Shown one piece after another: positions 1 to 64,000 of a stretch of DNA of 64,000 nucleotides. The stretch is taken from NCBI GenBank assembly GCA_030158125.1, contig JAOATL010000019.1, forward strand, positions 62,001 to 126,000, in the 5' to 3' direction. The DNA is from Limnohabitans sp. Lineage in GTDB: Bacteria; Pseudomonadota; Gammaproteobacteria; Burkholderiales; Burkholderiaceae_C. A program made the translations under genes and the position numbers. Within the stretch, counting starts at the first letter, position 1. The number at the start of each line of letters is the position of its first letter. The notes beneath the pieces are model-generated. The model did no database searches, had not been told where the DNA came from, and saw only the letters and a program-made list of their open reading frames with translations.

Positions 1-44
1 CAGGCGTCAAAGGACGGCCAGAATTCGTCGTCATGTCACTTCTT

Positions 45-710
45 TCAAGAGTGCTTACCAGCCAGAAGGGCTGATGAAGCGGAGTTGGCGGAGGCATCGT
101 TGCTGAGCATGCGCTCCACATAGCGTGCGATCAGATCGATCTCTAAATTGACAGCGCTGCCTTGTTGCAAGGTGCCAAGTGCTGTGTTGTCGACGGTGTG
201 GGGAATGAGGTTGATGCTGAACTCGCATCCCGCATTTGAATCGTTCACTTTGTTCACGGTGAGGCTGACACCATTGACGGTGATGGAACCTTTGTAGGCG
301 AGGTATTTGCCCAGGGCTGCGGGTGCCTGAATTCGCAGTTCCCAGCTTTCGCCCACTTGGGCAAAGTGCGTCACGTGGCCAATGCCGTCCACATGGCCCG
401 ACACAATGTGACCGCCCAATCGGTCGTGCGCGCGCAAGGCTTTTTCCAAATTGACTTTGCCAAGTTGGTTCAAGCCGCAAGTTTTGTTGAGCGACTCGGC
501 AGAAATGTCGATGGTGAATTGGTGGGCAGCCAGGTCAAAGGAGGTGACGGTCATGCAGGCGCCGTTGATGGCAATGCTGTCGCCCAGGCCAACGTCGTCC
601 AGGTAGCCCGTGGGCACCTCGAGAGTGAGTCGCTTGCCATGGCTTAAAGAGCTGCCCAGGTCGTGGAGGGCGGCGATACGCCCCACGCCGGTGATGATTC
701 CGGTAAACAT
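45..710 (-). CDS. ribE: riboflavin synthase alpha subunit
   Basis: MFTGIITGVGRI N-terminus and duplicated lumazine-binding repeats; next to ribD. Confidence 0.95.
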   Translation of the reverse strand: MFTGIITGVGRIAALHDLGSSLSHGKRLTLEVPTGYLDDVGLGDSIAINGACMTVTSFDLAAHQFTIDISAESLNKTCGLNQLGKVNLEKALRAHDRLGGHIVSGHVDGIGHVTHFAQVGESWELRIQAPAALGKYLAYKGSITVNGVSLTVNKVNDSNAGCEFSINLIPHTVDNTALGTLQQGSAVNLEIDLIARYVERMLSNDASANSASSALLAGKHS

Positions 711-739
711 GGGCGTATTTTCGCAGGGATTGGGGTGGT

Positions 740-1918
740 TTAGTCCTGGACCCTGGCTAAAACCCGCAAATCTTTACCGATTAATTGCGTTTCTGTGAAC
801 CTCAGGGCGACACCCTGTGACAAGTCCTCCAGCGGCCCCCATTGCGCCATGCCTTGACCGATGCCCAACATTTGTGGTGCCAAGTACACCAAGAACTCAT
901 CGATGCAGGCTTCGCGGATGAGTGAGCCATTGAGTTTTTGGCCAGCTTCCACGTGCACCTCGTTCACTTCGCGGCGTGCCAAGTCTGTAAACAAGGCGTG
1001 CAAGTCAACCTTGCCATGTGGGTTGGGCATCACCGTGACATGTGCGCCTTGGGCTTCTAGCGCGGTTCGTTTTTGGGCATGGTCTACGGCGCAGTAAATC
1101 CATATTTGGCGGGGTGTTTTGGCGCCGGGCCCCGTGTGTTGAAACAGCTTGGCACCGAGAGGCGTTTCGAGTCGGCTGTCCACAATGACCAGATGCGGCA
1201 TACGGGGCGGCGTTTCCAGTGCGGCGCATAGGCGCAGGTCCAACAGCGGATCGTCTTCAAGAACGGTGCCAATGCCTGTGAGGATGGCGCAAGCCCGTGC
1301 GCGCCAAGCGTGCCCGTCAGCGCGGGCTTCGGGGCCGGTGATCCATTGACTTTTGCCATTGGTGAGAGCTGTTTGCCCATCCAAAGATGCTGCAATTTTC
1401 ATTCGCACCCAGGGTTTTTGGCGTGTCATTCGGCCAAGGAATCCTGGGTTCTGATCGGCAGCTTGTGCCGCACCATCGCCCACTTGCACTTCGATGCCAG
1501 CAGCTTGAAGTCGCTCAAAACCTTGACCCGCTACTTGAGGATTGGGGTCGGACAATGCCGCCACGACTTTGCCTAATTTGGCCTGAATCAGGGCATCGCA
1601 GCAGGGACCTGTGCGGCCCTGGTGCGCGCAGGGTTCTAAGCTGACATAGGCGGTTGCACCCACCACCGAATGGCCTTTGGCTGCTGCGTCTTGCAGGGCC
1701 ATGATTTCGGCATGCGGGCCACCGGCGCGTTGGGTATGACCTTGCCCCAACACCTTGCCCCGCGCATCGACGATGACGCATCCGACGCGGGGATTGGGCG
1801 AGGTGATGCGCATCGCTTGCGCGGCCATGTTCAAGGCCTGTTGCATGTGAAGGCTTGGGAGCGGGGAGCTTGAGTAGGTGGCGTCCATGGTTGCAAGGAT
1901 ACGATAAGTTGAGTGCAC
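740..1918 (-). CDS. ribD: bifunctional diaminohydroxyphosphoribosylaminopyrimidine deaminase / 5-amino-6-(5-phosphoribosylamino)uracil reductase
   Basis: HAE...PCAHQGRTGPC deaminase motif plus C-terminal reductase domain. Confidence 0.94.
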   Translation of the reverse strand: MHSTYRILATMDATYSSSPLPSLHMQQALNMAAQAMRITSPNPRVGCVIVDARGKVLGQGHTQRAGGPHAEIMALQDAAAKGHSVVGATAYVSLEPCAHQGRTGPCCDALIQAKLGKVVAALSDPNPQVAGQGFERLQAAGIEVQVGDGAAQAADQNPGFLGRMTRQKPWVRMKIAASLDGQTALTNGKSQWITGPEARADGHAWRARACAILTGIGTVLEDDPLLDLRLCAALETPPRMPHLVIVDSRLETPLGAKLFQHTGPGAKTPRQIWIYCAVDHAQKRTALEAQGAHVTVMPNPHGKVDLHALFTDLARREVNEVHVEAGQKLNGSLIREACIDEFLVYLAPQMLGIGQGMAQWGPLEDLSQGVALRFTETQLIGKDLRVLARVQD

Positions 1919-2371
1919 TTAGCGTTCTACCCAAAGTGGGGTGCTGGCGCGTCGTTGAAGCCACGCCACTTGAGCACCCTGCGCCGAGTCGGACCAAGTC
2001 ACTGAAATTTGCAGTTCTTGCAATTGTTCGGCAGGTCTGCCTTTGACGGGAATATGGTGAACCGTCCACGAGCGGACAAAGCCCAGGTTGGGATCGGTCG
2101 ATAAGGGAAACAACGGGACATTTTGCAAAAACATCATTTGGCAACGTGGCGTGTGAAGGCCCCAGCACTCGGCCAAATCTTGCGCCAGGCCGCTGGCGAT
2201 GTCCACATTGCGACTGTGCTGCGCTGCCGCCAAAGCCTCCAAACTTAAACGCATGGCGCTTGTCAACCCAAAGGCCATCAAGGCGCTGACCACCAAGGCT
2301 TCCAACACCGTGAAGCCCGCTGCCCGTGCGTGCCGCCAGGGCTTGTCATGGGGTGTCGACAAGGCACGCAT
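1919..2371 (-). CDS. type IV pilus minor pilin, PilV-like
   Basis: AAGFTVLEALVVSALMAFGLTSA prepilin N-terminus; start chosen at internal Met (ORF-track start 2653 overlaps upstream gene). Confidence 0.7.
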   Translation of the reverse strand: MRALSTPHDKPWRHARAAGFTVLEALVVSALMAFGLTSAMRLSLEALAAAQHSRNVDIASGLAQDLAECWGLHTPRCQMMFLQNVPLFPLSTDPNLGFVRSWTVHHIPVKGRPAEQLQELQISVTWSDSAQGAQVAWLQRRASTPLWVER

Positions 2372-3420
2372 CAAAAGCCAGCATTTTTCCAAGTGCCTGC
2401 GACGCGTTGGACCCGTGAATAGTCGATGCCTTTTGGCCAATCGAAATGGATTGCAGCGTGTGCATTGGCCGAACCCGTCAACCCATTTGGGCCATTGACC
2501 AGAGCCAGCTTCTGGGCCGGTGCAAGGTCTGCCTCGATGCCCAACTGGCCCGCAATGATGCCTGATTGCCAGCGCTGCATTTTGCTGGCTTGGCATTGGC
2601 TTTGATAAAACACAGTGCCCACCACTGTCGTGTTGTGGGCCAGGGACGGGCACTCAACGGCACAGGCTGTTTCTGAAAACACCAAGACCACGGGTGATGT
2701 GGAAGTACCCAGATGCTGGGTCCAAAGCTGCGGGTTGTCGATCCAATAGACCGTCCGCGTGGGTTGCGTCTCGGTACTTAACCCGTTGTGCATTTGAAGC
2801 GCCGACAAGGCTTTCAGTTGCAAGGGTGTGATCTGGCCAAACACCGATTGCCAAGCCCGCATGTCGCAATGGGGTGCGTCGACGGTCAGCACCTGTTCGT
2901 TCAGTACAAGCGCTGCTGAACTGACGCCCTCGAGCGTTGCCGAAATTGGCACATACACACTTTGTTGAACAGTGGCGCGACTGCCTGCACCTGGATGTGA
3001 AGGCTTCAATGTGGCATCCGCCATGATTTGAATGCGATGGGGTGCATGGCGCACATCGCGCAACAAGCGTACAAAAGATGGTGTGGCGTCTGTCCATTCG
3101 GGAAGGGGTAACCCGTCCAGTGGCCACAACATGCATTGCCATTGCGGGGGGGCTTTGTCGCTGGGGCAGTGGTTGGCCGTGGCAGTAGACCAAAGGCTCA
3201 GATCGGCGTCGAGGGCAGGGCGGGTATAGGCGCTTTCTATGAAAGCCAATGCTGTTTCAAGCAAAGCCTCTGAATTGACCAATGCCTGTGCAGCCTGCAT
3301 TTGTTGCTGGCTTCGCACGCTGTCGGCATGGATCGATTGCAAGCACAGCCAGCCCCAAAGACTGGTGAGGATCAGCAGCACCGTGCTGGCCCAAAGTGTG
3401 GCTAAGCCGCGCTGTTGCAT
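2371..3420 (-). CDS. type IV pilus assembly protein, PilX-like
   Basis: MQQRGLATLWASTVLLILTSLWGW N-terminus, between pilV- and pilW-like genes. Confidence 0.65.
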   Translation of the reverse strand: MQQRGLATLWASTVLLILTSLWGWLCLQSIHADSVRSQQQMQAAQALVNSEALLETALAFIESAYTRPALDADLSLWSTATANHCPSDKAPPQWQCMLWPLDGLPLPEWTDATPSFVRLLRDVRHAPHRIQIMADATLKPSHPGAGSRATVQQSVYVPISATLEGVSSAALVLNEQVLTVDAPHCDMRAWQSVFGQITPLQLKALSALQMHNGLSTETQPTRTVYWIDNPQLWTQHLGTSTSPVVLVFSETACAVECPSLAHNTTVVGTVFYQSQCQASKMQRWQSGIIAGQLGIEADLAPAQKLALVNGPNGLTGSANAHAAIHFDWPKGIDYSRVQRVAGTWKNAGF

Positions 3421-3950
3421 GTGGTGACATCGGGCCGCAAACGCGCATGCACATTGCGCATGCGCACATGGCGTTGCCAGGTGCTGGGTGTTGGTTCGTG
3501 GGGCGATTGGCTGGTTATTTGGAGCCAGAGTAAATCGCCGAGGCTGCCGTTGTTGTTGTCGCACGACCACTCGAAGTTCAGAGACAAAATTTGCAATGTG
3601 CGGCTATCGTTCAGGCTTGTCCACACCACGGGCTGACAAGCTGTTTGGGTTTGCAAGGCTGTGCCATTTAGGCGAAAACCACTGCATTCGTTGTTGTCAC
3701 GTTGTGCGTTGTCGTTGCGATTGATGCTGAACAGTATTTGATGTGGACTGACCTGGAAATGTTGGGGTTGGCTGCGAAACTGTGCACGCCGAATGTCGTG
3801 CACCAAAGTGTCCATGAGGGCGCGGATGTCTTGTTGTGCAAGGCTGCGCTGTGCCGTGTGTCGATCACTTTGCCATTGCATGGCAGTCCAGGTGCTGGCA
3901 GCAGCGAGTATGCCCAAACCCATGGCCATGCCAATGAGCAGATTTACCAT
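3402..3950 (-). CDS. type IV pilus minor pilin, PilW-like (start approximate)
   Basis: VLDMVNLLIGMAMGLGILAAAS hydrophobic N-terminal helix; the upstream part of the 4271 ORF is out-of-frame pilE sequence. Confidence 0.6.
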   Translation of the reverse strand: MVNLLIGMAMGLGILAAASTWTAMQWQSDRHTAQRSLAQQDIRALMDTLVHDIRRAQFRSQPQHFQVSPHQILFSINRNDNAQRDNNECSGFRLNGTALQTQTACQPVVWTSLNDSRTLQILSLNFEWSCDNNNGSLGDLLWLQITSQSPHEPTPSTWQRHVRMRNVHARLRPDVTTCNSAA

Positions 3951-4384
3951 GTCCAACACCGCCCCAAATCTGTGAGGTCTGCTCGGTTGCTGGTGCGCCT
4001 TACACTGCCATCGGCCATGCGCAACAGGCTGATGGTGAGGCATGGCGTGTCGCGTGATTGCAAACCAATGGCCGTGGCGTGCAACTCGAAACTGTGTGCC
4101 GTGACCTGCTGCACCGACAGTGTGTAATGTCCGCTGTTGCTTGCTGCGTTGGGCCAAGCCAATTCGGCCAAACTGCTGGCGTATTGTGCGTGCATGCCTC
4201 GCCATTGAGTTTGACGCAAGTGCAATTGCATCAATGCATTTTGGGCATCTTGCCTTCGTGTGTGCTGCCATTGTTGTTCAAAACTGGGCAGGGCGATGCC
4301 CATCAAAATTCCCAGCAGCGCCATGCTGACCATCGATTCTATGAGGGTGAATCCTTGGATTGCATTGTGTGTAAGGGAGGCCAT
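3944..4384 (-). CDS. type IV pilin, PilE-like
   Basis: GFTLIESMVSMALLGILMGIALP prepilin motif. Confidence 0.85.
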   Translation of the reverse strand: MASLTHNAIQGFTLIESMVSMALLGILMGIALPSFEQQWQHTRRQDAQNALMQLHLRQTQWRGMHAQYASSLAELAWPNAASNSGHYTLSVQQVTAHSFELHATAIGLQSRDTPCLTISLLRMADGSVRRTSNRADLTDLGRCWTW

Positions 4385-4428
4385 GACTGAAGCATCCTTG
4401 ATGTGCTGTCAGGTCAGCTTTCTTTCGC

Positions 4429-5106
4429 ATGCAGACGTGGCAAATGCAAGTGGAAGGAAGCAAAAGGAAGCGGCCAGTCTTTCATGATCTGCGCATGATC
4501 TCTACGCCAGCTCGCGCCCCTGCCTGTCGAGGCGTTAGCCTGATGGACACATTGTTGGCACTTTTCTTGGTGGCCGTCTTGTGTGGTGTGGCGGCTGCAT
4601 CTTTGCAACATGTGCAAACCAGTGTGCATCTCCAAAGCGCTGCCAAATCCTTGCACAGCGCGGTTCTAAGCGCAAGAATGCAAGCCCTGCGATTGGAGAG
4701 ACGGGTCACCTTGTGTGCCGCAGCGCAGCTGAGCTCTTCTGCAAAAGACGATGCGCCCGTCCGCTGTCATCTGACCCGCGATGGCAGTTTCACAAATGCA
4801 TGGCGTCAAGGCTGGTTAATGTTTGAGGACACCAACAACAATGGGACGTGGGATGAGGGTGAAACGCGACTGGCCCAACAAGCGCCGCTGCACAGGTCGG
4901 TGTCAGCCACTGGCAATGTCACCGTTAGTCACTTTGTATCGTTTGGTGCCAGTGGTCGCAGCTTGACTTTAAATGGTGCTTTTCAAGCAGGCACATTGAC
5001 AGTTTGCGAACGGCAATCGCTCAACACATCGGGCTGGCACGTGGTGGTCAATGCAGTGGGCCGTCCGCGTCTGGAAAAAGCCTTGATTGAAGACTGTCCA
5101 AAATAA
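4429..5106 (+). CDS. FimT/GspH-like pseudopilin
   Basis: RGVSLMDTLLALFLVAVLCGVAAASLQ plus GspH-type C-terminal domain; divergent from pilE. Confidence 0.75.
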   Translation: MQTWQMQVEGSKRKRPVFHDLRMISTPARAPACRGVSLMDTLLALFLVAVLCGVAAASLQHVQTSVHLQSAAKSLHSAVLSARMQALRLERRVTLCAAAQLSSSAKDDAPVRCHLTRDGSFTNAWRQGWLMFEDTNNNGTWDEGETRLAQQAPLHRSVSATGNVTVSHFVSFGASGRSLTLNGAFQAGTLTVCERQSLNTSGWHVVVNAVGRPRLEKALIEDCPK

Positions 5107-5139
5107 TGCGTTTATTGCCGTCAAACAGCAAACGCGACG

Positions 5140-5589
5140 TTATTTGCTCACTTCATCCACCAGCAATTTGAAGTCGTCAATGTCTTCAAAGCTGCGGTAC
5201 ACGCTGGCAAATCGAACGTAGGCCACTTTGTCGAGTTTTTTCAGCTCGCGCATGACCAACTCGCCAATTTTGTTGGACGCAATTTCGCGTTGGGCCAAGT
5301 TGAGTAATTTTTCTTCAATGCGTTCAATGGCCGAGTCGACTTGTTCGGTGCTGACAGGACGTTTTCGCAGGGCCAAGTTCATGCTGGCGCGCAATTTGAC
5401 GCGCTCGTACTCAATGCGGCGGCCATCTTTTTTAACGATGGCTGGGAAGCTCACTTCCGGCCGTTCGTAGGTGGTGAAACGCTTCTCGCACGCCGCGCAT
5501 TGACGGCGGCGGCGAATCAGGTCACCGTCTTCAGCCAGCCGCGTCTCCACCACTTGGGTGTCGGTGTGGCTGCAGAAGGGGCACTTCAT
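5140..5589 (-). CDS. nrdR: transcriptional repressor NrdR
   Basis: [17 protein letters not shown] zinc ribbon and ATP-cone. Confidence 0.97.
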
Positions 5590-6830
5590 TTGTAAACAGG
5601 GAAACGTGCAGTCAAGGCGTTGACCTTGGCGCGCACGGCTTCAATGTTGGCAGGATCGGTGGGGTTGTCGAGCACGTCGGCAATGAGGTGTGCCGTGATG
5701 CGTGCTTCTTCGTCCTTGAAACCGCGAGTGGTCATGGCCGGTGTCCCAATGCGCACGCCGCTGGTGACCATGGGTTTCTCGGGGTCGTTGGGAATCGAGT
5801 TTTTGTTGATGGTCATGTGTGCTTGACCCAAAGCAGCTTCGGCCACTTTGCCGGTAATGCCTTTGGAGCGCAGATCGACCAACATCACGTGGCTTTGTGT
5901 ACCACCGCTCACAATGCGCAAGCCGCGCTGGGTGAGCACTTCAGCCACAATTTGCGCGTTTTTCACCACTTGTGCTTGGTAAGCCTTGAACTCGGGCGCC
6001 ATGGCTTCTTTGAAAGCAACCGCTTTGGCCGCAATGACGTGCATGAGCGGACCGCCTTGCAGGCCAGGGAAGATGGCGCTGTTGATGGCTTTTTCGTGTT
6101 CTGCCTTCATCAAGATGATGCCGCCACGTGGGCCGCGCAAGCTCTTGTGCGTGGTGGACGTGACCACATCGGCGTGGGGCACAGGGTTGGGGTACACACC
6201 TGCGGCAATGAGGCCCGCGTAGTGGGCCATGTCGACCATGAAAATAGCGCCCACGTCTTTGGCCACTTTGGCAAAACGTGCAAAGTCAATGTGCAAGCTG
6301 TAGGCAGAGGCGCCGGCAATGATCAGTTTGGGTTTGGTTTCGTGCGCCTTCTTTTCCATGGCGTCGTAGTCGATGGCTTCGTTGGCATCGAGGCCGTAGC
6401 TCACCACGTTGAACCATTTGCCGCTCATGTTGAGGGGCATGCCGTGCGTGAGGTGGCCGCCTTCTGCCAAGCTCATGCCCATGATGGTGTCGCCAGGCTT
6501 TAAAAATGCCAAGAAGACAGCTTCGTTGGCAGAGGCGCCGCAATGGGGTTGCACGTTGGCCGCTTCAGCGCCAAAGATTTGTTTGATGCGGTCGATGGCC
6601 AATTGTTCGGCAATGTCGACATATTCACAGCCACCGTAATAGCGCTTGCCTGGGTAACCTTCAGCGTATTTGTTGGTGAGCTGTGAGCCTTGGGCTGCCA
6701 TGACAGCTGGCGAGGCGTAGTTTTCGCTGGCGATCAGCTCAATGTGATGCTCTTGGCGCGCATTCTCTGCCTGAATGGCAGCAAAAATTTCGGGATCGGT
6801 TTGTTCAATCAGAATGTTTCTTGAATACAT
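5586..6830 (-). CDS. glyA: serine hydroxymethyltransferase
   Basis: Full-length SHMT incl. [14 protein letters not shown]-lysine motif; 4-nt overlap with nrdR. Confidence 0.97.
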
Positions 6831-6889
6831 GGCAGGCCTTCAAATGATGGTTCCTAGCGCCACTGGGAAGTTTAGATCCCAATGTCACG

Positions 6890-7045
6890 GGCTGCCCAGG
6901 CGAACGGCTGATACCTTGTGTCCCAGGTGTCGGGGCAAGGTGCACGCTCCCTAGTGGTTGTGAAGGGGGCAAGCCTCTTCTTGTCCACGTCAGAGGCTGT
7001 AGGGCCATGCAAGCCCAAACCAGTCTCCTATCGCCAGTTGCGTAC
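6890..7045 (-). promoter_or_regulatory. ZTP (pfl motif) riboswitch upstream of glyA
   Basis: Minus strand carries ACTGGCGA (7038-7031), GGGAGCG (about 6951-6945) and CCGTTCGCCTGGGCAG (about 6907-6892), the conserved pfl blocks, with a pairing ACTGGTT/AACCACT P2 stem; location upstream of glyA is canonical. Confidence 0.85.
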
Positions 7046-7090
7046 CCCTAGAGTGTAGCCGAGCCGATGGTGCCTTGTGATTCACCTGGG

Positions 7091-7870
7091 CTACTTAAAA
7101 GGGGCGGCTTTGGCCTTGGCAGGTGGTTTGGGTAAGGCCTCCTTGAGGCGATTTTGTTCTGCCAGCACCCGTGCAATGTAGTCAGACTCTAGGGAAACCG
7201 ATTCTTCACCCGCTTTAAAGAGCCGCAACCCCTCCTCGAGGCTGCCTGTCTGGTCGATGCACTCTTTCAAAATTTTGACGCCAATTCTTAAATTTGTTTT
7301 GGGATCAAAAATGGCCATGGCCCCCCCGTAAGGGGTGAATTGCTCTGCGTGTGTTTCGGGTAACACTTGCATCAAACCTTTGGCGCCGATCGGGCTGTTC
7401 GCAAACGGGTTGTAATTGGACTCCACCCCGATCACGGCCAAAATCAAGGTGGGGTCCAAAGCACTCCGGTTGGCCAAGTCGTAAACCTCCAAAACCAGGG
7501 CATTGAGTGGTTCGGGTGCAATCCGGTATTTGCTTTTAACAGCTTGGACCAATGCCAATTGATCCGCATCCAAGTCGGTGGATTTGGCTGCCAAGCTGCG
7601 CAACAAAACTTGCTGGCGCTCATCTTCAGCCGCTGTGATTTGCAGGCGTGTGTAAAGCCAAGATTGAATGCCTTGCACGGTTTGCAATCGAATCTCAGGC
7701 CTTGCCAAAGCCAGCATGCTGAGCAGCACCGCCAGCAAGCCCAATAGGGCGAAGCTGTGGTGTGAAATGTTCACAAACCCGCGTGCGATGTCTCCCACAA
7801 AGGTCTTGAGGCCGTGCCAAAAGCGCTCGGTCCAATGACTGGCAGATTCTTGAAATGTGTGTGTGCTCAA
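7091..7870 (-). CDS. lytic transglycosylase (SLT domain)
   Basis: ALDPTLILAVIGVESNYNPFANSPIGAKGLMQVLPET. Confidence 0.9.
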   Translation of the reverse strand: MSTHTFQESASHWTERFWHGLKTFVGDIARGFVNISHHSFALLGLLAVLLSMLALARPEIRLQTVQGIQSWLYTRLQITAAEDERQQVLLRSLAAKSTDLDADQLALVQAVKSKYRIAPEPLNALVLEVYDLANRSALDPTLILAVIGVESNYNPFANSPIGAKGLMQVLPETHAEQFTPYGGAMAIFDPKTNLRIGVKILKECIDQTGSLEEGLRLFKAGEESVSLESDYIARVLAEQNRLKEALPKPPAKAKAAPFK

Positions 7871-7921
7871 GGTTGGGCGGTGAGTGGCAGAAGTGAGAAT
7901 TATAAAAAAAATCGAAAATAG

Positions 7922-10921
7922 ATGCTTTTGGCATATTGCACACTGCCTTCCTCGGTGAAAATAGCTTCTTTATCTTTTTGTGTTGTGACTGTGACTCATT
8001 CCTCCCCCAAGACCCCCGATGTTCAAGCGCTTGATACCTTGACGGGTGGCGCTTTTGCTGCGCAAACATCCGGCGAACGTGCGGCCAAGTTGCGCGATTG
8101 GTTGTTGACTGAGCCTTCGCAAGAAGATTTGCAACACGTCTACAAAGAAATTTCAACGCGTGACAAAGGTGCTGCCAAAGTTTTGCGGGAAAAGTTGGAT
8201 GAGTTAAAGCGCTCGCTCGGCCAAGATGTCTTGGCTTCAGAGTGGGCCGAGCGTGCCAACGCCATGCTGACCGCCAGTCGCTTGAACATTGCCGACGCCA
8301 TGGCTTGGCAACGTGATGCGGCCAAAGCTGGCGCGCCCTTGTCGCGTGAGCCACTGGCCAGTTTGAAAACCCAGCTGGCTGAGAAAATCAAAGCGGTCGA
8401 GGATTTGCAGCACCAAGTGATGGTGCAGCGCGAAACAGCTGTGCTCTTGGCGCAGCGCATTGAGGTCTTGTCGACCAAGAGTTTGAAAGAAGCCGATTCA
8501 GCAAATGAAGCCTTGCAAGCCGATGTGGCAAATTGGCAGCAACAAGCCCATGACCTGACAGAAGAAGCTGCTTGGCAAAGTGTGGATTTGAAATTCCCGC
8601 CCCAGTTGGAGGCATCGCGCCATCAACTCAACAGCGTGTGGGAAGCCTTCGAAGCCGCTTTGTTTCAGGGCAAGGCCGCACGTGACGATGCCAATGAGGC
8701 CATGCCCTCTGTGCCTGTGTGGGCAGAAGAACTGCGTGTGGCGCGGGGCGGTCAACCACTCGTGGCCCCAGTGCCGGCAGTCGCGGCAGTCGCCCATGCC
8801 GAAGCCGCTGACGTGGCGGCTGACGCCGTCGCAGCCGAAGGCAAGCCTGCAAAAACACCCAAACAGAGCAACACCAAAATGGATCCCGCGCAGCGTTTGG
8901 CCTTGCGTGAAGCCGCCAGTCAAGTGGTCACAGGTGCCCTGACTTTGCTGGCAGCCGAGGCCAATGAGGCCCACTTGTTGGCCTTGCGTCAAGCGCTGAA
9001 AGAGCATGGCCGCAACATGGACACCAACATGGATTTAAAAGTCCATGAAGCCCTGATTGCTGCCGGCGATGCCGAGGGCTGGCAGCGTCACGTGGCCGAC
9101 CAGTCGCGCATGGCATTGGTCTTGAAAGCAGAAGCGCTCTTCAAGAAAGTGCCTGTCAAGACAGAAGACCAGCCTGTAGAGGCCGTGGCGGCACAAGATG
9201 TTGCAGATGTTGATGCAACTGTGCCAGTAGCCGAAGAATCCAAAGAACCCAAAGAAGTGTTCCACCTCGAGCCCGTATTGGGTGGTCGCAAGATGCAAGA
9301 AGCCTTGCGACAGCTGCGTGAAGAGTGGAAGCAAGCCGATCAAGGTGGCTTGCCCAATCACGCTTTGTGGAAGCGCTTTGATGCCGCCTGCAACAATGCC
9401 TACAAAGTGGTTCAAACATGGCTCGACAAAATCAAACACGAAGCCACTGAGCACCGTGCACAACGCTTGGCCCTCATTGAAGAAGTCAAAAATTGGGGCG
9501 AGGCCAATGCGCAAAATGCCGATTGGCGCGCCCACCTTCGGGCCTTGCATCAGTTTGGCGATCGTTGGCGCAATGCCGGACATCTCAGTGAAAAAGCATT
9601 TGCAGAATTGCAGCCTCTTTGGAAGCAAGCGCTGCATGCTGCTGCCGCACCCCTTGAAGCTGCGCAAAAAGCCAGTACGGCGCGCCGTCAAGCCCTCATT
9701 GCCGAAGCCGAGCAGTTGGGGGCAGCACCTTTGCTGCGCGTTGATGCCGTCAAGGCTTTGCAGCACAACTGGCAAGCCGAAGCGCAAAGCGTGCCCATGG
9801 ACCGCCGCATCGAGCAAAAAATGTGGGAGGCCTTCCGCAAGCCTTTGGATGAAGCTTTCAGTCGCAAAACCAATTCACGTGAACACGCGGCCTCTGCCCC
9901 GATGTCTGCGCACGATCGTTTGGTGCTCGATGCATCCAACGCCTTGAAGGCTGCCAATGCCTCTGGCGATGTACAAAAAATCAAGGCTGCCATGGCCGCT
10001 TTGGATGCGGCCATCAAAGGTCAAGCCAAGGCTGTGGCAGCAGAGGCCGCAGCACCTGTTGTTGCAGCCTCTGAAGAATCAAGCCCTCAAACAAGCCCTC
10101 AAACAAACCCTCAAACAAACCCTCAAACAACTGAGCCTGCAGCCGCCGAAGTCGTCGCAGTGGCAGCCCCAATTGCTGAAGAATCAGCTGCACCAGCCGA
10201 TGTCGCGCCCTCCGAAGAGTCCGCGGCAGCTAAACCTGTCGAAGCACCCAAACCCGCGCGTCCATTGGTCGCCATGCGCGGTGATGACCGTCCTGGTCAA
10301 AAGAAATCGGTGCCTGCACCAGCGGGTCGCCCTGGTGATCGACGCGATGGCAAAGGTGGTCCGCGTGGCGACAAGCCTGGCTTTGGTGACAAAACCGGTG
10401 GCCGTTTCGACCGTGGTGACCGTGCTGACAGAGGTGATCGATTTGAGCGTGAAGACCGCGGTCCACGTTTGAGCGATGCTGCTTTTAGAGCGCAGCGCGA
10501 TGCCAAAGAACATGCCGAAATGGCGCTCAGAAAGTTGGCGGCCCAAGCCCACGGAGAGTCATTGACGCATCTGCTGACGGCATGGGAAAAGCGACAAGCC
10601 GATCTGGTACCTACAGCACAAGAGTTGGGCCGCAACGTCAATGCGCCTGCACGTGCCGCTTGGTCTCAAGCGGTCAGTCAAGCGCCGGCTGCATCTGCCG
10701 GCGAAGCCATCTTGCGTTTGGAAATGGCGGCTGAAGTGCCTACGCCTGCTGAGAATTTGAACGAGCGCCGGGCACTGCAATTGCAGTTGCTCACACGCAA
10801 AAATCAACCGGGTCCGCAAGAGACTTGGGCGTTAGATGTCACCGCCGTGTTGTCTTCAGCGCACGATGCCAAGGTGGCGCGCCGTTTGCAAAACGCTTTG
10901 AAGAACTTGCTGCGTCGTTGA
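7922..10921 (+). CDS. DUF349 domain-containing protein with RG/RGD-rich linker
   Basis: Long coiled-coil/DUF349-type repeats (LREEWKQADQGGLPNHALWKRFDAACNNAY); basic GDR-rich segment. Confidence 0.75.
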   Translation: MLLAYCTLPSSVKIASLSFCVVTVTHSSPKTPDVQALDTLTGGAFAAQTSGERAAKLRDWLLTEPSQEDLQHVYKEISTRDKGAAKVLREKLDELKRSLGQDVLASEWAERANAMLTASRLNIADAMAWQRDAAKAGAPLSREPLASLKTQLAEKIKAVEDLQHQVMVQRETAVLLAQRIEVLSTKSLKEADSANEALQADVANWQQQAHDLTEEAAWQSVDLKFPPQLEASRHQLNSVWEAFEAALFQGKAARDDANEAMPSVPVWAEELRVARGGQPLVAPVPAVAAVAHAEAADVAADAVAAEGKPAKTPKQSNTKMDPAQRLALREAASQVVTGALTLLAAEANEAHLLALRQALKEHGRNMDTNMDLKVHEALIAAGDAEGWQRHVADQSRMALVLKAEALFKKVPVKTEDQPVEAVAAQDVADVDATVPVAEESKEPKEVFHLEPVLGGRKMQEALRQLREEWKQADQGGLPNHALWKRFDAACNNAYKVVQTWLDKIKHEATEHRAQRLALIEEVKNWGEANAQNADWRAHLRALHQFGDRWRNAGHLSEKAFAELQPLWKQALHAAAAPLEAAQKASTARRQALIAEAEQLGAAPLLRVDAVKALQHNWQAEAQSVPMDRRIEQKMWEAFRKPLDEAFSRKTNSREHAASAPMSAHDRLVLDASNALKAANASGDVQKIKAAMAALDAAIKGQAKAVAAEAAAPVVAASEESSPQTSPQTNPQTNPQTTEPAAAEVVAVAAPIAEESAAPADVAPSEESAAAKPVEAPKPARPLVAMRGDDRPGQKKSVPAPAGRPGDRRDGKGGPRGDKPGFGDKTGGRFDRGDRADRGDRFEREDRGPRLSDAAFRAQRDAKEHAEMALRKLAAQAHGESLTHLLTAWEKRQADLVPTAQELGRNVNAPARAAWSQAVSQAPAASAGEAILRLEMAAEVPTPAENLNERRALQLQLLTRKNQPGPQETWALDVTAVLSSAHDAKVARRLQNALKNLLRR
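10082..10129 (+). repeat. in-frame 12-bp tandem repeat (about 4 copies, encodes PQTS/PQTN)
   Basis: agccctcaaaca x2 then aaccctcaaaca x2. Confidence 0.9.
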
Positions 10922-10941
10922 TTTGAAAGGCCTGGCGGCCT

Positions 10942-11727
10942 TCAAGTCAGCAGCTTGATGCGTTCAACCTGTCCCGCAGCATGCCAACGCAAAACTTCTG
11001 CCCGAGGTTTTGCGTTTTGGACATCCCAGTCACTCAGCACAAGGCGTTTTAAATTGAGAGCGCCTGGCAATACATGGTCCGCGGGTCGGTGGGTGTGGCC
11101 ATGCAGTAAGCAAGAGCACCCCGATTGTGTCAATGCTGTAGTGGCCCAGACAGGGTCTACATCAGCATACACCGCATCAGGATTGCGCTTGTGCTGTTGG
11201 CTTTGCGCGCGCAGCTGGCGGGCAATTTCTTCTCGTTCTGCCAAGGGCTTGGCTAAAAAAATGTGTTGCCAGTCGGGGTGTCTCACCATGCGCCTGAAGG
11301 CTTGGTAATCGACATCGTCCAGGCAGCCTTCATCGCCGTGTGACAACAACCAAGCTTGCGATGCAAAGCGCAAGATGGTGGGATCTTGCAAGTTGTGAAC
11401 ATGGCATGCGCTTAAAAAATCAGTGCCCACCAAGAAATCGCGGTTGCCTCGCATAAAGGCAACATGCCGTTGCTGTGCGCAGTCTTTTAAAACGGCAGCA
11501 CATTGTTGCAAAAAGCTGTGCTGTGCGGCAGCATCATCGCCCACCCAAACTTCAAACAAATCGCCCAGCACAAATACCGCATCGGCCATGGTGCTATGCA
11601 TGTAGCGCTGCCACACGTCAAATGTGGCAGGGTCTTTTTCCTGCAAGTGCAGGTCTGAAATGAAATCAACCGTGCGCCAGTTTTCAGGTGCTTCAAACAC
11701 CGGAAACGGCAACACGCTTGTTGTCAT
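10942..11727 (-). CDS. lpxH: UDP-2,3-diacylglucosamine diphosphatase
   Basis: FISDLHL, GDLFEVWVGDD, MRGNRDFL, SHGDE, LLHGHTHRP metallophosphatase motifs. Confidence 0.93.
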   Translation of the reverse strand: MTTSVLPFPVFEAPENWRTVDFISDLHLQEKDPATFDVWQRYMHSTMADAVFVLGDLFEVWVGDDAAAQHSFLQQCAAVLKDCAQQRHVAFMRGNRDFLVGTDFLSACHVHNLQDPTILRFASQAWLLSHGDEGCLDDVDYQAFRRMVRHPDWQHIFLAKPLAEREEIARQLRAQSQQHKRNPDAVYADVDPVWATTALTQSGCSCLLHGHTHRPADHVLPGALNLKRLVLSDWDVQNAKPRAEVLRWHAAGQVERIKLLT

Positions 11728-11755
11728 GAAACAGGATCAACAGGCGGCGTGGGAA

Positions 11756-12262
11756 TTAAAGCGCCACAGCCTTTTCAATGATCACAGCCTCTTTTGGCAC
11801 GTCGTCATGGAAACCATTGCGACCTGTTTTAACGCCTTCGATGGCATCCACAATGTCGTTGCCAGACACAACATGGCCAAACACGGCGTAGCCCCAGCCT
11901 TGCAGGGAGGGTGCTGTGTGGTTCAAGAACTCGTTGTCTGCCGTGTTGATGAAAAACTGGGCCGTGGCGGAGTGGGGCGCCTGTGTCCGCGCCATGGCCA
12001 AGGTGTACTTCTTGTTTTTCAAACCGTTATTGGCTTCGTTTTGAATGGCTGCATCTGAATGCTTTTGTTCCATGTTGGGTTCAAAGCCGCCGCCCTGAAT
12101 CATGAAGCCAGGAATCACACGGTGAAAAATGGTGTTGTTGTAATGGCCCTTGTTCACGTAGTGCAAAAAGTTCTCAGCACTCAAAGGCGCTTTTTCAGCA
12201 TCGAGTTCGATGAGGATGACGCCTTTGCCGGCGATGTGGAGTTCGACTTGAGGATTGCTCAT
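11756..12262 (-). CDS. peptidyl-prolyl cis-trans isomerase (cytoplasmic cyclophilin)
   Basis: [14 protein letters not shown]...[17 protein letters not shown]. Confidence 0.93.
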
Positions 12263-12264
12263 TT

Positions 12265-12957
12265 TTATTGCACCAAAGTGATTGAAAGAATAGTGATGGG
12301 TGTTTTGGGAACGTCGGTTCTAAAAGGACCGCCCATGCCCGTTGGGGTTGTTCGGATTTTATTCACAACATCCATGCCGGCTGTGACTTTGCCAAAAACC
12401 GTATAACCAAAAAGTTGTAGGGCATTGAGTAAGTTTTCGCGCGGCACGTTTTCGTAGACCTGACCCCGGTACTCGAAACGCTTCACGGGGTCGCCATCAG
12501 GGATGGGCGTGGGATCTAAGAAGGCGTTGTCGACTGTGTTGATGAAAAATTGGGCTGTGGCCGAGTGCGGGTCGTTGGTCCGAGCCATCGCCAAATAGCC
12601 GGTTTGGTTTTTAAGGCCAGCCGTCATGGCTTGACGGCCCTCGTGCTGAATTGGGGCACGCATGCTTCGTTCTTTGTATTGCGCATCGTAGCCACCGCCT
12701 TGAATCATGAAGTTGGGAATGACGCGGTGAAAAATAGTGCCATCGTAATGTTTGTCTTTGACGTATTGCAGAAAGTTGGCCACGGTTTTAGGGGCCTTGT
12801 CGGGATAGAGTTCAATCAAAATGTCACCTTGATTGGTGGCAATCTTGAGCTTGGGCGCATCTTGTGTTTGGCCAATTGCAGGCATGCAAAGGGCCGCAGA
12901 CAAAGCCAGAGTGCTGAAGAAATTCAAGCAGTGGCGGCGCAAAAGGTTTGTGGTCAT
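12265..12957 (-). CDS. peptidyl-prolyl cis-trans isomerase (signal-peptide-bearing cyclophilin)
   Basis: Signal-like N-terminus [26 protein letters not shown]; start chosen at MTTNLLRR. Confidence 0.9.
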
Positions 12958-12961
12958 GTCA

Positions 12962-13531
12962 TCAACGCAAAGTGCGGGTGTTGGTAGAGGTGGTGGTTTC
13001 CGCAGAAGGTGGCGGCAATGGCAACTGGCCATTGCCGTTAGCGGCCATGCTCGCTTGACGGTAGGCTAGCTTCGCCAATGCCGTGTAAACGTCACCCAAG
13101 TTTTGCAAGGCAATTTTGTAATTTGGGCGAGCGTGAATGGCCGATTGCAAAGCCGCAACGGCTGCTTCCAACTGGCCTTGAGCTGCCAACAGCACGCCTA
13201 AATTGTTGTAGGGCTCGGGCAATTCAGGAAACTCTTGAATCAGGCCTTGCAGCATCGCGATGGCGTCTTGTGGCTTGCCCTGGCCGGCCAAAATTTGACT
13301 GGACATCAAGCGCCATTGAGGTGAGTCCGCGCTTTTGGGATTCTGTTGAGCAGCACTTTGCAGGCGTTGCTGTGCCACAGCCCATTGCTTGTTTTGAATC
13401 AATTCTTCAAGTTCGGCAGTCGCGTCTGCCCAAGCGGCACTGCAAAAAACGCAGAGCAGAAGCGGCAAAACGCGGGTGAGAACCCTTTGAATCGGCATAT
13501 TGAGTGGCTTTAGGCGGTAAAAAGGCGTCAC
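12962..13531 (-). CDS. TPR-repeat protein
   Basis: Signal peptide plus TPR-like repeats ([25 protein letters not shown]). Confidence 0.75.
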
Positions 13532-13551
13532 GGACTGCTCAAAAAGAGGCT

Positions 13552-13580
13552 TTGTCAGTGACTTATTTGGGCCTTATACT
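13552..13580 (+). promoter_or_regulatory. candidate sigma70 promoter for cysS
   Basis: TTGTCA (13552-13557), 17-nt spacer, TATACT (13575-13580). Confidence 0.6.
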
Positions 13581-13632
13581 GGGGCAAATTGTAACGGAGA
13601 CCTTGCGTCCAGGTCGTCCTTCTTACGTCAAT

Positions 13633-13651
13633 GGGGCTGAGGCCCCTTTTT
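13633..13651 (+). terminator. rho-independent terminator/attenuator in cysS leader
   Basis: GGGGC-TGAG-GCCCC-TTTTT, inside the predicted 5' UTR. Confidence 0.65.
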
Positions 13652-13678
13652 GCACCCAAACAACAAAAACAGTTATTC

Positions 13679-15055
13679 ATGAGCTTGCGCATTTACAACA
13701 CGCTCTCCCGTGCCATTGCCGATTTTTCGCCCCTTGAGGCGGGTCACGTTCGCATGTACGTTTGCGGCATGACCGTGTATGACCTCTGTCATGTGGGGCA
13801 CGCGCGTTCCAATGTGGCCTTTGATGTGGTTCAGCGCTGGCTCAAAGCCAGTGGCTACAAGGTGACGCACATTCGCAACATCACCGACATTGACGACAAG
13901 ATCATCAAGCGCGCCGTAGAGAATGGCGAAACCATTCGTGCGCTCACAGACCGCATGATCGAAGCCATGCACGCCGACTTTGACGCCCTGGGCATTGCCC
14001 GTCCCACAGCCGAGCCGCGCGCAACCGAATTTGTGCCGCAAATGCTCAGCATGATTGGTACCCTTGAAGAAAAGGGCCTGGCCTACCGCACCCCTCAAGG
14101 GGATGTGAACTATGCCGTGCGCAAGTTCCCAGGTTACGGCAAGCTCTCGGGCAAGTCACTCGACGAATTGCATGCCGGCGAACGCGTGGCCGTGCTCGAT
14201 GGCAAAGACGACCCGCTCGACTTCGTGTTGTGGAAGGGCGCTAAAGCGTCTGAGCCCGCCGATGTGAAGTGGGACAGCGCCTTTGGCCCTGGCCGCCCGG
14301 GTTGGCACATTGAGTGCTCGGCCATGGCCTGCCAAATGCTGGGCAACAGCTTTGACATTCACGCCGGTGGTGCCGACTTGCAGTTCCCACACCACGAAAA
14401 CGAAATTGCCCAAAGCGAAGGCGCCACAGGTCAGCAGTTTGCGCATTTTTGGATGCACAACGGCTTCATCAATGTGGACAACGAAAAGATGTCCAAAAGC
14501 TTGGGCAACTTCTTCACCATCCGTGATGTGCTCAAGGCGTTTGATGCCGAAACCGTGCGCTTCTTCTTGGTCCGCAGTCACTACCGCACGCCTTTGAATT
14601 ATTCTGACGTGCATTTGAACGATGCGCGCGGTGGCTTGAAACGTCTGTACACTGCCTTGCAGGCCGTTGTACCTCACGATGTGCAAATTGATTGGGCCAC
14701 CCCCTATGCCGCACGCTTCAAAGCGGCCATGGACGAAGACTTTGGCACGCCCGAAGCTGTGGCCGTGCTGTTCGATTTGGCGGGCGAGGTTAATCGCAGC
14801 AAGTCGGCAGAACAAGCCGGTTTGTTAAAAGCCTTGGGCGGCATTTTGGGTATTTTGCAAACTGATCCTGTGGCCTACTTGCAGGCGGGTGCTGGTTTGG
14901 ACGAGGCGGCCATTCAGGCCCACATTCAAGCGCGTGCCGATGCCAAGGCCGCTAAAAACTTTGCAGAAGCCGATCGCATTCGCAAACTTTTGCTAGAGCA
15001 GGGCATTGTGCTCAAAGACTCTGCAGCAGGCACCACGTGGGAAGCGTCTCAATGA
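13679..15055 (+). CDS. cysS: cysteinyl-tRNA synthetase
   Basis: [37 protein letters not shown]. Confidence 0.97.
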
Positions 15056-15690
15056 GCAAAGCTGACGAGGTCATGACGCCCGAATATTGGACAGCTGCCT
15101 GTGCGCATCTGTCTAAAAAAGACCGGGTCATGAAGCGCCTCATTCCCCAGTTTGGCGATGCTTGTTTGGTCTCGCGTGGCGATGCCTTTGTCACACTGGC
15201 GCGCAGCATCGTGGGTCAACAAATTTCAGTCAAGGCCGCGCAATCGGTTTGGAACAAGTTTGCCGCTTTGAGTAAAAAAATCACGCCAGCCGGCGTGCTC
15301 AAGCTCAAGGTAGATGACATGCGCGCAGCAGGCCTGTCCGCGCGCAAAGTAGAGTACCTGGTCGACCTGGCCTTGCACTTTCATGGCAAAACCGTGCATG
15401 TCAAAGAATGGCAAAGCATGGACGATGAAGCCATCATTGCCGAGTTGGTAGCCATTCGCGGCATTGGCCGGTGGACGGCCGAGATGTTTTTAATCTTCCA
15501 CCTGATGCGTCCCAACATCTTGCCGCTCGACGATGTGGGCTTGATCAATGGCATCAGCAAGAACTATTTTTCAGGCGAACCCGTGAGTCGCAGCGATGCG
15601 CGCGAAGTGGCCCAAGCCTGGCAACCCTACAGTACTGTTGCAACTTGGTATATTTGGCGGTCGCTCGACCCGCTACCGGTTGAGTATTGA
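15052..15690 (+). CDS. DNA-3-methyladenine glycosylase (HhH-GPD)
   Basis: [19 protein letters not shown] helix-hairpin-helix. Confidence 0.9.
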
Positions 15691-15711
15691 GATCGATAAA
15701 GGAGGCCCATT

Positions 15712-16686
15712 TTGGCCAAACGCACATTCCTAGACTTTGAGCAGCCCGTTGCGGAACTTGAAGGCAAAATTGAAGAACTTCGCTACGTGCAAAGCGAATC
15801 AGCCGTTGACATTTCCGAGGAAATTGACCAGCTCAGTAAAAAGAGCCACCAGCTGACCAAAGACATTTATTCGGACTTGACGTCTTGGCAAATTACCAAA
15901 ATTGCCCGTCACCCCGAGCGTCCTTACACCATGGATTACATCCGTGAAATTTTCACAGACTTTGTGGAAATGCACGGTGACCGTCACTTTGCCGACGATC
16001 TTTCCATTGTGGGGGGCTTGGCCCGTTTCAATGGTTCGCCTTGCATGGTCTTGGGCCATCAAAAAGGTCGTGACACCAAAGAGCGTACACAGCGTAACTT
16101 TGGCATGAGCAAACCAGAGGGCTATCGCAAAGCTTTGCGCCTCATGAAGACTGCCGAAAAATTCAAACTGCCCGTTTTCACCTTTGTGGACACACCGGGC
16201 GCGTACCCCGGCATTGATGCCGAGGAGCGCAGCCAGTCTGAGGCCATTGGCCGCAACATCTTTGAAATGGCGCAACTCGAAGTGCCCATCATCACCACCA
16301 TCATTGGTGAAGGTGGCTCGGGCGGTGCCTTGGCCATTTCCGTGGCCGACTCGGTGCTCATGCTGCAATACGCCGTGTACTCGGTCATCAGCCCTGAAGG
16401 TTGTGCGTCCATTTTATGGAAAACCTCCGAAAAGGCCGAAGAAGCTGCAGAGGCTTTGGGCATCACGGCGCATCGTCTGAAGGCCCTCAACTTGGTCGAC
16501 AAAATTGTGAACGAGCCTGTGGGTGGCGCTCACCGTGACCATGCGCAGATGGCGGCATTCCTCAAGCGCGCTTTGGGCGATGCATGGCGCCAAGTGACGG
16601 ATTTGAAACCCAAAGAATTGGTCGAGCGTCGCTACGAGCGCTTGCAAAGCTATGGCCGTTTCACCGACACCAAGGCTAGCAAATAA
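15712..16686 (+). CDS. accA: acetyl-CoA carboxylase carboxyltransferase subunit alpha
   Basis: [30 protein letters not shown]. Confidence 0.97.
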
Positions 16687-17671
16687 GTCAGTCAACAAGC
16701 CAGCAACCACTTCAGTGAGAAGCGTCAGCTTGCTGCCGTCCAACTTTCAGCCTTCTTTGCCCTTGGCCGTTGCGTTCAGCGGCGGCGCCGACTCCACCGC
16801 CTTGCTGCTGGCCTGCGTTCAGCAGTGGCCGGGACAGGTGAGGGCCATTCACATACACCATGGCTTGCAAGCGGCTGCCGATCAATTTGCAAGCCATTGC
16901 CAGCGGTTATGTGATCAACTGCAAGTGCCATTGGTGCAATGCAAAGTCAATGCCCAACATGCTGCAGGGCAGAGCCCTGAGGATGCGGCCAGACGGGCAC
17001 GTTACGCGGCACTGAGCGACGCAGTTCGCACGCATCCCAATTTGCAAGGTGTGGCGGCAATTGCTTTGGCCCAGCACGCAGACGACCAAGTCGAAACCTT
17101 GTTGCTGGCGCTGTCACGTGGGGCTGGAATGCCCGGCTTGGCCAGCATGCCAGCACAGTGGATGCGCGATGGCCTGCAGTGGCATCGCCCCTTGTTGAAA
17201 GTGCCGGGCTCCCATTTGCGTGAGTACCTTGTTGATGCGCAAGTGGCTTGGATGGAAGACCCCACCAACCAAGATGAACAGTTCACCCGCAACCGCATTC
17301 GTGCGCAATTGCTGCCTGCTTTAGAGCGTTCATTCCCGCAGTTCAGAGGCACCTTTGCACGCAGCGCTTCGCACGCCGCTGAGGCACAACAAATTTTGGA
17401 CGAGGTGGCTGCAGCCGATTTGCAAGGCGTCTTGTCAGATGGCCTGCCCAGCATCAGATCCTTGCAAGGCTTAAGTCCTGCAAGGCAGTCTTTGGTGCTA
17501 CGGCATTGGTTGAAAGTGCAGCACCAAACCACGCCCAGCACCGTTCAGTTGGCCGAGTTGCTGTCGCAAATTGCGGCGTGCACCACGCGTGGTCATCAAA
17601 TGCATTTGAAGGTGGGGCGTGGTCATGTGCGTCGCGATGGACAGGTTTTGACCTGGGCGGCTGAGGACTAG
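16652..17671 (+). CDS. tilS: tRNA(Ile)-lysidine synthase (true start probably downstream of 16652)
   Basis: [18 protein letters not shown]-loop, [14 protein letters not shown]. Confidence 0.92.
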
Positions 17672-17755
17672 CCTCTAAAAAACCCCTCAAATTCAGGGTT
17701 CTCCCGGGTACAATCATTGGGTTTTGCTGAAATTTCCCTTTTATAACTTTTAAAA

Positions 17756-19018
17756 ATGGCACTGATCGTTCAAAAATACGGCGGCACTTCCATGGGCTCT
17801 ACAGAGCGCATTCGAAATGTGGCCAAACGCGTCGCCAAATGGGCACGGGCTGGCCACCAAATGGTGGTGGTGCCCAGCGCCATGAGCGGCGAAACCAATC
17901 GCTTGCTGGGCTTGGCCAAAGAACTGGCACCGGCCAAAACCAACTCGGCCTACGACCGCGAACTCGACATGTTGGCATCTACTGGCGAGCAAGCCTCGTC
18001 TGCATTGCTGGCCATTGCTTTGCAATCTGAAGGCATGCAGTCTGTGAGCTATGCTGGCTGGCAAGTGCCCATCAAAACCAACAGCGCGTTTACCAAGGCC
18101 CGCATTGAGTCCATTGACGACGTTCGCGTTCGCAAGGATTTGGCCGATGGTCGTGTGGTCATCGTGACCGGTTTCCAGGGTGTAGACCCCGATGGCAACA
18201 TCACCACACTGGGACGTGGCGGTTCCGACACTTCTGCGGTGGCGGTGGCAGCGGCCATGAAGGCCGACGAGTGCTTAATCTATACCGACGTGGATGGGGT
18301 ATACACCACCGATCCGCGCGTGGTGCCTGAGGCCCGCCGCCTCACCACCGTGAGCTTTGAAGAGATGCTGGAAATGGCATCACTCGGATCCAAAGTTTTG
18401 CAAATTCGCTCTGTTGAATTTGCTGGCAAATACAAAGTGCCTATGCGTGTGTTGTCTAGCTTCACACCTTGGGACATCGACATCAATGAAGAAGCCAAAT
18501 CTGGCACGCTGATCACTTTTGAGGAAGACGAAAAAATGGAACAAGCCGTAGTCTCCGGCATTGCCTTTAACCGCGATGAAGCCAAAATTTCTGTGCTGGG
18601 CGTGCCCGACAAGCCCGGCATTGCGTATCAAATCTTGGGTGCAGTGGCCGATGCCAACATTGAGGTTGACGTGATCATTCAAAACTTGAGCAAAGATGGC
18701 AAGACCGATTTCAGTTTCACCGTGCACCGCAATGACTTTGCCCGCACCATGGATTTGCTGAAAGAAAAAGTAGTGCCTGCTTTGGGCGCCACCGAAGTTA
18801 GCGGCGATGCCAAGATTTGCAAAGTGTCCATCGTGGGCATTGGCATGCGCAGTCACGTGGGAATTGCCAGCAAGATGTTCCGCTCTTTGAGCGAAGAGGG
18901 CATCAACATTCAGATGATCTCCACGTCAGAAATTAAAACTTCGGTGGTGATCGACGAGAAATACATGGAATTGGCAGTTCGTGCCCTGCACAAGGCGTTT
19001 GACCTCGACCAAGCCTGA
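17756..19018 (+). CDS. lysC: aspartate kinase
   Basis: [22 protein letters not shown] domains. Confidence 0.97.
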
Positions 19019-19035
19019 TATAATTTTCGAGTGCT

Positions 19036-19128
19036 GGAAACGTGACCGAGTGGCCGAAGGTGCTCCCCTGCTAAGGGAGTATGGGGTGTAGAGCCTCATC
19101 GAGGGTTCGAATCCCTCCGTTTCCGCCA
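19036..19128 (+). tRNA. tRNA-Ser(GCT)
   Basis: GGAAACG...anticodon loop CTGCTAAG...long variable arm...GGTTCGAATCC...CGTTTCCGCCA. Confidence 0.95.
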
Positions 19129-19174
19129 GTACAAAGACCTCAAACCTGCCCAGCAGGCCTTGAGACAGCCTCAG

Positions 19175-19198
19175 GCCCCGCACCACGCGGGGCTTTTT
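19175..19198 (+). terminator. rho-independent terminator after tRNA-Ser
   Basis: GCCCCGC-ACCAC-GCGGGGC-TTTTT. Confidence 0.8.
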
Positions 19199-19396
19199 GC
19201 TTTGGGCTCCTGACTGCGACATCCCGCAGCAGCCCGGCAAAGTCGTCTCAAACCCCGTTTGTCTCAAAACCTCATGACTTTTTCGGACTTGGTTCCGAGC
19301 CTTGAATTTACGGGTTTCGGCATGACAGGCTTTGAACCAAGCCGAATAAAAGTTGGTGGTTCGGTTTGGGATCAGTGACTGGGCATTTGAGAATCG

Positions 19397-20200
19397 TCAT
19401 ACAGGGCCAGATAAACGGCTAAGTGTTCCGTCTGCAATCAGGCCATCAAGATATGTATTGGTCGAAATCAAGAATTCCGCGTTATTGATCAGGACGCCCA
19501 CTTCCAAGTTCCGGTTGAAAGCGTCGTCGGTAAGGTTGGCACTGGATATCAACGCGGTGTCGTCAATAATCGCCACTTTTGCATGGAGTTTTCCGGGACG
19601 CCCAGCCTGGTTACGTTCCCGTTTTTCGACTGGCCAGTGATAGACGTTGACCACTTTTATGAGTGTGGAAGGAAAGGCGTTCATTGCATCAAAGCTCAGT
19701 TGGCCTTCGGATGACTCTTCAAACTCAAGAATCAATCGAATTTTTACGCCACGCTGCGCGGCCTTCCAAAGCTCATCGGTCAATCGCTTTATCTTTGCCG
19801 CGGCAAAAGTTATCAATAAAATTTCGTGCTTAGCGTTCGCGATAAGGTCGTACAGTGCCTGGTCAATACGGCGCGCCGGTACTTTATTGGCTGGTGATGG
19901 TCCAGCCCACAACAATTCAATGTGCTGCTGAGCGCGCAAGTGATGAAAAGAGCTGGATGCAGTTTGAATTGCCCAGCTCAAAGCCTCCCACGACATTTGA
20001 CCTGATGCTGAGCGCACCGCCGAGGCCATAAGGAACGATACGTCTGCGTTAGCCGTAGCTGGCAATCGCTGGAGAACAAATTCCGCATTGGCATCGGCCG
20101 GCAGACTACGAAGGGTTTTGCATGCTGATATCAGCCAAGCTGTAGGTGCCTTGCGAATTAATTGTTCGACTGTGGTCAATAAATCGTCGAACATCAGCAT
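19397..20200 (-). CDS. drmC: DISARM DrmC, phospholipase D-like (HKD) protein
   Basis: KLHAKVAIIDDTALISSANLTDDAFNRNLEVGV HxKx4D motif; start set at 20200 where TGA of drmB overlaps ATG (TGATG). Confidence 0.85.
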   Translation of the reverse strand: MLMFDDLLTTVEQLIRKAPTAWLISACKTLRSLPADANAEFVLQRLPATANADVSFLMASAVRSASGQMSWEALSWAIQTASSSFHHLRAQQHIELLWAGPSPANKVPARRIDQALYDLIANAKHEILLITFAAAKIKRLTDELWKAAQRGVKIRLILEFEESSEGQLSFDAMNAFPSTLIKVVNVYHWPVEKRERNQAGRPGKLHAKVAIIDDTALISSANLTDDAFNRNLEVGVLINNAEFLISTNTYLDGLIADGTLSRLSGPV

Positions 20201-22038
20201 CAATCGAAGAACGCAGTACCGCGAGCAGAGAATGTATTCACTAGGACAGACCGGTCTAGGTATCGATTGCCACGCTCGCAAGACGTTTCGGGTGCGAACT
20301 GGCAGGCATGGCAGCAGGCACCCTGTATGCCGCGGCCAAGCGTATCAGGGCGATGCTCTGAACACAGCGGATCTGATGCGCAGAGTCGCATGCTTTCTAG
20401 ACCCTGCAACATGTGCCTGCCCAATGTCAGAGGATTACCAAGCTCAACCAAACCACCCAGAGTGCCCTCGCTGTCGGGCGCGGCTGTGTAGATCAGGATG
20501 CCTGCCATTGGGCCGCCTTCTTCACCCGGTAGTCGCGAGTACAAGCGCTCCCGCACGCTGGCGGATGTGTACCCACAGTCCAGTACGATTTGCCTCATGA
20601 GCGCATGCGCGAGCGAATGAAGCAGCACCAGTCGAATACCAGGAAATCCTTCACCCAGTGGCTGCAGCTTGCGCAGTTTGCGCCACGCTTTGTGTGAATC
20701 AAGAAACTCATGCTCAAGCTGCTGCACTTCTGGCTTGTCTTGCCAGGCCAACAACACTTCTTCTCGAATGCGCAAAAAGATACCCTCGCCCCTAACCTCA
20801 GACGCTGGGAGCCATTTGGGATTTTCGCGGCTGAGCTTGGTTAGCCGACCATCCATGGTGACAGTCGCTTCTGCAAAATCTGCGTTCGATTCAATACGGG
20901 TGAAGCCAAGCAGTGCCCGAACCTCCCGGATGCGTTCAACCAAAACGGTATCTTCAAAGAAGGCCTCAAATCCTTTTGGCGGCGCAACTCGGGTCAGTTT
21001 GAAATCGCGATTTTCAGCGGCAGAATCCGGCTTTGAAAAGACCTGCCATTCGGGAAGTTTAAGATCTTCGGCTGGGGAATTGCCACCCTGAATGCCGGAC
21101 CGTTTGAGTTCGATTGCAGCCCAAATTTCTTCATCGCTAAATTCAGAAAACAATGGAATTAACGACTGGTAGTTCTGCTGCTCCTCACGGTAGAAACCCA
21201 ACTTAGAGATGCTTGTAGCATTGGTCAGCTTGGACCACTGCTCTTCAATCAACTTTCCAATTTTATCGACAGCACGCGGGATGGATAAAGCTGAAAATGC
21301 GGTGGGAAACCAGCTGTTGGATGAGCCAAGCAAAATTGCCTTTGCCGGTTCGGTACATCCTTGTTCAATTAGGCGTAGATGCGGATGATGCCCCGTGCAA
21401 GCAAATGGTGAATCTGGATCAAATGCATCTGCCATGCGTCGTTCAGCACCACATCCACAACTAACAATAATGTCAGAAGCATCACCGGACGCGCCAAATT
21501 CGCGCATAGTCATCTGAGAGCCTTGGCACGGAACATTACCCTTGTGGACAAAGGCGCGCCATGGAAAGTCTGATAAGTGCCCTTCGCGGCACGCCACTAA
21601 AAAGCGAACTGACATAGCCGTGGGTGCTCGCCCACCTTGGCTCTTGAGGCATCCCTGATGGACATAGGCGGTTTTGTCTGGGCGATAAGGGTCTTGAACC
21701 AGCTTGAAAACACCGGATTCCACTGAGGACAGCGTGTCGCAAAGTGAGCAACGCATCCACCGAGGAAAAGGAACTACAGGCACGCCTACTGCTGGGGCTG
21801 CAGGGTCACGTTCCATACTTTCCAGCTTGATTGGCGGCAAATAAAGTTTACCCATCTGTGCGCCAAGGCGCTTCTGAATGGCTGCTACAAGACGGTCTTC
21901 ATCCACCTCCTTGCAGTAGCTCGTATCCCAATCGTCCAGACCCATGACCAAGCCTGAGATATTTGGCAAATCAACCAACGATCCGATACCAAAGGTGAAA
22001 ATCAGTTGGCTGGGACGGAGTTCTCCGAGTTCGTTCAT
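20200..22038 (-). CDS. drmB: DISARM DrmB, DUF1998-containing protein
   Basis: LRPSQLIFTFGIGSLVDLPNISGLVMG N-terminus, DUF1998-type C-terminus with Cys cluster CCHACQFAPETSCERGNRYLDR. Confidence 0.9.
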   Translation of the reverse strand: MNELGELRPSQLIFTFGIGSLVDLPNISGLVMGLDDWDTSYCKEVDEDRLVAAIQKRLGAQMGKLYLPPIKLESMERDPAAPAVGVPVVPFPRWMRCSLCDTLSSVESGVFKLVQDPYRPDKTAYVHQGCLKSQGGRAPTAMSVRFLVACREGHLSDFPWRAFVHKGNVPCQGSQMTMREFGASGDASDIIVSCGCGAERRMADAFDPDSPFACTGHHPHLRLIEQGCTEPAKAILLGSSNSWFPTAFSALSIPRAVDKIGKLIEEQWSKLTNATSISKLGFYREEQQNYQSLIPLFSEFSDEEIWAAIELKRSGIQGGNSPAEDLKLPEWQVFSKPDSAAENRDFKLTRVAPPKGFEAFFEDTVLVERIREVRALLGFTRIESNADFAEATVTMDGRLTKLSRENPKWLPASEVRGEGIFLRIREEVLLAWQDKPEVQQLEHEFLDSHKAWRKLRKLQPLGEGFPGIRLVLLHSLAHALMRQIVLDCGYTSASVRERLYSRLPGEEGGPMAGILIYTAAPDSEGTLGGLVELGNPLTLGRHMLQGLESMRLCASDPLCSEHRPDTLGRGIQGACCHACQFAPETSCERGNRYLDRSVLVNTFSARGTAFFD

Positions 22039-22048
22039 ATTATTTTCC

Positions 22049-25000
22049 TCAATCGGTCCGTAAACCGGTGGACCTCTGGTCTAGCACCAAGTCAACCGTG
22101 CCTTCAACGTCGCGCAACGAATTAAGACAGGTAAACATTTCCCAATCCTTGTCGCTAGCATCTTCCAGCAAGCCAACTGTGGCACCACCTTCTGACCGGT
22201 AACCTAACTTGTGATCAGTCTGTTTATGCACCCGACTGAGCCACGCATCACGCCTGCGATCCAGCATGTCTTTTATGCGTACAGCAACCGCGGGATCATG
22301 GGTGGCATTGGCCCCACGTTTACTCAGCACATCGAACACTTGTGCCCAGATGGGGTCAGTGTCTGTGACTTCGCCCGCCTTCATGTTGGCATTGAGGTGG
22401 TCATCTGCCAAACGCATTAGACCCACCATGACACCGGTCAAGCCACGGTCCAGCGCCCGTGCTGAGAAGGGAGTGACAGAAAGGGCTTCTACGTGTTTAT
22501 AAAAAGTCTCGTGATAGTGCTCAAAGCGCTCATAGTGAGACAGATCGCGAGGTCGAGCCCAGTTGAAAACCGTACTCACAAAGCCCGGACCATCATTGGA
22601 GCGGCCAACACGGCTTGTCGCCTGGATGTATTCAGAGGTGTTTTTGGGCTGGCCAGCGACCAGCATCAAACCCAAACGCTCAATATCAACGCCGACGGAA
22701 ATCATATTGGTGGCTAGCACGACGTCATAGGGCACTGCTGAAGTCATTGGCGTACCTGCCTTGCGCTCAGCAGCCCTCTGAGCCTCGAGCGTCTTGTCAA
22801 AGGTTGCCTCTAGCCGTTCAAGTATCTTTGGGATGTCAATGCCAGATTTACGGGAAGTCAATTCTTCTACCGCACCCATTCGAATCCGTCGCTTGGCCAG
22901 ACCACGTTGGTCAGCATCACGAAGGCGTGCCCGAATATCGTCACCAACCAGTCGCCGGGTACCGGCAAGCTCACGGATCGAGTTGAAGTATCCGGTAAGC
23001 GTCATCCACGGATCAGCTAGGCGGTCGTACTTTTCAAAGAGGACCTGAGAGGAAGCCATGTGAGCAACATAGCTGCGAATCAAAGCCACTGGATAACGAC
23101 GCCCGAAGGCGCTGATACCGATGTAACGTCTGCCAGGATATTGAGCGCCCGTAGGTCGCTGAATGGCGAAGAAGCTGTCGCGAATGCTGGTACCTTGTGG
23201 CGGAAACACTTCAAGCTTACGCACAAATAAGTTTTGAACCTGGTCGGGAGCGCGACGAATCGTTGCCGTAGATGCGACAACTTTGGGGCGTACCTTCTTG
23301 CCATCGACCACCCATGAACAGAGTTCATCTACTGCTGCTTCATACAAACCCACCATGGAGCCTAGCGGGCCGCTAATTAAGTGCAATTCATCCTGAATAA
23401 TTAAATCAGGCGGTCGCAGGAAAGAATGTGCTCTGTTGGTTACGCGGGGTAGACCATTGCGTGACGGATGAGACTGAGCGTCATCAACCTCAGGCGATAA
23501 AAATCCATGTCGATCACATACAGCATTGACCTTACCAAACAACATTTGTGTTTGGCCTTTCCATGGCATCTGCGCAAATTTATCCACTGTCGCAATCAGC
23601 AGGGAGGGGGGTCGACGATAGATTTCTTCGTCCACCACCATCACCGGCAAGCCCTCTTTGGGCGCTTGTTTTGCTGTGAATTCGCAGCGGCCCAGACTGT
23701 CACCACAGTACGTCACGCAGCGACCAATATCACTAGGCGCTTCATAGACATGAAGGTGTTGCTCCCTGATCGAACTGCCACACCAGGGACAGGACGTAAT
23801 TTGATGCGGTGTACCGGATGATGTTGGACGGCCACCTACATTGTGTTGGCGCAACGAGTTGGCAGCCGATGCCAGCGTATTTGGGGTGGTCTTGTTACCA
23901 ACCCACAGCCCCAAGCGGAATGGAGTCTCACCCCATTTGGCAACATCAGCACGGCGTATCGTTTCACAGGCGCACATCAAAGCCGCAGCACGTTGGAATT
24001 GTTGCAAGGTCAACAATCGCAGGGTATAGCGCATCAGGACCGCAATGCCATGCTCACCGCTTCGACCTTCAATCACCCCTTGAAGCCGACGTAAGGCAAG
24101 GGTGTAAGCGGTCAAGCCCAAATAAGCTTCAGTTTTACCGCCACCGGTGGCAAACCAGAGCAGGTCAGCAACGGCATCGGTTTCATGGCTTCGATCGGGA
24201 TGTTGCAGGTCGGTAAGGCTGGGCAGGTTGAGCAACACAAACGCCATCTGGAAAAGACGCCAGCTTCGGTTCTCAGGCTGGTCGAGCGAACTCGTACCAT
24301 CTTCAATTGTTAACGCATTTTTGCGAACTTTACGGGCAAAGATGGAGTGAATACGCTGTTGCCACATGGCACGATTGGCAAAGCGGAAAGCCTCCTCCGC
24401 TAGCGGATTAGACTCAATCAGGCTCACCCCCGCATTGATTCGCTCCAATGCCCGGCGGCAGCTCTTGACGGATCGCAGTGCCGCCTCTTCATGTCCTTGC
24501 AATCGCTCTTTGGGCAATTGCAGCTTGACCTCTTCAACGTTGATCCAGACCCGATAAGCCGTCTCGATATGGCGAAGGCTGGCGATCAAACCTTCCTTGG
24601 GTAGCTCGCTCAAGATCTTCATGTCCATGGTCAGACCAGCAAGGTTCTCGTCATCTTTGGCGGAACGAGGAGTTTGCTGGGGAACTTCAAACATTGGCAC
24701 CCATTCGGTTTCCACCATCACGGCACGCTCAGCAAGGGGCTCCGGTAATGTCGAATGAATAGAAATCCCGTGCCCAACAGCGAATTCGCGCTGGTGGCGA
24801 TACAGCATTTCAAGCGTTTCTGTCTCTTCACGGGTCAACGGATCCATGCGTGAAAGGTCCGCCTTGGCGTTCTTGCGCTGGACAAATATGGGTGCGTTAT
24901 CGGCACCATGTACACGCAGTTTTGGCTGGAACAACCAGACCTCGTCTTTGGGCTCATTACGGCCTTTACGCTCTTCTTGCAGGTTGACCATGAAAAGCGT

Positions 25001-25534
25001 TGCCACCCAACCATCAGCAGTTAGGCGCATACGCCCTTGCATCACAACCAGCGGATGGTCAGGATGCAGGGTCACAGGAGCAATAACACCGTCTTTCAGT
25101 TTGAGCGTCATTTGTGGTGCTATGACTGCTGTCCGCTTCCAGACCCTGGCGGGATTCCCGTCCTTTTTGAGTTGAGCTTCACTTGATACCTTGAGGTACT
25201 GCCCCCAATCGGCCTCAACCACAATTTCCTGTACGTCTGCGGCAACCACAAAGCTCAGGCCCATTGACGAGGGGAAATAGGTACTGCCAGCAGGGACACC
25301 TGAATCAGCTGGACCTTCTTCACCGTCATCCCCATCGCCAGTTGCTAGTTCATCTAATTCACCACCGTCAACTTCCTTGTCTTTTGGGGCGAGCATGCCT
25401 ACCAGATACCGCTGGTAAGCATGGTCTTCGTATTGATTCAATTCTTCTTCAGCGCCTCCAGCTGGGCCAAGCAGGTCACGAACAACCATGCTGGTGAGTT
25501 CGTTTCGAATGTCGGTGGGGGTGGCAATATTCAT
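22049..25534 (-). CDS. drmA: DISARM DrmA, helicase
   Basis: LLWFATGGGKTEAYLGL Walker A, IIQDELHLISG, QATSRVGRSNDGPGFV motif VI. Confidence 0.9.
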   Translation of the reverse strand: MNIATPTDIRNELTSMVVRDLLGPAGGAEEELNQYEDHAYQRYLVGMLAPKDKEVDGGELDELATGDGDDGEEGPADSGVPAGSTYFPSSMGLSFVVAADVQEIVVEADWGQYLKVSSEAQLKKDGNPARVWKRTAVIAPQMTLKLKDGVIAPVTLHPDHPLVVMQGRMRLTADGWVATLFMVNLQEERKGRNEPKDEVWLFQPKLRVHGADNAPIFVQRKNAKADLSRMDPLTREETETLEMLYRHQREFAVGHGISIHSTLPEPLAERAVMVETEWVPMFEVPQQTPRSAKDDENLAGLTMDMKILSELPKEGLIASLRHIETAYRVWINVEEVKLQLPKERLQGHEEAALRSVKSCRRALERINAGVSLIESNPLAEEAFRFANRAMWQQRIHSIFARKVRKNALTIEDGTSSLDQPENRSWRLFQMAFVLLNLPSLTDLQHPDRSHETDAVADLLWFATGGGKTEAYLGLTAYTLALRRLQGVIEGRSGEHGIAVLMRYTLRLLTLQQFQRAAALMCACETIRRADVAKWGETPFRLGLWVGNKTTPNTLASAANSLRQHNVGGRPTSSGTPHQITSCPWCGSSIREQHLHVYEAPSDIGRCVTYCGDSLGRCEFTAKQAPKEGLPVMVVDEEIYRRPPSLLIATVDKFAQMPWKGQTQMLFGKVNAVCDRHGFLSPEVDDAQSHPSRNGLPRVTNRAHSFLRPPDLIIQDELHLISGPLGSMVGLYEAAVDELCSWVVDGKKVRPKVVASTATIRRAPDQVQNLFVRKLEVFPPQGTSIRDSFFAIQRPTGAQYPGRRYIGISAFGRRYPVALIRSYVAHMASSQVLFEKYDRLADPWMTLTGYFNSIRELAGTRRLVGDDIRARLRDADQRGLAKRRIRMGAVEELTSRKSGIDIPKILERLEATFDKTLEAQRAAERKAGTPMTSAVPYDVVLATNMISVGVDIERLGLMLVAGQPKNTSEYIQATSRVGRSNDGPGFVSTVFNWARPRDLSHYERFEHYHETFYKHVEALSVTPFSARALDRGLTGVMVGLMRLADDHLNANMKAGEVTDTDPIWAQVFDVLSKRGANATHDPAVAVRIKDMLDRRRDAWLSRVHKQTDHKLGYRSEGGATVGLLEDASDKDWEMFTCLNSLRDVEGTVDLVLDQRSTGLRTD

Positions 25535-28500
25535 TCAGGTGATTCCAGCGTTGAATTTGATTTATAACGGGCTCCACGTTTTTCCCCGATACGCTCTATT
25601 TTTCCTGCCTCAAGCAAATCGCTTATGGTCACGCTCCATTTTTTTTCGGGGAAATTTGTGGCAGTAAGAATGGTCTCTTTGCTGTGCCAACCAGGATTAG
25701 CAGTTAGATAATCAGAAATTAATTTACCAATAAAGAGGCTATTTTGAGAAACATCGCGAAATAAATCTTCCTGATTACTAACTTGACTCTTGCTAATTTG
25801 GGTAGAGCTAATCGGCATTCTTTTTTTATGCAGTCCAGCGGAAATCTCTTCATTATGTCGCTTATGGTTAAGCTCCAACAACCTATCTAATATCTCTAAT
25901 CTAGCTGATTGGCATATAGTAAAACGTATTCCTTGTTTGGTTTCGTGAAATCCGTGCTCAAGATTAAGATCTGTCCATCCGTAAGCAGCCGCAACTGTTT
26001 CATCAATTTGTATAATTGTGGTGCGAAATTCTAAAATGTCATCTTGCTGATTTATTGGATCATTAATCATATTCTCAAGTGCCGTAAGACCTAGGTCATA
26101 GGCATCCATTAAGCCCCGCCTTTTTCTTAAAAAGCTAACTTCAATTGCGTTCAGGGACGTTGCATCTTCAGGGAATGGGAAAGTTTCAAAGCAATCTGTT
26201 AATGCATAGTTGTACCCTGCATTCCGCATGCTGGAACCATAATAAGTGCTCCATGTCCAATGAATTGAACTTTGAAGCAGTATTAATGGGTTATCACAAA
26301 GTACGGCAAGTCGTTGATCAAATACAACGCCATTATCAATATATTCAAATGCCCAAGAAGAACTAACTTGTGTTTTGACAAGAACTTTTTTAAGTGAAGC
26401 AATACGGGCATAAAGAGACTTCTGTTTTTCTGCAAATTGCCACCAAATATCTCTATAAACTGGACGTTTCACAAGTGCTCTTACTGGCTTAACATCCTTT
26501 TCTAAAATATCCAGTAGATCCGGATAATCTTCGGCAACAGGATGAGGGTAGTCTTTGGGAACAACTCCAGTCCGCAAGAATTTCTTTTTATCTAACTCAC
26601 TGGATGAAATCCATAATCCAACATCAGAACGTTTTAATGGCCAGTCGTGGAAGTTTATAATCCATCTCCTAGGAGATTGATCAACCCTCGAGTTCAAATC
26701 TTCGCCATTTATGTAAGGGAAAAGGCATTCCTTATTTTTGGGGGATTTTTGTATTAAATTTTGAGCGGCTTCGTAGCTCAGAACAAATCCCTTTCCCAAT
26801 ACGACATTACCTTGGTATGAGCTATTTGAGTTGCTTTTTAGTTGGAAAGGTTTTCCTTGCGTTTTGCCAGGAACACTTAGCATGGAGCTAATTTTCTTAA
26901 CTTCTTTGCCGTCAAGATTAAATTTCCCTTTCCAATTATTTTTTGAAAACCATATAAGAGAAACATCAATGGCTGCCATACCTGGCCAAGGCATTGAAAC
27001 AATAGCCCTTATTAAATCTCCTCCACTGGATGTAATTTGATCTAGCCCTACATCTCTTGTGTCACCTTGTGAAATGGTATTGGTTGAAATTACGCCAGCT
27101 ACACCTTCTTTCCGCAATAATTTTGCCATTCTTAAAATGAAGAAGGCACTTAAATCTGCATTGCCTTTCACGCCATTAGCTATGTGCGCAGTCAGTAGCT
27201 CACGATAATCTGACCCAAGCACACCAGAGATTTTTTTTCCACCAATAAATGGAGGATTTCCAACAAAAGCATCAAAACCACCGCTTTCAATTATTTCAGG
27301 AAAAGTTAAGTTCCAATGCAGTGCATTACGACCAGCTAATTTTTCGTGGGAATAACTTTTAAGTTCTTGAAAACCCTTATCCCAATAGGAAATCATTGTC
27401 TCAGCGGACGTTTCACGTCCTAATTCATAGGCTCTTCCCTTCAGTCCTTTTAATTCAACCGCCATAAGTGCGTCAGCTGCTGCGCTTAGCATGGCAACTG
27501 AATTTTCAGCCTCCGCATAAAGGATTGTCTTGGTTTCAATTTGCTCTGGAGTGTCTGATTGCATTAACTTCAATGCATCTCTTTTTTCCTTTGCGTTCTT
27601 CAAACGTTGCCTCATATCGAGTGTGCCAAATGACTGCTGCTTTCCACCACCAGGCCGTAAGCTGAAGTTTTCTAATTGTTCAAGCGCCGTAATACCCAGC
27701 AAAGAGTCGCCGCACTTGAAGCCGTGATCCAAAAAGGTGAATGGACGGTTTGCATCAACGGTAACGAGCCAGAGTGAAAGTTTGGCCATTTCAACCGCCA
27801 TCGGGTTGATGTCAACACCATAAAGACAACGATCGGCTACAACACGGCGGGCAATGGCTATACGTTCTGCGGCTTCGACGGGCACCAAACGCTCACTAGC
27901 GGATCCATCAGAGAAATTGCCATCGGGCGTGATCAGCAATTGGTCAGGATACAGCTTCTCCTCATTTTCCCAAGATTCAACCAGACGTTCTGCCAGGTAG
28001 CGGCACGCTTGCACCAGAAAAGCTCCCGAACCCATCGCCATGTCACAGACCTTAAGGTCAAGAATGTCCCTGGGGGACTTGAGCGTCCATTGCTCACGCG
28101 GCCAGCCGTTAGAGGGGCCTAGGTAGACCAGTGGCTCCAGCGTGTGCTGGACGATAGGCTCAGTAAGTGTTGGGGGCGTGTAATGGGTGCCAGAACTGCG
28201 CCGGTCGGTGCCCGAGGTGACATAGACGCTTCCAGTCAGTACTACCAATGGGCGCTCAAACGAATCTTCGCGGATCAGACGGGCAAAGGGCAACAGTCGG
28301 ATTAGCAAGGCTTGGTCGTGACCGCAGGAGACCAGAAGCTTGTGCTCATCAAGCAGACTGCCATCGTCGAGTGATTTGCGTATCGCAGATAGTGAGCGAC
28401 CGGTAGTTTCTTTTAGAAATTCGACGAGCTTATCCTGACCTTCTGCGAACAAGGACTCCAGTTTGGAAAGTGGGATTTCAGCTTCCTTGTTGCGAGGGCC

Positions 28501-29868
28501 TTTGATGCCCAGCACTGGTTCTGAAGCGAGAACTCCCGTGTGATCAAGCAAGCCCTCATAGACGTGGCCAATTTGTTCAACCCCGAGGGCGCGAAAGGAA
28601 ATGCGCCGTGTCTCAGCCATACCACCTGCGCTGGATTTCATACGCAAGCGTTGTAAAGAATTGAGTAGATGCAGCACCACTCGGTTATTGACCCCCAGAG
28701 GTTCGGCTGTGGTTTTACGCCAAAGACTACCAGCTGCCCTTCCTTCAAGGAATGGATATCGGTCTGGATCAAACAATGAGCCGCCGTAGGCTTGCATCAA
28801 CAGGTCTTGATGCTTGACGCCACCATGCACAGCCCGGAAGCTGGACAACAGGCGTGCCCAAGCATCGGTCCGGCGCTCCAAAACTTCTTCGCCATAGAGG
28901 TCAGCAATTTCCTGCAGTTGCTCCTGCAATGTTGAAACCGCGTAGTTGTTGTCATACAGCGGCTTGCCGAGGTGCAATAAACCACGTTCCTCCGCCGAAA
29001 ACAAGAAAACCAGCCGCATCATGATGGTCAGTGCAGCTTCATATTGCGCAGTTGGGCTGACGCCCTCCAAAAGGATTCGATTGCTATCCTTGTCAAGTGC
29101 ATCAAAGGACTGGACCAGCACCTCTACAGCTTCACGCACCTGAAAACCAAGCTGATCGGTAACCTCTTGCTGGTCATTGGCACTTTCCTTGAGCAATGCT
29201 AAGAGCGTGCTGTTATCAGCAACCCCAAAGAAGCGGCGCACACCTAGAAGGGAGTGAAAAGCACGCAAAGTGATGGGCTCGTCCAACCAAAGGGCACCAA
29301 ACCATGATGCGTACCCTGTGATTTCCCCGCGGGGTGCGTATACAAGCATCCATTGCTCGCCATTCGTTACCAGACCCAAGGGAACATCTGCGCCATGCAG
29401 TAATTCCATCATTCGCGTAGCGGGGGTTGCTTTCCAGTGCTTGCCTATGACTGGGCGATCAAGTTTCTGCTCAGCGGGGTAGCTGGAGATCAGCAATTGA
29501 GCCTTGCCACTTGTATCTGTACCGGCTGGACCAATCAGAGCAAAGTCAGGGCGCAAGGTTTCACCCATTTCTGGCATCTTAGCTTCCAAGCCTGCAGGAA
29601 GAGCTTGCCCTTCAACAACTTGACTTGCCGGGTAACCAAGCACCGTTGTTAGGACATGGAGCACCCACGCGCGCTGTTGTCCAGGTGCTGCAGGGTTGTC
29701 CTGCCATTCCTCATATGCGGCGCGCAGAGCCTTTGCCTGAGTTGGATCTCGCGGCTCCAGACCATGCGAAAAAACTCGAAGCAATACCGGTAGCGAAACA
29801 AACGGCCCTGATATCTCAACAAGGGACAACCAGTCAGAATGATGGCGAGAAGCGGTGTGGGCGCTCAT
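25531..29868 (-). CDS. drmMI: DISARM class 1 adenine-N6 methyltransferase DrmMI
   Basis: DMAMGSGAFLVQACRYLAERL motif I, FVGNPPFIGGKK motif IV; 4-nt overlaps with both neighbours. Confidence 0.88.
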   Translation of the reverse strand: MSAHTASRHHSDWLSLVEISGPFVSLPVLLRVFSHGLEPRDPTQAKALRAAYEEWQDNPAAPGQQRAWVLHVLTTVLGYPASQVVEGQALPAGLEAKMPEMGETLRPDFALIGPAGTDTSGKAQLLISSYPAEQKLDRPVIGKHWKATPATRMMELLHGADVPLGLVTNGEQWMLVYAPRGEITGYASWFGALWLDEPITLRAFHSLLGVRRFFGVADNSTLLALLKESANDQQEVTDQLGFQVREAVEVLVQSFDALDKDSNRILLEGVSPTAQYEAALTIMMRLVFLFSAEERGLLHLGKPLYDNNYAVSTLQEQLQEIADLYGEEVLERRTDAWARLLSSFRAVHGGVKHQDLLMQAYGGSLFDPDRYPFLEGRAAGSLWRKTTAEPLGVNNRVVLHLLNSLQRLRMKSSAGGMAETRRISFRALGVEQIGHVYEGLLDHTGVLASEPVLGIKGPRNKEAEIPLSKLESLFAEGQDKLVEFLKETTGRSLSAIRKSLDDGSLLDEHKLLVSCGHDQALLIRLLPFARLIREDSFERPLVVLTGSVYVTSGTDRRSSGTHYTPPTLTEPIVQHTLEPLVYLGPSNGWPREQWTLKSPRDILDLKVCDMAMGSGAFLVQACRYLAERLVESWENEEKLYPDQLLITPDGNFSDGSASERLVPVEAAERIAIARRVVADRCLYGVDINPMAVEMAKLSLWLVTVDANRPFTFLDHGFKCGDSLLGITALEQLENFSLRPGGGKQQSFGTLDMRQRLKNAKEKRDALKLMQSDTPEQIETKTILYAEAENSVAMLSAAADALMAVELKGLKGRAYELGRETSAETMISYWDKGFQELKSYSHEKLAGRNALHWNLTFPEIIESGGFDAFVGNPPFIGGKKISGVLGSDYRELLTAHIANGVKGNADLSAFFILRMAKLLRKEGVAGVISTNTISQGDTRDVGLDQITSSGGDLIRAIVSMPWPGMAAIDVSLIWFSKNNWKGKFNLDGKEVKKISSMLSVPGKTQGKPFQLKSNSNSSYQGNVVLGKGFVLSYEAAQNLIQKSPKNKECLFPYINGEDLNSRVDQSPRRWIINFHDWPLKRSDVGLWISSSELDKKKFLRTGVVPKDYPHPVAEDYPDLLDILEKDVKPVRALVKRPVYRDIWWQFAEKQKSLYARIASLKKVLVKTQVSSSWAFEYIDNGVVFDQRLAVLCDNPLILLQSSIHWTWSTYYGSSMRNAGYNYALTDCFETFPFPEDATSLNAIEVSFLRKRRGLMDAYDLGLTALENMINDPINQQDDILEFRTTIIQIDETVAAAYGWTDLNLEHGFHETKQGIRFTICQSARLEILDRLLELNHKRHNEEISAGLHKKRMPISSTQISKSQVSNQEDLFRDVSQNSLFIGKLISDYLTANPGWHSKETILTATNFPEKKWSVTISDLLEAGKIERIGEKRGARYKSNSTLESPE

Positions 29869-32800
29869 GACCGGCTCCTTGTGATCTCAAGTACCGCTTT
29901 ACGCGGAATCAGCCAGGTGACAGCAACTGGAAAAAGCCTCGCACTCGGATTGGAAAAGCGAGATCGGATGTGATCGGATTCACGCTGAATTTCTTCTGGA
30001 ATTTCCATGATGCGGCGGTGCAGAGCTGCGAGATCATTTTCCCTCTGACGTTTGCCAGGTTCATCTGCGCCAAGATCCAACACCATTTGCGGACCATCTT
30101 TACGATCCAGCTCAGCTTGGATGGCGCGTTGGAGCTCCGTCATTACGGTCTTGATCTTGTTCACTTCTTTTTCGGCCAGCTCTTCAAGGTTCTTTTCCAG
30201 ATTCTTTGTGCGCTCGACACGACGGACATCCAGTGATGCCAGCAATGCATCCCGATTTTTAGCCCACAGGGCCTGAAAACGTTCCTCAATAGCCGCTGGT
30301 ACAGGGTTGTCTGTCGCAGCTTCCAATGCAGTTTTTGTTTCGCCAACGTTAAGGCGACTGAAGCGGCCTTCAATCAGCGCACCGCCCGCAGTGATGACTT
30401 CTTCGTGAAGGCGGTGGTTATCACCTCCTAGTACGACGATACGGCCATGGGCAATGACTACCGGGTGGCTCAAGGCTGAGTCGTCAACAATGCAGGCCGA
30501 TACCCTTGATAGGTGCTTAGCTTGAGTCCCCAAGGACCAGATTTCAGCACGCAACAAACGCAGGCACATTTGAACCAATCTGTGGTTAAGGTGGGCAAGC
30601 ACTACATCATCGCGTCCGGTGGCAAGGGCAGCGTCGAAGACGATGGGGCGTACCCTCTTGTTATGCGGATGGGCAAGCCCATCGGCACATTGGGCCCAAC
30701 TGTTTGAAAGAGCTGGTAAGCGGAAGACCGGGCAGGTTTTCCGCACACCGGTGGGATCAGGCCAGATGCCCTCAACATTGACCGGAATTAGCGCCGGTTG
30801 CTCGGCCAGTTCAAGACCAACACGGACCACGTTTTCTATGTGCTCAGGTGTCAGGTTCAGCTCATGCTGGGTTTCATGTAATTGGGACGCGAGTTTTTCC
30901 AATTGCTCACGCAGCTTGCGCTCAAACTTCAGCATTTTGCGTACTGGTTCAGCTTCCAGTTCAGCGCGCGTGGTATCAAGCCTGCTGCGTCGTCCAAGCA
31001 TGGCTTCTTCAACCTGGCTGGCAATAACGGGACCCACTTTGCCAAGATCTTCTCGGATAGTCTCAACCTTGAGGGCAGCCCGCATCAGGAATTCAAGGTC
31101 ACCTTCTAAATCACCTACCTTGCCGGAAACACTGGCGTCGGCAAAGCCGCGGCCAACGAAATGGTGAATGTGGACTTCATCAGCTTTTTGGCCATGACGA
31201 TCAACACGGCCATTGCGCTGCTCCATGCGATTCGGGTTCCACGGAATCTCAAAGTGAATAAGCTTTGAGCAGTGGTTTTGTAAGTTGACACCTTCTGATG
31301 CGGCGTCGGTGGCCAACAGAATCCGCACTTTGGATTCCTTCGGGTTGGATTGAAACGCCGCCTTGATGGGTTCGCGCAGGTCATTCATCATGCCCCCAAA
31401 GATCATTTCTAGGCGTCCATCCGCGGCCAAACCCTCACGGGCCAGCAAATCGAAAAGCCATTTTTGTGTGGCGCGGTATTCGGTAAAGATGATGACGCGC
31501 TCGTCATTCCACTGACCACCGGTTTGCAAGGTAGTTTTAATCCAGTCGATCAGCGTTTGTGCCTTGCAATCAGGTCGCTGCGTGCTCTTGGCGGCAAATT
31601 CGCTGAGCTCACGCAGTAGCGCCTTTTCTTCGGTAGATATGGGCGACAGAGCCTGGCTGACAGCGCTAACAACTTCCCCGGTTTCGACTTCGTAAGCTTC
31701 ATCATCGGCATAGTCATCCGAAAAATCTTCAATCTCACGATGGAGGTTGCTGGCTAGCTTGCGACGGCCAACCGTGTCAATGTGCTTTTTCAATGTGATG
31801 CCAAAGGCGGCAGGCGATGAAAACAGCCGCTTTTTAAGCAGCTTCAAAACAAATTCGGTGGCCATGCGTTCGCCGTCCGTCGTGGCCTGCTTCAAGCGCA
31901 ATTCAGAATATTGGCGCAAAGCTTGGTGAGCCTGACGCTCTTCGTCGGTGTGGGGTACCTCAATATGTTTGACCATGCGCTCAGCAAAGCGACGACTCCC
32001 ATCCCAGCGCAGCTTGAGTTCGGACTTCATTCGTCGGACCATGACTGCATCGAGCTGGTTGCGGTCAGGAGTGACAGCCCGAGCAAATCGTTGGTTATCA
32101 AGTAACTCCAGAAGTGCAGCAAAACTTTCGCGATAACCGTTATGCGGGGTAGCTGACAAGAAAAGCTTGTGCTCAAAATGCGGACCCAGAGAGCGGATTG
32201 CCGTGGTGCGCTGGGAGTCCGTGGCGTACTTTCCACGGCCAGAGGGCGCAACGTTGTGCGCCTCATCCACGATCATTAGGTCATACGCGCGCGGGTAGGT
32301 TGGCTGGTCACCTGCGGGAAGCGTTTCACGGAAGGTGCGTAACGGTCTTTCGCGCTTGAGAAAATCGATTGATGTGATCAACCGCGGGAAATGTGACCAT
32401 GGATTGACATGGATACCCCGCTTGCGACGCAGCTGGCTAATGGTTTCACTGTCAATGATGCGAAATTCCAGACCAAATTTGTCGCGCATTTCTTCCTGCC
32501 ACTGCACTTGCAGGGAAGATGGGCAGATGATCAAAACTGAGCGCACCCGGTGGCGCAGGATCATTTCCTGTACCACCAAGCCAGCTTCTACCGTTTTTCC
32601 AAGCCCGACGTCATCGGCAATTAGCAGATTCACCCGCGGCATGGACAGGGCGCGGACCACCGGATCCAACTGATACTCGTCAATTTCAATGCCACTGCGG
32701 AAGGGTGATTGCAGGGCTTTGTCATCAGCCTGGGAGACTGCTCCCCAGCGGACTGCATCTAAAAAGGCCTGTAAGCGTTTTGGATGGTCGAATGAATCAG

Positions 32801-33020
32801 GGTCCGGTAGCGTGGATTTTTCATGCACCTGGGTGCCGGGTTCCAGCTCCCAAATGACATTCAGTTCTTCGCCAATCCCATCATCCTCGACGGAGGACAG
32901 CTTGATTAGGTGGGTGGGCCGTGCACCATCGCCGCCCAAACCAGGAGCGGAGGGAATTATTTCCGTTACGACAAATGGTCGTTTCCGAACGATAGCAAGT
33001 TGACCAATTTCGGGAGTCAT
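29865..33020 (-). CDS. drmD: DISARM class 1 SNF2-like helicase DrmD
   Basis: LLIADDVGLGKTVEAGLV, VDEAHN, LLATDAASEGVNLQ, QRNGRVDRHGQ. Confidence 0.88.
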   Translation of the reverse strand: MTPEIGQLAIVRKRPFVVTEIIPSAPGLGGDGARPTHLIKLSSVEDDGIGEELNVIWELEPGTQVHEKSTLPDPDSFDHPKRLQAFLDAVRWGAVSQADDKALQSPFRSGIEIDEYQLDPVVRALSMPRVNLLIADDVGLGKTVEAGLVVQEMILRHRVRSVLIICPSSLQVQWQEEMRDKFGLEFRIIDSETISQLRRKRGIHVNPWSHFPRLITSIDFLKRERPLRTFRETLPAGDQPTYPRAYDLMIVDEAHNVAPSGRGKYATDSQRTTAIRSLGPHFEHKLFLSATPHNGYRESFAALLELLDNQRFARAVTPDRNQLDAVMVRRMKSELKLRWDGSRRFAERMVKHIEVPHTDEERQAHQALRQYSELRLKQATTDGERMATEFVLKLLKKRLFSSPAAFGITLKKHIDTVGRRKLASNLHREIEDFSDDYADDEAYEVETGEVVSAVSQALSPISTEEKALLRELSEFAAKSTQRPDCKAQTLIDWIKTTLQTGGQWNDERVIIFTEYRATQKWLFDLLAREGLAADGRLEMIFGGMMNDLREPIKAAFQSNPKESKVRILLATDAASEGVNLQNHCSKLIHFEIPWNPNRMEQRNGRVDRHGQKADEVHIHHFVGRGFADASVSGKVGDLEGDLEFLMRAALKVETIREDLGKVGPVIASQVEEAMLGRRSRLDTTRAELEAEPVRKMLKFERKLREQLEKLASQLHETQHELNLTPEHIENVVRVGLELAEQPALIPVNVEGIWPDPTGVRKTCPVFRLPALSNSWAQCADGLAHPHNKRVRPIVFDAALATGRDDVVLAHLNHRLVQMCLRLLRAEIWSLGTQAKHLSRVSACIVDDSALSHPVVIAHGRIVVLGGDNHRLHEEVITAGGALIEGRFSRLNVGETKTALEAATDNPVPAAIEERFQALWAKNRDALLASLDVRRVERTKNLEKNLEELAEKEVNKIKTVMTELQRAIQAELDRKDGPQMVLDLGADEPGKRQRENDLAALHRRIMEIPEEIQRESDHIRSRFSNPSARLFPVAVTWLIPRKAVLEITRSRS

Positions 33021-33229
33021 TGCTGTTTCCTGTCAAAGTGGCGCACTTTGTCGCGCTTGAATGAGAAATTCAAAGGATGCATTTTGGTGAGGCTCTCCAG
33101 TTCTTGAAGTTCGCCTGAACTGCTTATTAGGGTAATTTCATAGCCTGACCTATAAATTCTCTCAACACGCCATTCTTTCTCCCGAATGACTGTTTGAGAG
33201 CCAGGTGTGTTGGCCAACATGTGGTTCAT
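33017..33229 (-). CDS. uncharacterised 70-aa protein in the DISARM operon
   Basis: ATGA overlaps at both ends (33017-33020 with drmD, 33226-33229 with the WYL gene). Confidence 0.65.
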   Translation of the reverse strand: MNHMLANTPGSQTVIREKEWRVERIYRSGYEITLISSSGELQELESLTKMHPLNFSFKRDKVRHFDRKQQ

Positions 33230-34149
33230 TCAATGTTCCTTAACTCACTAACCGACCTACTCGAGGGATACCCGGGAGCAAGTGCAGCGCTTTCAACGCC
33301 GTAAAGTGTTTGTGAATTTTTCAACCAAAGATGGTGCTCTTTGGGGTCCAAGGTGTGCTTGGTCGAGCAATCAACTGACCAGCGTCTCAAGGCATAACCG
33401 ACGAGTGGGGCTCGCATGTCAAGCGCCAGCATGCCGTTGTGCATCATGAAGTCAGCCTCGATCGCCTTGGGGTGGGCAATGCCCGGGTGGGGCACCAGCT
33501 CGATATGGACCAGTCGTGCCCACTGCACATCTGACTCAATTTGTTCTTCGACTGGGATGGGCTGGTCAATCGGCTTTGCCTTGACGATCCGTGTCAATGC
33601 AAAGTCGGCAAAGCGGCCCCGCTCACGGTCATACGCGCGCAAATGCCAACGTAGGCCCGTGTCGGCCAAGGCCAGAGGGCACAGCGTCTTGGTTGACGCC
33701 CCTGAGGTCAATGACAGGTAATTGACTTTGACTTGGCGTCTGCCAGCGATGGCTCGGGTAAGTGTTGCCAGCGTTTCGATGTCGGGCTTGACCAGGTCGC
33801 TGGCGCTTTCACAGGGAACAGTGCGCTTGAGCTTTTGGTCCATGTTGTCACCAAAGCCTGCGCGGAACCAGGTGAGCACACGCTCTGCAGAGTGCTCGAA
33901 CAGCGGGGTGAAGCGGTCGGTCGTTGCGTACTTTCGCTGACCTGCGTCATAGAAGAGGTTCAGTGGAGCCAGGCGGCGGTACGTGCTCAGGTCGCGTGCT
34001 GATGCGGCAGGCTTGACCCCAAAGCGTCGCTCAATGTCCGCGCGAGTCAGATCGCCGCAGAAGAAGGCTTTGACTTCAATGTAGAAAAGTCGCTCTCGTT
34101 GCGTCTGCGTCAGGTCGTCAAGTGCAGCAGCGACTCGTTTGTTGACCAC
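33226..34149 (-). CDS. WYL-domain transcriptional regulator (BrxR/CapW-like architecture)
   Basis: N-terminal wHTH-like region, WYL core (VNYLSLTSGASTKTLCPLALADTGLRWHLRAYDRERGRFADFALTRI), C-terminal extension; first gene of the DISARM operon. Confidence 0.8.
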   Translation of the reverse strand: MVNKRVAAALDDLTQTQRERLFYIEVKAFFCGDLTRADIERRFGVKPAASARDLSTYRRLAPLNLFYDAGQRKYATTDRFTPLFEHSAERVLTWFRAGFGDNMDQKLKRTVPCESASDLVKPDIETLATLTRAIAGRRQVKVNYLSLTSGASTKTLCPLALADTGLRWHLRAYDRERGRFADFALTRIVKAKPIDQPIPVEEQIESDVQWARLVHIELVPHPGIAHPKAIEADFMMHNGMLALDMRAPLVGYALRRWSVDCSTKHTLDPKEHHLWLKNSQTLYGVESAALAPGYPSSRSVSELRNIE

Positions 34150-34181
34150 GGATTTGTCTCCATCTTATTTGCTCGTGTTCC

Positions 34182-34247
34182 ACTCTAGCATATTCAATGA
34201 CTACACTTAATCATTTTGATGCAGATAAGCGGCATTGGTGCTAGAAT
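34182..34247. promoter_or_regulatory. candidate divergent extended -10 promoters flanking an inverted repeat
   Basis: TGCTAGAGT (minus, 34190-34182) and TGCTAGAAT (plus, 34239-34247); TTCAATGA-N10-TCATTTTGA between them. Confidence 0.5.
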
Positions 34248-34312
34248 TTTTTTAGAACGATCAGGTTGGATCCGGTCGCCAGGCCCGAAATCATCACTTT
34301 TAGGAGATGAAC

Positions 34313-34603
34313 ATGTCTTTTTGGCAAATCTTGGGGCGATTCGCTGTGTCCGACACCGGTGAAACATTGCAAAAGGTCTCGGACACCACCAGCGTCTCGT
34401 CTGACGGCACGACCTACACAAAGATGGGTTCGACCACCGTTGGGTCAGATGGGTCTGTCTTCACTCAGATGGGAAGCTTTAGCACCGACGGCAGCACTCG
34501 CATGGGAAGCACTGCCACTGGACTTGGTGCTGTTTTCAACAACTCGAGCGACGACTTTGGGATTGGCTCCAAAAAATCCAGAAATGACTTTGACGATTTT
34601 TAA
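34313..34603 (+). CDS. small repeat-rich protein (SDG..MGS repeats)
   Basis: AGGAG RBS 5 nt before ATG at 34313; repeated SDGTTYTKMGS/SDGSVFTQMGS/TDGSTRMGS. Confidence 0.65.
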   Translation: MSFWQILGRFAVSDTGETLQKVSDTTSVSSDGTTYTKMGSTTVGSDGSVFTQMGSFSTDGSTRMGSTATGLGAVFNNSSDDFGIGSKKSRNDFDDF

Positions 34604-34608
34604 GGTAC

Positions 34609-35139
34609 TTGAACTTCATGCAGATTGAAATCGTCATTGGCAATATCGTCCAGCAACCGGATGTCGATGCGCTGGTTAACTCAGCCAACGCCAACCTTCG
34701 CTTTGGATCAGGCGTGGCCGGTGCCATTCATACTGCAGCCGGGCCAGAACTTGAGCAGTATTGCCGCCGCCATTCACCGATTGCGCTGGGTGAAGCTGTT
34801 GTGACCCCCGGCTTTGAACTGCCCAACCCATTTGTGATTCACACGAGGGCAGCCAGTTTCATCAATGACGATCACCCCGAGAAATACCTCGACCTTGCCG
34901 TTGCTCAGACTCTCCGTGTGGCCAAAGAAGCAGGGATCAAATCAATGGCCATGCCCGCGATCGGAACTGGCGTTTTCAAGTTCCCACCAGAGTTGTCTGC
35001 TGAAATCATCATTAACGGCCTAGTGAGTCGAAGTGAGGACTACCCAGAGATCCATTTGGTACGGATTTGCGTTGGTACGCAAGAAATGAAGGCCGTTTTC
35101 GCTTCTACTTTGGCTGCAAAAATATCTTCTCCTGCATAG
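34609..35139 (+). CDS. macro-domain protein (ADP-ribose-binding)
   Basis: GNIVQQPDVDALVNSANANLRFGSGVAGAIHTAAG and PAIGTGVFKFP; start may be ATG 34618. Confidence 0.88.
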   Translation: MNFMQIEIVIGNIVQQPDVDALVNSANANLRFGSGVAGAIHTAAGPELEQYCRRHSPIALGEAVVTPGFELPNPFVIHTRAASFINDDHPEKYLDLAVAQTLRVAKEAGIKSMAMPAIGTGVFKFPPELSAEIIINGLVSRSEDYPEIHLVRICVGTQEMKAVFASTLAAKISSPA

Positions 35140-35503
35140 ACCAGTCCATCGGGAACGGCTCCATTAGGTCCTTCATCGTCAGGTGTGCCGGGTACTTCCC
35201 GTCCAGGATAGCTTCGACGATCGTGGGTGACAGGTAGGCCAGGCGCAGGATGCGACTCACAAACGATGGGCTGATGTTCTCGGACTTGGCCATGTCCTCA
35301 ATTGACGCGTGGGTTCCGTCAAATAGTTTGCGATGCCAGCGGTGGCCACGTGCCAACAGTTTGACCATGGCGTTGTCAATCAGTGCCTCACGCCGCTCAA
35401 TGGCCCGAGAACCGTCGGGCAGCACGATGACTGCCTTGCCACCGCGCCTGCGAAAAGTCATCGGAATCTCGGTGGTGAAACCCGCTTCAGTCTCTTGGCT
35501 CAT
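35105..35503 (-). CDS. recombinase-associated HTH protein (candidate accessory/directionality factor)
   Basis: ENISPSFVSRILRLAYLSPTIVEAILDGKYPAHLTMKDL; ATGA overlap with recombinase. Confidence 0.6.
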   Translation of the reverse strand: MSQETEAGFTTEIPMTFRRRGGKAVIVLPDGSRAIERREALIDNAMVKLLARGHRWHRKLFDGTHASIEDMAKSENISPSFVSRILRLAYLSPTIVEAILDGKYPAHLTMKDLMEPFPMDWSMQEKIFLQPK

Positions 35504-36843
35504 GCTGCCTCCAGTTCTTTTTGTGGTTCAAGTGTGTCGAGCAACAGTTTGTTCAAACCCTTGTCGTGCCACTTGATGGTGATGCCGCTCTTGCGCACCG
35601 TGATGCGCTCGACCAAGGTGTGAAGGACCTTGGCCTGCTCAGCCGGAAATAACTCTTCCCAGATCGCGTCGATGGACTGCAATGCTCCAACGGCATGCGT
35701 TTCTTCCACCGTGGGGCGCTGTGTGTTGACTTCACGAACCGCGTGGGCCAGCACCTCAGGTGAGCGCAGGATGCCACGCATCTTTTCAACCACCACCTGT
35801 TCGATCTCACCTGCAGGGATGCGGCAGATGTCGCAGCTTTCCTTGCCGATCTTGATCGAGTCGGTGTTGATGTAATAACGGTAGGTCTTGTTCTGCTTGC
35901 GCGTCCAGCCCGGCGTGAAGGCCCGTCCTTGCTCAGAAAACAGCAACCCCCGCAGCAGGGACGGCGCGCTGCCACGTCCGGCCAACCTGGCCTTGTTCAT
36001 GGGTGTGCCGTTTTTAAGGTGCGTCTGCACCGTATCCCAAAGCTCCTGGGTGATGATGCCGTCGTGCTCGCCAGGGAAGTGCTGTCCCTTGTAGGCCGCA
36101 ATGCCAATGTAGACCGGGTTGCTGAAAATCTTGTAGACCGCGCCCTTGGTGATCAGCTTGCCTTGGCGTTCGACGCCCTTGGAAGTTGTCCAGGACTTGG
36201 AGGTGACGCCGCGTTTGCGCAGGTCTTTGACGATGGTGGACATTGATGGCGTCGCAGCAAAGCGGGAGAACATCTCTTGGATGATGGCCGACTCGTGCGG
36301 ATTGGCCACCAGCTTGCGCTCCACCACGTCATAGCCCAGGGCGGGCATACCGCCCATCCAGATGCCTCGCTTGCGGGAGGCTGCGATCTTGTCGCGTACC
36401 CGCTCTCCGGACAGTTCGCGTTCAAACTGTGCAAAGGACAGCAGGATGTTGAGCGTCAACCGCCCCATGGAGGTGGTGGTGTTGAAGGACTGGGTGACCG
36501 ACACAAAGGTCACCTTGTACTGATCAAACAGTTCAACCAGTTTGGCAAAGTCGGCAAGCGATCGTGACAACCGATCGATCTTGTAGACCACGATGGTGTT
36601 CACCAGGCCCTTACGGACGTCTTCGAGCAGTCGCTTGATGGCCGGGCGTTCAAGCGTACCGCCGGAGAAGCCGCCGTCGTCGTACCGGTCCTTGAGCATC
36701 ATCCAGCCCTCAGACTTTTGGCTGGCAATGTAATTGGCGCAGGCGTCGTGCTGGGCATCCAGCGAGTTGAAGTTTTGGTCCAAGCCTTCTTCGGTGGACT
36801 TGCGGGTATAGATCGCGCACAGGACTTTAGGAGTGGCGGTCAT
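35500..36843 (-). CDS. large serine recombinase (resolvase/integrase)
   Basis: AIYTRKSTEEGLDQNFNSLDAQ, YKIDRLSRSLADF, recombinase zinc-ribbon region. Confidence 0.93.
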   Translation of the reverse strand: MTATPKVLCAIYTRKSTEEGLDQNFNSLDAQHDACANYIASQKSEGWMMLKDRYDDGGFSGGTLERPAIKRLLEDVRKGLVNTIVVYKIDRLSRSLADFAKLVELFDQYKVTFVSVTQSFNTTTSMGRLTLNILLSFAQFERELSGERVRDKIAASRKRGIWMGGMPALGYDVVERKLVANPHESAIIQEMFSRFAATPSMSTIVKDLRKRGVTSKSWTTSKGVERQGKLITKGAVYKIFSNPVYIGIAAYKGQHFPGEHDGIITQELWDTVQTHLKNGTPMNKARLAGRGSAPSLLRGLLFSEQGRAFTPGWTRKQNKTYRYYINTDSIKIGKESCDICRIPAGEIEQVVVEKMRGILRSPEVLAHAVREVNTQRPTVEETHAVGALQSIDAIWEELFPAEQAKVLHTLVERITVRKSGITIKWHDKGLNKLLLDTLEPQKELEAA

Positions 36844-37286
36844 CAGACGCTCCTTCCAGAAGACATGCCAAAAAAGGTCCAGCCGTTTCGGTTGGTGCCC
36901 GTGATCACCATGGCAATGCGCGAGATGGACTTGTAGCGCTGGCCTGCGTATTCAAAGTCATCGACGTGCACCACCACCTCGTGGCGCTGACCGTCCCACT
37001 CGCGAATCAGGCGGGTTCCGGCAAGGGGCCTGCCGTCCGTGCGGCGGCGGCGCACATCCGGCTTGCCGCCGTCGAGTTGTTCGCCCAGTTTCTCCAGGCG
37101 CTTGATGGTCTCGCGCCGCAGCCCGCCAAGGGCCAACTCCTGGATCCGGTAAGCCAGACGCGTTTCAAGGAAGCGCCGGTTAAACGGCGGTGGTTCGGTC
37201 AGAAACATTTCCCGCCACATCTGCTTGAGATCCGGGGTGGGCGAGGTCTTGAGGGCTGCAACGCGTGCAACGAGTGAGTCATTCAT
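36843..37286 (-). CDS. DUF2924 protein
   Basis: RETIKRLEKLGEQLDGG...PLAGTRLIREWDGQRHEVVVHVDDFEYAGQRYKSISRIAMVITGTNRNGWTFFG. Confidence 0.8.
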   Translation of the reverse strand: MNDSLVARVAALKTSPTPDLKQMWREMFLTEPPPFNRRFLETRLAYRIQELALGGLRRETIKRLEKLGEQLDGGKPDVRRRRTDGRPLAGTRLIREWDGQRHEVVVHVDDFEYAGQRYKSISRIAMVITGTNRNGWTFFGMSSGRSV

Positions 37287-37473
37287 GGGTGTTGTCCTTG
37301 GTAGTCAAAACACCTGCATGAACGCTCTCTTCGGTACGGTTAGCAAGTTGAGCTTCGCGTTTTTGGCGGTCCAGAAGGCGAATTGCGCCCTGGGCCAGGA
37401 TTGCGCCGATGACGGCCATCGGGCTTGGCTCGGCGGGCGTGGTTGGTGGTGGGGTGCGTTTTGGGGCGGTCAT
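37279..37473 (-). CDS. small ORF at head of recombinase cassette
   Basis: 8-nt overlap with DUF2924 gene; 64 aa. Confidence 0.45.
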   Translation of the reverse strand: MTAPKRTPPPTTPAEPSPMAVIGAILAQGAIRLLDRQKREAQLANRTEESVHAGVLTTKDNTHE

Positions 37474-37546
37474 GAAGGTTCATACCGCCGCAGGGGGGTG
37501 TTTTTCTCAGGGCACTCGCTGTCGGACCGGCACGTTTACACCCCAC

Positions 37547-37582
37547 TTGCACAATCTTTTGCCGTTGCGCTATAATGCAACG
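37547..37582 (+). promoter_or_regulatory. candidate promoter/operator of the XRE regulator
   Basis: TTGCAC-N18-TATAAT with CGTTGC-N8-GCAACG inverted repeat bracketing the -10. Confidence 0.6.
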
Positions 37583-37606
37583 ACGTAACGACAATCTAGG
37601 ACTTTC

Positions 37607-37885
37607 ATGAACCCATTTGGCACCTATGTGCGCACCAAGCGAGAGGAAGTCGGCATGACGCTGACCGAATTCGCTCGGCAACTGGAGATCAGTCCCGCCT
37701 ACTGGTCTCGCATCGAAACGGGGCGTGAAAACCCCCCGAAAGATGAACTGATCAAAAAAGCAGCAACCATCCTGGGCTTGAGCGAGGATGAGTTGTTCAT
37801 TGAGGCATCCCGTCTGCCCCCCGACATGCAAGAGGAAGTCGCCGAGGTCGTTCGTCTGTATCGTTCCATCAACAAGAAACCGTAA
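37607..37885 (+). CDS. XRE-family HTH regulator
   Basis: VRTKREEVGMTLTEFARQLEISPAYWSRIETGRENPPKDELIKKAATIL. Confidence 0.9.
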   Translation: MNPFGTYVRTKREEVGMTLTEFARQLEISPAYWSRIETGRENPPKDELIKKAATILGLSEDELFIEASRLPPDMQEEVAEVVRLYRSINKKP

Positions 37886-37894
37886 GACCCGCCT

Positions 37895-38707
37895 ATGCCA
37901 GCCCTCAAACTGCACTACCGACATAACCACCGTTATGAGCCTCACTACACCAACCATGGAGACATCGAAAGGGTGGCTACTGAGGTTCGGAAGCAACTGG
38001 GGCTTTCAGACCGCCGCGCACTGACCATCGCAGACATTGCTGCGATCAACGAACTCAATGTCAATGGCGTGGCATACGATGTTTGGCTAGACCTTGAACA
38101 CCAGGTCCATGACGAACAGAAAAATCCGGTGTTTGGGGTTTTTGAGTTCACCCCAATCCATTCTGTCGATGCCGTGTCGGTAAGCGTATCCCCAGCGGGC
38201 TCAGGCATGAGCGAGGAACTGCGCTTATCAACCTTGGCGCATGAGATGGGCCACGCAATTTTTGATGGTCCAGCACTTGTGTCTCACCACCAGAATCAGC
38301 CCCTGGCGGATTTGATGCAAGAAGGTACCGTTCGCGCATTCAGGCTGGTGACGGAAACACAAACCCAATTGCAAAAAGCCGACAACCTTCTGCCATCCCA
38401 TATTCGATTTGCAGAACTTCGCGCCAATGAATTCATGGGTTCGCTCCTTGTGCCTCGAGAACTGTTGTGGGACGCGGTGATGGAAGAAGCGCCCAAGCAC
38501 GCGCTTGAAATCCGTTACGGTGAAGACACTCTGTTTGCAGAGACTCCAGACGGTGAAAAAAAGATCGTCTGGTCTGAAGTCACCTACGACATGGACTGTT
38601 GGTCGTTTACACGCGTCTTGGCTCCGCACTTTGGGGTCAGTCCAGCATTCATTGAAGTGCGCATGATGCGCTACGGAATGATTCCGTCGGAGAACAAGGC
38701 TAACTGA
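37895..38707 (+). CDS. ImmA/IrrE family metallopeptidase
   Basis: LSTLAHEMGHAIFDGP (HExxH). Confidence 0.85.
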   Translation: MPALKLHYRHNHRYEPHYTNHGDIERVATEVRKQLGLSDRRALTIADIAAINELNVNGVAYDVWLDLEHQVHDEQKNPVFGVFEFTPIHSVDAVSVSVSPAGSGMSEELRLSTLAHEMGHAIFDGPALVSHHQNQPLADLMQEGTVRAFRLVTETQTQLQKADNLLPSHIRFAELRANEFMGSLLVPRELLWDAVMEEAPKHALEIRYGEDTLFAETPDGEKKIVWSEVTYDMDCWSFTRVLAPHFGVSPAFIEVRMMRYGMIPSENKAN

Positions 38708-38726
38708 ACCGGGCCGAACAACAGCG

Positions 38727-38746
38727 GGCACCTGCGGGTGCCTTTT
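38727..38746 (+). terminator. rho-independent terminator after ImmA
   Basis: GGCACC-TGCG-GGTGCC-TTTT. Confidence 0.65.
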
Positions 38747-38795
38747 CTTGAACTGTATCGTTAACCATTGACTAAACGCGCAAAGGCAAAAGAAG

Positions 38796-39371
38796 ATGAA
38801 AAACCAAACCATTGACCAAACCTACCTCGATGCCGCGCTGGCTGCAGCGGCAACCCGGACTTACCGCCTCGCAGCCCGCTTGGGACTTCCCAGCGCGGAC
38901 AGGGAAGACATGCAGCAAGAATTGCTGCTTGACTTGCTTGAACGGGCTCCAGATTTTGATCCGCAACGCGCCTGCGCCAACACGTACACCGGCGTTGTCT
39001 CCCAGCACCGCGCCGTCGAGGTGCTCGATGCGCTGATGAAGGACCGCGCGCGCATGTGCTTCTTCTCGGGAGGCAGTGAAGCGGCCAATGACCCGCAGAT
39101 GGGGGGGCCTGATCAGAACTTAGACGACACCGTGGTGCCCATGTGGGCTGACGAAAAAGATTTGATCGGTGACCACATGGCTTTGCTGGATCTGGATAAA
39201 GCCCGCAAGTACATGAACGATGAGCAACTCGATTTCTTCGATTTGCTTGATGCCCACCTCGACCTCTCCAGTGCATGCAAAGCCAGTGGCGTATCCAGTG
39301 CCACGTTTTATCGCCGCGTCAATGAAATGCAAATGCACCTTCGAATGTTCGGTTTCAGGTTGGCGGCGTAA
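38796..39371 (+). CDS. phage sigma-70-like factor
   Basis: ADREDMQQELLLDLLERAPDFDP...SSACKASGVSSATFYRRVNEMQ (region 2-/4-like). Confidence 0.6.
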   Translation: MKNQTIDQTYLDAALAAAATRTYRLAARLGLPSADREDMQQELLLDLLERAPDFDPQRACANTYTGVVSQHRAVEVLDALMKDRARMCFFSGGSEAANDPQMGGPDQNLDDTVVPMWADEKDLIGDHMALLDLDKARKYMNDEQLDFFDLLDAHLDLSSACKASGVSSATFYRRVNEMQMHLRMFGFRLAA

Positions 39372-39551
39372 GCCCAATGCCACAGGCCAAAGTGGCCTGA
39401 GAAAAAACATGACCTCGACCAGTAAGAACCTACATATCGCGTGAAAAGCAACGAGCAGTGAGCTCCGCCATCAGCGCGATTCCAAGAGACGGCAGCACCA
39501 CCCGGTCGGGTTGTGCAAGCCAATTGATCAACACGCTGATGGAGCCTGCAA

Positions 39552-39974
39552 TTGTTAGCACCTACAAAATTTCTCGAAATCACCCAGGCCCACCTGGGCT
39601 TGCCACCGGACCCAATGCCGCTCGTGCAAGAGCGCAAGGTTTACGTACCCACTATTTCCTTGAGTGAGGCAAACCTGTGCGACTGGATTGCCAGTGCATC
39701 TGTGGGGCAAGCCATTCTTTATCACGAGGGCTTGTTACTGCGGGATCGCTCTGAGATTAGCAGTGACCGCTCCACCAAAGAGCGCGCACGCATTCATGCC
39801 GTCGCGCGCAGAGCCTGGATCGCTTGCGAATTCGGTCTCGTGCATCTTTTTAGCCAGCGTATTTCAGATAGCAACTACCGGTATCTGGCCATACGAACGA
39901 GCAGTTCCCTAAAGCCACCAGAAATTCGCGCTCGATTGCGCACCGCACAACCCGCCCCCCGTAAAGCCCATTGA
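39552..39974 (+). CDS. hypothetical phage protein
   Basis: ORF in rightward early operon. Confidence 0.45.
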   Translation: MLAPTKFLEITQAHLGLPPDPMPLVQERKVYVPTISLSEANLCDWIASASVGQAILYHEGLLLRDRSEISSDRSTKERARIHAVARRAWIACEFGLVHLFSQRISDSNYRYLAIRTSSSLKPPEIRARLRTAQPAPRKAH

Positions 39975-39987
39975 AAGAGAGATACAG

Positions 39988-40512
39988 ATGATCGCCACCC
40001 CCGCCATCCTGGACGAAATCGGCCAGCTTTCCATGGCAGAGCTTGATGCTTTGCCACTTGCTGAACTGGACGACCTGATCAGGCAAGTCAGTGAAGTTCG
40101 TGACACCGCTCGACACTACGAAGCGGCGCTGCACTCAGCGCTGAACAATCGTTTTGCACAACAGGCCCAGCAGCTTCGCCAAGAGGCAGGCAAGTCCACC
40201 GGCACGGTGCGCTTTGAGGTCGACGGCTACTTGGTCGTCGCCGATTTGCCCAAACGCCCTGAATACAACCAGGTCAAGCTCAAAGAAGCCGTGGAAGCCC
40301 TGCGCAAGTGGGGCGAGGACCCAGAGAACTATGTCGGCATCGAAATCAAAGTCGCCGAGTCCAAGTACACCGCCTGGCCACCCGGTATCCGCGATCTGTT
40401 CGAGCCTGCACGCACGGTCAAAACCGGCAAGCCCAGTTACAAGCTCGAGCAAATCAAGTCTGGCGTCATTCCAGATGCTGCCAACGACAGTCACTTTGGT
40501 GGGGGTGTGTGA
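39988..40512 (+). CDS. hypothetical phage protein
   Basis: Coding-like ORF, overlaps downstream ATPase start. Confidence 0.6.
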   Translation: MIATPAILDEIGQLSMAELDALPLAELDDLIRQVSEVRDTARHYEAALHSALNNRFAQQAQQLRQEAGKSTGTVRFEVDGYLVVADLPKRPEYNQVKLKEAVEALRKWGEDPENYVGIEIKVAESKYTAWPPGIRDLFEPARTVKTGKPSYKLEQIKSGVIPDAANDSHFGGGV

Positions 40513-41306
40513 TGGCCATTTCACTTGCACAACTCACCCGCGCCAATACGCCCAAGCCACCCCGTATTCTGATTCACGGTGTTGCAGGCGTTGGTAAAAC
40601 CACCTTCGCCGCAGAAGCCAGCAAACCTGTGTTCGTACAAACGGAAGACGGTCTGGGAACAATTCCGGCAGCCAACTTCCCGCTGGCACGCACGTTTGAG
40701 GAAGTCCTTGAGTCACTGGCCTCGCTCTACACCGAAGACCATGACTTCAAAACCGTGGTCATTGACAGCGTTGACTGGCTCGAGCCCTTAGTTTGGGGCA
40801 AGGCCTGCCGCGACAACGGCTGGGGATCGATTGAAGACGCCGGGTACGGCAAAGGCTACGTGGCCGCTTTGAGCCTATGGCGTCAGTACATCGACGGCCT
40901 GAACGCACTGCGTGACGACCGTGGCATGACCGTTGTGCAAATCGCGCACACCGACATCAAGCGTTTTGACTCGCCTGAGCACGACCCCTACGACCGGTAC
41001 GTCATCAAGTTGCACACCCGCGCAGCGGCGCTGATGCAAGAGCACTCCGACATCGTGCTGTTTGCCAACTACCGCATCTCCACCGTGAAGGCCGATGTCG
41101 GCTTCAACAAAAAAGTAAACCGCGCCATGGGCTCGGGCGAGCGGGTGATTCACACCGCCGAGCGCCCAGCCTTTTTGGCTAAGAACCGCTATGGCCTTCC
41201 AGAGACCCTGCCACTGGACTGGCAGTCCTTTGCCCAGGCCATGCCCGATGTGATCAAGCCCATGTTGATCGCCAACCCAGTCACCCCCACCAACCCAACC
41301 ACCTGA
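40512..41306 (+). CDS. phage AAA/nucleotide-binding protein (Sak4/RecA-like ATPase)
   Basis: ILIHGVAGVGKTTFAAEA Walker A; TVVIDSVDWLEPL Walker B. Confidence 0.8.
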   Translation: MAISLAQLTRANTPKPPRILIHGVAGVGKTTFAAEASKPVFVQTEDGLGTIPAANFPLARTFEEVLESLASLYTEDHDFKTVVIDSVDWLEPLVWGKACRDNGWGSIEDAGYGKGYVAALSLWRQYIDGLNALRDDRGMTVVQIAHTDIKRFDSPEHDPYDRYVIKLHTRAAALMQEHSDIVLFANYRISTVKADVGFNKKVNRAMGSGERVIHTAERPAFLAKNRYGLPETLPLDWQSFAQAMPDVIKPMLIANPVTPTNPTT

Positions 41307-41328
41307 AATTGAAATAGGAGAAAACACC

Positions 41329-41841
41329 ATGGCTTCATTCGGACAAACTTTCGACGCATCCTCAGTTGAACCCAGCAGCGGCTACGAAGTCCTGCCACCC
41401 GGTAAATACCTCGCCCAAATTGTTGCAAGCGAAATGCGTGCAACCAAAGACGGCATGGGCCAGTACCTCTACCTTGAGGTGGATGTCATTGAGGGGCAGT
41501 ACGCAGGGCGCAAGCTCTTTGACCGCCTGAACCTCATCAACGCAAATGCGGATGCCGTGCAAATCGCACAGCGCACGCTGTCCTCCATCTGCCGTGCCGT
41601 GGGTAAGTTGCAGGTCGGTAATTCCGAGCAATTGCACCTCATCCCCTTGATCGCGGATGTGCGTGTGAGACCTCCGAAGGGCATGTACGGCGAGAGCAAC
41701 TCGGTCCGCTACCTGCCACGCGGCGGCCAGGCTGCAAACGCACCTACTTTCAGCACCGGTCCTGCCAATCCGCCAGTGCGTCCTGCCGTGGCGACAGCAA
41801 CGCCCGCCGCCAACGGACTGCCCTGGAAGCGTCAGGCCTGA
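41329..41841 (+). CDS. DUF669 phage protein
   Basis: VEPSSGYEVLPPGKYLAQIVASEMRATKDGMGQYLYLEVDVI. Confidence 0.75.
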   Translation: MASFGQTFDASSVEPSSGYEVLPPGKYLAQIVASEMRATKDGMGQYLYLEVDVIEGQYAGRKLFDRLNLINANADAVQIAQRTLSSICRAVGKLQVGNSEQLHLIPLIADVRVRPPKGMYGESNSVRYLPRGGQAANAPTFSTGPANPPVRPAVATATPAANGLPWKRQA

Positions 41842-41852
41842 GGTCCAACTGC

Positions 41853-42254
41853 ATGCACGAACACTTCACATTGCATCAAGGTACGCCCGAGGCGGTGCAC
41901 CTGCCGGACTCTGCGCAGGGCTGTCGGGAGCGAATGGCTGCGCTGCAAGGCGAGATTGCTTCCATTCGTATTCAGATCGCAACGACTGACATTCGGCGGC
42001 AAACAGAGAAGAAGACGCTTGATGCTGCCTGGTTCCATCGCGCCAAAACCGCGCTGCGTTTAAAGCAGCAGGAGCTGGCGCAGGTGACTGTGCATCTTGC
42101 GACCTTTGATAAACGCGCTGCGCCCAATCACCGTGATGCCTTCAAAGACACCTTGATTGAAGTGGTGCGTGAAAACTGCAATGACCAAGAGTGGGCGGGC
42201 CTGGTGCAGCGTGCGCGTGACTTACACGCGAGCCAAGGAGGAAACCATGGCTGA
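41853..42254 (+). CDS. hypothetical phage protein
   Basis: ORF in replication operon; overlaps next start. Confidence 0.55.
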   Translation: MHEHFTLHQGTPEAVHLPDSAQGCRERMAALQGEIASIRIQIATTDIRRQTEKKTLDAAWFHRAKTALRLKQQELAQVTVHLATFDKRAAPNHRDAFKDTLIEVVRENCNDQEWAGLVQRARDLHASQGGNHG

Positions 42255-43200
42255 ACTGCCCGTCATCACAAGCCTTACCCGCGAGGCCATCTTCTCTGGC
42301 TATGAAGCAGATGCCAGTGATGGGTTTCGCAGCCACCTTGGCGCGTCCCTCATTGGCAAGGAATGCGAACGTGCGCTTTGGTACGACTTTCGCTGGGTCA
42401 CGCGCAGCAAGCACCCAGGACGGTTGTTGCGCTTGTTTGAAACCGGCCAACTCGAGGAAGCACGTCTGGTGCTGAACCTGCGGCGCACCGGCGCGACCGT
42501 ACTCGAAGTTGATCCTGAGACCGGGCGTCAATTTCGGGTGCAGGCCCATGGCGGCCACTTTGGGGGCTCGCTTGACGGTCTTGCCATCAATTTGCTTGAA
42601 GCACCCAAAGCCTGGCATGTGCTGGAGTTCAAGACGCACTCCAACAAGAGCTTTGGCGATCTGGTGGCCAAGAAGGTGCGCGAGTCCAAGCCGCAGCACT
42701 TTGCCCAGATGCAAATCTACATGCACCTGATGGGCATTACCCGATCGATGTACTTGGCTGTGAACAAGGACACCGATGACCTGTATGTCGAACGCGTGGA
42801 GGCAGATGTCACTTATGCGGAACTTCTTCTGGAAAAAGCCCGGCGAATCATCTTTGCCCAAACACCACTGCCACGCATCAGCGAAGAGCCAAGTTGGTAT
42901 CAGTGCCGCATGTGTGACCACGCACCGGTTTGCCATGCAAGTGGCAACAGCGTGGTGGCACCTGCGATCAATTGCCGTACTTGCCTGCACTCAACACCCG
43001 TGGATGGTGGTTGGCATTGCGACCGGCATCAAAAGCGCCTGACCGAAGTAGATCAGCGCAGCGGCTGTGAGCAGCACCTGTATTTGCCACCACTTGTTCC
43101 TGCTACGCAAGTCGATGCGGGTGACGACTGGGTTGACTACGAATTTACCAACGGTGTTCGCTGGCGCGATGCCGGTTTGAACAAGCACGCCGCCAACTGA
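42247..43200 (+). CDS. PD-(D/E)XK-type phage exonuclease
   Basis: HFGGSLDGLAINLLEAPKAWHVLEFKTHSNKSF; C-terminal Cys clusters. Confidence 0.7.
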   Translation: MAELPVITSLTREAIFSGYEADASDGFRSHLGASLIGKECERALWYDFRWVTRSKHPGRLLRLFETGQLEEARLVLNLRRTGATVLEVDPETGRQFRVQAHGGHFGGSLDGLAINLLEAPKAWHVLEFKTHSNKSFGDLVAKKVRESKPQHFAQMQIYMHLMGITRSMYLAVNKDTDDLYVERVEADVTYAELLLEKARRIIFAQTPLPRISEEPSWYQCRMCDHAPVCHASGNSVVAPAINCRTCLHSTPVDGGWHCDRHQKRLTEVDQRSGCEQHLYLPPLVPATQVDAGDDWVDYEFTNGVRWRDAGLNKHAAN

Positions 43201-43246
43201 ATCCCCAACCGCAAACCTAAACGCAATTGAAAAAGGAGTCCCTGTC

Positions 43247-44821
43247 ATGAGCTTTTCCCTTCGCCCCTACCAAAGCGCTGCCATCCAAGGCATCTACAAC
43301 TATTTCCAAGATGAGAGCGGCAACCCGCTGGTGGTGATTCCTACCGCTGGTGGCAAGTCCCTTGTCATGGCCACCTTTGTTGAAGGCGTGCTCAAAGCCT
43401 TTCCAGATCAGCGCATCCTGATCGTGACTCATGTGCGTGAACTGATTGAACAGAACTTTGCCGAACTCAAAAAGCTTTGGCCGCAAGCCCCGGCAGGGAT
43501 TTATTCAGCAGGACTTAAGAAGCGTGAGATCCGTGCGCAGATTTTGTTTGCTGGCATCCAGTCCATTCACAAGCGTGTGTATGACGTTCAGCAGTGCGAT
43601 CTGGTGTTGATTGATGAAGCGCATTTGATCCCGCGCTCCTCAAACACGATGTACCGCAAGTTTCTTGATGGCTTGAAGCGCATTAACCCCATGCTCAAAG
43701 TGATTGGTCTGACAGCCACGCCATACCGCCTTGACTCTGGGTTGTTGCATGAAGGTAGTGAGGCCATCTTCACTGACATCGCCTACGAGGTTTCGGTGCG
43801 CGAGTTGATTGATGACCACTACCTCTCGCCACTGATCTCCAAACGCATGGCAACGCAAATTGACCTCACTGGTGTGGGCACACGCGGCGGCGAGTTCATC
43901 CCTAAGGACTTGGAGGCGGCCATTGACCAGGACGCCATCACGCAAAGCGCGGTCAATGAAATTTTTTCGTACTCAACTAACCGCAAAAGCTGGCTGATCT
44001 TTTGTGCTGGCGTGGACCACGCGTATCACGTGCGTGATGCGGTGCGCAGCAGAGGCGTGACCTGCGAGACGATTGTGGGCGATACGCCCAGCGCCCAGCG
44101 CGAAGCGATCATCAATGACTTCAAGGCCGGACGAATTCAGTGCCTGACCAATGCCAATGTCTTGACGACAGGCTTTAACGCTCCTGCGGTAGACCTGATT
44201 GCCATGCTGCGCCCGACCAAGTCGGCTGGCTTGTATGTGCAGATCGTTGGTCGTGGCTGCCGCCTTGCACCGGGCAAGACCGACTGCTTGGTGCTCGACT
44301 TTGCCGGGAACATTGCGCGCCACGGACCCATTGACGCCATCAAGCCCAAGACACCCAAAGCGGGTGAAGACGGCGATGCGCCCACCAAAGCCTGCCCTGA
44401 GTGCGACAGCATCGTGCACGCGGCGGTACGTCAGTGCCCCGACTGTGGCCACATGTTCCCGGAGCCGCAAATCAAGATTGACGCCAAAGCCAGCACTTTG
44501 GACATCCTGTCTGGTGGTCCACCCGAGTGGGTCCCGGTGACACGGGTCAGCTATGCCCGGCACGACAAGACTGGTAAGCCGCCGTCACTTCGAGTTGATT
44601 ACTGGAGTGGACTGAGTTCCCACAGTGAGTGGGTTTGCATTGAGCACCAGGGCTATGCGCGCCAGAAGGCAGCCAGTTGGTGGGCCAACCGTGCGCCGGG
44701 CCTGCCACTGCCCCGTGGTGTTGATGAAGCGCTCGCGGTGTCGCAGCGGCTCAAGTGCCCATCGCAGATCGCGGTGCGCCCCAGCGGGCGCTACACCGAA
44801 ATCGTTGGTGCGCGCTTTTGA
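43247..44821 (+). CDS. SF2 DEAD/DEAH helicase
   Basis: IPTAGGKSLVMATF, LVLIDEAHLI, VGRGCRLAPGK, zinc-finger CPECDSIVHAAVRQCPDCGHMFP. Confidence 0.9.
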   Translation: MSFSLRPYQSAAIQGIYNYFQDESGNPLVVIPTAGGKSLVMATFVEGVLKAFPDQRILIVTHVRELIEQNFAELKKLWPQAPAGIYSAGLKKREIRAQILFAGIQSIHKRVYDVQQCDLVLIDEAHLIPRSSNTMYRKFLDGLKRINPMLKVIGLTATPYRLDSGLLHEGSEAIFTDIAYEVSVRELIDDHYLSPLISKRMATQIDLTGVGTRGGEFIPKDLEAAIDQDAITQSAVNEIFSYSTNRKSWLIFCAGVDHAYHVRDAVRSRGVTCETIVGDTPSAQREAIINDFKAGRIQCLTNANVLTTGFNAPAVDLIAMLRPTKSAGLYVQIVGRGCRLAPGKTDCLVLDFAGNIARHGPIDAIKPKTPKAGEDGDAPTKACPECDSIVHAAVRQCPDCGHMFPEPQIKIDAKASTLDILSGGPPEWVPVTRVSYARHDKTGKPPSLRVDYWSGLSSHSEWVCIEHQGYARQKAASWWANRAPGLPLPRGVDEALAVSQRLKCPSQIAVRPSGRYTEIVGARF

Positions 44822-44835
44822 TGACGAGCGCATAA

Positions 44836-45159
44836 ATGTTGTGCGCTATTTGCAGGCGCGATGCCCGAGGGTATGGGTTCGCGCCTTGTTTGATCCGTAT
44901 TGATGCGCCGAGCGTGAAGTTGTGCTCCCGGCGCTGTCAAAACATTGCAGCAAGGCTAAAGGGAATGATTGATCCAAACCAACACGAAACCAACGCGCTG
45001 GCAGCGGCCTGCCAGACAGGGGGCGAGTACGTCGAGTCGCTCGAAAAAACAGATCTGGCCAGTTTCACAGCAGTGGAGTGGTCAACCTTGATTGATGTGG
45101 TCGTGACCGCCTTTCAAGACTCACTTCGCACTGCCTATGCAGACGATCCACCATTTTGA
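44836..45159 (+). CDS. small zinc-finger phage protein (DUF6511-like)
   Basis: CAICRRDARGYGFAPCL...CSRRCQNI. Confidence 0.55.
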   Translation: MLCAICRRDARGYGFAPCLIRIDAPSVKLCSRRCQNIAARLKGMIDPNQHETNALAAACQTGGEYVESLEKTDLASFTAVEWSTLIDVVVTAFQDSLRTAYADDPPF

Positions 45160-45167
45160 AGGAACGC

Positions 45168-47477
45168 ATGAATCCAAACAATTACATGGCCCAGCTGGGG
45201 GCCACACTCGTAGATCGCGGGTACGCCATTCTGCCGATCCAGCCCAGCACCAAAAAGCCAGGCATGTTTCGCCTGGGTGCCTGGCAGGACTACCCCAAGT
45301 GGAGCCGCCACTGTGAGCGCGACACGACAGAAAACGAAGTCGACATCTGGGGCGACTGGCCTGAGGCAGGCATTGGCATCGCCGCAGGCAAGGTGATCGG
45401 CATCGACATCGATGTGCTGCAGTCCAAGGACATCGCCGTTCAGATTGAGGGTCTGGCGAAACGGCTGCTGGGCGACACACCCGCAGTCCGTATTGGCAAC
45501 GCGCCCAAGCGCTTGCTGGTGTACCGCGCCGCCCAACCCTTCAGCGGTTTCAAGTACCCGCCAATCGAGGTGCTGGGCGTGGGGCAGCAGTTCATTGCGT
45601 ATGGCATTCACCCAGACACTGGCAGACCCTACGAGTGGCCGGTGCAAACCCTGGCCGATCTGAAAATTGAGGAACTGCCTGTTATCACCGAGGCGCAGGC
45701 ACGCGAGTTTGCGCGTCAGGCCTACGAGATGGTCCCCGAATCCATGCGCCCTAAAAGTCTGGGCGTGGGTTTGAAGTCCCCCGTGGCGTTTGCCAATCTG
45801 CCCGAGCAGCGCGGCACGTTTGAGGCAGTACAGGACGCGTTGCAGTACATCGCCAACCAGGATCTGGACTACGACAGTTGGGTACGCATTGGCATGGCCA
45901 TCAAAGGGGCACTCGCTGAGAAAGGTTGGCCACTCTTTGAGTCATGGTCTGCGGCGTCCACCAAAAACGATACCAAGACCACCGCCAAAAGCTGGGCCAG
46001 CTTTGCGCCCCAGCGCATTGGGGCAGGCACCATCTACAAACTGGCGCTGGACAACGGTTGGATTCCGGATGCTGACCTGCAACTCAATGGTGAAATTGTG
46101 ATGAACGGTCACCACCCGGCCAAGGAGATGTTGCAAACGCTGCAAACACAAAACCCGATCACGATTGATGGATCAGTAGTACCTCCGGTGTTGCCGCCGC
46201 CCAAACCACTGCCTACGGGCTGGGACCAAGTTGGCGGCGTGATTGCCGACATGATGGCGCTCATGGGAACGACGGCAAAGCGTCCACAGCCCGTGCTGGC
46301 GCTCGGAGCCAGCCTATGCGCCATCGGCGCGCTAATGGGGCGCAAGTACCGCACTGAGAGCAACACGCGCTCAAACCTGTATGTCGTAGGCATCGCTGAA
46401 AGCGGCGCAGGAAAAAACCACAGCCGCGTGGTGATCAATGAGTTGTTTCGCAAAGCCGGGCTGCTGCAATACCTGGGCGGCAATAAGATCGCATCAGGCT
46501 CGGGCCTCTTAACCGCCATCCAGCGTCAGCCCGCCATTCTGTTTCAGCTTGATGAGTTCGGCATGTTTTTGTCAGCTGCCGCTGACCGTAAACGCTCGCC
46601 GCGCTATATCTGTGAAATCCTGGACCTGATGACCGAGTTGTACACCACCTCGGGCACGACTTACTTTGGCATTGAGTACGCAAGCAACCAGCTCAACAAC
46701 GCGCACCGGGCAATTCACCAGCCCTGCGCCTGCATCTACGGCACCACCACGCCGATTCACTTTTGGCAGGCGCTCCAAGCTTCCAATGTGGCCGACGGCT
46801 CTCTGGCGCGCTTTCTGATTCTGGAGAGCGAGGACGATTTTCCCGACAGCAACGAACTCTTTGGCACGATCGATCCACCGCAAGACCTGATCGACCGGCT
46901 GCTCCTGATCCACCAGGGCGGTGGGCAGTTGAGTGGCAACCTCACGGATGTGGGTGCGATTGACGAGGTGCTTGTCGATCCGCGCGTAGTCCCCATGACC
47001 GCGCAGGCGCGTGACGCTTTTCGCGTGCTGGACCACGAGTTACTGGGGCGGCTTCGCTTGTCGCGAGGCACCGGTTTTTCATCGATCCTGGCGCGCATCG
47101 AGGAGAACGCCACCAAACTGGCGCTGATTCGTGCCGTGTCGCGGGACGCGTTGACGCCGCAGATCGAGGACCACGATGCGCATTGGGGGATTGCGCTCTC
47201 GCGCCACTGCGCCGAACTGACAATCCGAGAAGCCACGGCGCGCGTCTCAGAAAACCAGGTCGAGTCCAACCACAAACGCGCCCTGCAAATCCTGCGTGAT
47301 GGCGATGCCGCTGGAATGTCCAAGAGCGAGTTCACACGGCGTACCCAGTTCATGGACCACCGCCAGCGGGACGGCGTGCTGCGCACCTTGACGGACGCCC
47401 ACCTGGTTGAGATGTTCGCCAAGCCAACGGGCGGCAGGCCCAGCCAATGGGTCAAACTGGCTGACGCATATGAGTAG
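45168..47477 (+). CDS. phage primase-polymerase / DUF3987 replication protein
   Basis: Prim-pol N-terminus (ILPIQPSTKKPGMFRLGAWQDYPKW), PriCT region, VVGIAESGAGKNHSRVVINELF Walker A. Confidence 0.85.
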   Translation: MNPNNYMAQLGATLVDRGYAILPIQPSTKKPGMFRLGAWQDYPKWSRHCERDTTENEVDIWGDWPEAGIGIAAGKVIGIDIDVLQSKDIAVQIEGLAKRLLGDTPAVRIGNAPKRLLVYRAAQPFSGFKYPPIEVLGVGQQFIAYGIHPDTGRPYEWPVQTLADLKIEELPVITEAQAREFARQAYEMVPESMRPKSLGVGLKSPVAFANLPEQRGTFEAVQDALQYIANQDLDYDSWVRIGMAIKGALAEKGWPLFESWSAASTKNDTKTTAKSWASFAPQRIGAGTIYKLALDNGWIPDADLQLNGEIVMNGHHPAKEMLQTLQTQNPITIDGSVVPPVLPPPKPLPTGWDQVGGVIADMMALMGTTAKRPQPVLALGASLCAIGALMGRKYRTESNTRSNLYVVGIAESGAGKNHSRVVINELFRKAGLLQYLGGNKIASGSGLLTAIQRQPAILFQLDEFGMFLSAAADRKRSPRYICEILDLMTELYTTSGTTYFGIEYASNQLNNAHRAIHQPCACIYGTTTPIHFWQALQASNVADGSLARFLILESEDDFPDSNELFGTIDPPQDLIDRLLLIHQGGGQLSGNLTDVGAIDEVLVDPRVVPMTAQARDAFRVLDHELLGRLRLSRGTGFSSILARIEENATKLALIRAVSRDALTPQIEDHDAHWGIALSRHCAELTIREATARVSENQVESNHKRALQILRDGDAAGMSKSEFTRRTQFMDHRQRDGVLRTLTDAHLVEMFAKPTGGRPSQWVKLADAYE

Positions 47478-47490
47478 ACGGTCCAAACAG

Positions 47491-47762
47491 ACTCCACGTT
47501 TGAAAGATGAAGTATTGAAAGAAGCCCGCCCGGTGACTTCTTTCAATTACGACCTTCTTTCAATGGGGGTGCCTCTATATACAAATAAATATTCGGGGGC
47601 CCTATACACACAAAAAATCCCTCGCGCGCGCGAAAACGTGCGCTCTGGAGGGGTCAGAGAGGGTAGACAGAGAAATATGTATATATATTGAAAGAAGAAG
47701 TATTGAAATAAGTACCTCCCAGACCCGGACTCCACCTTTGAAAGATGAAGTATTGAAGAAAG
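47491..47762. repeat. iteron-like repeat cluster downstream of the primase
   Basis: Three copies of TTGAAAGA(T/A)GAAGTATTGAA at about 47499, 47688, 47738 and two inverted CTTCTTTCAAT boxes at 47537 and 47554. Confidence 0.85.
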
Positions 47763-47931
47763 TCCCCGTCACCTGATGATGACTTTTTGCCAGCCCTGAT
47801 AACCGCATCCGATTGAACAAATCGGCAATGACAGACATGAGGGAGCCGCACCCGCCCTGACACGGCCTTGGTGCCAGCGCTCCTCCAGGTCGCACAAGAA
47901 CCCTTGTACGAACCCTTGGAGGACATCCCTG

Positions 47932-48474
47932 ATGAATAACGAATCCACCCCGCGCCTTGTGATCCTCGCCCTGGACCTGGGCACCACCACCGGCTGGGCG
48001 CTGCGCTCGGCCAACGGCCCGGTGGCGCATGGCTTTGTGAGCTTCAAGTCCCAGCGCTTTGAGGGAGGCGGCATGCGATACCTGCGCTTTGGCCGGTGGC
48101 TCGCTGACATGCTGACCTTGAACGCGCCAAAGACTGGCGCACAGGCCAATTTAACGGGCATTGGAGCCGTTTACTTTGAAGAGGTGCGCCGTCACCTCGG
48201 CGTGGACGCCGCGCACGTCTACGGCGGCTTGCTGGCCACGCTGACCGCCTGGTGTGAGCACCACCAGATCCCGTACCAGGGCGTTCCTGTGGGCACCATC
48301 AAACGCCATGCCACCGGCAAGGGCAACGCGGGCAAGGCAGAGGTGATTGCTGCCATGAAGGCGTTGGGCCACCCGGTCACCGACGACAACGAAGCGGATG
48401 CTCTTGCGCTCTTGCACTGGGCACTGGCACAGGGTTCAGATCCCGCCTTGGGCAAGGAGGTGCGCCATGGCTAA
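47932..48474 (+). CDS. RuvC-like nuclease/Holliday junction resolvase-like protein
   Basis: ILALDLGTTTGWALRSANG, YFEEV, DDNEADALALLHWA. Confidence 0.7.
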   Translation: MNNESTPRLVILALDLGTTTGWALRSANGPVAHGFVSFKSQRFEGGGMRYLRFGRWLADMLTLNAPKTGAQANLTGIGAVYFEEVRRHLGVDAAHVYGGLLATLTAWCEHHQIPYQGVPVGTIKRHATGKGNAGKAEVIAAMKALGHPVTDDNEADALALLHWALAQGSDPALGKEVRHG

Positions 48475-48988
48475 AAAGCAAGTTGCACAGCCACTGACCC
48501 ATGGCGCTCTGGTGAGCCTGCCCGGCGGTCGGGTTGGTGAGTGGGTCAGCGAAGCAGAGGAAGGCACCAGCTACCGCACCGAGCATTTCCGGACTGTGGA
48601 CTCGCTCGGGCTTTTGATGCGCAACGGCGCAATCACGGCGCAGATGCACGACGCGGGTCAGGACTTCTCTCGTACCTTTGTCTTTGCGCAGCTAAGTCCT
48701 GCGGGCTCACCGCCGCTTGATCGCATCCCCGGGGGTCATTGGCAGGACACGATGACTGAGCGCTGTGCCTGGGCCAGAAAGCGCCTGGGCGAGGCGCTTG
48801 ATGCGGTGGGCGGCATCGGCAGCCCCGGCGGCTGTGCAGTCTGGCACGTGGCAGGTTTGGGTCAGAGCGTGAGGGAGTGGTCTGCCCAAGAGGGGTGGAA
48901 CGGACGCACGCTCAATCAGTACGAGGCCAAGGGCATTTTGGTTGGCGCTTTGGGGGTGCTGGCTGTTCACTACGGGTACAGTAGGTGA
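48467..48988 (+). CDS. hypothetical phage protein
   Basis: AAGGAGG RBS; WVSEAEEGTSYRTEHFRTVDSLGLLMRNGAIT. Confidence 0.65.
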   Translation: MAKKQVAQPLTHGALVSLPGGRVGEWVSEAEEGTSYRTEHFRTVDSLGLLMRNGAITAQMHDAGQDFSRTFVFAQLSPAGSPPLDRIPGGHWQDTMTERCAWARKRLGEALDAVGGIGSPGGCAVWHVAGLGQSVREWSAQEGWNGRTLNQYEAKGILVGALGVLAVHYGYSR

Positions 48989-49013
48989 CACAAATATCAT
49001 CTGGTGATATACT
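48985..49013 (+). promoter_or_regulatory. promoter of TumE/TumA-like TA operon with embedded operator
   Basis: GTGACA (48985-48990) N17 TATACT (49008-49013); ATATCA-N5-TGATAT at 48994-49010. Confidence 0.65.
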
Positions 49014-49019
49014 GAGACC

Positions 49020-49379
49020 ATGGAAGAACACCAAATCCGTACGCTCCTTGACCTCCATGACCAGATCATCGATCAGGAGGACGGCTATTGGCTCAAGATC
49101 GAGGCTTGGGAAGTTGCGCCCAGCAAGGATATTCCTCACGGAATCAGGTACACGCTTACCCTGCACGCGCCCAGTGGCAAAAGGATATTGGGGTATGACA
49201 ACGCGCACGCCGTCAAAGTGAAGGGGAAGAAGTACTCTGGTCAGCGACTCCCGTTTGACCACAAGCACCGGCATGTAGCCGATAAGGGCGTGCCTTATGA
49301 ATTCAAGGATGCGAATCAGTTGTTGTCAGATTTTTTTACCGAAGTCGATTCGGTTTTGAAAGAGGTGAGGTCAAAATGA
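49020..49379 (+). CDS. TumE-family (DUF6516-like) toxin
   Basis: RYTLTLHAPSGKRILGYDNAHAVK...PFDHKHRHVADKG. Confidence 0.7.
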   Translation: MEEHQIRTLLDLHDQIIDQEDGYWLKIEAWEVAPSKDIPHGIRYTLTLHAPSGKRILGYDNAHAVKVKGKKYSGQRLPFDHKHRHVADKGVPYEFKDANQLLSDFFTEVDSVLKEVRSK

Positions 49380-49723
49380 AAGTCATAAAAATTGGTATAG
49401 CCCCGCAGGAGAAGATCCGCGAGAGGGTTTTGGCTATCGCCAAAGGTGAGATCAAGCCTAAGGCATCAGACCCCAAAATCTGGTTCACCTCAATGCGATC
49501 TTTATCCCAAGTCTTAAGCGATGAGAATCGCGCGCTCCTGGACGTTATTCGCACCGCTCGACCGGCATCAATCAGTGAACTGGCGGACATAACCGGGCGT
49601 AAGCAGGGTAATTTGTCTCGCACCCTGAAAACTATGTCCCGGTATGGGCTGGTGAAGATGGAAAAGAACGAACGCTCGGTGCGTCCGATCGCTCATGCCG
49701 AGAGCTATCAAATCATGGCGTGA
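49376..49723 (+). CDS. HTH antitoxin, TumA-like
   Basis: ATGA overlap with toxin; ISELADITGRKQGNLSRTLKTMSRYGLVKMEK winged HTH. Confidence 0.7.
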   Translation: MKVIKIGIAPQEKIRERVLAIAKGEIKPKASDPKIWFTSMRSLSQVLSDENRALLDVIRTARPASISELADITGRKQGNLSRTLKTMSRYGLVKMEKNERSVRPIAHAESYQIMA

Positions 49724-49802
49724 ATCTGATTTAAAAATCGTACGAAAACCCCTTGACGGGGTATATATCGAAGCGGTAGCATTCTGCTAATCACTCAAAT
49801 TA

Positions 49803-49838
49803 CGCCCACACGGTTCGCGCCTTGTGGGCGTTTTGTTT
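49803..49838 (+). terminator. rho-independent terminator after TA pair
   Basis: CGCCCACA-N12-TGTGGGCG-TTTTGTTT. Confidence 0.75.
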
Positions 49839-49925
49839 GGGTCTTCACTTCCCCGCATCTATCGCGCTTGCAAGCAACCCTCGCTGGTTGACCTGCACGC
49901 CGCACCCCAACCCGAAAGCTTCCCT

Positions 49926-51209
49926 ATGACACCCGAGATCCGAATGGTCGCGGTGGATTCGCTCATCCCGTATGCGCGAAACGCCCGCACCCACAGCGAA
50001 GACCAGGTGGCACAGATTGCCGCCTCGATCGCTGAGTTTGGCTTTACCAATCCGATCCTGACCGACGGGGACAAAGGCGTGATCGCAGGGCATGGCCGCT
50101 TGGCTGCTGCGCGCAAACTCTCACTGACACAAGTGCCCGTGATTGAGCTGGGCCACCTCACCGCAATTCAAAAGAAAGCCTACATACTGGCCGACAACCG
50201 CATTGCTGCAAACGCTGGCTGGGACGAAGAGTTGCTCAAGCTTGAGATTGCCGAACTCGATGAGGCTGACTTCAATCTGGAGTTGATGGGCTTTGGTGAC
50301 GAAGAACTCGAGCGTTTGCTCAATGGCGACGGCGACACCACGGGCCTGACCGAAGACGATGCAGTACCCGAATTGCCAGCCGAACCTGTTTCCAAAACAG
50401 GTGATGTGTGGGTCTTGGGTCAGCACCGTTTGCTGTGCGGTGACTCCACAGTTCTATCCGATGTGGAGCGCCTTATGAACGGTCAACTCGCCGACATGGC
50501 GTTCACTGATCCACCCTACAACGTGGACTACGGCAACAACGCTAAAGACAAGATGCGCGGCAAGGACCGCCGCATCATGAACGATGCGCTCGGTGACGGG
50601 TTCTACAAGTTCCTTTATGACGCCTGTGTCAACTTGTTGGTGGTCACCAAAGGTGCCTGCTACGTGTGCATGAGCTCATCCGAGTTGCACACACTGCAAA
50701 AGGCCTGGCTTGATGCGGGTGGCAAGTGGTCGACATTTGTGATCTGGGCTAAGAACACTTTTACGCTTGGACGCGCCGACTACCAGCGCCAGTACGAGCC
50801 CATCCTCTACGGATGGAAGGACGGCGCTAAACACTTCTGGTGCGGCGACCGCGACCAGTCAGACATTTGGAATTACAACAAGCCTCGCGTGAACGACCTG
50901 CACCCGACGATGAAACCGGTGGAGTTAGTAGAGCGTGCCATTAAGAACTCATCGAAGACGCATGACATCGTGATCGACTTGTTTGGCGGCTCTGGCACCA
51001 CGCTCATTGCCTGCGAAAAAACCAATCGACAGGCACGACTCATGGAGATGGATCCCAAGTATGTGGACGTGATCGTCAAGCGCTGGGAGGACTTCACAGG
51101 ACAGAAAGCCACCCGTGAATCGGATGGCTCTGCATTTGCAGATCTATCGCCGCAAGGTCAGTCTGATTTGGATGCTGTGGGGAGCGCGCTGGAGGGTGAG
51201 ACCCTGTAG
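49926..51209 (+). CDS. ParB-domain / DNA methyltransferase fusion
   Basis: VIAGHGRLAAARKL ParB box; TDPPYNVDYG and FGGSGTTLIACEKTNR methylase motifs. Confidence 0.9.
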   Translation: MTPEIRMVAVDSLIPYARNARTHSEDQVAQIAASIAEFGFTNPILTDGDKGVIAGHGRLAAARKLSLTQVPVIELGHLTAIQKKAYILADNRIAANAGWDEELLKLEIAELDEADFNLELMGFGDEELERLLNGDGDTTGLTEDDAVPELPAEPVSKTGDVWVLGQHRLLCGDSTVLSDVERLMNGQLADMAFTDPPYNVDYGNNAKDKMRGKDRRIMNDALGDGFYKFLYDACVNLLVVTKGACYVCMSSSELHTLQKAWLDAGGKWSTFVIWAKNTFTLGRADYQRQYEPILYGWKDGAKHFWCGDRDQSDIWNYNKPRVNDLHPTMKPVELVERAIKNSSKTHDIVIDLFGGSGTTLIACEKTNRQARLMEMDPKYVDVIVKRWEDFTGQKATRESDGSAFADLSPQGQSDLDAVGSALEGETL

Positions 51210-51631
51210 ACCCGCTCACCACCGCTTTCCTTGACGGAGTCGATCGTCAGGCCCAGTTTCTTTTTCAAAGTCCCGGCCATGCATCCACGCACCGTGTGCG
51301 CTTGCCATCCTGTGGCCACCACCATTTGAGGGAGGGTTGCACCTTCGGGGCGTTTCATCAGATCGATGAGTACCGACTGTTTGCTGCCTTCGCGTTTGGG
51401 TCTGGCCGGTGGCTCAATACCAATGGCCTTCAAGCCTGCAACGGTGATGGCAAAACGGGTAGAGCCCTCTGGTCCTTTGCTGTGGGGGCTGATCAGGCCT
51501 TCATTGCCAAGGCTAGTTAGTACCTTGATCAATGCACCACCTTTGAGGTTGGACGGGAAGTCGGTCAGCACATGCTGAGGATGACTGGCTGCAGCGTTGA
51601 GAAGCAAGGTTTGGCTGGGTGTGAGTTTCAT
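51158..51631 (-). CDS. DUF3489 protein
   Basis: SKQSVLIDLMKRPEGATLPQMVVATGWQAHTVRGCMAGTLKKKLGL. Confidence 0.85.
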   Translation of the reverse strand: MKLTPSQTLLLNAAASHPQHVLTDFPSNLKGGALIKVLTSLGNEGLISPHSKGPEGSTRFAITVAGLKAIGIEPPARPKREGSKQSVLIDLMKRPEGATLPQMVVATGWQAHTVRGCMAGTLKKKLGLTIDSVKESGGERVYRVSPSSALPTASKSD

Positions 51632-51645
51632 GTTGACCTCCGGTA

Positions 51646-51837
51646 TCAGTTTGGTTGGGTTGTTTGTTTGGATTGCTGGCCAGCCGTGAATGCGGCTTGC
51701 AGGGCTTCTTTGAGGCCCCAGACGCTGACTTCATGAAAGTCCAGGCGGTCGCTGTTGCGTGTTGCCAGCGTGTCGATGTACAGATGCTCTGCGGCGATTT
51801 GGTTGAGCAGACGCTCCAGTTGTTTAGCGTCCATCAC
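51646..51837 (-). CDS. small DUF6900-like protein
   Basis: LNQIAAEHLYIDTLATRNSDRLDFHEVSVWGLKEALQAAFTAG. Confidence 0.6.
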   Translation of the reverse strand: MMDAKQLERLLNQIAAEHLYIDTLATRNSDRLDFHEVSVWGLKEALQAAFTAGQQSKQTTQPN

Positions 51838-52040
51838 TTGGATCCCTTCACCTTGTGGATCTGGCGGGCGCGGTCAAAGCCGACCCAATCGCCTTGGGTA
51901 TCAAGGCCGCGTGAGGCCAACTCCTCGCGGGCCAGCAGGTTTAGGTCAAGTTCCCCACGTGCGGCGGCTGCCAGTACCTTGGTGAGCGCGATCTGGATGA
52001 ACCCGACCTCGTCGACGGTGAACTGTGTGGTGTAGGTCAT
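51834..52040 (-). CDS. small conserved protein
   Basis: MTYTTQFTVDEVGFIQIALTKVLAAAARGELDLNLLAREELASRGLDTQGDWVGFDRAR; overlaps next gene. Confidence 0.6.
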   Translation of the reverse strand: MTYTTQFTVDEVGFIQIALTKVLAAAARGELDLNLLAREELASRGLDTQGDWVGFDRARQIHKVKGSK

Positions 52041-52170
52041 TTGCAAAGCTCCTTGGGTTGTTGATGACGTTCCTATGAACGCTCTGAATCCAAGTGAAGC
52101 CAAGCTTTATCTGCATCAATTGCGATTAGTTTTTTTGATTGAGTTGCTAACACGCCAATACCGAGCCGAT

Positions 52171-52536
52171 ATGCCCCGCAGCGCCCCTACACCATGCCGT
52201 CACCCCGCCTGCGCGTTGGTGCTGGACAAACCCGGCTACTGCGAGCAGCACCGCCCCAAGGTGCACCGGGACTACGGGCGTGCCAGGCGTGCCTTTGATA
52301 CTGAGCTGGGCTTCTACCAGTCCGCGCGCTGGCGTGAGGTACGTGCTGCATTCCTGCGTGAACACCCACTGTGTGTGGCGTGCAAGGCGACGGATCGGGT
52401 GGTGGCTGCCAAGGTTGCCGACCACATCAGGCCGCTCAAGGACGGCGGCGAGCGCTTTGACTGGGTCAATCTGCAAGGGCTGTGCGTCTCATGTCACAAC
52501 CGAAAGACGGCGCGTGAGACCGCAGGTCGGCGCTGA
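52171..52536 (+). CDS. HNH endonuclease
   Basis: CVACKATDRVVAAKVADHIRPLKDGGERFDWVNLQGLCVSCHNRKTARE. Confidence 0.92.
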   Translation: MPRSAPTPCRHPACALVLDKPGYCEQHRPKVHRDYGRARRAFDTELGFYQSARWREVRAAFLREHPLCVACKATDRVVAAKVADHIRPLKDGGERFDWVNLQGLCVSCHNRKTARETAGRR

Positions 52537-52971
52537 CTACCCCCCGGGGGGGCTCAATCTCTACAGACGGCGGCCAAAGATGCGTGCGCCTGCCAAGATT
52601 TTTGCGCGTGCAAATTGAAACCTAGGGGGGTTGCCCCGAAGGCAGCCTATTGCCGGGCCTCGCCGGTCGGGGCTAAGAGCCGATCAGTTGAGATCGGCGA
52701 TGAACTTTTCAATATTGATGGCTTTGGATTTCCCCACCGAGCGAATGATGGAGTTGGCGACGTTTTCTTCAACGACGCTGTTCCATTTGGAAAAGTTCTT
52801 GTCCGTCACGCTCTTGTCAAACGCAGATCGAACCGCCTCACGCCCAGCTTTCATATCAGCCGCCAGAGCGGACTGAACGAGGCATTTTGCGATGACGTCG
52901 GCTTTGCGCACTGGGAGTTTTCCGGTGGGTTTGAAGCCTCCATATTAACGATTACCAACGACTGAACCCAG

Positions 52972-53430
52972 ATGGCCGGAAGAAAACCACTCCCCACGGA
53001 GATTAAAAAGCTCAGGGGAACCCTGCAAAAGTGCAGGACCAACCCGCATGAGCCACAGCCCCAAGGGGATCTGGTTGCGCCGCCAGAGTACATGTCTGAC
53101 GGTGCCAAGCAGGCCTGGCGCTATGCCATTGAGAGCGCGCCTGAGCATTTGCTGCGCAAACTCGATATGTCGGTGCTGGAGGTTTGGTCCTGCGCTGCGG
53201 ACCTGTACCGCAAGGCCCAGATCGGAATCACCAAGACCGGCTTGCTGATCAAAGCGCCGAACACCGGCGTGCCGATGCAGTCGCCTTACCTGGCCATCGC
53301 CAACAAGCAGGCCCAGATCATGACCAAGGCAGCGGTGGAGATGGGATTTACGCCAGCCTCTCGTTCGCGTATCACACAGCCCACAGATACCCAGATCGAT
53401 CTCGATCCTTGGGCGGACATAGCGGGCTGA
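52972..53430 (+). CDS. phage terminase small subunit, P27 family
   Basis: GRKPLPTEIKKLRGTL...position before TerL. Confidence 0.88.
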   Translation: MAGRKPLPTEIKKLRGTLQKCRTNPHEPQPQGDLVAPPEYMSDGAKQAWRYAIESAPEHLLRKLDMSVLEVWSCAADLYRKAQIGITKTGLLIKAPNTGVPMQSPYLAIANKQAQIMTKAAVEMGFTPASRSRITQPTDTQIDLDPWADIAG

Positions 53431-53439
53431 GACTGAACT

Positions 53440-55152
53440 TTGGCAGCAGATAACTACGCCGCCGTTGCCCGCAAGTATGCGCAGGCAGTCGTTACCGGTG
53501 ACATCCTGACTTGCAAATGGGTCCAACGGGCATGCCAACGGCAGTTGAACGATCTGGCAAAGTTCAAGGGCAAGGCAAGTCCCTACCAGTTCAACCCAAA
53601 GCTCACCGACAAGGACGGGCGGGAATTCCATCCCGCTGACAACCTGTGCGCGTTCATTGAACGCCTGCCCCACGTAAAGGGGCCGCTGGCAGGCGAAACG
53701 ATCAAGTTGGAGCCTTGGCAGGTGTTCATCCTGACCACCGTATTTGGATGGGTCAAGCCTGACGGTAATCGCCGCTTTCGGCGCTCGTACATTGAGGTGC
53801 CACGTGGCAACGCTAAGTCGACCCTTTCGTCTGCGCTTGCGCTGTACATGCTGGCCGCCGATGGTGAAGGTGGTGCAGAGGTTTACTCTCTGGCCACCAC
53901 CCGCGACCAGGCGCGCATTGTGTTTGGTGATGCGCAGACCATGGCTCGCAGGTCACAGGGCTTTCGCAGCCGGTTCTCTGTCAACGTTGGTGCGCACAAC
54001 ATGAACGTGCTGCATACCGGCTCAAAGTTTGAAGCGCTCTCGGCAGAGGGATCTACGCTCGACGGCCTGAACATTCACTTCGGCTGCATTGATGAACTGC
54101 ACGCCCATAAGACTCGCACCGTCTACGACGTTGTGGAGACCGGTACCGGCAAGCGAGACAACTCACTTCTGTGGGTGATCACTACCGCAGGCAGCAATCG
54201 CGCAGGCATTTGCTACGAGGTACGCACCTTTGTAACCCGACTGCTCGATGGCGTGTTCGAGGATGACAGCCAGTTTGGCATCGTCTACGGGCTGGATGAC
54301 GGGGACGACTGGACCAGCGAAGACTCGCTGATGAAGGCCAACCCCAACTGGGGTATCTCTGTGCGCCCGGAAATCCTGGGACCGCTGCAGGCCAAGGCCA
54401 TGCAGTTGCCCAGTGCGATGAACAACTTCAAGACCAAACACTTGAACGAGTGGGTCAACGCCGACACCGCATGGATGGACATGCGCTCCTGGGACGCATG
54501 TGCTGATCAGGACCTAGACATCGAGTCTTTTGTTGGCCAGCCCTGCTGGGTGGGCCTGGACTTGGCCAGCAAGACAGACATTGCGGCATTGGTGATTGTG
54601 TTTGCCCATCCCGAGATTGCTGACGCATTCGTAGTCTTCGGCAAGTACTACCTGCCAGAGGACACGGTCAATGCCAACGGCAACAGTCAGTACCCGGGAT
54701 GGATGCATACCGGACGCCTCACCGTGACGCCGGGCAATGTGATTGATTTCAGTTGGATCGAAGCGGATCTGAATGATCTGTCCTCTCGCTTTGCTGTTCA
54801 GGCAGTCGCGTTTGATCCGTTTCAGGCGACGCAACTCTCGACCCGAATGATGAGTGAGGGTCTGCCCATGATTGAAGTGCGTCCGACGGTGCTGAATTTC
54901 TCAGAACCGATGAAGACGCTTGAAGCCCTGGTGCTTCAAAAGAAATTGGTTCACGACGGTGACCCGGTGCTCGGCTGGATGGTCAGCAACGTGGTGGCCC
55001 ACCTGGACGCCAAAGACAACATTTATCCACGCAAGGAGCGAGCAGAAAACAAGATCGACGGCATCGTGGCACTGATCATGGCGCTGTCGCGCGCGATCAA
55101 ACCGGGCGACTCGGTGGTGCTGGGATCCGACTACGAGTTGATGTTGCTCTGA
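53440..55152 (+). CDS. phage terminase large subunit
   Basis: SYIEVPRGNAKSTLSSALALYML Walker A; CIDELHAHKTR. Confidence 0.93.
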   Translation: MAADNYAAVARKYAQAVVTGDILTCKWVQRACQRQLNDLAKFKGKASPYQFNPKLTDKDGREFHPADNLCAFIERLPHVKGPLAGETIKLEPWQVFILTTVFGWVKPDGNRRFRRSYIEVPRGNAKSTLSSALALYMLAADGEGGAEVYSLATTRDQARIVFGDAQTMARRSQGFRSRFSVNVGAHNMNVLHTGSKFEALSAEGSTLDGLNIHFGCIDELHAHKTRTVYDVVETGTGKRDNSLLWVITTAGSNRAGICYEVRTFVTRLLDGVFEDDSQFGIVYGLDDGDDWTSEDSLMKANPNWGISVRPEILGPLQAKAMQLPSAMNNFKTKHLNEWVNADTAWMDMRSWDACADQDLDIESFVGQPCWVGLDLASKTDIAALVIVFAHPEIADAFVVFGKYYLPEDTVNANGNSQYPGWMHTGRLTVTPGNVIDFSWIEADLNDLSSRFAVQAVAFDPFQATQLSTRMMSEGLPMIEVRPTVLNFSEPMKTLEALVLQKKLVHDGDPVLGWMVSNVVAHLDAKDNIYPRKERAENKIDGIVALIMALSRAIKPGDSVVLGSDYELMLL

Positions 55153-55156
55153 ACTG

Positions 55157-56674
55157 ATGGGACTGTTTACCTTTTTTGATCGCTTTCGCGGATCTGGTGG
55201 CTCCAACGCCTCAGGTGGAGATCGTTCGCCATGGGGTGACTTTTCATTTGAGTCGATATCTGCGCGTACCAGCAGTGGCATGCGTGTCTCGCCCGATAGC
55301 GCGCTGCGCCTAGCTGCTGTGTATGCATGCGTGCGGATCCTGGCCGAAACAATTGCATCACTGCCGTTGGTGGTTTACCAGCGCCGCCCTGACGGCGGCA
55401 AGGACAGGGTCACGGACCACTGGCTTTGCCGCTTGATGGCCAAGCGGCCGAACCGGTTTCAAAATCCTTTTGAGTGGCGTGAGATGCTGCAAGGACACCT
55501 GGCTTTGCGAGGTAACGCCTTCAACCAGATCATCACCAACCCGCGTGGCGAGATCATCGAACTCATGCCGATCCACCCGGACCGGGTCAAGATTGAGTTG
55601 TTGCCATCAGGTGAATACCGCTACCGAATTAGCGACCGCTCTGGCACTGAGGTGATCTTGCCAAGAGGTGAGGTCTGGCATTTGCGTGGCCTGTCCTCGG
55701 ACGGCTTGATGGGTATGAGCCCGATTGAGCTTGCCCGGGAGAATCTGGGTACTGCACTAGCAGCCCAAGGCTATGGCGCACGTTTCTTTGCCAATGACGC
55801 CAAGCCTACAGGAGGGTGGATTGAATTTCCTGGCTCGTTCAAGGACTCCGAGGCCAAGAAGGTGTTTCGTGAGTCTTATCAGCAGGCGCAGTCCGGCTCC
55901 AACCGGGGCAAGGTCCTGGTGTTAGAAAACGGCATGAAGTTTCACGAAGTGGGCGTCACAAACAAAGACGCCCAGTTTCTGGAACTGCGCAAGTTTCAGA
56001 TCACCGACGTGGCCCGGCTCTTTCGTGTGCCACCGCACATGATTGCTGATCTTGATAGAGCGACCTTCTCCAACATCGAGCAGCAGAGTCTGGAGTTCGT
56101 CATGCACACCATGACGCCCTGGGCTGAGCGCTGGGAGGCCAGCATTCAATCTGAGTTACTTCTTGAGAGTGACGATATAGAAATTGAGTTTGATTTCGCC
56201 AATCTGATGCGCGGCGATGCGTCCAGCCGCTCAAGCTACTACCAAAGCGGAATTCAGAACGGCTGGCTCACCCGCAACGAAGCACGCATTGCAGAAAACC
56301 TCAATCCCATTGACGGACTTGATCAGCCACTGCGACCACTCAATATGGTCGAGGAGGACGTGGCAGAGGATGTGGAAATCGATATAAAAGCAGAAGCGGC
56401 AGAGCCACTGGAGCAAAAAGCGATCGAGCCTTCAGTGGATGAGAGTGTTACCCGACTCAGTGGGCGATATAGCGCCCTTGTTAAAACGACCTCTGAGCGA
56501 CTTGCTCGCCGCATCGGCCGATCAGATCATCTGGCAGAAAAAGATATCTTGTTGATCTCCCAAGCCTTGGCCGTACCGCTAGACCAGGTTCAGCTTTGGG
56601 CAAGCCAAATAGACGAGCCGCTAGATCAAAAACAGCTCACCGAATCACTTATCTCCCTCGGACAGAATTTATGA
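55157..56674 (+). CDS. HK97-family portal protein
   Basis: HWLCRLMAKRPNRFQNPFEWREMLQGHLALRGNAFNQI; RVPPHMIADLDRATFSNIEQQSLEFV. Confidence 0.93.
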   Translation: MGLFTFFDRFRGSGGSNASGGDRSPWGDFSFESISARTSSGMRVSPDSALRLAAVYACVRILAETIASLPLVVYQRRPDGGKDRVTDHWLCRLMAKRPNRFQNPFEWREMLQGHLALRGNAFNQIITNPRGEIIELMPIHPDRVKIELLPSGEYRYRISDRSGTEVILPRGEVWHLRGLSSDGLMGMSPIELARENLGTALAAQGYGARFFANDAKPTGGWIEFPGSFKDSEAKKVFRESYQQAQSGSNRGKVLVLENGMKFHEVGVTNKDAQFLELRKFQITDVARLFRVPPHMIADLDRATFSNIEQQSLEFVMHTMTPWAERWEASIQSELLLESDDIEIEFDFANLMRGDASSRSSYYQSGIQNGWLTRNEARIAENLNPIDGLDQPLRPLNMVEEDVAEDVEIDIKAEAAEPLEQKAIEPSVDESVTRLSGRYSALVKTTSERLARRIGRSDHLAEKDILLISQALAVPLDQVQLWASQIDEPLDQKQLTESLISLGQNL

Positions 56675-57615
56675 AAAACCAACTTTTAGTGGCTGAATTT
56701 TTGGCAACGCCTTGGGCCTTGATGCCTGAGCGTTTGAGTGCTCTGGCCACCGTCATTTCCCGATGGACACAAGGCGCGCCTGCCAGCGACGCTGCCATGT
56801 TTCAGGTCCAAACAGACCGGGTGCTGCGAGACACCCGCAGACAGACCTCGGCTGCCATTTCGGGTGGCGGCATTGCCATCATCCCGATTTACGGCGTCAT
56901 TACACAGCGAGGAAATATGGTGGATGACGTCTCCGGCCCTGGCATGGTCAGCACCCAGATCGTCACCCAAATGCTCAGACAAGCTGTTGCCGACGACGCG
57001 GTCAGTCAGATATTGCTGGACATTGATAGCCCTGGCGGCAGCGTCTACGGCGTTTCTGAACTGGGTGATGCTATTTTGAGTGCTCGTGCCCAAAAGCCGG
57101 TGGTGGCCATCGCTAACAGTCTGGCAGCTTCGGCGGCTTACTGGATCGGTTCCCAAGCCAGTGAGTTCTACGTCACATCCGGCGGAGAAGTCGGCTCAAT
57201 TGGCGTGTGGCAGGCGCACCAGGACTACAGCAAAGCCATGGATGAAGCTGGCGTTAAGACGACGCTCATATCGGCGGGCAAGTTCAAGGTCGAGGGCAAT
57301 CCCTATGCACCACTGGACGAAGAAGCGCAAGGATTTATGCAGTCCCGCGTAGATGACTATTACGCCGCATTTACCAAGGCTGTGGCCAAGGGGCGTGGTG
57401 TGCCCATCACTCAGGTACGAGATGGAATGGGCCAGGGCCGGGTCTTGGGCGCTGATGCGGCCTTGGCTCAAAACATGGTCGACGGCATCGCCAGCTTCGA
57501 TCAGGTCTTGAGCAAGATGCATAAAGACGCGGCGTCAAGTGCTAAGACCAGTCCACCTGCCAAGCCCAAAACCTCCCGATTGGCCCAAGCCCGCTCAGAG
57601 CTTGGGATTTTGTAA
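56671..57615 (+). CDS. S49-family phage head maturation protease
   Basis: LLDIDSPGGSVYGVSELGDAI; ANSLAASAAYWIGS. Confidence 0.92.
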   Translation: MKNQLLVAEFLATPWALMPERLSALATVISRWTQGAPASDAAMFQVQTDRVLRDTRRQTSAAISGGGIAIIPIYGVITQRGNMVDDVSGPGMVSTQIVTQMLRQAVADDAVSQILLDIDSPGGSVYGVSELGDAILSARAQKPVVAIANSLAASAAYWIGSQASEFYVTSGGEVGSIGVWQAHQDYSKAMDEAGVKTTLISAGKFKVEGNPYAPLDEEAQGFMQSRVDDYYAAFTKAVAKGRGVPITQVRDGMGQGRVLGADAALAQNMVDGIASFDQVLSKMHKDAASSAKTSPPAKPKTSRLAQARSELGIL

Positions 57616-57618
57616 TTT

Positions 57619-57750
57619 GGACTGCTCAGGAGTTGCTCCGTTGAGCGCCTCCAGTCCGAAAGGCGACCCGTAGGTCGCAAACCTGATGCGTGACTAGCTT
57701 TGCGCATTTTTTAATATTTGCAATCCCGCCACCCAAGAGGTGGTTTTTTT
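57619..57750 (+). ncRNA. structured leader with terminator-like hairpins before the capsid gene
   Basis: Stems 57619-57657, 57663-57678, 57686-57707+T6, 57729-57743+T7. Confidence 0.5.
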
Positions 57751-57768
57751 ACGTCTGGAGAAACCCAA

Positions 57769-59106
57769 ATGAGTAAGCAATTGCGCGAGCTTCAAGCTCG
57801 TAAGTCTGATCTTGTCAAAGAGGCTCGTGCCTTAACTGACATCGCCGCCCAAGAAAACCGTGACCTCTCAGATGAGGAGGTAACCAAGTTCAATGGACTC
57901 AAGAGTCGAATTGAGACCGCTTCGGCAGCAATTGACCGCGAGTCGGCCTTGATTTCCGAAGAGGTTCAGATGGGGGCGCATGTAGGCAACCACTCTGGTG
58001 CTGGTAATGGTTCGGTATTCCCAAGCGTCATAGTGAGCGATAACCGCGAACTCGACCCCAAACATGGGTTTCAAAGCCTGGGTGACTTTTTGCAAAACGT
58101 CTGCCATGCGCAAAAGCCAGGCAACCCGATAGACGATCGCCTGCTGATTGGCAGCGGTCGTGGTGCTGCCGCTCCAGCCACCTTTGGCAGTGAAGGCTCC
58201 GGTCAAGACGGTGGCTTCTTTGTACCGCCACAGTTCTCAAAGGAGATTTTCCAGCTGTCTTTGGGCGAGGACTCATTGCTGCCGCTTACTGACAATGTGG
58301 AGATCAGCGGAAACACCATGGCGTTTCCTAAGGATGAAACCACGCCCTGGGGCACCAACGGCATTCGCGCTTACTGGCAAGGCGAAGCGGCGCCTTCGGT
58401 GACCACCAAGCCCGTGTTAGGACTGTCTACTTTGCGGCTCAAAAAGCTGATGGCTCTGGTGCCAACAACCGATGAGTTGTTGGAAGACGCCAATGCCTTG
58501 TCGACCTATCTGCCCGAGAAAATTGCACACTCCATTCGCTGGAAAACCAATGAATCCATCCTGTTCGGCTCGGGCTCTGGCGTACCGGTAGGTGCACTCA
58601 ATGCTGGCGCTACGGTCAGTGTGGCCAAGGAGACTGGGCAGTTGACTCAAACGCTGCTTCCGCAAAACCTGGCCAAGATGATTGCGCGACTTCCCTCGGG
58701 CAGCCTGGCCAATGCGGTATGGATCGTCAACAACGACGTGCTGCCAGCATTGTTCACCTTAACCTTGGGGAACTACCCGATCTACCTGCCTACCGGATTG
58801 AACGTTGGCGGCATGCAGGTCTCTCCCTACGGCACGCTGCTGGGTCGCCCGGTGTTTGTGTCTCAGCACGCCAACACCTTCTCGGCCCAAGGGGACATCT
58901 TGCTGGTGGACCTGAAGTACTACCAGACCATCACCAAGGCAGGTGGCATGCAGACCGCCACATCGATGCACCTGTACTTCGATGCTGATCTCACGGCGTT
59001 TCGAACCACCTTCCGTATGGATGGTCAGTCGAAGATTTCTACAGCGATCACGCCTGCCAAAGGCAGCGCAACGATGTCGCCCTTCATCCAACTGGGCGCG
59101 CGCTAA
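57769..59106 (+). CDS. HK97-family major capsid protein
   Basis: Delta-domain coiled coil then GGFFVPPQFSKEIFQ...FGSGSGVPVGALN. Confidence 0.93.
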   Translation: MSKQLRELQARKSDLVKEARALTDIAAQENRDLSDEEVTKFNGLKSRIETASAAIDRESALISEEVQMGAHVGNHSGAGNGSVFPSVIVSDNRELDPKHGFQSLGDFLQNVCHAQKPGNPIDDRLLIGSGRGAAAPATFGSEGSGQDGGFFVPPQFSKEIFQLSLGEDSLLPLTDNVEISGNTMAFPKDETTPWGTNGIRAYWQGEAAPSVTTKPVLGLSTLRLKKLMALVPTTDELLEDANALSTYLPEKIAHSIRWKTNESILFGSGSGVPVGALNAGATVSVAKETGQLTQTLLPQNLAKMIARLPSGSLANAVWIVNNDVLPALFTLTLGNYPIYLPTGLNVGGMQVSPYGTLLGRPVFVSQHANTFSAQGDILLVDLKYYQTITKAGGMQTATSMHLYFDADLTAFRTTFRMDGQSKISTAITPAKGSATMSPFIQLGAR

Positions 59107-59132
59107 GCAGCCCCAAACCTTAGGAGAAAACT

Positions 59133-59579
59133 ATGTTTCCCAACGCAAAAGGCAGCGAACTGCTGTCCGTTCTCGCCACCATCGACCCTGCCGCGCAAGC
59201 CGCAGGAACTGTCACTACAGGCTGGATTTCTGTGGCCAACCACCACGGATTCCTCTCCTTGGTTCAGACCGGAGTGCTCGGCACCAGCGCCACAGTGGAT
59301 GCGAAGTTGCAGCAAGCTGTTGATTCCACTGGCACCAGTGCCAAGGACATCACCGGCAAAGCGATCACCCAGATCGTCAAAGCTACAGGCGACAACAAGC
59401 AGGCGCTTATCAACGTTAAGCCCGAGGAGCTCGACACAGTCAACGGCTTTGGCTTTGTTCGCCTGTCTCTGACGGTAGGAGTGGCTGCCAGCCAAACTGC
59501 TGCTCAAGTCCTAGGTGTTAATCCGCGAGAGCTCCCTGCCAATGCAGGTAATCAGGCGGCTGTTGTGCAGATTGTCTAA
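59133..59579 (+). CDS. hypothetical phage head protein
   Basis: ORF between capsid and connector. Confidence 0.6.
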   Translation: MFPNAKGSELLSVLATIDPAAQAAGTVTTGWISVANHHGFLSLVQTGVLGTSATVDAKLQQAVDSTGTSAKDITGKAITQIVKATGDNKQALINVKPEELDTVNGFGFVRLSLTVGVAASQTAAQVLGVNPRELPANAGNQAAVVQIV

Positions 59580-60203
59580 ATGCCACTGCAACTCGTTTCA
59601 GCTCCAGCCGGGGAGCCGATCACGCTTCTTGAGGCAAAGCAGCACCTGCGGGTGGATGTTGATGACGATGATGCTTTGATCGGCTCGCTGATTACGGCAG
59701 CCCGGCAGGCAGCCGAGACTCGTACTGGCAGGCAGTTGATGACTGCCCGCTGGAAGCTGGTGCTCGACGCCTTTCCGGGTGCTTGGGCTAACCATGTTCT
59801 TGGCGATGCTTCTTTTAGCTTGCCTGGGCACGCAATCCTTCTTGATAAATGCCCAGTGCAGTCATTGGTCAGCATCGAGTACCTTGACATGAATGGCAAC
59901 CCCGAGTTGATGCCGCCTGGCGATTACGTCTTGGACGCAGCATGCGAGCCTGCGAGACTCACCCCGGTATTTGGTAAGACTTGGCCCCCGACTCTCCCAC
60001 AGATTGGCTCTGTGAGCGTCACCTTTGACGCAGGATACGGCGCAGGCTCCTCTGTGCCCGAGGGAATCAAGAGTTGGATTAAGTTGCGTGTGGGAAGCCT
60101 GTACGGACATCGGGAAGAAATGGCAGTGCTAACGCGCGGTCGCATTGACTCATTGCCATTTGTAGATGGACTTTTAGACGGCTACCGCGTAAGCGTTGTA
60201 TGA
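59580..60203 (+). CDS. head-tail connector protein (gp6-like)
   Basis: LVSAPAGEPITLLEAKQHLRVDVDDDDALIGSLITAARQAAETRTGRQL. Confidence 0.85.
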   Translation: MPLQLVSAPAGEPITLLEAKQHLRVDVDDDDALIGSLITAARQAAETRTGRQLMTARWKLVLDAFPGAWANHVLGDASFSLPGHAILLDKCPVQSLVSIEYLDMNGNPELMPPGDYVLDAACEPARLTPVFGKTWPPTLPQIGSVSVTFDAGYGAGSSVPEGIKSWIKLRVGSLYGHREEMAVLTRGRIDSLPFVDGLLDGYRVSVV

Positions 60204-60550
60204 GCTTAATCAGTGCTGGTCAGATGAGCCAGCGTGTTCGCATTCAGCAGCCCACTGTTGCAAAAGATGCATTGGGTGCGCCGACACAGACCTGGAGCGA
60301 TATAGCGACTGTCTGGGCTGATATACAACCGATATCAGGGCGCGAGGCACGAATTGCAGATCGTATAGCTGCGGTGGTGAGTCATCAAATTACTGTGCGT
60401 TACAGACCCGAGTTCAACGACCCCAAAAGCGTTTCACAAATGCGAGTTCTGTTTCGAGATCGTATTTTTTCAATCCATGCTGCCCTTAATGAAGACGAGG
60501 CCAATGTCTCGGTCATGCTTTTGGCAAGTGAAGGGGCGCGCAATGGCTAA
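60200..60550 (+). CDS. phage head closure/adaptor protein
   Basis: GQMSQRVRIQQPTVAKDALGAPTQTWSDIATVWADIQPISGREARIADRI. Confidence 0.88.
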   Translation: MSLISAGQMSQRVRIQQPTVAKDALGAPTQTWSDIATVWADIQPISGREARIADRIAAVVSHQITVRYRPEFNDPKSVSQMRVLFRDRIFSIHAALNEDEANVSVMLLASEGARNG

Positions 60551-61031
60551 AGTTGAAACAGTTCGCATTGAAGGACTGGCACAACTTGATCGTGCACTTC
60601 GTGAACTGCCTGACCGTGTTGCTAATCGAGGGCTCAGGGCATCGGTTTACGCAGGAGCAAAGGTCATACGTGATGAGGCGCGTGCTCAGGCTCCAAAAGC
60701 TGCGCAGTCGCTTGGCTCTAAGCAACCACCACCCGGAACGCTCAAGCGTTCGGTGATCATGAAGCACGTTCGCGAGCTATCTGGTGGGGGTCGCCAGACC
60801 TTTTATGTTTTGGTGCGCCACGGTAAAAAGTACCGCAATCAAGGCAAGCGAGGGAACCTATCGCAAGATGCTTGGTATTGGCGCTTTGTTGAATTAGGTA
60901 CTCGCAAGATGGCGGCTCGTCCATTTCTGCGTCCGGCACTGGAATCTCGCCGCCGCCAAGCCGTTGATGCCATTAAGCAGCGACTGACCCAGCGCATCGA
61001 GATAGAAGCGCGAGCCTTGAATGGTCGATAA
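60543..61031 (+). CDS. HK97 gp10-like protein
   Basis: LAQLDRALRELPDRVANRGLRASVYAGAKVIRDEARAQAP. Confidence 0.85.
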   Translation: MAKVETVRIEGLAQLDRALRELPDRVANRGLRASVYAGAKVIRDEARAQAPKAAQSLGSKQPPPGTLKRSVIMKHVRELSGGGRQTFYVLVRHGKKYRNQGKRGNLSQDAWYWRFVELGTRKMAARPFLRPALESRRRQAVDAIKQRLTQRIEIEARALNGR

Positions 61032-61033
61032 CG

Positions 61034-61369
61034 ATGCAGGACTTCTATGACGCGATCAAACATCTGGCCGCTGGGCAGGTGTACGCCATCGTTGCACCTG
61101 CGGGTGCTCAGTATCCGACGCTTGTTTACACCCCTATTGATCAGTCAAACGTTGCGTCGCTTGACGGACCAAACCAGCTGCGGCGCTCGCGAGTGCAAGT
61201 CGATGCGTACGCACTAACGCTGGTCGCTTGCGAACAACTGCAAGAGCAGGTCCTTGCGGCATTGCTAGCCAGTATCAAAACGGTGGCCGATGTACGCATG
61301 GGCCTTACCGATTTCGACGATGAAGCCGGTACTTACCGGATATCCGTGGACTTCACCTACTACCGGTAA
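61034..61369 (+). CDS. DUF3168 tail completion protein
   Basis: Position and YPTLVYTPIDQSNVASLDGPNQLRRSRVQVDAYA. Confidence 0.75.
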   Translation: MQDFYDAIKHLAAGQVYAIVAPAGAQYPTLVYTPIDQSNVASLDGPNQLRRSRVQVDAYALTLVACEQLQEQVLAALLASIKTVADVRMGLTDFDDEAGTYRISVDFTYYR

Positions 61370-61411
61370 CGGTGGTCAGGTTGTCTTTTCATTTTTTTAT
61401 GGAGGCCTTTT

Positions 61412-61825
61412 ATGCCTAGTACTGCCATCACCGCGCAGGGCATCACCATTGCCCGGTTTGGAACCACAACCTTTGAGACCATCCCCAACGTAGTCTCCTT
61501 TCAGGGGCCTGGGGGTCAAGCCTCAGTTATTGACGTCACCAATCTTGCTTCAACAGCCAAAGAGAAGAGAGTCGGTCTTCGCGATGAAGGTCAACTCTCA
61601 CTGAGCCTGCACTTCAATCCTGACGACACGGTCCATCAGGGCCTTCGTACAGATCGAGCCAATCGCGTGCGCCGCCAGTTCAAGATCACCTTCACCGACA
61701 CCACGCCCGCTGCGACATGGACTTTCTACGGCTACGTTACACAGTTCAGTGTTCAAGGTGGTGTGGATGCTGTAGTTGAAGCTAGCGTCACGATCGAAAT
61801 CGATGGCGATATCACGGAGGCATAA
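61412..61825 (+). CDS. major tail (tube) protein
   Basis: IPNVVSFQGPGGQASVIDVTNLASTAKEKRVGLRDEGQLSLSLHFNPDD. Confidence 0.82.
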   Translation: MPSTAITAQGITIARFGTTTFETIPNVVSFQGPGGQASVIDVTNLASTAKEKRVGLRDEGQLSLSLHFNPDDTVHQGLRTDRANRVRRQFKITFTDTTPAATWTFYGYVTQFSVQGGVDAVVEASVTIEIDGDITEA

Positions 61826-61830
61826 AGACT

Positions 61831-62187
61831 ATGAATATTTTGACCAAAGAAGCCATCCTTGCAGCCGATGATCTGCCGCGCGAAACAGTCCTGGTACCTG
61901 AGTGGGGGGGAGACGTCTACGTCCGCACCATGAGCGGTACGGACCGCGATGCCTTTGAGAGCAGCCTTATTGCTCGCGATGGTGCAAAGGATGGTCGTAT
62001 GGAAAACGTTCGAGCCAGACTTGTCGCGCTCACCCTTTGCGATGCGACGGGCAGCCGTCTTTTTGAAGATAGTGAAATTGTTGCGCTTGGCCGAAAAAGT
62101 GCTCGAGCACTAGACAGGGTTTTCGCTGTTGCTCAGCGTCTAAACGGTATCGGTATCGAGCAGGCTGAATCAGCAAAAAAGGACTAA
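61831..62187 (+). CDS. tail assembly chaperone (gpG-like)
   Basis: VPEWGGDVYVRTMSGTDRDAFE...; ends at slippery A AAA AAG. Confidence 0.75.
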   Translation: MNILTKEAILAADDLPRETVLVPEWGGDVYVRTMSGTDRDAFESSLIARDGAKDGRMENVRARLVALTLCDATGSRLFEDSEIVALGRKSARALDRVFAVAQRLNGIGIEQAESAKKD

Positions 62188-62516
62188 AGGCCAATCCCAC
62201 TCGTCGCTTCGCTTTTCGCTTGGCGCTTGCGCTGGGCATGCCGGTTCGTGAGCTATTGCAGCGGATCGGATCAGACGAGATCACCGAGTGGATGGCCTTT
62301 TATCAACTGGAACCCTTTGGCGACATGCGGGCTGATTTGAGAAGTGGTGTGATTGCGTCAACTTTTGCCAATGCCAACCGTACCAAGCACGCACGTCCTT
62401 TTACGCCAGAAGATTTCATGCCATTTATCGACCGACCCGAGCCAATTGATGAGGCCCGATTGAACGTCGCTCGTCTTAAGTCAATGTTTGCACACAGGGT
62501 CAAAAAGCATGGCTGA
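62181..62516 (+). CDS. -1 frameshift extension of the tail chaperone (gpGT-like, DUF4035-like)
   Basis: -1 frame open from slippery site: GLKANPTRRFAFRLALALGMPVRELLQRIGSDEITEWMAFYQLEPFG. Confidence 0.75.
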   Translation, partial: GLKANPTRRFAFRLALALGMPVRELLQRIGSDEITEWMAFYQLEPFGDMRADLRSGVIASTFANANRTKHARPFTPEDFMPFIDRPEPIDEARLNVARLKSMFAHRVKKHG

Positions 62517-64000
62517 TCTTGGCTCACTTGTCGTAAAGCTTTCGGCGGAAACCTCTGAGTTTCGTGCCGATCTAGGAAGGACGGCGCGACTTTTAGATCG
62601 ACATGCCAATGACATGAAGACCTCGCTGCAGCAGGTCTCATCCATTGCCAGGACAACCTTTGCGGTAGCGATAGGTGCGACTTCTGTTGCCGCCTTGAGA
62701 GACTTTGTCAGTCAGACCATCGAGGCCGCTGCGGCTCTTCAGGGTCTTTCAGAGCAGACAGGCGCAAGTGCTGCGGCCCTTTCAGGCTTTGCACCCGTGG
62801 CCACTATTTCAGGCACGGCTATGGAGGCAATTGGCGGCAATCTCGCCAAACTCTCCAAAGGCTTGGCAGGTGTTGATGATGAGACTGCTGGGGCAACGAA
62901 GGCGCTGCAGTTTTTAGGTATTCGCGCAAAAGAAGCCAGTGGAACTTTGCGTGATCCTGCAGAGGTCATGAATGATGTCGCGCTCAAATTGGCGGAGTTT
63001 GAGGACGGTGCTGGAAAAACCGCTATTGCAATGGAACTCTTTGGAAAGTCGGGGGCCACCATGCTCCCGTTCCTTAAAGATTTGGCTGAAAACCAAGACC
63101 TAAATATTCGCTTAACGGCTAAGCAAATTGAGGAAGCAGACAACGCCTCAAAAGCAATGGGTCGCATGCGAGCAGAGTCGAATTTTGTCGCTCAGACTTT
63201 AGTGACCACGGCTATCCCATCGATGTCCGTTTTGACGCAAGAACTCAAGCGACTTTTGCTGGGAACGGACAATGCAGTTGACGGTATTCAGAGGATGCGG
63301 GCTGAGGGTACTCTGACAAATTGGGCAGAGAAAACGGCCTATGCGATTGCCGTCGTTATAGATGCACTTCGAGGTATTGGCCACACAATCAAATCGGTCA
63401 TCGGCAGCTTTTCTGCTGTTTGGGCCGATATTGAATTGGCGGGAACATTCTTGGCGGGGGGTAAAGGGCTCAATCCTTTTTCAGATGAAAACCGTTCTCG
63501 CTTGCAGGCAGCGCTTGAAAAGCGCAATGCCATCGTGGCGCAGTCCAACCAGAACTACGTTGAGCTCTGGGATATGCCGCTTTTGGCAGATGCGGTAACT
63601 AAACGATTTGACGAGATCCGCAAAGGTTCGGAGGCTTCCAACGCAGCCATTCAGGCAGCCGCTCCCAGAAAGCAGTTGAATTACAGCACTGCGACTGGCG
63701 CTGTTTCGGCCAATGCAATGGCCGGAATAGACAGCGAGATTAAGCGTCTTCAGGGGCAGGTGGATGTCGAAAGTGCCATCCTCAAGGACAGGCAAAGAAT
63801 CATCGACCTCTACGAAAGTCAGGGCTACCTGAGCTTTAAAGAAGCAAGTGAGGCGCGCCTGGCTGCGCAAGAAGACTTCACGGAAAAGCTTCGTGCACTG
63901 TCTGCAGATGAAGAGACGATCTTGCGCAGAGGCCTAGATACAGTCGCTAAGACCACCCAAGAAAAACTTAAGCTTCAGGATCGTCTGGCTGAAATCACTT
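62509..64000 (+). CDS. phage tail tape measure protein (truncated by window end)
   Basis: MADLGSLVVKLSAETSEFRADLGRTARLLDRHANDMKTSLQQVSSIARTTF; ELFGKSGATMLPFLKDLAE. Confidence 0.85.
   Translation, partial: MADLGSLVVKLSAETSEFRADLGRTARLLDRHANDMKTSLQQVSSIARTTFAVAIGATSVAALRDFVSQTIEAAAALQGLSEQTGASAAALSGFAPVATISGTAMEAIGGNLAKLSKGLAGVDDETAGATKALQFLGIRAKEASGTLRDPAEVMNDVALKLAEFEDGAGKTAIAMELFGKSGATMLPFLKDLAENQDLNIRLTAKQIEEADNASKAMGRMRAESNFVAQTLVTTAIPSMSVLTQELKRLLLGTDNAVDGIQRMRAEGTLTNWAEKTAYAIAVVIDALRGIGHTIKSVIGSFSAVWADIELAGTFLAGGKGLNPFSDENRSRLQAALEKRNAIVAQSNQNYVELWDMPLLADAVTKRFDEIRKGSEASNAAIQAAAPRKQLNYSTATGAVSANAMAGIDSEIKRLQGQVDVESAILKDRQRIIDLYESQGYLSFKEASEARLAAQEDFTEKLRALSADEETILRRGLDTVAKTTQEKLKLQDRLAEIT

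Follow-up and report, generated by a model that had tools for sequence, protein, structure and literature searches.

The window analysed here, a 64,000-nt stretch of Limnohabitans sp. DNA (contig JAOATL010000019.1), carries on its reverse strand a complete class 1 DISARM operon, in which drmD, drmMI, drmA, drmB and drmC all score above the cut-offs of their NCBIfam or PADLOC models (Table 1). The operon is headed by a WYL regulator gene, and between this gene and drmD lies an open reading frame of 70 codons (the 70-aa ORF). The DISARM genes sit between tRNA-Ser(gct)/lysC and a prophage integrase gene (19036–36843), genes for a terminase, a portal and a major head protein lie at 53440–59106, and the operon is probably the terminal cargo of a prophage. 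A search towards the far end of the contig, which stops within the prophage, revealed no attachment repeat of the tRNA-Ser region. An ORF at 34609–35139 (+) encodes a macro-domain-like sequence (VDALVNSANANLRFGSGVAGAIH); several related viral contigs also have it next to their integrase. Within the operon, the 3′ half of drmMI (25531–27800) is AT-rich, with a GC content of 0.38–0.44 against 0.53 for the remainder, which suggests that the C-terminal part of this methyltransferase has been exchanged.

Table 1. Features of the DISARM locus, in window coordinates.
Feature	Positions	Strand	Description	Support
drmC	19397..20281	-	Phospholipase D-like, 294 aa	NF038319 202.5 bits (cut-off 133)
drmB	20200..22038	-	612 aa	NF038324 668.9 bits (cut-off 240)
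drmA	22049..25534	-	Helicase gene, 1161 aa	NF038325 1384 bits (cut-off 950)
drmMI	25531..29868	-	Methyltransferase gene, 1445 aa	PADLOC DrmMI 1708.9 bits
drmD	29865..33020	-	Class 1 DISARM helicase, SNF2-like, 1051 aa; own predicted SH3-like N-terminal domain	NF038317 1332.7 bits (cut-off 610)
70-aa ORF	33017..33229	-	Favoured reading: remnant of the N-terminus of a DrmD-type SNF2 helicase	Recognisable part, residues 5–39 (about 33113–33217)
Module joint	33226..33287	-	Inside the 3′ end of the WYL gene	Related prophages that carry other cargo cease to be homologous at about 33272–33287 (DNA)
WYL regulator gene	33226..34149	-	BrxR family, 307 aa, GTG start, ATGA overlap with the 70-aa ORF	Pfam WYL; PDB 7qfz
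Integrase gene	35500..36843	-	Serine-recombinase-type prophage integrase, anchors a variable cargo site	phrog_95 integrase, E 1e-102; cargo differs among 62 viral loci

Over its residues 9–296, the WYL protein aligns with the BrxR-family structure 7qfz (residues 6–294 of the latter) at an E-value of 1e-74. Judged by its sequence, which combines a WYL domain with near-full-length likeness to BrxR, the gene belongs to the BrxR family. Many types of defence system have a gene of this family at their head (PMC9122601). As with BrxR and CapW, the gene described here stands at the head of a defence operon, although in this case the downstream system is DISARM, which is unmentioned in the main text of PMC9122601.

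The 70-aa ORF is present in the DNA as originally read, and its translated product is MNHMLANTPGSQTVIREKEWRVERIYRSGYEITLISSSGELQELESLTKMHPLNFSFKRDKVRHFDRKQQ. Its start shares the nucleotides ATGA with the stop of the WYL gene (33226–33229) and its stop shares ATGA with the start of drmD (33017–33020), exactly as a preliminary description of the locus had stated. Shine-Dalgarno-like stretches precede both the ORF (TTAAGGAACATTGAATG) and drmD (ACAGGAAACAGCAATG) and, because of these and the overlaps, the ORF is probably translated. The overlaps do not set it apart, since four-nucleotide overlaps are a pattern of the whole operon, occurring also between drmD and drmMI (29865–29868) and between drmMI and drmA (25531–25534). 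The same description was right that the ORF is richer in AT than its neighbours, with a GC content of 0.446 versus 0.571 for the WYL gene and 0.535 for drmD. A value this low is found in ~1.6% of 213-bp segments of the locus when the AT-rich part of drmMI is set aside and in 13% when it is included. The length alone is not rare, as 5.8% of dinucleotide shuffles yield such an open frame; a chance origin for the open frame together with an ATGA junction and a Shine-Dalgarno-like sequence at both ends, all kept in three copies, is unlikely. No Rfam match was obtained in 32800–34700, a consensus scan of 32900–34400 returned neither promoter nor terminator, and RNA folding at the start of drmD is no stronger than in shuffled sequences (z 0.33).

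Kinship and occurrence of the 70-aa ORF

The ORF belongs to no PADLOC, NCBIfam or PHROG family and has no Pfam match above cut-off, the sole Pfam candidate (NXF_NTF2; E 0.041, 14.4 bits) being dismissed as it falls below the cut-off of 27. Pfam detects no SNF2 or Helicase_C motor domain within it, no solved protein chain matches it by sequence, and protein searches returned one irrelevant short match from the plasmid collection and none from the phage collection. Searching 401 same-family genomes did yield weak matches, seven of which are to the extreme N-terminus of a single helicase family, aligned start to start. Most members of this helicase family are about 1,000 aa long, and the family scores against DrmD profiles; on plasmids its members are mostly found in two-gene operons with large N6-methylases, and one, from Martelella, lies directly behind a WYL gene. 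Named examples of such DrmD-type SNF2 helicases in helicase and N6-methylase operons are WP_032282177.1 (E. coli plasmid) and WP_018065924.1 (Martelella).

Against a domain profile built from 17 of the helicase N-termini, the ORF scores 21–23 bits over residues 5–39, while the best of 20,000 shuffles reaches 9.7, a test that is somewhat optimistic because the profile helicases were themselves found using the ORF as query. Profile–profile comparison gives a probability of 82–88%. A chance match is unlikely given the start-to-start alignment and the kinship of the helicase family with DrmD, and residues 5–39 share homology with the N-terminal domain found in DrmD-type SNF2 helicases. Common to both is the motif PG-x(3)-(V/I)-x-R-x(3)-W-x-(V/I) at the protein start. 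In contrast to those helicases, the ORF lacks a motor and its C-terminal half is unrecognisable, scoring no better than shuffles against the N-terminal profile; a frameshifted continuation of the helicase was sought in the other two frames without success. The WYL-linked helicases of four other loci (L075, L077, L087 and L100) gave no match to the ORF. Three weak, full-length-looking matches (L050, L052 and L055), which lie in unrelated contexts, were set aside.

The preliminary description had likened the ORF to the N-terminus of DrmD and to a small SH3-like barrel. The first likeness holds for residues 5–39 at the level of DrmD-type helicases in general; the closest match is the sister family just described and not DrmD itself, for which the profile likeness is weak (4.3 bits, with 146 of 20,000 shuffles as good) and the profile–profile comparison is not significant. 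DrmD, the product of the neighbouring gene, retains its own copy of the domain. As to the second, a five-strand, SH3-like small barrel is predicted with moderate confidence for the DrmD N-terminus (pLDDT 66), with SH3-like domains from eIF5A and EF-P as its nearest solved folds (best Foldseek E 0.028). The ORF itself has an AlphaFold model (pLDDT 41) that, like the Foldseek matches obtained with it, is too poor to interpret.

A scan of genome contigs for DrmD gave 45 loci and, together with a search of 399 genomes, 49 drmD loci outside the window with upstream sequence. The ORF is present at just one of these (L025, from Limnohabitans sp. Rim8; 98.6% identical), which is also the only one to contain the WYL gene. 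A locus with a 97% identical drmD (L002) has neither. The viral-contig scan added one further copy, 90% identical (L058), and these two are the only other copies found, both in the order WYL–ORF–drmD; a class-wide search of 360 genomes produced no match beyond chance. The ORF therefore fails as a recurring component of the class 1 DISARM operon. At some other loci, small excisionase-like helix-turn-helix ORFs hold the place of the WYL gene before drmD (L032, 4660–4980; L045, 4542–4928; L017, 3494–3646).

Substitution pattern and the module joint

Comparison of the window with L058 gives 8 nonsynonymous and 2 synonymous changes in the ORF (pN/pS 1.02), as opposed to 6 and 36 in the WYL gene (pN/pS 0.05) and 21.4 and 53.6 in the first 491 codons of drmD (pN/pS 0.13). 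Fisher tests find the ORF to differ significantly from both (p 0.00014 versus WYL; p 0.0023 versus drmD), as does a comparison by codon position only (p 0.016). Just 10 substitutions underlie the ratio for the ORF; constraint as strong as a pN/pS of 0.1 is rejected (p 0.001) while 0.3 is not (p 0.09). The substitutions thus look near-neutral in the ORF and constrained in both neighbours. Six of the seven amino-acid changes fall outside the homologous core (residues 9–39), which may be mildly constrained. Between the window and L025, 70 of 921 sites differ in the WYL gene (mostly synonymous), 2 of 210 in the ORF and 36 of 1473 in drmD, an unequal divergence from which it follows that recombination has made a patchwork of the locus even between closely related copies.

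DNA homology between the window and L102–L104 ends within the 3′ end of the WYL gene, and other DISARM loci are homologous from codon 2 of drmD onwards. The ORF occupies precisely the interval between the prophage block and the DISARM block. Close relatives of the WYL gene lead into other cargo. In the viral contig L102 a 92% identical copy, beside the same integrase, is followed by a DUF499-type operon, the second ORF of which is PglZ-like by eye, with no model confirming this; in L104, also viral, an 88% identical copy precedes hsdM and hsdS of a type I restriction–modification system; and in L137 a 75% identical relative stands ahead of DUF499 and DUF1156 genes. The regulator overlaps the first cargo gene by four nucleotides at 3 of 33 other WYL loci, including an ATGA overlap with an SNF2 helicase gene in L075. 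It is this first-cargo-gene position behind the regulator that the 70-aa ORF holds. More widely, the cargo behind the integrase differs among 62 viral contigs whose integrases belong to this family (L123–L184), comprising DUF499-type operons, type I restriction–modification genes and a DUF1156 methylase-like gene, as well as a PAPS-reductase-like gene in L171 and metal-resistance-like genes in L130. This variable region has the look of a defence hotspot in prophages.

Origin and possible roles

We consider it probable, albeit with considerable reserve, that the ORF is the relic N-terminus of a helicase at a cargo-swap junction, serving at most as a translational bridge. The sequence of events that we infer would begin with a DrmD-type SNF2 helicase gene, of the kind usual in helicase and N6-methylase operons, as the first cargo behind a BrxR-family WYL regulator beside the prophage integrase. 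A class 1 DISARM operon would then have been brought in behind the regulator and the helicase gene lost except for its first domain, leaving a stump between the regulator and drmD. This stump is probably still translated, its sequence shows no detectable constraint, and at most its translation may carry ribosomes from the WYL message to drmD. The reading is favoured because the recognisable residues match helicase N-termini start to start while the rest is missing or unrecognisable; because the ORF is absent from 48 of the 49 loci, including that with the nearly identical drmD; and because its pN/pS is so far above those of its neighbours. It is also favoured because the matched helicases form N6-methylase operons and that of Martelella directly follows a WYL gene, because the ORF fills the homology gap while close WYL relatives head other cargos, and because at some WYL loci an ATGA overlap joins the regulator to the first cargo gene, in one case that of an SNF2 helicase. 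Counting against a relic are the frame kept open with both overlaps in three copies, the small number of substitutions with their distribution largely outside the core, and the failure to find, behind any close WYL relative, an intact donor helicase with the N-terminus of the ORF.

A chance open frame in spacer DNA, with no gene remnant in it, would be consistent with the shuffled sequences, with a pN/pS of about 1 and with the fact that no curated family claims the ORF. It is nonetheless highly improbable, as the match to the helicase profile lies far above shuffles, the alignment with helicase N-termini runs start to start, and Shine-Dalgarno-like sequences and ATGA overlaps frame the ORF. 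Alternatively, the peptide itself could be irrelevant and its translation could couple drmD to the WYL message, setting the dose of DrmD. The ATGA overlaps at both ends in all three copies and near-neutral amino-acid changes without a stop speak for this idea, which we regard as rather unlikely to be the explanation: drmD has a Shine-Dalgarno-like sequence of its own, the RNA at its start shows no unusual folding, overlaps are common across the operon, and ten stop-free substitutions are equally expected of a recent relic. A bridging role is nevertheless compatible with the relic reading, and a passive form of the coupling peptide first proposed is possible.

The other role first proposed, that of a stand-alone helicase adaptor, has fared less well. 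Here the ORF would be a working N-terminal domain, encoded separately, that acts on the DISARM helicase as adaptor or regulator by binding DrmD or DNA. Helicase-N-terminal homology beside a helicase of the same broad kind would be expected of such a protein, as would the Shine-Dalgarno-like sequences and overlaps at both ends and a core bearing only one of the seven amino-acid changes. However, the conservation at other drmD loci on which the proposal depended is lacking, the C-terminal half is unrelated to the domain, the substitutions look neutral beside constrained neighbours, and DrmD is predicted to have such a domain already, so that an adaptor is unlikely. Also quite doubtful is a fast-evolving version of this idea, in which the domain would dock on DrmD or tune it while changing rapidly, perhaps as a target of phages.

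The relic reading argues against entering the 70-aa ORF in the DISARM parts list. If the adaptor reading were true, there would be DISARM helicases with a movable, separately encoded front domain. The pairing of a BrxR-type regulator with DISARM is itself worth recording, and the locus offers a readable example of prophages swapping whole defence systems behind one such regulator, the joint being marked by what is probably the stump of a gene.
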